DNA of 34,380 bases from a virus. The notes beneath the pieces are model-generated. The model was not told where the DNA came from, made no database searches, and saw only the letters and a program-made list of their open reading frames with translations. Shown here piece after piece: positions 1 through 34,380 of the stretch (position 1 is the stretch's first letter; each line of letters opens with the position of its first letter). Made by a program: the position numbers and the translations under genes. The stretch spans positions 1 through 34,380 of IMG/VR virus record IMGVR_UViG_3300025117_001653, one strand, 5' to 3'.

Positions 1-534
1 GGCGGCGAAGCCGTTTCCCTCGGCGCGCTCCAGCGGCGAGGCGGTCTCGTATTGCAGCGTCCATCCCGCCCGCGCCACCGGCCGGCCGCGGAACAGCTCC
101 GCCACCGTCTCGGCGTCTATGGCCGCGCGCTGCGGCCGCCCGGCCTCGTCCAGCCGGCCATAGTTCCAGGCCTTGATCAGATGGGCGGCGCTCTCCACCG
201 CCGTGACGAAGGGGGCCAGGGCCGCCACCGTGTTTTCGTCCAGCACCGTCAGGCTCAAACCCAGGCGGCGATCAGCACCCCGACCCTGCATCAGGTTCAG
301 CAGGGTCTCGCGCCCCCGCGCCTCGATCACGGCGCAGTCGACCGGATCGGGAACCTTGAACTGCACCACCAGGGGAGCCAGGCCGGGTCGGCCCGGATTG
401 TCGCCGTCGGGTGGAACGGGCGGCAGACCGCCTTCGATCTCGACCGTCATCAGCTGGTCAGGCGTGCGGGCGGCATAGACCGCCAGCGGCAGGTCCGACA
501 CAGTCGGGGAAGCTTGGGGGGGCGTCTGGGTCAT
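1..534 (-). CDS. Probable tail assembly protein (gpG-like position), cut by window edge
   Basis: The frame is open from an ATG at 534 down to base 1, giving 178 codons without a stop, so the C-terminus lies outside the window. The sequence starts MTQTPPQASPTVSDLPLAVY and ends near a WTLQYETASPLERAEGNGF motif. It begins 7 bp after the stop of the tail tube gene. In lambda-order genomes this place is held by the tail assembly chaperone (gpG/gpGT), and many such genes make a frameshift product. The reading frame is seen directly; the role is inferred from position only. Confidence 0.7.
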   Translation of the reverse strand, partial: MTQTPPQASPTVSDLPLAVYAARTPDQLMTVEIEGGLPPVPPDGDNPGRPGLAPLVVQFKVPDPVDCAVIEARGRETLLNLMQGRGADRRLGLSLTVLDENTVAALAPFVTAVESAAHLIKAWNYGRLDEAGRPQRAAIDAETVAELFRGRPVARAGWTLQYETASPLERAEGNGFAA

Positions 535-540
535 GGGTCT

Positions 541-1497
541 TTACAGGCTGGCCAGGCTGGCGATGGACGACAGGGCCGTCACCCGCAGGGCCGGATTGCT
601 CGCCGACTGATAGGCCATCAGCGGCACGTCCACCTCGACCCCGTCGGGACCGTCGGCGCCGATCGGCGTCTCGTCCAGCAGGGCGTGGCCGCACAGGAAG
701 CGGGCGCCGCGCGCGGCCGTGCGCAACAGCTCCATCTGCATCGTCCGCTCGGTCCGCGACCAGGCGTCGGCGATGATCGACTGGTTGGCGTAACGCAGGC
801 GCACCGATCCCGTCAGGCTCGACTTGCCGTTGTATTCGATCCGGTTCGGCAGGCCGGTGCCGTCGGCCGCGCGGATCCGTTTCAGATTGCGCTTGAAGGT
901 CAGTTCCCCGCCGATCAGCTGACCGCCGGACACCGCATTCCACAGCACATTGGCCAGGGCCTCGGCCGGGCGGTCCAGGGTCGGGGCGGCCGTCACCGTG
1001 CCGGCGGCGGCTTCGTCGTCGCGCTGCTCCTCGATCCCCATGAAGGTCATCGTCACCCGGGCGAAGCCGTCGGCCTCGGGGTTCAGGCTGATCTTCATCT
1101 CCTCGCCGACGCAGCCGACATGACGGCGATAGTCGCTGGCCTGCAGCTTCTGCTGGATCGAGATATAGGGCAGGGCGGCGCCGGACTTGAAGACGTGAGC
1201 GTAGTCGGGCGAGGATCCCGTGGTCGCCGGGGCGCCGAAGAAGGCGCGCAGCCAGTAGGGGAACTGGGCGATGCACAGCGGCACCTCCACCGTCACCCTG
1301 TGGTCGGGCAGGCCCGGCCCCGGCTCGGTCGGATCGGTCAGGTTCTCGAACCCGCCGTTCAGGATCGGATCCTCGGGACGACTGCGGGTCTGACCCCCGG
1401 TGATCTTGTAGACGTTCAGGGCCTTGCGGGCCGTGGCGTTGAAGGTGGCCGAATCGACCTGCTGGGCGATCTCGACCTGGGTTTCCAGACCAAGCAT
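541..1497 (-). CDS. Phage tail tube protein
   Basis: This 318-residue protein starts at an ATG with GGAG about 8 bases upstream. It opens MLGLETQVEIAQQVDSATFN and carries the mixed beta-rich pattern of siphovirus tail tube subunits (gpV-like), including a PYISIQQKLQASDYRR stretch. It should polymerise into the non-contractile tail tube. It lies after the head-completion genes and before the probable tail assembly gene, the position of V in lambda. Length fits the longer alphaproteobacterial version of the family. The call rests on family resemblance and gene order; a tail shaft protein with an extra decoration domain is the main alternative. Confidence 0.75.
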   Translation of the reverse strand: MLGLETQVEIAQQVDSATFNATARKALNVYKITGGQTRSRPEDPILNGGFENLTDPTEPGPGLPDHRVTVEVPLCIAQFPYWLRAFFGAPATTGSSPDYAHVFKSGAALPYISIQQKLQASDYRRHVGCVGEEMKISLNPEADGFARVTMTFMGIEEQRDDEAAAGTVTAAPTLDRPAEALANVLWNAVSGGQLIGGELTFKRNLKRIRAADGTGLPNRIEYNGKSSLTGSVRLRYANQSIIADAWSRTERTMQMELLRTAARGARFLCGHALLDETPIGADGPDGVEVDVPLMAYQSASNPALRVTALSSIASLASL

Positions 1498-1576
1498 GGA
1501 CAGTCTCCGTTTGGCGCGCCGTCACTGCGGACAGTGAGGGCCGATGGGGCCTCGAAAGGCGGAAGGGGCGGGGGCC

Positions 1577-1849
1577 TTACAGACGTTGGGCCAGCTGTTC
1601 CGGCGTGGGCGCGACCAGAAGACCGTCCGGCGCGGCCGCGACCTCCGCGTCGGTCAGGTCCAGAATATGACCGGCGGGGCCGAAGGCTTCGCTGGCGGCC
1701 GTGGTCAGCCACTGGGTTTTCGCGGCTTGGAACCGCGCGCTGTCGGCTTCGGCTTCCGCCTCTGCGGCGGCCTCCAGATCGACATAGGCGTCAGCCTCGA
1801 CATCGGTCGAGGATGCGGCGGGCGCCGGGGCGGTCTTGGTCTTGCTCAT
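1577..1849 (-). CDS. Small late-operon protein of unknown function
   Basis: This 90-residue protein starts at MSKTKTAPAP, chosen because GAGGA lies about 6 bases upstream of the ATG and because sequence further upstream is out-of-frame shadow of the next gene. The N-terminal third is Ala/Glu-rich; the C-terminus reads LTDAEVAAAPDGLLVAPTPE. It starts 11 bp after the preceding gene, between a head/tail completion protein and the tail tube gene, so a minor structural or assembly role is likely. I do not recognise a family. Confidence 0.7.
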   Translation of the reverse strand: MSKTKTAPAPAASSTDVEADAYVDLEAAAEAEAEADSARFQAAKTQWLTTAASEAFGPAGHILDLTDAEVAAAPDGLLVAPTPEQLAQRL

Positions 1850-1860
1850 GGGGGTTCCTC

Positions 1861-2298
1861 TCAACCGCCGGCGCTGGGCGCGGCGAACAGCAGCCGCACG
1901 GTCACGTCCAGACCGCCGGCCATCCACTTGTTGCGATCCAGCTCGGCGGGTTCGATCCCGCCGTGCGCGATCCGTGCATCCTCCACCTTGCCGCCCAGGG
2001 TCGGATCGGCCTCCAGGGCGGCGCGGATCGTATCGACACCGGCCCAGACCGCATCGCGGCGCTCGGCCTCGGCCACCTTGCGGGCCAGGGTGATCAGAGG
2101 CTCGGCCTTCAGGTCGTAGACGGGGCCGGACAGGACGCGCAGCGTCTCGGCGCTCTCGTCGTCCTGCATCGACACCACGATGTCGGCGGCGTCGAAATGC
2201 TTCATCCCCTCGGGATTGCGGAAAAGCCTAGCGGGGGCCGGAAAGGCGGCCGCCAACACCGTTTCCAGGGCCGCATGGGCTTCGGCGATCCGGTTCAC
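1861..2298 (-). CDS. Probable tail completion/terminator protein (gpZ/gpU position)
   Basis: The 145-residue product begins at a GTG (VNRIAEAHAALETVLAAAFP) whose bases overlap the TGA of the upstream gene as GTGA, implying translational coupling. Size, alpha/beta pattern and place (after the head-tail joining gene, before the tail tube) match minor tail or tail-terminator proteins of siphoviruses. It ends VRLLFAAPSAGG, a beta strand followed by a small tail. No catalytic motif is visible. The structural role is inferred from order and size. Confidence 0.65.
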   Translation of the reverse strand: MNRIAEAHAALETVLAAAFPAPARLFRNPEGMKHFDAADIVVSMQDDESAETLRVLSGPVYDLKAEPLITLARKVAEAERRDAVWAGVDTIRAALEADPTLGGKVEDARIAHGGIEPAELDRNKWMAGGLDVTVRLLFAAPSAGG

Positions 2299-2654
2299 AG
2301 CTTCACCACGGCGCAGCGCAAGGCATGGCCCCAGATGTCGTCCTCGACCGGATCCTCGCCGATACAGAACCGCGTCTCTCCGCCCCCGTCGCGGGGCAGG
2401 ACGAAGATCCCGCCCGTCATCGGCTGGCAATCCCGGCTGCGCACGATCACGGCCTCAGGCCGGTCCGTGGTCTCGAGCCCGCCCCGGCCCAGGGCGAACC
2501 CGCCGCGCGAACGGTCGGCGATGCGACGATGCCGGATCACCACGATGTCGGTCACAGGGTCGCCGCCGCCCGCAGGCGGAACATAGCTGGACCCCGGCGT
2601 GCCGAAGGCTTCGAAGGCGTCGTCGACGACGCCAGCGGCGGTATCGGCGTCCAT
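2295..2654 (-). CDS. Probable head-tail joining protein (gpFII-like position)
   Basis: A 119-residue protein starting MDADTAAGVVDDAFEAFGTP from an ATG with GAGGG about 6 bases upstream. It is short, beta-rich and without catalytic motifs, like lambda gpFII (117 aa) and other connector proteins bridging portal and tail. It is the first gene after the major capsid gene and its terminator-like hairpin. Its stop overlaps the next start by 4 bases (GTGA). Assigned from gene order and length. Confidence 0.65.
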   Translation of the reverse strand: MDADTAAGVVDDAFEAFGTPGSSYVPPAGGGDPVTDIVVIRHRRIADRSRGGFALGRGGLETTDRPEAVIVRSRDCQPMTGGIFVLPRDGGGETRFCIGEDPVEDDIWGHALRCAVVKL

Positions 2655-2673
2655 CGGAACCCTCGTCTATTCG

Positions 2674-2711
2674 AAAAAAGGGGGGGCCGGTTCGGCAATG
2701 AACCGGCCCCC
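2674..2711 (-). terminator. Intrinsic terminator-like hairpin downstream of capsid gene
   Basis: An 11-bp perfect stem (2682-2692 with 2701-2711, GGGGGCCGGTT pairing with AACCGGCCCCC) with an 8-base loop is followed on the minus strand by TTTTTT (A-tract at 2674-2679). It lies only about 20 bp upstream of the head-tail joining gene, so it would cut or attenuate late transcription between capsid and tail genes unless overridden. Confidence 0.75.
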
Positions 2712-2815
2712 TCTGGCGACATCGTCCTGCGATGCGCCATACATGCCCCCGGCGGGGGCCTTCTGCCTCGACCGGACGCCCCCGCACGGTCAAGGCGAAG
2801 TCCTGCCCTCAAACA

Positions 2816-2836
2816 GCCCGCCACCGCGTGGCGGGC
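2816..2836 (-). terminator. Second GC-rich hairpin just after the capsid gene
   Basis: A perfect 9-bp stem (GCCCGCCAC with GTGGCGGGC) with a 3-base loop lies 16 bp after the capsid stop. On the minus strand it is followed only by TGTTTGAGGG, so it is a weak terminator or a 3'-end stabilising and processing structure. The 2712-2851 interval holds no convincing gene. Confidence 0.45.
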
Positions 2837-2851
2837 GCTAGGGCGCAGTCC

Positions 2852-3850
2852 TTAGGTGCGCTTGCCCTTCACCAGGCAGCGCGGACGGGTGCAGATGTTC
2901 AGCGGGTTCGACTGGGCCTCGAAGTCGACGCGCTTGCCCCACTGGTCGACCACGCCCTTGGCGTAGCGCGGCAGGCCGATGGTGTTGACCGTCTCGATGT
3001 AGTTGGCGGGCGCAAACCGGGTGATGAACAGGTCCGGCACCCCGGTCGGGTACAGGTGGCACTTGTTCGTATTGATCAGGTTGAAGCCGCCGTTGCGGTA
3101 GTTGATGAACAGGATGCCGCCGAACTCGACCGAGTCGAAGACATAGCCTTCGCGCAGGCGGCGGCCCTCCTGATACTTGTAGGTCTCCCGCACCTCGGGA
3201 TGGGCGATCAGGTCGTCGAAGAAGGCGTCGCCGCACAGGGCTTCGATGCCGGTCGGCTCGGCCGCGCCCAGTTCCGCCGAGATGGCGCGCACGACCGAGG
3301 CGCACTTCTTGCGCAGGGCGCCGGAGGCGGGGTTGGCGTTGTCCAGGTCGAAGTCGACCTCGTCCAGCTGGGTCACGCCGAACTCGCTGAACAGGTCGAT
3401 CAGGACCGATCCGTCCGCGTCCAGAACCACGCCCTGGATGGCGCCGACGCGGTGATATTCCAGGGTGACGTCCAGATTGTCGGCCATGTCGGCCGCGCGC
3501 TGGTTCCGCAGGTTTTCCACAGTCTCCAGCGTGGCTTCCGTGCCGAACTGGCGCACGCCGATGACCTCGCTGGCCATGGCGAAGTCTTCCTCGCGCAGGT
3601 GCGGCACGACGAAGGAGCGGATTTTGCGGCGCTTGCGCTGGGCCGCCGTCACGGGGCCTTCGCGATTCGAGGTCTGCACGAGGCGCAGCTGGCCTTCGCG
3701 CTCCTCGATCAGCACGGTGTTGGTGGCGACGCCCCTTTCGGTGAAGAGGCCGCGACGGCTGACGAACCCCGGCTTGTAGGGAACCGCCGAAATGGCCGCG
3801 GTCATCGTCTGAAGCGAGAACGCGTCGGGAGTGAACGTGTCCGCGAGCAT
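2852..3850 (-). CDS. Major capsid protein E (lambda gpE family)
   Basis: A 332-residue protein of the Phage_cap_E family, close in length to lambda gpE (341 aa). It begins MLADTFTPDAFSLQTMTAAI and shows the family pattern: an early segment pairing VPYKPG with a FTERGVATNTVLIEEREG strand, and a C-terminal NYRNGGFNLINTNKCHLYPT segment typical of HK97-fold E proteins. It forms the icosahedral shell stabilised by the gpD-like protein encoded just upstream. The ATG has AAGGA about 10 bases upstream. It is bounded by hairpins on both sides, unlike the rest of the operon. Confidence 0.92.
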   Translation of the reverse strand: MLADTFTPDAFSLQTMTAAISAVPYKPGFVSRRGLFTERGVATNTVLIEEREGQLRLVQTSNREGPVTAAQRKRRKIRSFVVPHLREEDFAMASEVIGVRQFGTEATLETVENLRNQRAADMADNLDVTLEYHRVGAIQGVVLDADGSVLIDLFSEFGVTQLDEVDFDLDNANPASGALRKKCASVVRAISAELGAAEPTGIEALCGDAFFDDLIAHPEVRETYKYQEGRRLREGYVFDSVEFGGILFINYRNGGFNLINTNKCHLYPTGVPDLFITRFAPANYIETVNTIGLPRYAKGVVDQWGKRVDFEAQSNPLNICTRPRCLVKGKRT

Positions 3851-3867
3851 GGCGGCTGTCCTTTCTG

Positions 3868-3896
3868 CAAAAGAAAAGGCCCGCCGAAGCGGGCCT
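3868..3896 (-). terminator. Intrinsic terminator-like hairpin with TTCG loop before capsid gene
   Basis: Read on the minus strand, an 8-bp stem AGGCCCGC/GCGGGCCT closes a TTCG tetraloop and is followed by TTTCTTTTGC. It sits between the decoration and capsid genes; its T-tract ends about 18 bases before the capsid start, just ahead of the ribosome binding site. It may attenuate transcription or mark an RNA processing point leaving a protected 5' end on capsid mRNA. Confidence 0.7.
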
Positions 3897-3925
3897 CAGT
3901 TGAGGGTGGGGGTGGAAGGAAGGGT

Positions 3926-4567
3926 TCAGCGAACCTTGATGCCCAGCTTGCGCAGCTGGGCGCGCGCCTCGACCTTGTCCGACAGGCTGGCGCCGTCCGG
4001 ATAGGCGATCAGATTGCCGTTCACCTCGGCGTCGCCGTCGATCATCACGGCCGGGGCGGTCTCGCCCACGCCGGTCGTAACCGCCTCGAACAGGAGGCCC
4101 GCCGCCGGTGCGCCGTCGACCGACCAGGCGACGTACTGACGCTCGGCCGCATCGGCGACGACCTCGATCTCGAAGCTGTCGCCGGCGACGAAGTCGGTCG
4201 AGCCGTCCGCCAGGGTGAAGTTGATCTTGCCGTTATAGGCCACCGCCACCTTGCCGTTCGGCAGGGCGACGCCGTCGGGGCCTTCCAGAGAGAAGATCCC
4301 GCCGTTGGCGGCCGGCTCGATGATCGTCAGCACATAGACGCCGGGGGCGGCGTCCGCGTCGACGGTGATGGCGCCGATCGTGCCGTTGCCGGTGTTGCCA
4401 GACGCCGCGGTGGCGGCGGCCGAGGCGCCGACTAGGGACAGGGCCAGGATGGCGCCGACCCTCAGCGTCTGGGACGCGGCGATGGTGATGTTTTCGCGCG
4501 AGCGGGTGCGCGAGGCTTCGGAAATCACAAACTCGCCCGCGTGGGCCGTCTCAGTTTGAACCGCCAT
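3926..4567 (-). CDS. Head decoration protein (lambda gpD-like)
   Basis: The 213-residue product contains the gpD-like fold signature: an N-terminal segment with FVISEASRTRSRENITIAAS, then a VGAILALS beta strand, and a C-terminal IDGDAEVNGNLIAYPDGAS stretch like that of HDPD proteins. It should trimerise on the capsid surface and stabilise it against packaged DNA. It is about twice the length of lambda gpD (110 aa); the extra residues (about 50-150) form a beta-rich insertion with VDADAAPGVYVLTIIEP, common in proteobacterial prophage homologues. GAGGAG lies upstream of the ATG. It is flanked by the putative scaffold and capsid genes. Confidence 0.88.
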   Translation of the reverse strand: MAVQTETAHAGEFVISEASRTRSRENITIAASQTLRVGAILALSLVGASAAATAASGNTGNGTIGAITVDADAAPGVYVLTIIEPAANGGIFSLEGPDGVALPNGKVAVAYNGKINFTLADGSTDFVAGDSFEIEVVADAAERQYVAWSVDGAPAAGLLFEAVTTGVGETAPAVMIDGDAEVNGNLIAYPDGASLSDKVEARAQLRKLGIKVR

Positions 4568-4631
4568 GGGTCCGTCTCCTCAGGTTTGCGGGATCGCCGC
4601 GTTGATGGGGCCGTGTCGAGGCTGGACCGGC

Positions 4632-5072
4632 TTAGCCGGCCATGCTCTTGGCGCGGGCCGCGTACAGGTCGTGGGCCGGCGGGATCGCAGCCTGTTGCTT
4701 CTCGCCCAGCTTGGCGACGGTCATGTCCGGCGCCGAAGTGACCAGGGGCTTGACGTCCGCCGCCTTGGCGCCGCCGCGCGCGACGTCCAGACAGGCGGCG
4801 CGATAGGAGGCCTCGGTCGCCGTGTCCGCATTGGCCGCCGCCGCCAGGGCGGTCAGCTGGTCGCGGACGGACGGCAGGGCCAGGGACGCCAGCTCCAGCG
4901 CCATGCCGGCCGACAGGGCCGGGGCGGAAGCCTGGGTGATCGAACCGGCGACGGGCGCGGCCGGGGCGGCCTCGGCCGCCGGCGGCGCAGCGTTCGCGGC
5001 GGCGGCGGCGATGGCCTCGTCGCTCAGAGCGGAAGCGGCGGCGGCGACGGCCGCCAGGGTCGTGGTGGTCAT
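4632..5072 (-). CDS. Ala-rich protein, putative scaffold or protease partner
   Basis: A 146-residue, extremely Ala-rich protein (MTTTTLAAVAAAASALSDEA) with a low-complexity N-terminal half and a helical C-terminus ending DLYAARAKSMAG. AGGAG precedes the ATG. In lambda the scaffold Nu3 lies between protease C and decoration protein D, exactly this position. Helical, low-complexity composition fits a scaffold that is later degraded, but there is no sequence proof. Unlike Nu3 it is a separate downstream gene and not nested inside the protease frame. Confidence 0.7.
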   Translation of the reverse strand: MTTTTLAAVAAAASALSDEAIAAAAANAAPPAAEAAPAAPVAGSITQASAPALSAGMALELASLALPSVRDQLTALAAAANADTATEASYRAACLDVARGGAKAADVKPLVTSAPDMTVAKLGEKQQAAIPPAHDLYAARAKSMAG

Positions 5073-5098
5073 GGTCTTCTCCTGGGTTGGCGGAGGCG

Positions 5099-6022
5099 TC
5101 AGCCGCCGCGGTTGACCGCCTTGCGGAAGGCGTCGAAGGCTTCGTTTCCGGCGCCGATCGCATCGACCAGGCCGATCCTGGCGGCGTCGGAACCCGAGAA
5201 CACCTCGGCCTCGGTCGCCAGGGCCTGGGCCTTGTTGAACCGGGCGCCGCGATAACGGCCGACAGCCGTCGCGAACTGATCGCGCACCTCATCTACCTGG
5301 GCCTGCAGGCGGGCGACGGCCGTCTCCAGCGGCGCCGCCGGATGGGTGTCGGCCTTGAACTGACCCGCGCGGATCACCGTCGCCTTCAGCCCCTGCTGTT
5401 CCAGGGCGCCGCGCGCATCCACCATCAGACACAGGGCGCCGATGGACCCGGCCGAACCTTCGCGGGGCATGACGATCTGACGGCAAGGAGCCGCCAGCAG
5501 ATAGGCGGCCGAGTTGGCGTGGCTGGTCAGGATGGCCATGGTCGGCTTTTCGCGCGACAGGGCGAAGATCATCTCCGCCGTCTCGAAGGCGCCGGCGGCC
5601 TCGCCGCCCATGCTGTCGATCTCGAAGACGGCGGCGCGCACCGACGGATCGCGTCTGGCCCGCGCCACCTGCGCCTGGAGACCCTGATAGGAGGTCTGGC
5701 CCGAAGACTGACCGACATAGGCGCCCTTGTGCACCAGGGTGCCTTCCACCCCGACCACGGCGACGCCGTCGACCATGTCGAAACCCCGGCCGCCCTGGGC
5801 CTCGATCACCCGGCCCAGCCGATCCCCGATCCGGCCCATGGCGACGTCCGACGCCCGGCCGTCCTGAAACGCCACATGGGCCACCGCCGGAGCATCCATG
5901 GACACCCCGCCGTCGACCAGACGCGCGCCGATGCCGGTCAATATGCCGGCCATCTTGGTGTCGGCGATCATCAGCGGCGTGTCGAACACCCGCGCGGCGA
6001 TATGAGGCGCAAGGAAGCTCAT
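5099..6022 (-). CDS. Capsid maturation protease, S49 family (lambda gpC-like)
   Basis: A 307-residue SppA/ClpP-fold serine peptidase. The oxyanion segment FEIDSMGGEAAG (about 133-144) precedes the nucleophile region TSHANSAAYLLAA, with probable catalytic Ser171, followed by GSAGSIGALC and a candidate general-base Lys223 in AGQFKADTHP. It should cleave scaffold and portal during prohead maturation. The ATG overlaps the portal stop by four bases (ATGA), so it is coupled to portal translation. The C-terminal part (about 235-307) is helical and could extend the scaffolding function. Confidence 0.9.
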   Translation of the reverse strand: MSFLAPHIAARVFDTPLMIADTKMAGILTGIGARLVDGGVSMDAPAVAHVAFQDGRASDVAMGRIGDRLGRVIEAQGGRGFDMVDGVAVVGVEGTLVHKGAYVGQSSGQTSYQGLQAQVARARRDPSVRAAVFEIDSMGGEAAGAFETAEMIFALSREKPTMAILTSHANSAAYLLAAPCRQIVMPREGSAGSIGALCLMVDARGALEQQGLKATVIRAGQFKADTHPAAPLETAVARLQAQVDEVRDQFATAVGRYRGARFNKAQALATEAEVFSGSDAARIGLVDAIGAGNEAFDAFRKAVNRGG

Positions 6023-7512
6023 GCGTCGTCGTCCTCTTCGGCGGTGTCGTCTTCGGGCGTGTCGTCTTCCGGGTCTTCGGCGGCGGCCGTGGCCTGGGGC
6101 TTGGCGGTTCCGCCGCGCTTCAGGCCCAGACCGGCTTCGCGCTTCTGTTCGGCGGCGATCTCGTCGTCCAGTTCGATGGGGTCCTCGCCGCGCTCGGCGG
6201 CGACCCGCGAGCGGGACTTCAGCAGGTTGTCGACCAGCAGGACGTCGGACTGGGCGTCGCCGCGCGGGTCGACGTATTCCCAGAACTGCGGGATATGGTC
6301 GATGTTCTCATAGGCGCTGACCAGGCGGGAGGCGCCGCGCGGCAGACTGATGTCCCCCCGCAGCAGGGCGTCCGACAGGGCCGCGATCAGGGCCGGATCG
6401 CAGAAGCCGGGGATCAGGGTGAACTGCTGGCGTTGCTCGACGCGCCGACGGAACGGCTGGCGGCCCGCGCGGGTCGAGGAGAAGTTGGCCTTGCGCAGGT
6501 CGCCGGTCGTCTCGGCGTAGGGGACGCCCATGGCCGAGGTGACGCGTGTGGACTGGCGGAAGGTGAAGGCGTCGTAGTTGTTGCCGGGGTCCGGCGGGCT
6601 GATCGTGCTGACCTTCTCGCCCGGCGCGCCCTCGATGATCGAGCCGGGCGTGATGCTCATCTCGGCCGGTTCGGGATTGGCTTCGGTGCCCGACCGCGCG
6701 TCCGTGCCTTCGCGCTCGATGAAGACGGCGAAGGCCGTTCCGGCGTTCGCGCGCTCCAGGGCCGAGTTGTCGTAGTCGTCCAGCTTGTTGGCCGGGATCA
6801 GGGCGGCGCGCGTCTGCGGCAGGCCCCGCAGCTGCCCCGGCTGCTCGACATTGTAGACGTGCAGGATCTCTTCGGCCGGCACCCGCTCCATGGCCTGGGC
6901 GGTCTGTTGTTTCGTGCCGTCGCCGGGATGCTGGCGATAGAAGTGATAGGCGACGCGGCGGCCGGCCGGGTCGAACTCGATCCCCAGACGAACCTCGTTG
7001 CCGGGCAGAGCCGTGGTGGCGCTATTGTCGTAGGGCAGCTGCTCCGAACAGATCAGCTGGAACTGCAGGGGCCGGTCGGCCGAACGGACCAGCCGCACGA
7101 AACACTCGCCGGCCTCGACCACTTCGCTGTCGATAATGGCCTGAAGACCGTAATAGGTCGTGCGGCCGTCAAAGTCGCAGATCTTGGCGTAGCGGTTGAA
7201 CCAGGCGTGCAGGGCGCGCCGGACCTCGGGCTTGACGCCGGGCCAGGTCGGGGTCAGGCCCGTCCCGACCGAATAGGCGACCCACGTCGCCTTTGCCGCC
7301 GACAGCAGGCCGCCTTCGCGCGTATGAAAGCGAGAGCGCGCGCGCAGCGTCGCGCCCGCCGAGGCGATGGCGCTGTTGATGTGCCGCCGCTCGGTCTCGA
7401 AGGTGCTCGACAGCCGCCCGTTGCGAGCCCCGCGCAGGCCGCCGTCCGCCGAGGCCGACATCCTTTGCAGGCCAAGCCCGGCCAGGGCGCGGTCGATCAG
7501 GCTGGGCCGCAT
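6019..7512 (-). CDS. Portal protein (lambda gpB family)
   Basis: This 497-residue protein matches the lambda-type portal family in length (gpB is 533 aa) and motifs: an N-terminal ATWVAYSVGTGLTPTWP segment, the FECVRL-like GECFVRLVRSADRPLQFQLI region, and a central HVYNVEQPGQLRGLP motif. It forms the dodecameric ring through which DNA enters the head. It ends in an acidic tail rich in Glu and Asp (from about residue 475). The ATG overlaps the stop of the gpW-like gene by one base (TGATG) and the stop overlaps the protease start (ATGA). Confidence 0.92.
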   Translation of the reverse strand: MRPSLIDRALAGLGLQRMSASADGGLRGARNGRLSSTFETERRHINSAIASAGATLRARSRFHTREGGLLSAAKATWVAYSVGTGLTPTWPGVKPEVRRALHAWFNRYAKICDFDGRTTYYGLQAIIDSEVVEAGECFVRLVRSADRPLQFQLICSEQLPYDNSATTALPGNEVRLGIEFDPAGRRVAYHFYRQHPGDGTKQQTAQAMERVPAEEILHVYNVEQPGQLRGLPQTRAALIPANKLDDYDNSALERANAGTAFAVFIEREGTDARSGTEANPEPAEMSITPGSIIEGAPGEKVSTISPPDPGNNYDAFTFRQSTRVTSAMGVPYAETTGDLRKANFSSTRAGRQPFRRRVEQRQQFTLIPGFCDPALIAALSDALLRGDISLPRGASRLVSAYENIDHIPQFWEYVDPRGDAQSDVLLVDNLLKSRSRVAAERGEDPIELDDEIAAEQKREAGLGLKRGGTAKPQATAAAEDPEDDTPEDDTAEEDDDA

Positions 7513-7733
7513 CAGTAATCGCTCCGAATACGGACAGGGCGCACGATCAGGGTCGAGGCCGGCGCCCCGCTGATGGCGGCGGCGATCTCGGCGCGGATCG
7601 CGGACAGGGCGTCCTGGATCTCCGAGATGGGTCGGTTCTCGCGCTTGAAGTCGTCATAGAAGACAGACTTGGTCGGATCGCCGAGCGCGCGCACCAGCCG
7701 GCTCTCGGCCCCGCGCAACTGCTCCAGCGTCAT
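7512..7733 (-). CDS. Head-tail joining protein gpW-like
   Basis: The 73-residue product (MTLEQLRGAESRLVRALGDP) fits gpW (68 aa in lambda) in size and in place between terminase and portal. The helix-strand-helix pattern with YDDFKRENRPISEIQDAL is typical. It plugs the portal after packaging and provides the tail docking surface. The ATG is 5 bp past the terminase stop. Confidence 0.8.
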   Translation of the reverse strand: MTLEQLRGAESRLVRALGDPTKSVFYDDFKRENRPISEIQDALSAIRAEIAAAISGAPASTLIVRPVRIRSDY

Positions 7734-7738
7734 GTCGC

Positions 7739-9685
7739 TCAACAGACCCGTCCTCTGATGCGGCGACCGCCCGGACCCACGCCCCCAGGAGGAGCGGGCG
7801 GCGGATCGACCCGATCGCCCGGCGGGATCACCATGATCTCGCGGGCCTTCCATTCGCTCTCGGCCCAGCGATGGGCCTTCAACTGCCAGTGGGCGACACG
7901 CGCCAGGACGGCGCAGTCCAGCGGCTCGTTGCGCTCGAAAATCTTGTGCCAGTACGGCTTCTTGCGGCTGTTCAGCCGGACCTCTTCGGCGACCAGGCCT
8001 TCCAGATGGCCGGGCTCGCCCATCCACGGCGGCAGGTGGATGAACCGCTCGCCGTCGGCGTCGTCGCGCGTCCTGCGCAGATCCTCGTAAAGCTCGGCCT
8101 TGGCGGACGCCGTGTGCACCAGCATCAGCTGGCGTCCGGTGGCCACCACCTTGCCGTCGCGCTTGACGTCGACGATCTTGGGTCGCCGGGCCGGGGCGTT
8201 TTCGTTCCAGCCCTGAACGCCCTTCGACGCCAGGTTCCGCTTGCTGTCCAGGCCCTCCAGGACGTCGAACACCAGCGACGGATGGTCGCCGCTGTCGTGG
8301 ATCGCCATCTCGACCCTCAGGCCCCCGCCGTGGGCGTGACGCCAGATCCGGTCCAGCGCCTCGGTCTTCAGGTCCTCGGCTATGGCCTGGGCGCTGCGCA
8401 GCGTCCCGTCCTTGTTGCGCCTCGGAATCTGCAGCCGGGCCACGGGCCAGCGCCGCATCTTCCGCGTCCAGCCCCAGACCCAGACCTCGACCCAGGTCTT
8501 CTGATAGTCGACGCCCGCCGTCAGCAGCAGACAGTCGGCCTCCAGTTCGCCTTCGCCCGGGCCGTCCTCCAGCCTCAGCCTCAGTTCGTCGGCCGCGATC
8601 GCGTCCTCGGTCACCTTCCAGGGCAGGCCCAGGATGGTGTTCCAGAACACCCGCAACCGGCTTTCCTTGCCGCTGCGGGTCGCCGCCTCGAACATCTCGA
8701 CCAGCTGGGCCCAGGTCCGCTGCCCGAACCGGGCGTAAAGTGTCGACAGGTGGAAGCCCGCCGTATCCTTGCGCACCGGATCGGCGACCGTGGCCACCCA
8801 CTCGCCGGCGCCCCAGATCGCCTTCCATTCCGCCTCGGTCGAGGCCTCGCCGCAGTCGGGATCGACGCAACGCAGCCGCACCGTGCCCGCCTGGGCTTCG
8901 GTCGTGCCGCGACCTTCCCACTCCATATTGTCCCACAGCCATTGCTGGCTGACGCCGCACCTGGGGCAGGGGCACATGAAGACCCGCTGATCGCTTTCCA
9001 GCCAGGCTCGCCAGATCGCCCCTTCCTCGATCGTCGGGGACGACGGGATGAACATCTTGCCCAGAAAGCCGTATTCGGCGATCCGGTTTTCCAGCAGGTC
9101 CAGCGGGTCGCCTTCGTCCTGAAGGTCGCCTTCCCACCGGTCGATCTCGTCGCCCATGACGAAGGGCACCGAAACCGACGCGAAACTGGACGCGCTGCCC
9201 GATCCGGCGAAGACGATGTCCGCGCCGGGGCTCGAGAAGTGGAGGCCCGTATCGGCCGACCGACCCGGAAACATCGCCTTCAGCGACGCCGTGGTCTGGA
9301 TCATCGGCCGGAACTTGGTCTTGACCATCCGCTTGGCCAAGGTCTCCGACGGCAGGATGACCAGCGACGACTGGCCGTGCTCCGCCCCCTGGCCCAGCCG
9401 GATCAGACCCAGTTCGGAAAAGCCCAGCTGGGTGCCCTTGGGGCAGATGATGCGCTTGATCGGACTGTCGTCCGACGTCGCCATCAGGATCTCTCGCGCC
9501 CAGGGCGTCGCTTCCGAGCGCCACCGGCTGGACTTGCCTTCCTTCGTATAGACCCGCTTCTGGTCCCCGTATTCGACGGGGTTAAGCTTCGTCTTCGGGG
9601 CGATCTCCGCGGCGATCGTCCGCCAGATGTCGGCCTCGCCCAGACGCCCCGAGGTCGTCGACAGCAGCTCGGGCATGTCGAGCAA
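7739..9685 (-). CDS. Terminase large subunit (lambda GpA family)
   Basis: A 648-residue packaging ATPase-nuclease. Visible: Walker A-like CPKGTQLGFSE (81-91), Walker B FVMGDEID (175-182, D179/E180), a Cys cluster CPCPRCG (238-244) with later C273/C278, and the nuclease region beginning AGVDYQKTWVEV near residue 397. GpA-type enzymes cut cos-like sites and translocate DNA. The chosen start is a TTG at 9685 because GAGG lies 7 bases upstream; the ATG at 9676 has poor spacing. Either start makes the gene overlap the small-subunit gene by about 100 bp. Confidence 0.93.
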   Translation of the reverse strand: MLDMPELLSTTSGRLGEADIWRTIAAEIAPKTKLNPVEYGDQKRVYTKEGKSSRWRSEATPWAREILMATSDDSPIKRIICPKGTQLGFSELGLIRLGQGAEHGQSSLVILPSETLAKRMVKTKFRPMIQTTASLKAMFPGRSADTGLHFSSPGADIVFAGSGSASSFASVSVPFVMGDEIDRWEGDLQDEGDPLDLLENRIAEYGFLGKMFIPSSPTIEEGAIWRAWLESDQRVFMCPCPRCGVSQQWLWDNMEWEGRGTTEAQAGTVRLRCVDPDCGEASTEAEWKAIWGAGEWVATVADPVRKDTAGFHLSTLYARFGQRTWAQLVEMFEAATRSGKESRLRVFWNTILGLPWKVTEDAIAADELRLRLEDGPGEGELEADCLLLTAGVDYQKTWVEVWVWGWTRKMRRWPVARLQIPRRNKDGTLRSAQAIAEDLKTEALDRIWRHAHGGGLRVEMAIHDSGDHPSLVFDVLEGLDSKRNLASKGVQGWNENAPARRPKIVDVKRDGKVVATGRQLMLVHTASAKAELYEDLRRTRDDADGERFIHLPPWMGEPGHLEGLVAEEVRLNSRKKPYWHKIFERNEPLDCAVLARVAHWQLKAHRWAESEWKAREIMVIPPGDRVDPPPAPPGGVGPGGRRIRGRVC

Positions 9686-10331
9686 GGTCGGACCTCATCC
9701 TCTCCACCACCGCCTTCAGCGCCTGGTAGGCTGTATGTTCGTCGCACCCGCAGGCGGCGGCGACCCCTGTCGCCTCGTCCCCCGGCGCCCGGTCCAGCAT
9801 CTTGCCCACCTCGCCGGCGAAGACGGCGACGATGTCCAGGCCGGCGGCCCGGTCCATCAGCAGACCCTCTTCCTTCAGCCGCTTCAGGCGCCGCGTCGCC
9901 GCGTCGTCCTCGGCGGCGCTGGCGCGGGCCTCCGCCAGCCGTTCGGCCTTGGTCGCCCCGTCCTCGCCGCCGGGCGGCAGGTTGCGCGGCGTCGGGTCGT
10001 GGCGCGACGGCGACCCTTCGGGGATCGGCTTGAACGGCGGGTTCGGCGGGCGGGCCCGGCCCGAGGATCCGCCCTGCGGGGGCAGGCCCCGCACCTTGCC
10101 GTCCGCCCCGACCTTGGGGGTGCAATACAGGCTGCGCCACAGGTCCGCCTCGGCCGGATTGACCAGGGCGCAATCGCGGCCGTGCTGATCCTTGCCGGGA
10201 TATTTCGGCAGGCCGCTCTTGAACAACCGCGACATCGCCGGCGGCGAAATCGGCGGGTCCTGCAACCGGCCATAGGCCGAGGCGCTGATCCGCTCGCCGT
10301 CGTCCGCCAGTCCGGCGGTCTTCAGGGCCAT
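9582..10331 (-). CDS. Probable terminase small subunit (Nu1-type)
   Basis: A 249-residue protein directly upstream of the large terminase gene. Its N-terminal region ISASAYGRLQDPPISPPAMS, followed by RLFKSGLPK, reads like a winged-helix DNA-binding domain as in Nu1-type subunits, followed by a Pro/Gly-rich linker (about 85-125) and a helical C-terminal part (EARASAAEDDAATRRLKRLK) that in this family drives oligomerisation. It should recognise the packaging start site and recruit the large subunit. The last 34 codons overlap the large-subunit gene in another frame. No strong ribosome binding site is seen, suggesting coupling to the upstream small gene 4 bp away. Confidence 0.75.
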   Translation of the reverse strand: MALKTAGLADDGERISASAYGRLQDPPISPPAMSRLFKSGLPKYPGKDQHGRDCALVNPAEADLWRSLYCTPKVGADGKVRGLPPQGGSSGRARPPNPPFKPIPEGSPSRHDPTPRNLPPGGEDGATKAERLAEARASAAEDDAATRRLKRLKEEGLLMDRAAGLDIVAVFAGEVGKMLDRAPGDEATGVAAACGCDEHTAYQALKAVVERMRSDLARHARAAVDDLGASGRGRHLADDRRGDRPEDEA

Positions 10332-10334
10332 GGG

Positions 10335-10559
10335 CTAGAACCGGGGGCGGACGTCGCCCAGGGCCAGATTGTAGCGGTCGCCGCGCCATTCGACGCTGAT
10401 CCCGTCGCGCACATAGTCGCAACTGTCCGGTCGCGCCCCGATCTCATCCGCCGTCACGCCGTTGGCGGCGCAGGCGAAGTCGCAGATCTCGACGCGGGGC
10501 AGGTTACGCAGGACGGCCGCCCGGCCGCGACGCAGCAGGTCGAACACATCCGCCTCCAC
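10335..10559 (-). CDS. Small protein upstream of terminase, unknown function
   Basis: A coding frame with strong third-position GC bias ends 4 bp before the small-terminase start. From a GTG at 10559 it gives 74 residues (VEADVFDLLRRGRAAVLRNL), with two cysteines (C48, C52 of the longer version) and the end RGDRYNLALGDVRPRF. The frame stays open to a TTG at 10628, giving 97 residues, but that start would lie inside the putative late regulatory region. The start is therefore uncertain. It is the first gene of the late operon; a role in packaging is possible but not shown. Confidence 0.6.
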   Translation of the reverse strand: MEADVFDLLRRGRAAVLRNLPRVEICDFACAANGVTADEIGARPDSCDYVRDGISVEWRGDRYNLALGDVRPRF

Positions 10560-10581
10560 CCGCCCGCCGGCGGCCGATGAT

Positions 10582-10609
10582 GACGCGCCGTCGTTAGGTC
10601 GGGCGCGTC
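10582..10609. repeat. Inverted repeat in the packaging/late-control region
   Basis: GACGCGCC at 10582-10589 is repeated inverted as GGCGCGTC at 10602-10609 around a 12-base centre. It lies just upstream of the terminase genes, the place of cos in lambda-type phages, and could be part of a packaging or regulatory site. Confidence 0.4.
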
Positions 10610-10634
10610 GAAATGTCAGTAAAAACAACGGCCG

Positions 10635-10667
10635 AAACGAAAACGGGCCCGCATGTGCAGGCCCGTT
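10635..10667 (-). terminator. Terminator at end of leftward early operon / start of late operon
   Basis: AACGGGCC (10642-10649) pairs with GGCCCGTT (10660-10667); inner GCA/TGC extends the stem past one mismatch. On the minus strand the stem runs into TTTTCGTTTCGG. It follows the last early gene by about 60 bp and precedes the terminase genes, so it should separate early from late transcription unless antiterminated. Confidence 0.65.
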
Positions 10668-10701
10668 CGCGGCTGTCGCCTAGGTTAGCTCCAAAAGGCC
10701 C

Positions 10702-10730
10702 CCTACTAGGCGAAATGTCAACCTACTAGG
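10702..10730 (-). promoter_or_regulatory. Candidate late promoter/activator region with paired 9-bp repeats
   Basis: Two copies of CCTACTAGG (10702-10710 and 10722-10730) are spaced by exactly 20 bp. Between them, on the minus strand, is TTGACATTTCG with a consensus -35 hexamer at 10721-10716; the TGACATTTCG part recurs at 10618-10609. No convincing -10 is visible, which would fit a promoter needing a phage activator. The first repeat contains the stop codon of the gene upstream. Promoter activity is inferred. Confidence 0.4.
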
Positions 10731-10965
10731 AATGGGCTTTTTCCAACCCGCCCCACAGGGCCTCGATCCGCCGCTTGCAGTCTGTCAGACTTCCAGCTTC
10801 CGGGCCATGGGCCTGGGCCGTGCTGACGCTGTACCAGGTCCGACGGCCGTTCAGATCCTGGAACACCACCGTGCCCAGACGCACCGCATCCTTGCCGGCG
10901 CCGGTCTCATAGGCCCAGTCGCCGGTGTCCATCCGGCGCCAGCGGGGCTTGCCGGAGGCGATCAT
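10726..10965 (-). CDS. Small protein, last gene of the leftward early operon
   Basis: A 79-residue protein (MIASGKPRWRRMDTGDWAYE) with AAGGAG correctly spaced before an ATG that overlaps the helicase stop by four bases. It looks like a compact beta-rich domain (VRLGTVVFQDLNGRRTWYSV) followed by a C-terminal helix. No family recognised. Its coupling to the SNF2-like helicase suggests an accessory role, but this is only context. Confidence 0.75.
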   Translation of the reverse strand: MIASGKPRWRRMDTGDWAYETGAGKDAVRLGTVVFQDLNGRRTWYSVSTAQAHGPEAGSLTDCKRRIEALWGGLEKAHS

Positions 10966-12620
10966 GCGGTCTCCTTTTTCAGATAGCGGTCGACCAGCCC
11001 CTTCAGGCGGCTGTCGTCGGTCTGGGCCGCTTGGACGCCCAGGCTGGGGTCGACGATGTTGCGGGCCTGGCTGGCCTTGACCCCCAGGGTCTCCATGATC
11101 GGCGGGTCAGACCCGTCGGTCGCGACCAGATAGATCGCCGTCACCGCCTCCGGGTAACAACGCTGCCCCTCCCGATCCAGGCGGCCGATGCACTGGTGAT
11201 GGACGCCCGGCGACCAGTCCAGTTCTCCGAACACCACGGTCGAGGCGCGGGCCTGCAGCCCGTCCACCCCGGCGCCCGATCTCAGGCTCATGATCAGGAT
11301 GTCGGTCGCGCCGGTCAGGAAGGCCTCGAGGGCGGCGGCCTTGGCCTTGGGCGTCTCCGATCCGGTGAACATGGCCGGCTTCAGGTCCGCCAGCCGCTCC
11401 AGCCAGATCGAATAGACCTCGCGGTGCCAGCCGAACAGGACCACCGGCTCGCCGGCCTCGACCATCACCCGGACCGCGTCCGCCACGGACCGGGCCTTGG
11501 CCACGCCGGTCGCCTGGCGCACCCTCATGTCCAGCTCCCGCACCGCCTCGCCCCGCTCGACGAAGGCGCCGGTCGTCGCCGTCAGGGCCAGGGCCGCCGC
11601 TGTCTCCTCGATTTCGGCCAGGGTGTGGGCGTTATGGCCGACCTCGCGGATCAGGATGTTCGGGCGCCCTTCCGCGCTCTTGGTCTTGCGGGTGAAGGCG
11701 TTGCAGTCCCGCAGATAGGTCCCGAGCGCCCGCGGATCATTGACCTTGGACTTGCCGTTGCCCAGGGCCGTGCACCATTCGCGCAGGAAGTCGTTGCGCT
11801 CGCCCAGCACCTCGGGCCGCAGGAAGCGCATCACTTCCCAGATCTCGTCGCCGTAGTTGTAGATGGGGGTGGCGGTCAGACCCAGCTTGAACCGGGCCAC
11901 GGCGGCCAGCCGCAGGGCCGCCTTGCCCTTGTCGGCCTGGTCTCCGCGCCGCAGCTCCTGCATCTCGTCGAAGGCCAACAGGCCGATGGGGGCGGCCTCC
12001 AGCACCTCGGCCCATCCCGACAGCTGGCTATAGGCCAGGATCCTCACGTCGGCGTCGGGCAGGGGATAGGGCTTTGTTCCCTTCAGCACCGCGATCTTCA
12101 GGGTGGTGAACTCGCCCAGCTTCTTCGCCCACTGATCCCTCAGGTGCGGCAGACACACGATCACCGCCGGCAGGGCCTCGGGCAGCAGACAGGCCGCGCC
12201 GGTCGTATAGGTCTTGCCCTCGCCGACCTCGTCTCCGACCAACAGCCCGTCCACCCGCTCCAGCTGGGCCACGGCCCGGCCCTGGTGCTCGCGCACCGTC
12301 TGCCCCGGCCTCAGGCCGACGAACAGGGGCGGGCTATAGGGATCGGTCCGGATCCGCTCGATCTCGGCGGCGGCCGTGGTGTTGCGCTCGACCTGCCGTT
12401 CCAGGTGTCGCCGGTCCTCGGCCGACATGGCCATCGGGTAGCGGCTTTCGAACCAGGCCAGGTCCGCGCACCGCACAGGGGTGTCCCCGAACCGGTACGG
12501 CCCGCCCGCCCCCTTCGGAATCTGCGGGAACAGGGCCTTCAGCTTGATCTTCACATGCGGGTCCAGACCGCCCAGGATCCAGCCGTCCTCGATCCGGCTC
12601 AGCGCGCCATAGGTCCTCAC
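10962..12620 (-). CDS. SNF2/DEAD-type helicase
   Basis: A 552-residue superfamily 2 ATPase. Motif I is VGDEVGEGKTYT (128-139), motif II is the DEMQ box at 218-221, motif III is TATP at 249-252, and the C-terminal RecA lobe carries SLRSGAGVDGLQ (motif V) and GRLDREGQ (motif VI arginine finger). About 100 N-terminal residues precede the core. SNF2-like enzymes in phage early operons act as DNA translocases or helicases in replication or recombination. The start is GTG overlapping the nuclease stop as GTGA, so it is coupled to the nuclease gene; the two may act together. Confidence 0.87.
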   Translation of the reverse strand: MRTYGALSRIEDGWILGGLDPHVKIKLKALFPQIPKGAGGPYRFGDTPVRCADLAWFESRYPMAMSAEDRRHLERQVERNTTAAAEIERIRTDPYSPPLFVGLRPGQTVREHQGRAVAQLERVDGLLVGDEVGEGKTYTTGAACLLPEALPAVIVCLPHLRDQWAKKLGEFTTLKIAVLKGTKPYPLPDADVRILAYSQLSGWAEVLEAAPIGLLAFDEMQELRRGDQADKGKAALRLAAVARFKLGLTATPIYNYGDEIWEVMRFLRPEVLGERNDFLREWCTALGNGKSKVNDPRALGTYLRDCNAFTRKTKSAEGRPNILIREVGHNAHTLAEIEETAAALALTATTGAFVERGEAVRELDMRVRQATGVAKARSVADAVRVMVEAGEPVVLFGWHREVYSIWLERLADLKPAMFTGSETPKAKAAALEAFLTGATDILIMSLRSGAGVDGLQARASTVVFGELDWSPGVHHQCIGRLDREGQRCYPEAVTAIYLVATDGSDPPIMETLGVKASQARNIVDPSLGVQAAQTDDSRLKGLVDRYLKKETA

Positions 12621-12985
12621 AGGTGCGCCCTCCCCAGGCTGACGCCGTACACCGGCTTGCCCGACAGGCTCCCCGGCAGACGCAGGGCCCGGTTCGTGGC
12701 CACGATCACGGCCGAGACCTCCGGTCGTTCGGCATAGCGCTTGATCTGGGCCAGGATCTCGGCCGGGCGGGCGCGGTTCATCTTGACCTCGATCGCCACG
12801 CCCTCGACGTAGAAGTCGGCGATGCTGGTCCCCAGGCCCAGCCGCCGCTCCCGCTCGATCTTCCGCTCGGGAAACTGTTCGACCAGCCAGTCGTGCATCT
12901 GGGCCTGACAGGCCTTTTCGTCGTCCAGGTCGAACCGGCCGCGCGACAGGCTGCGCACCAGCTCCAGGTGAAGCGCCCTCAGCAT
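12617..12985 (-). CDS. Putative PD-(D/E)XK-fold nuclease
   Basis: A 122-residue protein with a short helical N-terminus and a core ADFYVEGVAIEVKMNRARPA. D57, E66 and K68 match the D-x(n)-ExK active-site signature, followed by a helix with Q80 (AQIKRYAE) and a strand SAVIVATNRA, the usual order in this fold. It may be a Holliday-junction or flap-type nuclease, or an inactive relative. Its end is coupled to the SNF2 helicase (GTGA) and its start overlaps the upstream gene by 7 bases. Confidence 0.7.
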   Translation of the reverse strand: MLRALHLELVRSLSRGRFDLDDEKACQAQMHDWLVEQFPERKIERERRLGLGTSIADFYVEGVAIEVKMNRARPAEILAQIKRYAERPEVSAVIVATNRALRLPGSLSGKPVYGVSLGRAHL

Positions 12986-13878
12986 CCGTCGGCCTCCTTC
13001 GCCATTTCGAATTTCGCGCTGTCGACCATGATCGTCGCCGCCGCCTTCGCCGTCCGCCGCGGCTGGGGCAGGTTCAGCGCCTCCAGCTCCCAGGGCCGTC
13101 CGAAACCCGTCTGCTGTTCGATCAGCAGGTCGGCGACGTCTTCCGGCGACATCAGGTGCCAGGAGCCGTGCGACACCCGGCCCAGCATGTGTTTGCGGGC
13201 CTCGGCGACCACGCGGGCGGCCTCGGGCTTGCCGGCGGTCCAGAAGGCGAAGGCCGCCTCCAGCTCCAGCGGCGATTTGGCCCTCAGGTCGTACAGGGCC
13301 GCCTGGGGATCGCGGGCCGTGGTCAGATAGGTCCGCCAGCCGCCGGTCCGCACCGCCACCACCACCACGGCCCAGCCCTTGGGCGCCGGGTCCAGCAGGC
13401 CGGATCGCCGCGCGGCCAGGATCACGACCGAGGCGTGGACCCGCTTGGCCCAGACGTCGGTCTTGCCGAACCGCTCGCCGATGGTCTTGAACGAAAACCC
13501 GCCGATCCGCTCGCCGACGGCGCGCAGGGCCAGCACCTTCAGGAAGACCGGCGACACCCCGTCCAGCAGCTCCAGCGCCGGCAGGAAGTCGTCGATCTGC
13601 GCCTGGCTCGGGATGAACCGGGCCACGGCCGGCGTGTCCTCGGCGTCCCAGCCTACCTTGTCGGCGAACTCGTGGATGTATTCCGGCATGGTCGAACCGC
13701 CGCCCGACGGCCGGGCCGACGACAGGGCGCCCAGGGTCAGCATGGCGTCGTACAGCCGCTTTCTCAGCGGCTCGACATAGGCCGCGTACTGGGTCGCCTC
13801 CAGCGGGGTCAGACGCCCCTCCTGACGCGGCCCGTCGTATCCGGGCTTGAACATCTCGATCTTGCGGACGGCGCTCAT
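12979..13878 (-). CDS. Helix-turn-helix-containing phage protein, unknown function
   Basis: The 299-residue product starts at MSAVRKIEMFKPGYDGPRQE; the ATG overlaps the previous stop as ATGA and has GGAG upstream. A central segment, FSFKTIGERFGKTDVWAKRV (about 128-147), resembles a sigma-like helix-turn-helix. The rest is mostly helical, with a WAVVVVAVRTGGWRTYL strand-rich patch (about 169-185). It lies between replication genes and the nuclease/helicase pair. A DNA-binding regulatory or recombination role is possible; no family is firmly recognised. Confidence 0.75.
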   Translation of the reverse strand: MSAVRKIEMFKPGYDGPRQEGRLTPLEATQYAAYVEPLRKRLYDAMLTLGALSSARPSGGGSTMPEYIHEFADKVGWDAEDTPAVARFIPSQAQIDDFLPALELLDGVSPVFLKVLALRAVGERIGGFSFKTIGERFGKTDVWAKRVHASVVILAARRSGLLDPAPKGWAVVVVAVRTGGWRTYLTTARDPQAALYDLRAKSPLELEAAFAFWTAGKPEAARVVAEARKHMLGRVSHGSWHLMSPEDVADLLIEQQTGFGRPWELEALNLPQPRRTAKAAATIMVDSAKFEMAKEADGC

Positions 13879-14165
13879 AGGCCGGTCTCCTGCGGGGATT
13901 GGGGTCCGGTTGAAAAGGGGGTTTTCGACGGGTCTTGGACGGGTCCGGTCAGAGCCTTCAGCGCCAGGGCGCGCTGGGCCGAGGCCAGGCGCCGGGCCTG
14001 TTCCTCGCCCAGGCCGTGGGCCGACAGGGCCGACAGCCAGGCGGCGCGGACGGCGCGCCACTCCAGGCTCGCCGACGGCGCGGCGGCCTCGCTCGGCACG
14101 ACCAGGGCCGACAGGATCACGAAATCCCGCGTCGTCATGGGCGGATGCGGGGGCGGCGGCGTCAT
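13875..14165 (-). CDS. Small helical protein after the replication gene, unknown
   Basis: A 96-residue protein beginning MTPPPPHPPMTTRDFVILSA. GGAGG lies upstream of the ATG, which overlaps the replication protein stop as ATGA; its own stop overlaps the next start the same way. An internal MTTRDF start is possible. Position after an O-like gene is where lambda carries P (helicase loader), but size and sequence give no support for that role. Confidence 0.7.
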   Translation of the reverse strand: MTPPPPHPPMTTRDFVILSALVVPSEAAAPSASLEWRAVRAAWLSALSAHGLGEEQARRLASAQRALALKALTGPVQDPSKTPFSTGPQSPQETGL

Positions 14166-15286
14166 GCGCGCCTCCGGGGCTGGATCGGATCCTGGATGGC
14201 CACCCCCGCCAGGGCCTTGACCGGCCGCAGCTTGGCGGCCGCCATCGGGTTCAGCGGGAAGATCGTCGGCAGGGCGTCCGGGCCGGTCGCCTCGCGATAC
14301 TCGGCCGGGTCCAGGTAGGACCGGGCGAAGCCGTCGCCCATCTCGGCCGCGACGGCGGCGCGCAGGGCGGCCGGGCCCGACCAGACGATGCTGGTGACCG
14401 AGGCCGTGGCGGCAAACTCGCGCCAGACCTCCTCGGCCAGGAACCGCTGCAGGCCGGGCGGGCCGTTGCTCCCCCAGGGCTTGGCCTCGGCATAGGCGCG
14501 GATGGCGGCGGGCAGGGCGCGCCGGTCGGCCTCGTCCAGCTTCAGCCAGGCCGACCGGGCCAGCATCGGCGATCCTCGTCCCCGGATCACCGTCGACCCG
14601 TACAGGTCCCGCACCTCGGCCCAGCCGATCCCGTCCTCTTCGCCTTCCCCTCCCTCCGGCCGCGCCTCGCGCGGAGAGAGGGAAGCGTCAGCTTCCCTAT
14701 GTCCTGTCCTGTCTTGTCCTTTCAGAGCGTTTTCCGGCGGAATTCCGCCGGACGTCCCCTCTGTGTCCGCCGGACGTCCGGCGGACAGACCGTCTTTGTC
14801 CGGCGGACATCCGCCGGACGGCTCTTGCTGTCCGGAGGCGCGCTTCTGGCGCTTGCGCTCCCGCTCAGCCTCGCGCTGCTGCACGGCCTCCATTCGGGTG
14901 GCCCAGGCTTCGCAGGCGACCTCGGCCAGGGTCGGGTGATACCAGCGGCCGTCGGTCCACAGGATCCAGCAGGCCAGGACCTCGGCCTTGACCTCGAGCC
15001 AGGCGCTGATGTCGCGACGCCCGAACCCGGCCAGGTCCGACAGATACAGGTCGTCGTCGGGCAGGCTGGCGGCCGGAACCTCCTGATAGGCGGCGCACCA
15101 CAGATCGATGTTCAACGCCTTGGCCCGATCGCTGGCGCGAATCCACCAGGCCGACCGGGTCAGGCGTTTGTGCTTCAGGGGGAACCAGTCATAGGCCGAC
15201 AGGTCGCAGTCCGCCGGCGGCGGCGACCAGCCTTCGGGCGGGGTCAGACCCAGGACAGGTTGAAGGGAGCGGGGGGCGTCGCTCAT
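14162..15286 (-). CDS. Replication initiation protein, DUF1376-like, with iterons in its gene
   Basis: A 374-residue protein. Residues about 28-135 (DLSAYDWFPLKHKRLTRSAW, then DLWCAAYQEVPAASLPDDDL) match the DUF1376/YdaU-type winged-helix region seen in phage replication proteins. Residues about 150-216 are a charged, low-complexity linker; the rest is a compact C-terminal domain. The linker DNA holds three regularly spaced palindromes (14733-14819), like lambda O, whose own gene contains the origin. The start MSDAPRSLQP lies 2 bp after the dnaB stop. The initiator role is inferred from domain, neighbour (DnaB) and palindromes. Confidence 0.78.
   Translation of the reverse strand: MSDAPRSLQPVLGLTPPEGWSPPPADCDLSAYDWFPLKHKRLTRSAWWIRASDRAKALNIDLWCAAYQEVPAASLPDDDLYLSDLAGFGRRDISAWLEVKAEVLACWILWTDGRWYHPTLAEVACEAWATRMEAVQQREAERERKRQKRASGQQEPSGGCPPDKDGLSAGRPADTEGTSGGIPPENALKGQDRTGHREADASLSPREARPEGGEGEEDGIGWAEVRDLYGSTVIRGRGSPMLARSAWLKLDEADRRALPAAIRAYAEAKPWGSNGPPGLQRFLAEEVWREFAATASVTSIVWSGPAALRAAVAAEMGDGFARSYLDPAEYREATGPDALPTIFPLNPMAAAKLRPVKALAGVAIQDPIQPRRRA
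14691..14735. other. Locally AT-richer stretch beside the palindromes (possible unwinding region)
   Basis: In a window of roughly 70% GC, this stretch falls to about half GC and contains tandem pentamers GTCCT-GTCCT-GTCTT-GTCCT followed by TTTCAGAGCGTTTTCC. It directly adjoins the palindrome array, the arrangement of an origin with a DNA unwinding element. It is coding sequence of the replication protein. Confidence 0.4.
14733..14819. repeat. Three evenly spaced palindromes, candidate replication origin
   Basis: Six copies of TCCGGCGGA or its complement TCCGCCGGA form three inverted pairs: 14733-14752 (perfect, 20 bp), 14765-14786 (perfect, 22 bp) and 14798-14819 (one mismatch). Their centres lie at 14742.5, 14775.5 and 14808.5, exactly 33 bp apart, about three helical turns. 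They fall in the linker codons of the replication gene. A looser TCCGGAGG follows at 14831. This fits initiator-binding iterons. Confidence 0.7.
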
Positions 15287-15288
15287 GG

Positions 15289-16800
15289 TCAGTATTCGCT
15301 CCGGGATGTGCTGGGATCGTGATAGGCGCCGGCGAACTGATCCGAGGCCAGATTGCCGAACCGGACGCGGTCGGCGTCGAAGGCCAGCTTGATCGTGGCG
15401 ATGGGGCCGTGGCGCTGTTTGCCGATGATGACCTCGGCCTGGTTCTCCAGCCGGGTCAGGTCTTCCTGCCATTGCAGGTGTTCGGGCGTGCCTTCCTTGG
15501 GCTCGGCCCGGCTCAGGTAATAGGCCTCGCGATAGACGAACATGACGCAGTCGGCGTCCTGTTCGATGGAGCCGGATTCTCTCAGGTCCGACAGCTGGGG
15601 CCGCTTGTCCTCGCGCTGCTCGACCTGGCGCGACAGCTGCGACAGGGCGAGGATCGGCACGCTCAGTTCCTTGGCCAGGGCCTTCAGGGCGCCGGTGATC
15701 TCGCTGACCTGTTCCACCCGATTGGCGTCGCGCCGGCCGGTCGAGGCCGTGGCCAGCTGCAGATAGTCGACGATGATCAGATCCAGCCCGTGCTGCCGCT
15801 TCTCGCGCCGCGCCCGGGCCGCCAGCTTGGCGATGGGCAGGCCGCCGGTGGCGTCGATGGCCAGGGGCGCCTGGGCGATCTCTATGGCCGCGTCGCGCAG
15901 CCGGGCGTATTGCGACGCGTCGATGTCGCCCTTGCGCAGCTTGTCGGACGACACGCCCGCCGCATCCGACAGGATCCGCATCGCCAGCTGTTCGGCGCTC
16001 ATCTCCAGCGAAAAGAACAGAACCCGGCCGCCGGACACGGTGCGAGCCCCGCCCGGCGCGTCCGGATCGGCCGTATATTCCCAGGCGCGGGCGACGTTGA
16101 AGGCGATATTGGTCGCCAGGGCCGTCTTGCCCATGGACGGTCGGCCGGCCAGGATCAGCAGGTCCGACGGGTGCAAGCCTCCCAGGCTTCGATCCAGATC
16201 GGTCAGGCCCGTGGCCAGCCCGGCCAGCTTGCCGTCCCGCTCATAGGCGGCGGCGGCCATCTCGACCGCGCCCGACAAGGCCTGACCGAAGCGGACCACG
16301 CCCTGGCCGTTCGTCCGTCCGGCCTCCATGATCCGGAAGATCTCGCTCTCGGCCGCCTCGGCCACGGCGCGCACGTCCTGGTCGGGGTCGTGCGCCTCGG
16401 TCTTCAGGCCGTCGCCGATGCGGATCAGGGCGCGGCGGCGCGCCTGTTCGATCACCGACCGGGCGTAGTCGGACGCCGTCGCGGCCGGGGGCGCGTGATC
16501 GACCAGGTCCGCCAGATAGCGCAGGCCGCCGTACTGGTCGAAGGCGGGGTCCAGCTTCAGCCGGTCCGTCATCAGGGTCGGGTCGGCCAGCATCCCCTGA
16601 CGGATCGAGGCCTCGATCCCCGCCCACAGGCGCGCGTGATAGGGCTCGTGGAAATGCTCGGCCGAAAGCACGTCGGGCAGACGTTCGAACACGGCGTTGT
16701 CGAACAGGACGCAGCCCAGCAAGGCCTGTTCGGCCTCCAGATTGGCGGGCAAGGCCTGGGCCGGAGCCGAGGTCTGCGCGTTCGCGGCGGGCGGGATCAT
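15289..16800 (-). CDS. dnaB: Replicative DNA helicase DnaB
   Basis: A 503-residue hexameric helicase. The N-terminal domain (about 20-160: NLEAEQALLGCVLFDNAVFE) is the DnaB_N fold. The RecA-like domain has Walker A GRPSMGKTA (219-227), FSLEMS (263-268), Walker B LIIVDYLQL (341-349), and DLRESGSIEQDAD (405-417). It loads at the phage origin with the adjacent replication protein and unwinds the fork. The ATG at 16800 overlaps the nuclease stop (ATGA); an alternative GTG lies 6 bases upstream. Length fits the family. Confidence 0.95.
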   Translation of the reverse strand: MIPPAANAQTSAPAQALPANLEAEQALLGCVLFDNAVFERLPDVLSAEHFHEPYHARLWAGIEASIRQGMLADPTLMTDRLKLDPAFDQYGGLRYLADLVDHAPPAATASDYARSVIEQARRRALIRIGDGLKTEAHDPDQDVRAVAEAAESEIFRIMEAGRTNGQGVVRFGQALSGAVEMAAAAYERDGKLAGLATGLTDLDRSLGGLHPSDLLILAGRPSMGKTALATNIAFNVARAWEYTADPDAPGGARTVSGGRVLFFSLEMSAEQLAMRILSDAAGVSSDKLRKGDIDASQYARLRDAAIEIAQAPLAIDATGGLPIAKLAARARREKRQHGLDLIIVDYLQLATASTGRRDANRVEQVSEITGALKALAKELSVPILALSQLSRQVEQREDKRPQLSDLRESGSIEQDADCVMFVYREAYYLSRAEPKEGTPEHLQWQEDLTRLENQAEVIIGKQRHGPIATIKLAFDADRVRFGNLASDQFAGAYHDPSTSRSEY

Positions 16801-17198
16801 TCGCACGACCGCCCGCGCAGGGGCACGCCCCAGGCCTTCAGGGCGCCCTCGACCTCCGCCAGGCTGCGGCAGATCAGATAGGGCGCGCCCAGGGCCCGCA
16901 CGTCCTCCTCGAAGGCCGACTGTTCGGCGCTCTGGCGGCCGTTCTCCGGCGCCTTCAGTTCGATGAAGCCGACCCGGCCCTCGGGCAGGACGAAGACCAG
17001 ATCGGCCACGCCGGGCCGCACGCCCAGGGCCTTCAGCAGTTCCTGTTCAAACCGCTTGCGCGTCCCCCTCTGGTTCGGGACATGGAAGAAGACGGTCGCG
17101 GGCGACGCCACCCTCAGGAACTGCACCACCAGCTTTTGCAGAGCCTCTTCCGGCCGCTTCGCTGGCGCGCGGCGAGGTTTGACGGTCATGTCCATCAT
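16797..17198 (-). CDS. VRR-NUC domain nuclease
   Basis: A 133-residue single-domain nuclease of the VRR-NUC type. E18 in PEEALQKLVV, then NQRGTRKRF, GVRPGVADLVF with D66, and VGFIELKAP with E80 and K82, form the PD-(D/E)XK active site. Stand-alone phage VRR-NUC proteins are thought to resolve branched DNA. It is coupled by four-base overlaps to the gene before it and to dnaB after it, so it belongs to the replication/recombination set. Confidence 0.9.
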   Translation of the reverse strand: MMDMTVKPRRAPAKRPEEALQKLVVQFLRVASPATVFFHVPNQRGTRKRFEQELLKALGVRPGVADLVFVLPEGRVGFIELKAPENGRQSAEQSAFEEDVRALGAPYLICRSLAEVEGALKAWGVPLRGRSCE

Positions 17199-17464
17199 GA
17201 CGCCGTCCCCGAGCGGGAGGCCCAGCCGTCGCCGTTGGGGCCAATATGGCGAACCCGTACACGGCCCAGCATATAAACCCGCTCGATCAGACGAACGAAA
17301 ACGAACGCCGCCGCCGGCCCGTGGCGCGCGCTGATCGCGCGGCGTGCGTCACGGACGGCGTAAAAATCGGGCGCATCGACCCAGGCCAGGGCCAGGTCGT
17401 AGTCGATCCCGGCTTCGTTGGCGCAGGCCCGGACCGGATAACTGGAGATGAACGAGGGCTTCAT
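17195..17464 (-). CDS. Small protein of unknown function
   Basis: The 89-residue product starts MKPSFISSYPVRACANEAGI at an ATG overlapping the previous stop as ATGA; upstream in-frame sequence is a shadow of the neighbour. Mixed helical sequence with AVRDARRAISARHGPAAAFV and a basic VRVRHIGPNGDGW end. No motif recognised. Genes of this size commonly sit beside VRR-NUC in alphaproteobacterial phages, but a role cannot be read from sequence. Confidence 0.65.
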   Translation of the reverse strand: MKPSFISSYPVRACANEAGIDYDLALAWVDAPDFYAVRDARRAISARHGPAAAFVFVRLIERVYMLGRVRVRHIGPNGDGWASRSGTAS

Positions 17465-17796
17465 GCCGCGACCCTCCAGAGGTGGCAGCGGTCTTCGATT
17501 TCCTTGAACGGAGGCTCGGTCTCCTCCTCCGTCCAGGGAAGCCAAGTCCGGGCCATAGCGACGCAGCACGCCCAGCACCACCGCCAGGACATAAGATCGC
17601 CGTCGAATCTGTCGCACCGGTAGCGATGGCGCTCGCCCATTCCGATAGGGCCGCCGCAGAAATGGCACTCTGGATGCGGTTTTCGGGCCGTCACCATCTT
17701 GTCGACGAAGGTCTTGTCGTCCGAACCGCCGAAGTCACCGGCGAAGGGATCGTAGGCGATCACGTCCGCCTCGAACTCTGCGAAGATGTCCATCAT
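17461..17796 (-). CDS. Small Cys-rich (zinc-ribbon-like) protein
   Basis: A 111-residue protein starting MMDIFAEFEADVIAYDPFAG; its first ATG overlaps the methyltransferase stop (ATGA). The acidic N-terminus is followed by CHFCGGPIGMGERHRYRC and, further on, WCWACC, which together could bind zinc. It may be an adaptor for the large helicase-methyltransferase encoded just upstream. Function is not recognised. Confidence 0.7.
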   Translation of the reverse strand: MMDIFAEFEADVIAYDPFAGDFGGSDDKTFVDKMVTARKPHPECHFCGGPIGMGERHRYRCDRFDGDLMSWRWCWACCVAMARTWLPWTEEETEPPFKEIEDRCHLWRVAA

Positions 17797-20354
17797 GCCG
17801 CGACCCTCGGCTCGTCCAGCAGGTCGAACAGGCTGGGCACCGCCTTCTCGCGCGCCGCCGCCTCCACATAGGCGACGCCGTCCAGGAAATAGCCGGGGTT
17901 CAGTTCGATCCCGGCGCCGCGCCGGTTCAGCTTCAGGGCGCGGAAGGGTACGGTCATCAGCCCGCCGAACGGATCCAGCACCAGTTCGCCCGGCTGGCTG
18001 AACTGGACGATCAGCCGGTCGACGATGTCGAAGGGCAGGGGGCACAGGTGTTTCTCCGCCCCCTTGGCGGACTGGGCCGTGTTCAGGCTCAGCATCTGGG
18101 CCACGTCGGTCCAGATGTCGGGATGCCACGACTGGGGCGGCAGCAACATGAAGGTGGGCGGCAGCTGGCCCACGGCCTCCAGCGTCTCGCCGATGCGGAC
18201 GTGGTGGGCGTAGTCATAGACCTCATGGGCGCTGAAATCGCGGAAGGTGCGATAGACGACGTCCGCCGGCAGGCCCAGCAGCTCCTCGCCCGTCACCAGC
18301 CGGTCGCCGCTCGAGCGCTGATAGCCATGGGCGTCCAGCTGCCAGCGGGCGCGGGTGTAATCGGCCTTGTCCTTGACCACCGGATCGTCGGCGTAACCGT
18401 TCGAGGCGTCCGACGGGGGCTTTCTGAACCGCAGGACGTATTCCGGCAGGCCGACGCCCATCCGCGTCCCGTCCTTGCACTGTTCCGACCAGCCCAGCCG
18501 ATAGGTCTGGTTGTTCTCCCGCACCACGTCGGTGACGTTGGTCGTCTGGCCCAGATAGGCGAAGCCGGCCTCGCGGAAGACGCGGCGGCAGTCGTCGCCG
18601 AACGGATAGACCGTCTGGAAGCCCAGGCCGGTCATGCCGCCGGGCACGATCCGGTCCTTGATGTGGATACAGGCCACCCGGCCGGGTTTCAGCACCCGGA
18701 ACAGCTCGGCCGTCAGGAACCGCATCTGGTCCCAGAAATGGGCGTTGTCGTCGGTATGGCCGAAGTCGTTGTAGCTCGGCGTATATTCGTACTGGGTCGA
18801 GAAGGGGATGGAGGTGACGATCAGGTCGACCGTGTCTTCCTCCCAGGTCCGCAGCTCCATCACGCAGTCGTTGTTGACCAGGCGGTGATGTTCGCCGGTC
18901 ACCTCGATCCGCTCGGCGGGGTCGAACAGGGCCCGCGTCAGTTCGCCGGCGAAGGCGGCCTGGGACAGGCCATAAGTCTTGATGATCTCGCGCATCTTTT
19001 CCATCATTTCGTTGTGCTGGGCCCACTTGCGCTGAAGGGTCCGCAGAACCTCGCGCTCGCTCTCCGCATGGATGATGTGGATCTCGACCTGCCGGGTCTG
19101 GAGAAAGCGGAAGATCCGGTGACAGGCCTGGATGAAGTCGTTGAACTTGAAGCCGATGCCGACGAAGATCGCCTTGTGGCAGTGGCGCTGGAAGTTGCAG
19201 CCCGAGCCCGCGATCACCGGCTTGGCCGCCAGATGCTGGAAAGCCCCGTCGCTGAACCCGATGATCGTCTCTTCCCGCTCGACCAGATCCTGACTGCCGT
19301 AGACGGACCGGACGCCCGGCACGGCGGCCTCGATGGCGGCCCGCTCGGCCTCCAGGTCGTGCCACAGCAGGAAGTGATCGTCCGGGGCCGCCGCCAGGAT
19401 CTCGCCCATCTTGGCGATCCGGGCGTCCAGGGTGTCGCGCTTCTCCCGCGCCGCGTCGACGACCCCGTGGGTGGCCTCGCGGAACAGGCGGACCTGACCC
19501 CATTTCTCGGTCCCGGCGCCCTCGGCCAGATCGACCTGGACCTCGTGATAGACCACCTTCAGCGGCGGCAGATCATAGCCCTCGTCCGAAAAACCCAGGT
19601 CGCTGGGGCGCTGCACGAACAGGCCCCAGGAGGCGATCCACAGCCAGAACTCCCGTTCCTTGTGGGGGTGCAGCGTCAGCTGGTCGGCCTTCTCGCTGTT
19701 GCGGCGGAAGAACCGCGTCTTGGCCTGGCCCACGTCCATGACGTCCAGGAAGGCGGCATAGGCCAGAAGCTCGATATAGTCGTTCGGCGACGGGGTGGCG
19801 GTCGCCACATAGCGATAGGGCACGCCCCGGCCGGTGCGGTCGGCCGCGCCGTCGGCGCCGAACAGCCGCATGAACTCGCGGAAGGTCTTGGACCCGCCGA
19901 AGCCGCGCAGGCACGAGGCCTCGTCCAGGCTGACCACCGTAAAGGCAGCCGGGTCCAGCTTGCCGTCGCGGATCGTCTCATAGTTGGTCAGGTACAGACC
20001 CTCGGGGTCGGTCGCCTCCTCGATCCGGCGGATGAAGCGGATCGTCAGGCCCAGCATGGCCGCGTCCCGAACGAACTCCTGGCGCACCCCCAGCGGCGCG
20101 ACGATCAGGCCCATTCCGCCGGCGCGCACCCGGGTCAGGCGCACGGCCTCCAGCTGGATGATGCTCTTGCCCAGGCCGAAGGCGGCGAAACAGGCGCGGC
20201 GGCCGCCCGCCACCATCCAGCGCACGATGGCCCGCTGATGCGGCTTCAGCAGCGGATGGATCTCGCGCTCGTCGATCTCGAAACCGACGGCGGGCGGGGT
20301 GCAGGCCTTGGCGGCGATGAATGCCTGATAGGGGTCGTGAAAGGCCAGGCTCAT
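17793..20354 (-). CDS. Helicase-DNA methyltransferase fusion
   Basis: An 853-residue two-part enzyme. The N-terminal SF2/SNF2 part has AAFGLGKS (57-64, Walker A), LDEAS (143-147, motif II), TATP (185-188) and HRIFRFLQTR (412-421, motif VI). The C-terminal part is an amino-methyltransferase with the catalytic box TSIPF (514-518) before the SAM-binding box LDPFGG (793-798) and GIELN (815-819), the beta-class order used by N6-adenine or N4-cytosine enzymes. No nuclease domain is seen, so it looks like an orphan, possibly protecting phage DNA or altering methylation. The box reads SIPF where most enzymes have a PP pair. Starts 3 bp after the upstream stop. Confidence 0.87.
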   Translation of the reverse strand: MSLAFHDPYQAFIAAKACTPPAVGFEIDEREIHPLLKPHQRAIVRWMVAGGRRACFAAFGLGKSIIQLEAVRLTRVRAGGMGLIVAPLGVRQEFVRDAAMLGLTIRFIRRIEEATDPEGLYLTNYETIRDGKLDPAAFTVVSLDEASCLRGFGGSKTFREFMRLFGADGAADRTGRGVPYRYVATATPSPNDYIELLAYAAFLDVMDVGQAKTRFFRRNSEKADQLTLHPHKEREFWLWIASWGLFVQRPSDLGFSDEGYDLPPLKVVYHEVQVDLAEGAGTEKWGQVRLFREATHGVVDAAREKRDTLDARIAKMGEILAAAPDDHFLLWHDLEAERAAIEAAVPGVRSVYGSQDLVEREETIIGFSDGAFQHLAAKPVIAGSGCNFQRHCHKAIFVGIGFKFNDFIQACHRIFRFLQTRQVEIHIIHAESEREVLRTLQRKWAQHNEMMEKMREIIKTYGLSQAAFAGELTRALFDPAERIEVTGEHHRLVNNDCVMELRTWEEDTVDLIVTSIPFSTQYEYTPSYNDFGHTDDNAHFWDQMRFLTAELFRVLKPGRVACIHIKDRIVPGGMTGLGFQTVYPFGDDCRRVFREAGFAYLGQTTNVTDVVRENNQTYRLGWSEQCKDGTRMGVGLPEYVLRFRKPPSDASNGYADDPVVKDKADYTRARWQLDAHGYQRSSGDRLVTGEELLGLPADVVYRTFRDFSAHEVYDYAHHVRIGETLEAVGQLPPTFMLLPPQSWHPDIWTDVAQMLSLNTAQSAKGAEKHLCPLPFDIVDRLIVQFSQPGELVLDPFGGLMTVPFRALKLNRRGAGIELNPGYFLDGVAYVEAAAREKAVPSLFDLLDEPRVAA

Positions 20355-20357
20355 GCT

Positions 20358-21413
20358 CTAGGCGTCCTTCAGTTCGGCCGCCCCGGCGGGACGGGCCATG
20401 CGGGGGGTGTCGGAAACGGGCGCGGGCGCATGGGCCGCCAGTCGGGCGCGGCCGGCCGGGCCAACCGACAGCCAGGCGTGGCGTCCGCAATAGGGGCCGC
20501 AGCCGGGGGCTTCGACCGTGCGGGCGTTGCAGACCATGTGATCGCGGGACCCCTCGACGGTCACGGGCCAGCGGCACCCGGACTTGTGGTCGATCAGGCG
20601 CGCCGGCGTCGTGCCGGGCAGGGGCGCCCAGGCGGGATGCGAACGGGGAAAGGGCTCGACCGGTTCGGACGTCGCCGCCGCGGCGAAAGCGGGGGACTCC
20701 GCCGGCCGGGGGGCCGAAGCCGCCGGTTCGACGGCCTTGCGTGGGCGGCCGCGGCGTGTCGCCTGTCCTGGTCCGGTCGGGCCGCCCGTCCCGGCACCCG
20801 TCTTGGGAGCCGCCTTGGGGGCCGCGCCGACCTTGCGGGGCCGACCGCCCCGGTTCGGTCCGGGCGCGACTTCAGGAAAGACCTCGCCGGTCTCGCGCGC
20901 GACCCGAGCGAACAGGGCCTTGGTCGCCGTCAGGCTCAGACCCTCGCGCTTGGCGATCGCGCGCGGGCCCTCGCCGGACCGCCGCGCCTTCAGCATCCGC
21001 GTCTCGCGGGCCAGGTCGCGACGGGGATCGACATAGTCGGGGTCGCCGCGTCGACGCCGGGCCGAGACCGTCAGGGGCGCATCGGCCGAGGGCGACGCGG
21101 CGGCGCGGGCCAGATCCGCCCGCACCCGCGCCAGGGCCTCGCAATAGACGCCCCGGCCGACCAGGCCGGAAGGCGACATCTGCACCACATGCACCCCCAG
21201 CAGCTTGGCGCACTGGATGGCCGGCCGGTCCGTCGGGTGGATCAGGGCCGCGGCCGCCAGCAGCCGCACCCGGCCCCGGCCGTCGCGGACCGGCGCGAAG
21301 ACCGTCTGCGGGTCGAACCCGTATTCGGCGGCGGCGGCGACCACCGCGCGCGCCACCATCCCTGCCGTCAGCGGGCCCGGAACCAGGTCGGAAGTCGCGG
21401 CGGGGGCGGTCAC
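20358..21413 (-). CDS. AT-hook protein with GcrA-like zinc domain
   Basis: The GTG start at 21413 overlaps the previous stop as GTGA, giving 351 residues. Residues about 10-100 are helical with a weak resemblance to the DnaA C-terminal domain; about 145-175 form an HTH-like unit (RAIAKREGLSLTATKALFAR). Two AT-hooks follow, GGRPRK (189-194) and RGRPRK (221-226). The C-terminus has CRWPV (280-284), C295, and GPYCGRH (306-312), the CxWP...C...YCxxH pattern of GcrA. It is probably a DNA-binding regulator. The DnaA likeness is tentative; AT-hooks and Cys/His spacing are seen directly. Confidence 0.8.
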   Translation of the reverse strand: MTAPAATSDLVPGPLTAGMVARAVVAAAAEYGFDPQTVFAPVRDGRGRVRLLAAAALIHPTDRPAIQCAKLLGVHVVQMSPSGLVGRGVYCEALARVRADLARAAASPSADAPLTVSARRRRGDPDYVDPRRDLARETRMLKARRSGEGPRAIAKREGLSLTATKALFARVARETGEVFPEVAPGPNRGGRPRKVGAAPKAAPKTGAGTGGPTGPGQATRRGRPRKAVEPAASAPRPAESPAFAAAATSEPVEPFPRSHPAWAPLPGTTPARLIDHKSGCRWPVTVEGSRDHMVCNARTVEAPGCGPYCGRHAWLSVGPAGRARLAAHAPAPVSDTPRMARPAGAAELKDA

Positions 21414-21724
21414 GACCGGACCTCCGCCAGATTCTCCCACAGGGCGACGGCCAGCTGCACCACGCATCCGGTCTGGGCCTCGGGACAGACGGGCGACGCG
21501 AACGACACCTCGGCGACCAGCCGCTCATTGACCCGCCACACCCGCGCCGTGCGCAGGAAGGTCGCGCCCTTCTCGGACCACCGCCGCAGGAACATCTGCC
21601 CCGTGGCGTTGGCCGAATACAGCACCATCTCCACCGGCACGGCGAAGACCTCGGCCGGCCCCGACGGCGCCGGGATATTCAGAACCGGCGGCGCCGCCCC
21701 GGCCATTTCGGGTCCGCCGCGCAT
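21410..21724 (-). CDS. Small protein after the C5 methyltransferase, unknown
   Basis: A 104-residue protein (MRGGPEMAGAAPPVLNIPAP) whose ATG overlaps the methyltransferase stop by one base; an internal MAGAAP start is possible. The body is beta-rich (EVFAVPVEMVLYSANATG) with two cysteines near the end (SPVCPEAQTGCVVQ). No family recognised. It is coupled on both sides to DNA-modification and regulator genes. Confidence 0.7.
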   Translation of the reverse strand: MRGGPEMAGAAPPVLNIPAPSGPAEVFAVPVEMVLYSANATGQMFLRRWSEKGATFLRTARVWRVNERLVAEVSFASPVCPEAQTGCVVQLAVALWENLAEVRS

Positions 21725-23715
21725 CAGGCGGCCGCCTGCAGTCGGCGTGACAGCAACGGGTCGTTGGCGGCGATCAGGGCCGCCGCGGGGGGCGGGCTGA
21801 CGCTGTTGCCCGCCATCCGCGTCTGGGCCGTCTTGGTCAGGGCTCGGCCGTCCGCCGTGCGGTCGATCACATAATCGCCGGGGAAACCCTGCGCCCCATA
21901 CAGTTCGCGGGGCGTCAGCATCCGCATGCCGATGTCCGCGATCTGCCAGACCTCGTCGACGCCCTCGGCGTTCGGCACGATCACCAGGCCGAATCTCAAC
22001 CGGGCCTGGGCCGTCGCCAGAGGATCGGCGCGCTCCGCTTCGGTCGGGTCGCCGAAATGCTCGCGCAGGAAGGACAGCACCTCTGCGCGCCGTGAGCCGG
22101 GCTCGCCCTCCAGCGCTTCCAGCGACAGCTGAACCGACCGTTGATGGCTTCCTGCCGCCAGTATGGTGCTGACCGGGGCCGAGGCCTCATGGCCGACGAC
22201 GCCCGTATTGGCCCGTTCCATGAAGGCGGCGACAGGCGCGTGACGGTCCTTTGTGACCACCGTCGGCATTGGCGCGTCGATCCGACCGCCATCGCCTGTG
22301 CCGTAGTAGCTGGTCAGACAGGCGGCGGCGACATAGCTTTTGCCGCCCGCGCCATCGGTCATCACCGTAGGGTGGGGCTCGGCCATGTCCCGTCCGACGG
22401 CCGTTCCGAACTGACGGCCCAGCACGGCCGTCACCAGCCCGTGACGGGGTGCGCCCGCCATGGCGGTATGCAGCGGGTCGGACGGATCGGTCCCGACCGA
22501 GTTCTCGCTGAACTTGGTGATATGGGCCAGCACCGGCGCCAGAGGCACGCCGCAGCCGGGGCGCTTGACGTAGGAATTGGCCGTCACGGTCGGCAGGGGC
22601 TCGCCCGCATCCGCGCCGGTGCTCTCGGCCCGGAACTTCGTGATATGCGCGGCGGCGAGATTGAAACCACCCGCGCCGGAACTCGTGACAGTGCGCGCAG
22701 GATCCTCCGCCGACCAGGCCCGCAAACCGGCGCCCGGACGATCATCCCCATAGGCCGATCCGACCAACGTCGGCGCAACCACGCCCAGCTCGCCCCGGTT
22801 CGCGGCCGTGATCGTCTTGAACGGCTCGGCCACGTCGTGGTTCGGCCGCTCGCCCGCATGGGTCACGGGCACGATGAAGGGCGACTTCGCCTCTATGACG
22901 AACTTCTTGATCCCCTTGGCGATCCGCTTCTGGGTCTTTGGCGCCAGGGCCTTCTTCCGGCCGAAGATCGACGGGCAGGGCAGGTTCCAGTCGATGATCT
23001 CCGCCGCCGCACGCCACGGCTTCATCGGCGCGTCGAACAGGCTGGGGGCCTTCAGCTTGGCGCGCGACGCATGGGTCTTTTCGGGCCAGACGATGGGCCG
23101 GCCGTCTCGGCGCGCGACCAGGAACAGCCGCTTGCGCGTGGTCGGCGCCCCATAGTCGGCGGCGACCAGCTCCCGCCACTCGACGGCGTACCCCAGGGCT
23201 TCCAGCTGGCTGACCCAGGTGCGGAAGATCTCCCCGCGCTTTTCCTTGATCGGACGGTTGTCGTCGCCCAGCGGGCCCCAGTCCTGAAACTCCTCGACGT
23301 TCTCCAGGAAGATGCAGCGCGGCTTCACCTTGGACGCCCATTTCACGACGACCCAGGCCAGGGCGCGGATCTTCTTGTCGGCGGGCTTGCCGCCGCGCGC
23401 CTTCGAATGGTGGGTGCAGTCGGGCGAGGCCCACAGCAGGCCGACAGGCCGCAGATTGCCGTGCGCGTCGGAACAGGCCTCGACCGGATCGACCTCGAAC
23501 ACGTCGCAGCAGTAATGCTTTGTGCCCGGATGGTTCGCCGCGTGCAGGGCGACCGCGTTCGGATCGTGGTTCACCGCCACGTCCGGGTGGCGACCGGTGG
23601 CCAGCTTGATCGCGGTCGACGCCCCGCCGCCGCCGGCGAACAGGTCCACGATCATCTCGTCACGGCCCAGCCCGTCAGGCTGGACGGGCGATGTCAGGCT
23701 TTCGGCGGCGATCAT
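21724..23715 (-). CDS. C5-cytosine DNA methyltransferase with repeat-rich target region
   Basis: A 663-residue enzyme starting MIAAESLTSPVQPDGLGRDE at an ATG overlapping the gcrA stop (ATGA). Motif I is VDLFAGGGGAS (23-33); the catalytic loop is ASPDCTHHS with Cys100; motif VI is FLENVEEF (136-143); motif VIII is RKRLFLVARR (194-203); motifs IX-X are TPRELYGAQGFPGDY and QTRMAGNSVSPPP. Between VIII and IX, about 280-525 is filled by some seven imperfect 33-40-residue repeats (HITKF...G...EPLPTVT). It methylates the 5-carbon of cytosine in DNA; its target cannot be read. No partner nuclease is present, suggesting an orphan enzyme. Confidence 0.92.
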   Translation of the reverse strand: MIAAESLTSPVQPDGLGRDEMIVDLFAGGGGASTAIKLATGRHPDVAVNHDPNAVALHAANHPGTKHYCCDVFEVDPVEACSDAHGNLRPVGLLWASPDCTHHSKARGGKPADKKIRALAWVVVKWASKVKPRCIFLENVEEFQDWGPLGDDNRPIKEKRGEIFRTWVSQLEALGYAVEWRELVAADYGAPTTRKRLFLVARRDGRPIVWPEKTHASRAKLKAPSLFDAPMKPWRAAAEIIDWNLPCPSIFGRKKALAPKTQKRIAKGIKKFVIEAKSPFIVPVTHAGERPNHDVAEPFKTITAANRGELGVVAPTLVGSAYGDDRPGAGLRAWSAEDPARTVTSSGAGGFNLAAAHITKFRAESTGADAGEPLPTVTANSYVKRPGCGVPLAPVLAHITKFSENSVGTDPSDPLHTAMAGAPRHGLVTAVLGRQFGTAVGRDMAEPHPTVMTDGAGGKSYVAAACLTSYYGTGDGGRIDAPMPTVVTKDRHAPVAAFMERANTGVVGHEASAPVSTILAAGSHQRSVQLSLEALEGEPGSRRAEVLSFLREHFGDPTEAERADPLATAQARLRFGLVIVPNAEGVDEVWQIADIGMRMLTPRELYGAQGFPGDYVIDRTADGRALTKTAQTRMAGNSVSPPPAAALIAANDPLLSRRLQAAA

Positions 23716-24311
23716 GCCCAGGCTCCGGTGATGGAAGAGGTTCGACGCGGCAGGCGGGCCAGGCGTTCGATCCCGCCGCGGTGCGACTGGACCGTCACGG
23801 TGCGGTCGACGGCCGCCGTCTGATGACAGGCGCAGTAGGAGCGCCCGGCGCGAGGCCGGCCGCAGAAGCCGAAGTCCGGGCTCTTGGGATCGCCCACGGG
23901 CCATTTGCAGCCGTTCGGGGCCAGATCGCTGATCAGGCCCCGGTGCAGGGCGGTCAGGGCCAGGGCGGCCTTGACCTCGGCGCGGCGGGCGTGACGACGG
24001 TCCAGCGGCGACGGGACCGGGGGCTTGGGCGGCTGCGGCTTGGGCGCGGGCCTCCGTTCGGCCGTTCGGGTCGCCCGTTGGCGGCGCGGCGTCAGACTCT
24101 GGCCGTTGCGCTTGGGACGGTCGGGCAGGCCCAGCCGGTGCGCCTGGCTGATGCAGGCGTTCTTGCTGACGCCCAGCTTGATCCCGATGGCGCGGAAACA
24201 GGTGTCGGCCTGATGTTCGTCGACGATCACCGCCAGCCGCGCGGCGGGCCATCGGTCCGTCGCGAACTCGTCAAGGCGCGCCCGCAGACGCGAATAGTCA
24301 AACACGGCCAT
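23712..24311 (-). CDS. gcrA: GcrA family cell-cycle regulator
   Basis: A 199-residue GcrA homologue. The HTH region FRAIGIKLGVSKNACISQAH followed by RLGL (39-62) matches the GcrA DNA-binding domain, and the C-terminus has the family signature GCKWPVGDPKSPDFGFCG (134-151), then SYCACH (158-163) with Cys135, Cys150, Cys160 and His163. In Caulobacter GcrA works with sigma-70 at promoters carrying CcrM-methylated GANTC. It lies two genes into the leftward early operon and is coupled to the C5 methyltransferase. Slightly longer than the host protein (173 aa) owing to a Pro-rich linker and a basic C-terminal tail. A phage copy may redirect host RNA polymerase. Confidence 0.92.
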   Translation of the reverse strand: MAVFDYSRLRARLDEFATDRWPAARLAVIVDEHQADTCFRAIGIKLGVSKNACISQAHRLGLPDRPKRNGQSLTPRRQRATRTAERRPAPKPQPPKPPVPSPLDRRHARRAEVKAALALTALHRGLISDLAPNGCKWPVGDPKSPDFGFCGRPRAGRSYCACHQTAAVDRTVTVQSHRGGIERLARLPRRTSSITGAWA

Positions 24312-24476
24312 GCCGCACCCCGTTCATCGCCGTCGCCCCCGCCTCAGGGGCGCGCGGCTTTGCTTCATTCTGGATGGACCCCGCCACCGACCAGGCGCGG
24401 CGCCTGCGGCCTCTGACGGGCCGTCGGGCGTCTCAAGGGGTTCGCGGGCCGTGGACCGGCCCTGCGGATTGGGCCG
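24312..24476. other. Spacer before gcrA, no gene seen
   Basis: These 165 bp separate gcrA from the upstream small gene, an unusually long gap for this operon. On the minus strand a GGGGTG lies before the gcrA ATG. Frames here lack a ribosome site and normal codon use. An internal promoter is possible but none is convincing. Confidence 0.4.
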
Positions 24477-24725
24477 TCAGGCCGGGCCGGTCGCGGCCGT
24501 TCGGCCCGCGCCGGAATGCGCCGAACAGGCGAGCGGGCTTGACGTCCGCTCCGTCGGCGACGAAGTTTGGTTAAAATCAACAAGACCGGGCGAACCGGCG
24601 GTGATCACATGACCTTCCCCACACATCGGGGGCTCAGCGACCTGGGCCTCAACCATCGGCCGACCTGCGGCCAGACGCTCCAGTTCGGACGCCAGCGGCG
24701 TGCGGATGTGGACGAACCCGCTCAT
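24477..24725 (-). CDS. Small early protein of unknown function
   Basis: The 82-residue product starts MSGFVHIRTPLASELERLAA at an ATG overlapping the Cro-like gene stop (ATGA). The first half looks like ordinary coding sequence; the second half (from about residue 45) is Ser/Thr-rich with poorer codon bias and includes an AT-rich patch at about 24557-24590. It may be a truncated or fast-evolving protein. No family recognised. Confidence 0.6.
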   Translation of the reverse strand: MSGFVHIRTPLASELERLAAGRPMVEAQVAEPPMCGEGHVITAGSPGLVDFNQTSSPTERTSSPLACSAHSGAGRTAATGPA

Positions 24726-24964
24726 GCGGCGGCCTTCTGCGTCGGCACGCCCGCCGGCCATTCGGCGGCCTCGGGCCAGTTCGCGCCGAACCAGCGCATC
24801 ACTTCGTCGTACTTGCCCGCCGTAAACCCGGCGCCGTCTTCCAGACGGGGGAAGAACCGCCAGTCGTTAGCGGCCTGGCGGCCGACCGTCGAGATCGACA
24901 GGCCGGTCGCAGCGACGAAGGCCGCGGCGCAGGTGACCAGGTGATGTCTCAGTTCGTCTTCCAT
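24722..24964 (-). CDS. Cro-like HTH regulator, first gene of leftward early operon
   Basis: An 80-residue protein, MEDELRHHLVTCAAAFVAAT, with a probable HTH at GLSISTVGRQAANDWRFF (21-38) and a KYDEVMRWFGANWPE helix. It is divergent from the repressor gene and separated from it by three operators, the position of cro. The -10 of its promoter ends only 7 bases before the ATG, so its mRNA may start at or next to the ATG. It could be Cro-like or a transcription activator; small size and position support the first. Confidence 0.78.
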   Translation of the reverse strand: MEDELRHHLVTCAAAFVAATGLSISTVGRQAANDWRFFPRLEDGAGFTAGKYDEVMRWFGANWPEAAEWPAGVPTQKAAA

Positions 24965-24971
24965 GAAGCGG

Positions 24972-25001
24972 AAGATAGGCGGATGTTTCCGCCTATTGCA
25001 A
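24972..25001 (-). promoter_or_regulatory. Leftward early promoter (PR-like) with operator in spacer
   Basis: On the minus strand, TTGCAA (25001-24996) and TATCTT (24977-24972) are separated by 18 bases. The spacer is almost entirely the operator at 24977-24994, so repressor binding would exclude RNA polymerase. The expected start point is at or within a base or two of the ATG of the Cro-like gene. Confidence 0.65.
24977..24994. promoter_or_regulatory. Repressor operator 1
   Basis: AGGCGGATGTTTCCGCCT, perfect 7-bp half-sites AGGCGGA/TCCGCCT around a 4-bp centre. It fills the spacer of the leftward promoter. The complementary-strand form is identical to the operator at 26233-26250. Confidence 0.8.
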
Positions 25002-25017
25002 GCGGAAACATCCGCCG
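25000..25017. promoter_or_regulatory. Repressor operator 2
   Basis: AAGCGGAAACATCCGCCG, the same half-sites with mismatched outer bases. Centre 23 bp from operator 1. It abuts the -35 of the leftward promoter and could let repressor dimers cooperate. Confidence 0.75.
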
Positions 25018-25034
25018 GGACCTACGTCCGTTTT

Positions 25035-25052
25035 TGGCGGATAAATCCGCCA
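25035..25052. promoter_or_regulatory. Repressor operator 3, overlapping repressor start
   Basis: TGGCGGATAAATCCGCCA, near-perfect dyad. Its last base is the A of the repressor ATG. GATAAA inside it (25040-25045) could be the -10 of a leaderless repressor transcript. Binding here should shut off repressor synthesis at high concentration. Confidence 0.75.
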
Positions 25053-25696
25053 TGTCCCTAAAGGCGAACGTCGAGCGCCGGCTCTCGGAGCTCGGTATCA
25101 ATCCTTACGAGGCCGCCCGCCGGGGCGGGCTGGAGCGGAACTTTGTCCAGGACATACTTCACGAAAGGAAGCGCAGCGTCCGGGGTGACAACCTGGACCG
25201 GCTGGCGAAAGGGCTGGACTGCGATCCCTCAGACCTCATCCCTTCAGGCGGACGCAGGGCGGAAAAGGTCGCGTATCGCGAAGTGGTAGGTTTTGCGGGG
25301 GCTGATCCTGAGGGAACGATTCTCTTCGCACACGGGCAGGGGACAGGGGACTACGCCCCGGTGCCGCCCAACGGCTCGCCGACGGCCCGGCCGATCGAGG
25401 TTCGGGGTCACTCCATGCCCTTCTTTGCGGAGGACGGCACCCTGATCTGGTTCGACGATCAGAAATCCCACCCCGATCCGGAAATGATCGGTCATGTGGT
25501 CGTGGTCCAGCTGGACACGGATGAGGTTCTGATCAAGCGGCTGCTGCGAGGATCCGAAAAGGGTCTCTTCGACCTCGAAAGCATTGCAGGCCCTACCAGG
25601 CGCGACGTGCGCCCCGTCTGGGTCGCGCGGATCATCGCGATCATACCCCCTCTTGAGGCGCGCCGGATCATTCGGCGCGGCGGGATGGCCGCTTAG
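25052..25696 (+). CDS. CI-like prophage repressor (XRE HTH plus S24 peptidase)
   Basis: A 214-residue lysogeny repressor. The N-terminal domain (MSLKANVERRLSELGINPYE onward, about 1-65) is an XRE-like HTH; the C-terminal LexA/CI domain has the nucleophile region VRGHSMPFFAEDGTLIWFD and the catalytic Lys in DTDEVLIKRLL. RecA-stimulated self-cleavage should remove repression after DNA damage. The ATG at 25052 was chosen over an upstream in-frame ATG (24941) because the latter would run through the operators and the Cro-like start. Operator 3 overlaps the start, implying autoregulation. Its stop overlaps the convergent membrane gene by four bases. Confidence 0.9.
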   Translation: MSLKANVERRLSELGINPYEAARRGGLERNFVQDILHERKRSVRGDNLDRLAKGLDCDPSDLIPSGGRRAEKVAYREVVGFAGADPEGTILFAHGQGTGDYAPVPPNGSPTARPIEVRGHSMPFFAEDGTLIWFDDQKSHPDPEMIGHVVVVQLDTDEVLIKRLLRGSEKGLFDLESIAGPTRRDVRPVWVARIIAIIPPLEARRIIRRGGMAA

Positions 25697-26112
25697 CGCA
25701 CGAAAACCAGCAGGGCGACAACGGCGGCGGCGATCAGGCCGCCGAACAACGCTAGGGCGCCCCAGCTGTTTTGTCCGAAGATCTTCGGCTCGGAACTTGC
25801 GCCGTCGGGAGACTCCAGCGCGGCGGGCGTCTCAACGGCTGGCGTGACGGCCCGAGCACCCGCAGTCATCGCGGAGCCGACCAAAAGCACGCATCCCGAG
25901 ACGAATGCGAACCCGCCGACCAGCACCATCACGAGGGCGCGAAGCATGAGTTGGAAGTTGACCGTTCGGGGCGCGTCCACAAGGCCGACATAGGGGACGT
26001 AGCGGCTCTCAGGCTGGACGGTCACCTCGGCCGTGGCGCCGAAGATGACAAGCGCCGCCCCAGCGATCAGCAAGACGGCGGCGGCGGTTTTGAAACCTAC
26101 GGATGATGTCAT
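25693..26112 (-). CDS. Three-helix membrane protein beside the repressor
   Basis: A 139-residue protein starting MTSSVGFKTAAAVLLIAGAA with GGAGG 6 bases before the ATG. Membrane segments are about 9-28, 55-81 and 117-138; residues 82-116 are a soluble Pro/Glu/Ser loop. It is transcribed towards the repressor, sharing the TTAG at their ends. In lysogens, small membrane proteins in this position often give superinfection exclusion, so expression from the prophage is plausible. No homologue recognised; the role is inference from place and topology. Confidence 0.75.
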   Translation of the reverse strand: MTSSVGFKTAAAVLLIAGAALVIFGATAEVTVQPESRYVPYVGLVDAPRTVNFQLMLRALVMVLVGGFAFVSGCVLLVGSAMTAGARAVTPAVETPAALESPDGASSEPKIFGQNSWGALALFGGLIAAAVVALLVFVR

Positions 26113-26159
26113 GAAATCCTCCCGAGGGTGGACGATGACGGGTCCGGCAATACTCGTCA

Positions 26160-26177
26160 AAGCGGGTGTTCCCGCCT
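26160..26177. promoter_or_regulatory. Degenerate operator
   Basis: AAGCGGGTGTTCCCGCCT keeps dyad symmetry and matches operator 1 at 15 of 18 positions; the A/T pair next to the centre is changed to G/C on both sides. It lies upstream of the membrane gene and could bind the repressor weakly or the Cro-like protein. Confidence 0.5.
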
Positions 26178-26202
26178 CTGTCCGCTACGCACAAATGCGT
26201 AA

Positions 26203-26220
26203 TAGCGGATAAATCCGCCT
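26203..26220. promoter_or_regulatory. Repressor operator 4
   Basis: TAGCGGATAAATCCGCCT, matching operator 3 except at the outer bases. It lies just upstream of the -35 of the rightward early promoter, 30 bp centre to centre from operator 5. Confidence 0.75.
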
Positions 26221-26227
26221 TTTCGCG

Positions 26228-26255
26228 TTGACAGGCGGAAACATCCGCCTTTAGT
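26228..26255 (+). promoter_or_regulatory. Rightward early promoter (PL-like) with operator in spacer
   Basis: A perfect -35 TTGACA at 26228-26233 and a TTTAGT -10 at 26250-26255 are 16 bp apart, with operator 5 filling the spacer. It drives the rightward operon that begins 26 bp downstream. Architecture mirrors the leftward promoter. Confidence 0.7.
26233..26250. promoter_or_regulatory. Repressor operator 5
   Basis: AGGCGGAAACATCCGCCT, the exact reverse complement of operator 1, placed between the -35 and -10 of the rightward promoter. Confidence 0.8.
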
Positions 26256-26280
26256 CTCCCCCTCATACCGAGGGAGCGTC

Positions 26281-26913
26281 ATGCACGACCAAGCCACACC
26301 ATCGCAGCCTGCCACGACGGAAACGGTCGTAACCCGCGCCGTCGGCGCCACCATCGGCGCGCTCGGCGTGGCGGCCGCCATCGGCCTCTCGTCGGGCGGT
26401 CATGACCTGCTGGGCGCGACCATAGGCGTCGCGGCCGCGGGCGCGGTCATCGCCATCGACACCGTCGCCCTGCGCCGACGGGTGCGTCGAGAGGATCGCT
26501 TGGTCGCCGTCGCCGCCGCCGATGACGTCCGTTTCGTGATCGGCGCCGCCGACCCCGGCGACTTCACCTCCTTTTCCGACCGGTCCGACGACCTGTCGAT
26601 CCCCCCGTTCGCGCCGCTTCCCCACGGCGCGGATACGCGCGGCCCGGCCCCCTCCGGCCCTCCCCCGGCCGGGCCGCGCACCCCTCTTTTGCCGGCGGAC
26701 CTCAAGGCGCCGGTCTTCGCCCTGCCGCCCCTGGTCCAGGCCGGACTTCTGATCCTGGCCGAGGCCGACCGCGACCCGACCGATCAGGACACGATCAGAA
26801 TTCCCGTCGCCCTCGTCGGCCGCCTCCGCCGCGCCGTCTCGGCCGAGATCGAGGCCCAGGCCGGAGCGACCGCCGCCTATTCCAGGGCGGCCCAGCTGAA
26901 GGCTGTGACCTGA
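26281..26913 (+). CDS. Membrane protein, first gene of rightward early operon
   Basis: A 210-residue protein (MHDQATPSQPATTETVVTRA) with two hydrophobic segments (about 19-38 and 44-62), followed by a basic RRRVRRED turn, an acidic region, a Pro-rich stretch (about 108-140) and a C-terminal helix region. GGGAG lies 8 bases before the ATG. It is the first product after induction from the rightward promoter. No family recognised; lambda's analogous region carries host-takeover functions, so a similar role is possible. Confidence 0.75.
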   Translation: MHDQATPSQPATTETVVTRAVGATIGALGVAAAIGLSSGGHDLLGATIGVAAAGAVIAIDTVALRRRVRREDRLVAVAAADDVRFVIGAADPGDFTSFSDRSDDLSIPPFAPLPHGADTRGPAPSGPPPAGPRTPLLPADLKAPVFALPPLVQAGLLILAEADRDPTDQDTIRIPVALVGRLRRAVSAEIEAQAGATAAYSRAAQLKAVT

Positions 26914-27038
26914 TGGATCCGCGATCGACCGCCGCAGGTCTCGTCGGCTGGGTCGTCGGCTGCGCCGTCCACCGGCCGCGCGACCTCCTCTTACTCGCCG
27001 CCCTGGTGGGCGGCTGCATCTGGAGCCTGGGCCTGTGA
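26913..27038 (+). CDS. 41-residue single-pass membrane peptide
   Basis: ATG at 26913 overlaps the preceding TGA by one base (TGATG), and the TGA at 27036-27038 overlaps the next GTG as GTGA. The product MDPRSTAAGLVGWVVGCAVH continues into a hydrophobic segment LLLLAALVGGCIW. Coupled overlaps at both ends and normal codon use support it as a real gene. Function unknown. Confidence 0.65.
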   Translation: MDPRSTAAGLVGWVVGCAVHRPRDLLLLAALVGGCIWSLGL

Positions 27039-27268
27039 CCGGCGCCGCCGTTTTTTCCGCCGTCGCCGCGCTCAAAACCCTGCGCCGGATCCTGCAGCGT
27101 CTGGCCCACAGGGCCGAGAGCGCCCGCGCTTGGCGCCGGTTCCAGGCCTCGGTCCGCAAACAGCGCGAAGCCGCCCGCGCCGACCACGCCCGCACCCGAG
27201 AAATCAACCAGCGCCAGTCCGACCGGCTTCACGCCGCGCTCCGGGCTGGCCGTCAACAAGGAGTTTGA
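27035..27268 (+). CDS. Small basic coiled-coil protein
   Basis: A 77-residue protein with a GTG start overlapping the previous stop. After an N-terminal hydrophobic patch (MTGAAVFSAVAALKTL) it is a long Arg/Ala/Gln-rich helix (ARAWRRFQASVRKQREAARA), likely a coiled coil with one membrane anchor or DNA contact. The hydrophobic start plus charged helix is spanin- or anchor-like, but nothing proves this and lysis genes would be unexpected here. Confidence 0.65.
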   Translation: MTGAAVFSAVAALKTLRRILQRLAHRAESARAWRRFQASVRKQREAARADHARTREINQRQSDRLHAALRAGRQQGV

Positions 27269-27272
27269 CTCT

Positions 27273-27587
27273 GTGACCGATCCTGCCTTCGCCCCCGCCG
27301 CTGCGGCCCAGGCGCTTCACGCCCAGCTTGCCGAAACCTCGGCCGAGGTCCTGACCGCCACGGCCCAGGGTCGTCTGCGCACCATCGTCGAGCGCCTGGA
27401 ACGTCTCGAGGAGGACAAACAGGCCGTTCTGACCGACATGAAGGAGGTCTTCGCCGAGGCCAAAGGCGAGGGTTACGACATTCCCGTCCTCAAACAGGTG
27501 CTGAAGATCCGCGCCACCGACAAGGCGAAGCGGCAGGAGAAGGACGCGATCCTCGACCTGTACATGTCTGCCCTGGGGGAAATCTGA
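27273..27587 (+). CDS. gapR: GapR (DUF2312) nucleoid-associated protein
   Basis: The 104-residue product has an N-terminal extension of about 30 residues and then the GapR domain: LRTIVERLERLEEDKQAVLT, KEVFAEAKGEGYDIPVLKQV, LKIRATDKAKRQEKDAIL, nearly the consensus of the DUF2312 family. In Caulobacter GapR binds overtwisted DNA ahead of forks and transcription and helps topoisomerases. A GTG start has AAGGAG 9 bases upstream. As an early phage gene beside a sliding clamp, it probably supports phage replication or alters host supercoiling. Host gapR is usually about 90 residues. Confidence 0.93.
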   Translation: MTDPAFAPAAAAQALHAQLAETSAEVLTATAQGRLRTIVERLERLEEDKQAVLTDMKEVFAEAKGEGYDIPVLKQVLKIRATDKAKRQEKDAILDLYMSALGEI

Positions 27588-28051
27588 TGTCCGGCGGAGC
27601 CGCCGCCGTATCCGCCGGGCCGGCTCCGCAGCCGGCCCTCTTCTCCGGCCTTCAGGTCCTGACGCCCAGCACGACGGACACGACCAGCGCCGACGTGCGG
27701 GCCAACGCCCGGTTCGAACTTCACCGGGCCCTGGATCGCGGCAATGACGCCGACCTTCTGGCCTGGGTTCGCCGCTGGGGCGAGGGCCTGACGGACGGGA
27801 TCGAACATCATGTCGCCGAGGCCGAATACCTCAATGAGAAGCTGGACGAGAGCGACGACTGGTCCAGCAGCTATGACAACGCCAGGCTCCAGGAAGCCGA
27901 AACCGGCGTCCAGAACGCGCATGAAGCCGTCGCCGACGCCCGAAACAAGCTCGCCAATCTGGTCCAACCGGACGTCCAGGCCGCCGTCGTCGATCTGGAC
28001 GAGGCGCTGAAACATCTGACCGGCGCCCTCAAGGAAATCGACGCCCTATGA
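27587..28051 (+). CDS. Coiled-coil protein between gapR and dnaN, unknown
   Basis: A 154-residue acidic protein (MSGGAAAVSAGPAPQPALFS) starting with TGATG overlap. The C-terminal two thirds are long heptad-like helices (ARLQEAETGVQNAHEAVADA, then DLDEALKHLTGALKEIDAL). It overlaps the dnaN start by four bases (ATGA). It may bind one of its neighbours; no family recognised. Confidence 0.75.
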   Translation: MSGGAAAVSAGPAPQPALFSGLQVLTPSTTDTTSADVRANARFELHRALDRGNDADLLAWVRRWGEGLTDGIEHHVAEAEYLNEKLDESDDWSSSYDNARLQEAETGVQNAHEAVADARNKLANLVQPDVQAAVVDLDEALKHLTGALKEIDAL

Positions 28052-29190
28052 AACTGACCATCGAACAGGCCGTGCTGCAAAAGGCCTTGGCCCGTGTCGT
28101 CGCCATCGCGCCGCGCAAGAACACCATCCCGATTCTCGGCAATCTGATGATAGACGCCGAGACCGATCCGGACGGCCGTGTCTGGCTGGTCGCCACCGAC
28201 CTGGACCGTGAGGCCCGCGTCTGCGTCGAAGCTCAGGTCGAACGGCCGGGCCGCACGACGGTCCCCGCCCTTCTGTTCGACCAGATCGTGCGCAACGCGC
28301 CGTCAGGGGCCGACGTCCTGCTGGACCTCGACGTCGAGCGGGATGCGCGCATGCTGACCCGGTTCGGGCGGTCGCGCTACAACGTTCCTGTCTTGCCGGC
28401 GAGCGATTTTCCGGTCTGGAAGACACCGAAATGGCGGGCTGAGTTCGCGGCGGACGCCGTATCCGTCTCCGGCATGATTGAGCGGGCGGCCTTCGCCGTC
28501 TGCACCGACGAAACCCGCCATTATCTTCAGGGCGCCTATCTCCATGTGGCCCAGGATGCGGACGGGCCTCGGCTGCGCTTTGTCGCCACCAACGGTCACG
28601 TCCTGGCCTGGGGGCAGGGCGATCTGACGGCGAAGGACACGGACTGGGAAGGCGTCATCGTCCCAACCATGACCTTGTCTCAGTTCAAAGCCGGCCTCGA
28701 CGGTCGGGCAGGGCCGGTCACCCTGCGGATCGCCGCCGAAGGCGTTCAGATGGAGACCAGCGACCTGATCATCACCAGCAAGGTCATATCCGGCGCCTAT
28801 GTCGACTATGTCCGACTGGTGCCCAAGACCTGGGCGCGCGAGGTCCGGGTCAATCGCCGTCTGCTGGCGGACGCGGTGACGCGGGTCAACATCATGACCA
28901 CGGACAAGGCATCCTCGATCAAACTGGCCTTCGCGCCCGAGACCATCACCCTGACGGTGCGCAACGACCTCGCGGGCCAGGTGGTCGAGGAAATCGACGC
29001 CGAGTTCACCGGCGAGCCGTGCGACGTCGGTTTCAGCGCCCGTTACCTGCTTTCGGCGCTGAAACAGACCGAGGCGGACGACATCGTCATGGGCTTCTCC
29101 GACGACGCCTCGCCGATGCGGATCGAGCCCCACTCCGATGACCCGGAATATGGCGTCGCCTTCGCCATCGTCATGCCCCAGCGGGTCTGA
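28048..29190 (+). CDS. dnaN: DNA polymerase III sliding clamp (beta subunit)
   Basis: A full-length, 380-residue beta clamp. It starts MKLTIEQAVLQKALARVVAI, close to the DnaN start, followed by NTIPILGNLMIDAE; domain II contains CTDETRHYLQGAYLHV and RFVATNGHVLAW (the RHYL-G and ATDGHRL motifs of DnaN); domain III ends YGVAFAIVMPQRV, the conserved MPMRL-like C-terminus. It forms a ring that tethers DNA polymerase. Phages rarely carry a bacterial-type clamp. ATG overlaps the preceding stop (ATGA). Confidence 0.95.
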   Translation: MKLTIEQAVLQKALARVVAIAPRKNTIPILGNLMIDAETDPDGRVWLVATDLDREARVCVEAQVERPGRTTVPALLFDQIVRNAPSGADVLLDLDVERDARMLTRFGRSRYNVPVLPASDFPVWKTPKWRAEFAADAVSVSGMIERAAFAVCTDETRHYLQGAYLHVAQDADGPRLRFVATNGHVLAWGQGDLTAKDTDWEGVIVPTMTLSQFKAGLDGRAGPVTLRIAAEGVQMETSDLIITSKVISGAYVDYVRLVPKTWAREVRVNRRLLADAVTRVNIMTTDKASSIKLAFAPETITLTVRNDLAGQVVEEIDAEFTGEPCDVGFSARYLLSALKQTEADDIVMGFSDDASPMRIEPHSDDPEYGVAFAIVMPQRV

Positions 29191-29192
29191 CC

Positions 29193-29483
29193 ATGGCGCG
29201 TCCGGTCATGACCCTGGATCAGCTGGCGGTGTCGCGTCGGCGCCTGGCGACCCTGCGCCTGATGGCGGCCGGGCGGCCCATGTCCACCGATCAGGTGATG
29301 CGGCGCGGCGTCCTGGGCTACGTCGATCCGAAACTCTATCCGGCCGAACGCAGCCGCGTCCGCTCGGCCCTGCGGGACCTCTATCAGGCCGGGTGGGTCG
29401 AACGCGGCGACGCCGGCTGGCGCATCACCGCCGATGGTCAGGGCGCCCTTCTCCGCATCGAGACGCTTCGGGCCGCCGCATGA
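29193..29483 (+). CDS. Small winged-helix protein
   Basis: A 96-residue protein (MARPVMTLDQLAVSRRRLAT), 2 bp after dnaN. Residues about 15-85 read as a winged helix: LATLRLMAAGRPMSTDQVMR, then RSRVRSALRDLYQAGWVER and a GWRITADGQGALL wing. It may be a transcription regulator or a MarR/replication-initiator-like accessory. No specific family assigned. Confidence 0.75.
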   Translation: MARPVMTLDQLAVSRRRLATLRLMAAGRPMSTDQVMRRGVLGYVDPKLYPAERSRVRSALRDLYQAGWVERGDAGWRITADGQGALLRIETLRAAA

Positions 29484-29542
29484 TCGCCCGCGCCCTTCAT
29501 AGCCTTGTTCTTCTCCTGTGCGGCAAGCGCCGCCTGCTCTGA
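29480..29542 (+). CDS. Possible 20-residue peptide
   Basis: ATG at 29480 overlaps the winged-helix gene stop (ATGA) and encodes MIARALHSLVLLLCGKRRLL before TGA. It is a short hydrophobic helix with a basic end, like a membrane micropeptide. Only the coupled overlap supports it. Confidence 0.35.
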   Translation: MIARALHSLVLLLCGKRRLL

Positions 29543-29554
29543 ACTGGAACCCCC

Positions 29555-30325
29555 ATGACCGACGCCCCCTTGGTCTCCGAAATCGTCGTGCCGCCGAAAG
29601 AGCAGCGCCACTTCGACTCTCCGCCCGGCCTCCATCCTGAGACAAGGGTGCTGGTCGCCGTCTTCGCCTCCGCTCTTTCGGAGAAACTGTACGACGCCCA
29701 GGTCAAATACGGCTTCGAGGCGAACTGGCGCGAGGCCGGCTGGCAGGGTGAACTGATCACCCAGCTGCTGGACCATGTCCGCAAGGGCGACCCCCGGGAC
29801 GTCGCCGCCTATTGCGCCTTCGCCTGGCATCACGGCTGGAGCATCGCCCCCGTCGTCCCCGTCGTCTCCGGCGCCGAACAGGTCCGGGCCCAGGCCGACC
29901 GCCTGACCTTCGAAGACGAACTGGCCGAGGCGCGGGCCCTGCGCAGCCGCCGCCAGCGCCGGGTCCAGGACTGGGCTTTCCGCTGTTTCGGCCTCACGGC
30001 AGCCACCGACCCCCGCCATCGGGGCTTGAGGATGCTGGAAGAGGCCATCGAACTCTATCAGGCCGTCGACGGCGACGCCGGTCAGGCCCAGGCCCTGGTC
30101 GATCACGTCTTCGCCCGGCCCAAGGGCGCGCCGGTTCAGGAGCTGGGCGGCCTGGGCGTCACCGCCCTGGCCCTCGCCGCCGCGCTGGGCCAGGGCGCCG
30201 ACGCCGCCGAACAGGACGAGGTGACGCGCCTCCTCGCCCTGGACCCTTCCCATTTCCGCGACCGCGACGCCGCCAAGGCCGCCGCCGGCTTCGGCCCGCC
30301 AGCCGACGCGAAAGGCGGCGCCTGA
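29555..30325 (+). CDS. MazG-like nucleotide pyrophosphohydrolase
   Basis: A 256-residue protein. The N-terminal domain (about 30-105) contains KYGFEANWREAGWQGELITQ and DVAAYCAFAWHHGW, a pattern frequent in phage dNTP-related proteins. The C-terminal domain (about 125-215) has the all-alpha NTP-PPase signature: RRQRRVQDWAFRCFG, GLRMLEEAIELYQAV with the EExxE-type metal ligands, and VDHVFARPKG-QELGGLGVTALA. It likely hydrolyses (d)NTPs to monophosphates, shaping the nucleotide pool. The class is clear; the substrate is not. Confidence 0.8.
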   Translation: MTDAPLVSEIVVPPKEQRHFDSPPGLHPETRVLVAVFASALSEKLYDAQVKYGFEANWREAGWQGELITQLLDHVRKGDPRDVAAYCAFAWHHGWSIAPVVPVVSGAEQVRAQADRLTFEDELAEARALRSRRQRRVQDWAFRCFGLTAATDPRHRGLRMLEEAIELYQAVDGDAGQAQALVDHVFARPKGAPVQELGGLGVTALALAAALGQGADAAEQDEVTRLLALDPSHFRDRDAAKAAAGFGPPADAKGGA

Positions 30326-30708
30326 TGCAGATCGACCCCGTCGATGTCGGAATCGGCCAGCGCCTGCGCCGTCTCCGCGAAAGCCGCAACATCGGTCAGG
30401 CCGCCCTCGGCCGCGCCCTGGGCGTCAGTTTTCAGCAGGTGCAGAAGTACGAGGCGGGCAAGAACCGCCTCTCGGCCGCCCGCCTGATCCGCGCCGCGAT
30501 CCATCTCCAGTGCGCGCCCCAGGACATTCTAGGCCCGATCCCGGCCGTCGGCGGCGCCGACGACCCGACCTCCGTCGTCTTCGCCACCCCCGGCGGCCTC
30601 CAGCTGGCCAAACTCTGGCGCGACCTGCCCCCGGAACGCCGTCAGATCCTGATCCACCTCGCCGCCGCCCTCAAGGCCTGCGCGGCCCCCCAACCCCGGA
30701 GCGCCTGA
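30325..30708 (+). CDS. XRE-family HTH regulator
   Basis: A 127-residue protein starting MQIDPVDVGIGQRLRRLRES at a TGATG overlap. The HTH domain (about 10-65) has IGQAALGRALGVSFQQVQKY with EAGKNRLSAARL, a classic XRE pattern found in Caulobacterales and Rhizobiales regulators, and the C-terminal helix PERRQILIHLAAALK. It is a second transcription factor on the rightward arm, perhaps timing early-to-late switching. Confidence 0.88.
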   Translation: MQIDPVDVGIGQRLRRLRESRNIGQAALGRALGVSFQQVQKYEAGKNRLSAARLIRAAIHLQCAPQDILGPIPAVGGADDPTSVVFATPGGLQLAKLWRDLPPERRQILIHLAAALKACAAPQPRSA

Positions 30709-30709
30709 C

Positions 30710-31378
30710 ATGGCCGACACAACCGATCTGATCAACAAGGCCGTCGCCGAAGTCATGACGCCCGACTTCGTGAAAGACCAGGTGGCGACCCGCGTCCAGA
30801 AGCTGGTCGTCGAAGCGGTCGACGATGCGCTCCGCAGCTACAGCGATATCGGCAAACAGATCAAAGAGGCGGTGAAGGCCAGCCTCCAGGTCAACGACCT
30901 GAACCTCCCGTCCTACGGGCTCCTCGTCACCGGCATGATCGAGAAACAGGTCAAGGATCACGCCGGCGCCTTGATCGACGCGCGCCTGGCTGAGGACATC
31001 CGCGAGCTGCTGAACATCGCCCCCGCCGAAATCAAACTGTCGGAAATCGCCAGGGACATGATCAAGGACCGGCACGACGACGACTATGGCCAGGTCATTA
31101 CCGTCATCGTCGAGCACAACGACTACGGCTCGACCTGGCTCTATCTGGACGAAGAGGAGCATCACTCCCTCCGCGACAAATACCAGTGCCGACACAGCCT
31201 GTTGTTGAATAAGGACGGCACGATCAGCGCCGCCCGGATCGACAAGCGCGACCTCAAGGATATCCAAACCATCGGGCGCGGCTATGGCCTGCCGGACAGG
31301 ATCCGGGCCTATTATGCGGCCGGGACCAGGATCATCCTGGACGAGGACGCCGTGGTCACCTGGGTCGGGGACTTCTGA
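30710..31378 (+). CDS. Phage protein of unknown function
   Basis: A 222-residue protein (MADTTDLINKAVAEVMTPDF). The first 110 residues are amphipathic helices; the rest is alpha/beta with IKDRHDDDYGQVITVIVEHN, STWLYLDEEEHH, and a C-terminal IRAYYAAGTRIILDEDAVVT. No catalytic pattern stands out. Codon use matches its neighbours and it begins 1 bp after the XRE gene. Similar proteins are typically annotated only as phage hypothetical. Confidence 0.8.
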   Translation: MADTTDLINKAVAEVMTPDFVKDQVATRVQKLVVEAVDDALRSYSDIGKQIKEAVKASLQVNDLNLPSYGLLVTGMIEKQVKDHAGALIDARLAEDIRELLNIAPAEIKLSEIARDMIKDRHDDDYGQVITVIVEHNDYGSTWLYLDEEEHHSLRDKYQCRHSLLLNKDGTISAARIDKRDLKDIQTIGRGYGLPDRIRAYYAAGTRIILDEDAVVTWVGDF

Positions 31379-31380
31379 TC

Positions 31381-31599
31381 ATGGATGAAGCCACAGAACA
31401 GGGCCGCGCCTGGTTCGCCATCCTCGCAGGCATCCCCGCCATCCTGGGCTGGGTCGGCTACGGCCTGGCCATCCTCCTGGCCCCGCACCTGGGAACCGCC
31501 CCGGACCCCCTACACTGGGCCGGGATCGCCACCGGCGGCTGGTATCTGATCGTCCTGACCGTCGCGGTCGGTCCGCTTTTTCTGATGCACGGGGACTGA
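31381..31599 (+). CDS. Small two-helix membrane protein
   Basis: A 72-residue protein with two membrane helices, about 11-33 (AWFAILAGIPAILGWVGYGL) and 46-68 (AGIATGGWYLIVLTVAVGPL). It begins 2 bp after the preceding stop. Could be a holin-like or exclusion protein, but the position in an early operon argues against lysis. Function unknown. Confidence 0.7.
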   Translation: MDEATEQGRAWFAILAGIPAILGWVGYGLAILLAPHLGTAPDPLHWAGIATGGWYLIVLTVAVGPLFLMHGD

Positions 31600-31601
31600 C
31601 C

Positions 31602-32084
31602 ATGCACCCCCGCGACTACGCCATCCGCGCCCACGGCGACCAGACCTACGGCGACCTGCCCTATGTCGTCCACCTGGACGCCGTCGTCTCCGTCCTGAAG
31701 GGCTGGGGCATGTACGGCGCCGAGATCATCGCCGCCGCCTATCTGCACGACGTGCTGGAAGACACGGACGTGACCATGTCCGAGCTGCGCAAGACCTTCG
31801 GCGACGGGGTCGCCCGGATCGTCTGGTCCTGCACGGGTGATGGAGAGACCCGCGACGAACGCATGGCCTCCATCTACGCCAAGGTGGCCCAAAGCGGCCG
31901 CGCCGCAGCGGTGAAGCTGGCCGACCGCGTCGCCAACCTCGAGGCCTGCGCCCCCGGCTCCGACCACGCCCGCCGCTACGCCCGCGAGCACAAGGCCTTC
32001 GTCGCCGCCCTCAAGCCCTGCGTCCCCCGTACCTGTTGGGACCGCTACGTCACCGCCGTCAGCCGCGTCATGGGGGAGGGATGA
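31602..32084 (+). CDS. Mesh1-like small alarmone hydrolase (HD domain)
   Basis: A 160-residue HD-superfamily protein matching the hydrolase half of SpoT/Mesh1. H24 in PYVVHLDAV, H49-D50 in AAYLHDVLEDT with E53-D54, and D108 and N112 in VKLADRVANL occur in the order and near the spacing of Mesh1 metal and substrate residues. Such enzymes remove pyrophosphate from (p)ppGpp. No synthetase domain is present. A phage hydrolase would keep host growth and replication active under stress. Another nucleotide substrate (such as NADPH or other alarmones) remains possible. Confidence 0.82.
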   Translation: MHPRDYAIRAHGDQTYGDLPYVVHLDAVVSVLKGWGMYGAEIIAAAYLHDVLEDTDVTMSELRKTFGDGVARIVWSCTGDGETRDERMASIYAKVAQSGRAAAVKLADRVANLEACAPGSDHARRYAREHKAFVAALKPCVPRTCWDRYVTAVSRVMGEG

Positions 32085-32086
32085 TC

Positions 32087-32341
32087 ATGGCCGCCAGAGA
32101 CCCAGCCAACCCCGTCCCGCCCGTCATGGCGGCCATTCCCGAGATCGCTCTCCGGCTTCAGCAGGGCCAGCAGTTCAACACCTACGAACTAGTCCCGCGC
32201 GGCTTCGTCGTCTGTCTTGGCCCCATAACGGACCCCCTGCCCATAGCCGACGTGGGCGACGAGCGTGTGGCGACAATGCTTGAGGCCGCCCTCCGCGAGA
32301 TGGCCGGACAGCGGCGTTTCGATCTCGAGGCGCCCCAATGA
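32087..32341 (+). CDS. Small protein of unknown function
   Basis: An 84-residue protein. ATGs occur at 32081 and 32087; the second has GGAGG 7 bases upstream and is preferred, although the first gives an ATGA overlap. Sequence MAARDPANPVPPVMAAIPEI, then beta-rich YELVPRGFVVCLGPITDP and a helical end. No family recognised. Confidence 0.6.
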   Translation: MAARDPANPVPPVMAAIPEIALRLQQGQQFNTYELVPRGFVVCLGPITDPLPIADVGDERVATMLEAALREMAGQRRFDLEAPQ

Positions 32342-32670
32342 CCGTTATCGACCACGAAAAGATCCAACATCGGACGAGCGCCGCCGCCAAACAGCTCGCG
32401 CGACAGACCGGGTCGGGCTCGATCGCCCTGACGGTTGTCGATCATGGCGACGGCGTGCACGGCCTGTCCTATGCGGTGCACGGCCTGTCGTCGGCGGAGA
32501 TCGAGTTCGCTTTGTTCATGCTTCTCGAGCGGTTGGCCGACGAGCGTATGTCGGGCGCCGCCGAGGGCTGCGACGACTGCAACATCGCATGGGGCCGCCT
32601 CTCCACGGCTGTCGAAACCCTCAGACCTGCCTTCGGTCCAGGCTGGTCAAAGAAGGCGACCTGCCAATGA
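32338..32670 (+). CDS. Small protein of unknown function
   Basis: A 110-residue protein starting MTVIDHEKIQHRTSAAAKQL with an ATGA overlap. It contains a strand-turn-strand SIALTVVDHGDGVHGLSYAV followed by a helix EIEFALFMLLERLADE and a Cys pair in GCDDCNIAWG. No motif gives a function. Confidence 0.65.
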   Translation: MTVIDHEKIQHRTSAAAKQLARQTGSGSIALTVVDHGDGVHGLSYAVHGLSSAEIEFALFMLLERLADERMSGAAEGCDDCNIAWGRLSTAVETLRPAFGPGWSKKATCQ

Positions 32671-32987
32671 AAGAGCCAACCGCTCCAAAGGATCGCACGC
32701 TAAAGAAGGCCGGTTACCTGCGGTGCGAGTTCGACTTCGACGGCGAAGAGGACTGTCTCGGCTGCGATCGGACGCCGGAGACTGGCGCGCCAATGTATTA
32801 CGTCAGGACCAGCTGGGAATGTGAAGAGGGCGACTACTACTGCCGCCGCTGCGCATACGACCGGGCGACCGGGCGCATATGGGATTGCAGGGCCGCGCTC
32901 AAACGTCGACGCCCGATGCACGGGGCAGGCTGGGCCTTACTGCACGGCATGAGAAACTGGGAGCAAATCCTATGGGGCGGCCTATGA
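32667..32987 (+). CDS. Small Cys-rich, probably zinc-binding protein
   Basis: The 106-residue product (MKEPTAPKDRTLKKAGYLRC) starts at an ATGA overlap. Cysteines in DCLGCDRTPETGA and DYYCRRCAYDRATG (CxxC pairs) could hold a zinc ion. The C-terminus is helical (GAGWALLHGMRNWEQIL). Slightly lower GC than the flanks. Function unknown. Confidence 0.65.
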   Translation: MKEPTAPKDRTLKKAGYLRCEFDFDGEEDCLGCDRTPETGAPMYYVRTSWECEEGDYYCRRCAYDRATGRIWDCRAALKRRRPMHGAGWALLHGMRNWEQILWGGL

Positions 32988-33319
32988 CCCCCGACCTCGG
33001 CCCCGCCACCGAAGCGAGGATCCGCGAGGCCTTCGCCAGGGCCTGCGTCATCACCGAGAAGGCCTGCGCCGCCGTGATCGGGATTGACGTCCAGACCCTC
33101 AGCAGCATGAATGCGGCGGGCGTCATTCGGGCCGTTCGGCGGGGCAACCTGCCGGGCTATACCGAGGCGGACATCCGCGCCTATCTGACAGAAAGTCCCG
33201 GTCCATGTCGGTCTACAAGAGAGACGACAGTCCCTACTGGCATTACGATTTCCAGATCAAACGTCGTCGGTTTCACGGCTCGACGGGCGTTGAAACGAAA
33301 CGCGCAGCCGAGGCTGTAG
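32984..33319 (+). CDS. Excisionase-like HTH protein
   Basis: A 111-residue protein starting MTPDLGPATEARIREAFARA; ATG overlaps the preceding stop (ATGA), with an in-frame alternative ATG at 32972. A MerR/HTH_17-like domain, CVITEKACAAVIGIDVQTLS, is followed by the wing VRRGNLPGYTEADIRAYL. Position directly before the integrase identifies it as the likely directionality factor. The domain is complete by about residue 70; the last 38 codons run 115 bp into the integrase gene in another frame, an Arg/Thr-rich tail. Confidence 0.72.
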   Translation: MTPDLGPATEARIREAFARACVITEKACAAVIGIDVQTLSSMNAAGVIRAVRRGNLPGYTEADIRAYLTESPGPCRSTRETTVPTGITISRSNVVGFTARRALKRNAQPRL

Positions 33320-34380
33320 AACGCCGGATCCGCGAACGGGCCGCCAAGGGCGAGCTTGACGACGCCGCCCGCATGCCCCTCGACGTGGCCGCCGCCCGCT
33401 GGTGGGACGAACACGGCTCGACCCTGAAGGGCGGAGACCGCCTGGAAGGCCGGATCGAGCGGGCCATCCACGCCGTCGGGCCCGGCGTGGCCATAGGCGA
33501 CATCACCACGGACGTCATGGCCCGCGCCATCCAGCGCCGGCGCAAGGCGGGCTTCGTCAAGTCCGCCGCCAAGGGCGCGCGCGAATATCTGCCAACGCCG
33601 TCGACTGTGAACCGCGACATGATCGACACCCTGCGGCCGATTCTGATCCGGGCCCGCAAGGTCTGGGGCGCCAAACTGCCCGAGATCGACTGGCAGGCCC
33701 TGCGGCTGAAGGAACCCAAGCCCAAGCCGAAAGAGTTCGCGGCCGGTCAGCTGGACCTGGTGCGCGCCCAGGTCCGGCCGCACTGGCACGACCTGATCCA
33801 CTTCGCGACCCGCTACGGCTGTCGTCTCTCCGAACTCTTCTTCCCGCTTTCGGCCCTGGACGTCGCCGACGTCGACAACGCCCGCGTCCGCCTGCGCGAG
33901 CGCAAGGGCGGCGACGACCATATCGTCCCCCTCCTGCCCGAGGACGCCCGCATGCTCGCCGCCCGTCTCGGCCGAGCCCGCGAGGCCGGGATCGACACGG
34001 TCTGGTTCCGTGAACTGAAGCCGCTCAAATTCGGCAAGCCCAGGATCCGCGCCCTCAAGCCCGCCGGGGCCGCCATCGCCATGCGGCGCGCCATGACCCG
34101 CTCGGGCCTGCGCGAGGCCATCGGCGCTCGCGGCGTCCACGACTTCCGCCACCACGCCGGCATGACGGCCCAGCGCCGCACCGGCAACCTGCGCGCCGCC
34201 CAGCGCCTCCTGGGCCATGCGGACATCAAATCCACCATGGTCTACGCCCACGCGATCGAGGACGACGTCCGCGCCACCCTCGCCGCCATGTCCCGAGATA
34301 ATCCCGAGCAGCCCTCAGCGGACGCCGAAAAAACCGATCCCACACAGGCTGTTAAGCCGTCCAGATCGGAGGCTTCATAA
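33205..34380 (+). CDS. int: Tyrosine-family phage integrase
   Basis: A complete 391-residue tyrosine recombinase. The N-terminal arm-binding domain begins MSVYKRDDSPYWHYDFQIKR; a SAM-like core-binding domain covers about 55-165. Catalytic residues are R207 (YGCRLSELF), K234 (ERKGGDDH), H312-x-x-R315 (VHDFRHHAG), H338 (LLGHAD) and Y347 (MVYAHA). It should join phage attP to the host att site. The stop codon TAA ends exactly at the window end, so attL/attR lies outside or at the boundary. Weak AGAAAG before the ATG suggests low expression or coupling with the excisionase. Confidence 0.95.
   Translation: MSVYKRDDSPYWHYDFQIKRRRFHGSTGVETKRAAEAVERRIRERAAKGELDDAARMPLDVAAARWWDEHGSTLKGGDRLEGRIERAIHAVGPGVAIGDITTDVMARAIQRRRKAGFVKSAAKGAREYLPTPSTVNRDMIDTLRPILIRARKVWGAKLPEIDWQALRLKEPKPKPKEFAAGQLDLVRAQVRPHWHDLIHFATRYGCRLSELFFPLSALDVADVDNARVRLRERKGGDDHIVPLLPEDARMLAARLGRAREAGIDTVWFRELKPLKFGKPRIRALKPAGAAIAMRRAMTRSGLREAIGARGVHDFRHHAGMTAQRRTGNLRAAQRLLGHADIKSTMVYAHAIEDDVRATLAAMSRDNPEQPSADAEKTDPTQAVKPSRSEAS

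What the first reader, a model, noticed from the sequence alone, without database searches (positions are those of the whole stretch)
20358..27587. One phage carrying GcrA (twice), GapR and two DNA methyltransferases: a host cell-cycle takeover set
The leftward early arm encodes a GcrA homologue, a second GcrA-like AT-hook protein, a C5 methyltransferase and an amino-methyltransferase fused to a helicase; the rightward arm encodes GapR and DnaN. In Caulobacter, GcrA reads methylation marks with sigma-70 and GapR manages supercoiling at forks. Having these together under the same repressor suggests the phage rewires methylation-dependent transcription and replication when induced. Motifs are seen directly; the joint role is inference.
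Basis: partly seen in the sequence, partly recalled or inferred. Interest (0 to 1): 0.85.

Follow-up and report, generated by a model that had tools for sequence, protein, structure and literature searches.

The report
Phage early genes echoing host cell-cycle regulators
A temperate phage, probably of Caulobacter-like bacteria, keeps its own copies of a host transcription cofactor (GcrA) and a replication-fork protein (GapR), plus a sliding clamp and two DNA methylases, on two gene arms controlled by one repressor; the arrangement recurs in related phages, so it is a real module, but that it rewrites methylation-dependent host transcription is unproven.

Summary
The genes are there. Pfam confirms GcrA (81 bits), GapR (99), DnaN, a C5 methylase and an N6/N4-methylase-helicase. 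The "second GcrA" is not one: only its last ~55 residues match GcrA. They are the sigma-interacting domain (SID; E 6.5e-9 with an independent phage SID profile; Foldseek top hits are C. crescentus GcrA), joined to a different N-terminus with a predicted HTH and two AT-hook-like cores. "Under the same repressor" is well supported: palindromic operators lie at both early promoters (3 left; 2 plus 1 weak right) and nowhere else. Three other phages have different operator sequences at the same two places. The set recurs: two lineage relatives keep GcrA-C5-helicase/methylase divergent from CI-GapR-DnaN, and a more distant prophage has the same layout. GcrA homologues abut the helicase/methylase in five other contigs. 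The SID fusion is absent from one relative, so it is optional. Not supported: GANTC-based rewiring of the phage's own promoters. GANTC is depleted and absent from both early promoter regions; the methylases belong to common phage families, not CcrM. Phage GcrA more plausibly acts at host promoters or another site. Phage GcrA (2012) and GapR (2025) are published; the combination and the SID fusion appear new.

The parts
17793..20354 (-). SNF2-type helicase fused to an N6/N4 amino-methyltransferase (HelMT)
   Evidence: PF01555 64.7 bits; phrog_16 E 4.5e-115; motif TSIPF and DPFGG invariant in relatives
20358..21467 (-). GcrA2: sigma-interacting domain of GcrA on a different N-terminus, with predicted HTH about residues 148-193 and AT-hook-like cores GGRPRK and RGRPRK; start codon uncertain
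   Evidence: Pfam GcrA C-terminus 17.5 bits, sub-threshold; phage SID profile E 6.5e-9; AF2 core pLDDT 86-95, Foldseek top hits 5yix, 7ye1, 7ye2 = C. crescentus GcrA
21410..21724 (-). conserved small protein between C5 and GcrA2, unknown
   Evidence: 92% identical in relative, dN/dS 0.20; no family
21724..23715 (-). C5 cytosine DNA methyltransferase; ATG overlaps the GcrA stop (ATGA)
   Evidence: PF00145 101.5 bits; phrog_116 E 1e-100; sequence
23712..24311 (-). phage GcrA with DNA-binding and sigma-interacting domains
   Evidence: PF07750 81.1 bits; 7ye1/5yix match; 75% identity in relative
24722..24964 (-). first gene of the leftward arm, unknown
   Evidence: phrog_7669 E 1e-20; 66% in third phage
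24978..25051 (.). left operators: palindrome GCGGA-N4-TCCGC at 24979, 25002, 25037
24971..25000 (-). putative leftward early promoter TTGCAA-N18-TATCTT with an operator in the spacer
   Evidence: read by eye from the sequence; the consensus scan did not list it
25052..25696 (+). CI-like repressor (HTH + S24 peptidase-like C-terminus); start revised from 24941
   Evidence: PF13443 33.3 bits, PF00717 21.3 bits (sub-threshold); phrog_4 E 2e-15
26162..26249 (.). right operators at 26205 and 26235, degenerate copy at 26162
26228..26256 (+). putative rightward early promoter TTGACA-N17-TTAGTC with an operator in the spacer
   Evidence: read by eye from the sequence; the consensus scan did not list it
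26281..26913 (+). first gene of the rightward arm, unknown
   Evidence: 62% in relative
27273..27587 (+). GapR
   Evidence: PF10073 99.3 bits; NCBIfam GapR 132.3 of 140; PDB GapR E 1e-28
27587..28051 (+). conserved protein between GapR and DnaN, unknown
   Evidence: 61% in relative, partial match in third phage
28048..29190 (+). DnaN sliding clamp
   Evidence: PF00712/PF02767/PF02768; TIGR00663 202.3 bits
15289..16806 (-). DnaB replicative helicase, distal in the leftward arm
   Evidence: PF03796 323.5 bits

Best explanation
This is the early (replication and host-interaction) region of a temperate tailed phage, probably of Caulobacterales. One CI-type repressor sits between two divergent arms and is predicted to bind a palindrome repeated at both early promoters. 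On derepression the leftward arm makes GcrA, a C5 methylase, the GcrA2 fusion, a helicase/amino-methylase and DnaB; the rightward arm makes GapR and a sliding clamp. Most likely working: GapR, DnaN and DnaB equip phage replication forks in a host whose own supply of such factors varies with the cell cycle. Phage GcrA docks on region 2 of host sigma-70 through its SID and shifts RNA polymerase toward promoters it selects, chiefly host S-phase genes or non-GANTC sites. GcrA2 docks the same way but brings another DNA-binding part. The methylases mark phage DNA, most simply as protection from restriction. Shown here: gene identities, operator-like palindromes at both promoters, recurrence, SID match. 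Inferred: repressor and sigma binding, promoter targets, enzyme activity, timing and host.
For: Families. Operators: exact GCGGA-N4-TCCGC occurs 5 times, all in the two promoter regions (0.3 expected). The relative has a different repressor HTH and TCGTGC-N5-GCACGA at the same two places. A third phage has TGGGA-N4-TCCCA with identical spacings +23/+35 and +30, and a more distant prophage has TTTGCG-N5-CGCAAA on both sides of its CI. Synteny of five genes plus CI in three lineage members and in L342. Purifying selection. SID. GapR DNA-contact residues K34, K42, K49, K59 kept and R63 changed to K.
Against: No expression, binding or methylation data. The phage GcrA DNA-binding domain is diverged, so its site may not be GANTC, and no phage promoter with a conserved GANTC was found. 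GapR has lost K56, K60 and K66 contacts. GcrA and GapR often occur one without the other in phages. Host assignment rests on gene similarity only. The GcrA2 tail structure was predicted from an alignment that contains GcrA relatives, so the fold match is not fully independent.
Confidence: 0.58

Rival explanations
1. Ordinary replication and anti-restriction cargo: each gene serves phage DNA replication or protection on its own, and their togetherness reflects only the early-gene cluster of this phage lineage, with no cell-cycle strategy.
For: GapR relatives in 151 phage records and at least 583 viral contigs; GcrA relatives in 142 contigs; methylases in phages of many phyla; GcrA and GapR together only in about 20% of contigs carrying either.
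Against: GcrA is a transcription cofactor with no replication or protection role of its own; GcrA homologues sit directly against the methylase genes in several phages; the whole set is kept in three lineage members and in L342.
Confidence: 0.22
2. Writer and reader: a phage methylase marks promoters and the adjacent phage GcrA activates sigma-70 there, a private copy of the CcrM-GcrA circuit with another recognition site.
For: GcrA overlaps C5 by ATGA here and abuts C5 in L083; GcrA abuts HelMT in L308, L320, L334, L337, L359; all 25 GcrA/HelMT pairs are on one strand, 22 with GcrA upstream.
Against: Known GcrA reads m6A in GANTC; here GANTC is depleted and absent from early promoters; C5 makes a different mark; site specificities are unknown; adjacency may be translational convenience.
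Confidence: 0.12
3. Decoy or anti-GcrA: the SID proteins compete with host GcrA for sigma-70 and shut off host S-phase genes.
For: GcrA2 and a 71-aa Rhizobium phage protein carry a SID without a GcrA DNA-binding domain.
Against: GcrA2 has its own predicted HTH and AT-hook-like cores; the window's other GcrA keeps both domains.
Confidence: 0.08

Closest known systems
phiCbK-like phage GcrA (gp222; PMC3556154)
   Same: phage-encoded GcrA-family protein proposed to adjust the host replicative state
   Different: giant Caulobacter phages (205-280 kb); here a compact integrase-bearing phage with GcrA in a repressor-controlled operon with methylases, and an added SID fusion
Agrobacterium phage Atu_ph08 (PMC6630229)
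   Same: GcrA (gp5) and a cytosine DNA methylase (gp7) two genes apart by number
   Different: GapR, DnaN or helicase/methylase not reported in the passage read; layout not compared here
Erythrobacter phage R34L1 GapR (PMC12185513) and many phage DUF2312 proteins
   Same: phage-encoded GapR
   Different: described as an auxiliary gene, GcrA not mentioned; GapR is in fact common in phage records, mostly annotated as hypothetical
CcrM-GcrA circuit of Caulobacter (PMC3667746, PMC7403470)
   Same: GcrA with DNA-binding domain and sigma-interacting domain
   Different: methylases here are not CcrM; GANTC is scarce; specificity unknown
Brevundimonas prophage operon Bresu_0058-0084 (PMC7987155)
   Same: link between GcrA and prophage transcription
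   Different: there host GcrA drives prophage genes; here the phage carries its own GcrA
Lambda-type CI switch (from general knowledge)
   Same: one repressor between divergent early arms with multiple operators at both promoters
   Different: operator sequence and number differ; no Cro identified

Membership tests
GcrA (23712-24311) | PF07750 match over DNA-binding and sigma-interacting domains | tested here: met
   81.1 bits, profile 3-148 of 155; invariant W, N, R, L of the HTH and C-x-W-P..C..YC..H of the SID kept
GcrA (23712-24311) | equivalog of chromosomal GcrA (NCBIfam NF050816 cut-off 280) | tested here: not met
   60.6 bits: family member, not the chromosomal orthologue
GcrA (23712-24311) | binding of m6A-GANTC and of sigma-70 | not testable with these tools
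   needs binding assays
GcrA (GcrA2, 20358-21467) | GcrA DNA-binding domain | tested here: not met
   Pfam matches only profile 107-152; different N-terminus
GcrA (GcrA2, 20358-21467) | sigma-interacting domain | tested here: met
   profile of phage SIDs E 6.5e-9; Foldseek top three hits GcrA, probability 0.77-0.92, E 0.2-0.3; Pfam cut-off itself not reached
GapR | PF10073 / NCBIfam match | tested here: met
   99.3 bits over cut-off 22.6; PRK13694 102.6 over 94; NF052541 132.3 just under 140
GapR | DNA-contacting basic residues | tested here: inconclusive
   K34, K42, K49, K59 kept, R63 to K; K56 to P, K60 to Q, K66 to A
CcrM | NCBIfam CcrM cut-off 830 | tested here: not met
   HelMT 33.7 bits
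C5 cytosine methylase | motifs I, IV, VI, X | tested here: met
   DLFAGGGGAS, SPDC (variant of PPC), ENV, GNSV read in sequence
Beta-class amino-methylase | motif IV [DNS]PP[YFW] before motif I | tested here: inconclusive
   TSIPF then DPFGG, invariant in the six aligned sequences; variant of the canonical motif
CI-type two-arm switch | repressor between divergent arms with shared operators at both promoters | tested here: met
   by sequence; binding itself not tested

The most novel reading that the evidence does not exclude
The phage carries a private epigenetic circuit: its methylase(s) write a mark that its own GcrA proteins read through sigma-70, and GcrA2 shows that phages detach the sigma-docking domain and fit it to new DNA-binding parts, making modular sigma-70 adaptors.
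Probability: 0.12. Interest if true: 0.86.

Novelty: new variant of a known kind. Interest (0 to 1): 0.6.

Why it matters
Phage GcrA and phage GapR were each reported alone. Here they are, with a clamp and two methylases, in one repressor-controlled early region that recurs across phages while the repressor-operator pair is swapped, which argues that the whole region works as a unit. It gives a compact testable system for whether temperate phages override the alphaproteobacterial cell cycle. The SID fusion suggests that the sigma-70 region 2 contact of GcrA is a portable module.

Tried and rejected
(1) Second full GcrA: rejected, no GcrA DNA-binding domain. (2) GANTC as phage promoter signal: rejected for the early promoters; 19 sites in the window, 18 counted in genes; 5 of 15 alignable sites conserved, all within genes. 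A first-order Markov null (162 expected) overstated the depletion; the synonymous-codon null gives 47.6 +/- 5.4 against 18. Such depletion is usual in alphaproteobacterial genomes (PMC3973325), so it is not evidence for GcrA action. (3) Strong co-occurrence of GcrA and GapR across all viral contigs: not shown (12/50 and 11/50; no base rate for alphaproteobacterial phages could be set; the terminase-anchored set was too small). (4) L243 and L042 as complete sets: my own loose profile counted GcrA in both; Pfam finds none in L243 and only a GcrA-type HTH in L042, so I do not count them. (5) Genome scan with GcrA2: no relative; 1 of 299 Caulobacteraceae genomes has only its N-terminal domain. (6) Full-length AF2 model of GcrA2: too poor (pLDDT 41). 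(7) DnaA domain IV resemblance of the GcrA2 N-terminus: an impression only; no Pfam match. (8) The host genome could not be had: the record is a virus contig.
Full report
WHAT THE RECORD IS. The window is an IMG/VR virus record of 34,380 bases with no host genome attached. It runs from capsid, portal and terminase genes through DnaB and the early region to an integrase that ends at the right edge. Host is not known. GapR is 74-78% identical to GapR of Brevundimonas phages, and a Caulobacteraceae metagenome bin holds C5 68% and repressor 67% relatives with a GcrA gene beside C5, so Caulobacterales is likely.

GENES. Pfam, NCBIfam and PHROGs confirm GcrA, GapR, DnaN, the C5 methylase and the helicase/amino-methylase. 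GcrA matches C. crescentus GcrA of solved structures through both domains. GapR matches solved GapR over its whole DNA-binding domain; of the DNA-contacting residues listed in PMC7498317, K34, K42, K49 and K59 are kept, R63 is K, and K56, K60, K66 are lost. GcrA and C5 share an ATGA overlap (sequence).

THE SECOND GCRA-LIKE PROTEIN. Pfam sees only the GcrA C-terminus, below cut-off. I aligned phage SIDs, built a profile from 52 of them without the window's proteins, and searched all 532 open frames of the window: GcrA2 is second only to GcrA itself, 30.1 bits, E 6.5e-9; its tail scores 33.7 bits against at most 14.2 in 5000 shuffles. AlphaFold2 on the tail gives core confidence of 86-95, and Foldseek's three best hits in the whole PDB are GcrA (5yix, 7ye1, 7ye2; probability 0.92-0.77, E 0.2-0.3, short domain). 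The N-terminal 270 residues are not GcrA: a region whose relative occurs in one Caulobacteraceae genome without SID, a predicted helix-turn-helix (low-confidence model) and two AT-hook-like cores. A 71-residue stand-alone SID occurs in Rhizobium phages, so the domain is portable. GcrA2 is missing from the third phage, where HelMT follows the small conserved gene directly.

ONE REPRESSOR, TWO ARMS. The palindrome GCGGA-N4-TCCGC lies at 24979, 25002 and 25037, between the leftward arm and CI, and at 26205 and 26235 (weak copy at 26162) before the rightward arm; exact copies occur nowhere else, 5 seen against 0.3 expected. By eye, each early promoter holds one operator in its spacer; the consensus scan did not list these promoters, so they are proposals. 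In the relative 2734482272 only the C-terminal half of CI is conserved, and TCGTGC-N5-GCACGA occurs four times in 56.5 kb, two at each of the same places. In G429 the motif is TGGGA-N4-TCCCA with the same spacings as in the window (+23, +35; +30), two of the five sites with one mismatch. In L342, a more distant prophage, TTTGCG-N5-CGCAAA occurs three times in 22.5 kb, on both sides of CI. Repressor and operators have changed together while the arms stayed, which is strong comparative evidence of shared control.

RECURRENCE. The relative keeps every gene of the set in order under purifying selection: dN/dS GcrA 0.37, GcrA2 0.30, C5 0.33, GapR 0.35, DnaN 0.52, HelMT 0.16-0.43. G429 keeps DnaB, HelMT, C5, GcrA, CI, GapR and DnaN. 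L342 has GcrA (57 bits), HelMT and C5 on one arm and CI, GapR and DnaN on the other. L042 (Jiella) and L243 have the methylases opposite GapR/DnaN but no full GcrA. GcrA homologues abut HelMT in L308, L320, L334, L337 and L359 and abut C5 in L083; these contigs are partly related to each other, so they count as a few events. In wider sets, 11 of 50 GapR contigs have a GcrA match (8 over cut-off) and 12 of 50 GcrA contigs have GapR (11 over cut-off), without a base rate to compare. Pfam GcrA also rings in one archaeal control genome, so HTH-only matches should be read with care.

MECHANISM. GcrA works by docking its SID on sigma-70 region 2 and recognising methylated promoters with its DNA-binding domain (PMC7403470). 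The phage GcrA keeps both parts, so cofactor action is likely, but where it acts is open. GANTC is depleted in phage genes (18 against 47.6 +/- 5.4 with codon usage kept) and absent from both early promoter regions; conserved sites are all inside genes. Depletion is usual for the class (PMC3973325), and a survey of phage genomes found no uneven placement of GcrA sites (PMC9437464). Host promoters or a different site are therefore the better guess. The methylases are of common phage families, so protection against restriction is their simplest role; the writer-reader idea rests on gene adjacency only. GapR and DnaN, neighbours on one arm here and in most phages that have both, fit fork support.

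PRIOR ART. GcrA in phiCbK-like phages (PMC3556154), in Atu_ph08 (PMC6630229) and in a few prophages; GapR in an Erythrobacter phage, reported as the first (PMC12185513), although 151 phage records hold one. No paper in the searched library holds GcrA, GapR and phage together as whole words; subscription journals are mostly not in it. CcrM-like phage methylases are cited in PMC9437464 and PMC12429752.

VERDICT.

Noticed in passing
window 31602-32084 (+): HD-domain protein like small alarmone (ppGpp) hydrolases: Pfam HD_4 57.7 bits, PDB matches to SpoT/Mesh1-type hydrolases; 91% identical in the relative, not seen in other loci. Could lower ppGpp, which affects cell-cycle entry, or counter an alarmone toxin.
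   Followed up: partly
L086:11980-12195 (Rhizobium phage RHph_TM3_14A) and sub-threshold matches in several genomes: GcrA sigma-interacting domain as a stand-alone 71-aa protein, and short SID-only matches in Methylobacterium and other genomes.
   Followed up: partly
L308, L320, L334, L337, L359: GcrA-family gene directly upstream of the helicase/amino-methylase in five viral contigs.
   Followed up: yes
window 17793-20354: Methylase motif IV reads TSIPF instead of the usual SPP[YF], invariant in relatives from Bradyrhizobium to Clostridia.
   Followed up: no
window 12617-12985 and 16797-17198 (-): Small genes flanking the DnaB region; the second matches VRR-NUC nuclease (26.9 bits), the first has no Pfam match.
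   Followed up: no
window, whole: GATC is over-represented in coding sequence (312 against 207 +/- 9 with synonymous shuffles) and CTGCAG under-represented (9 against 19).
   Followed up: no
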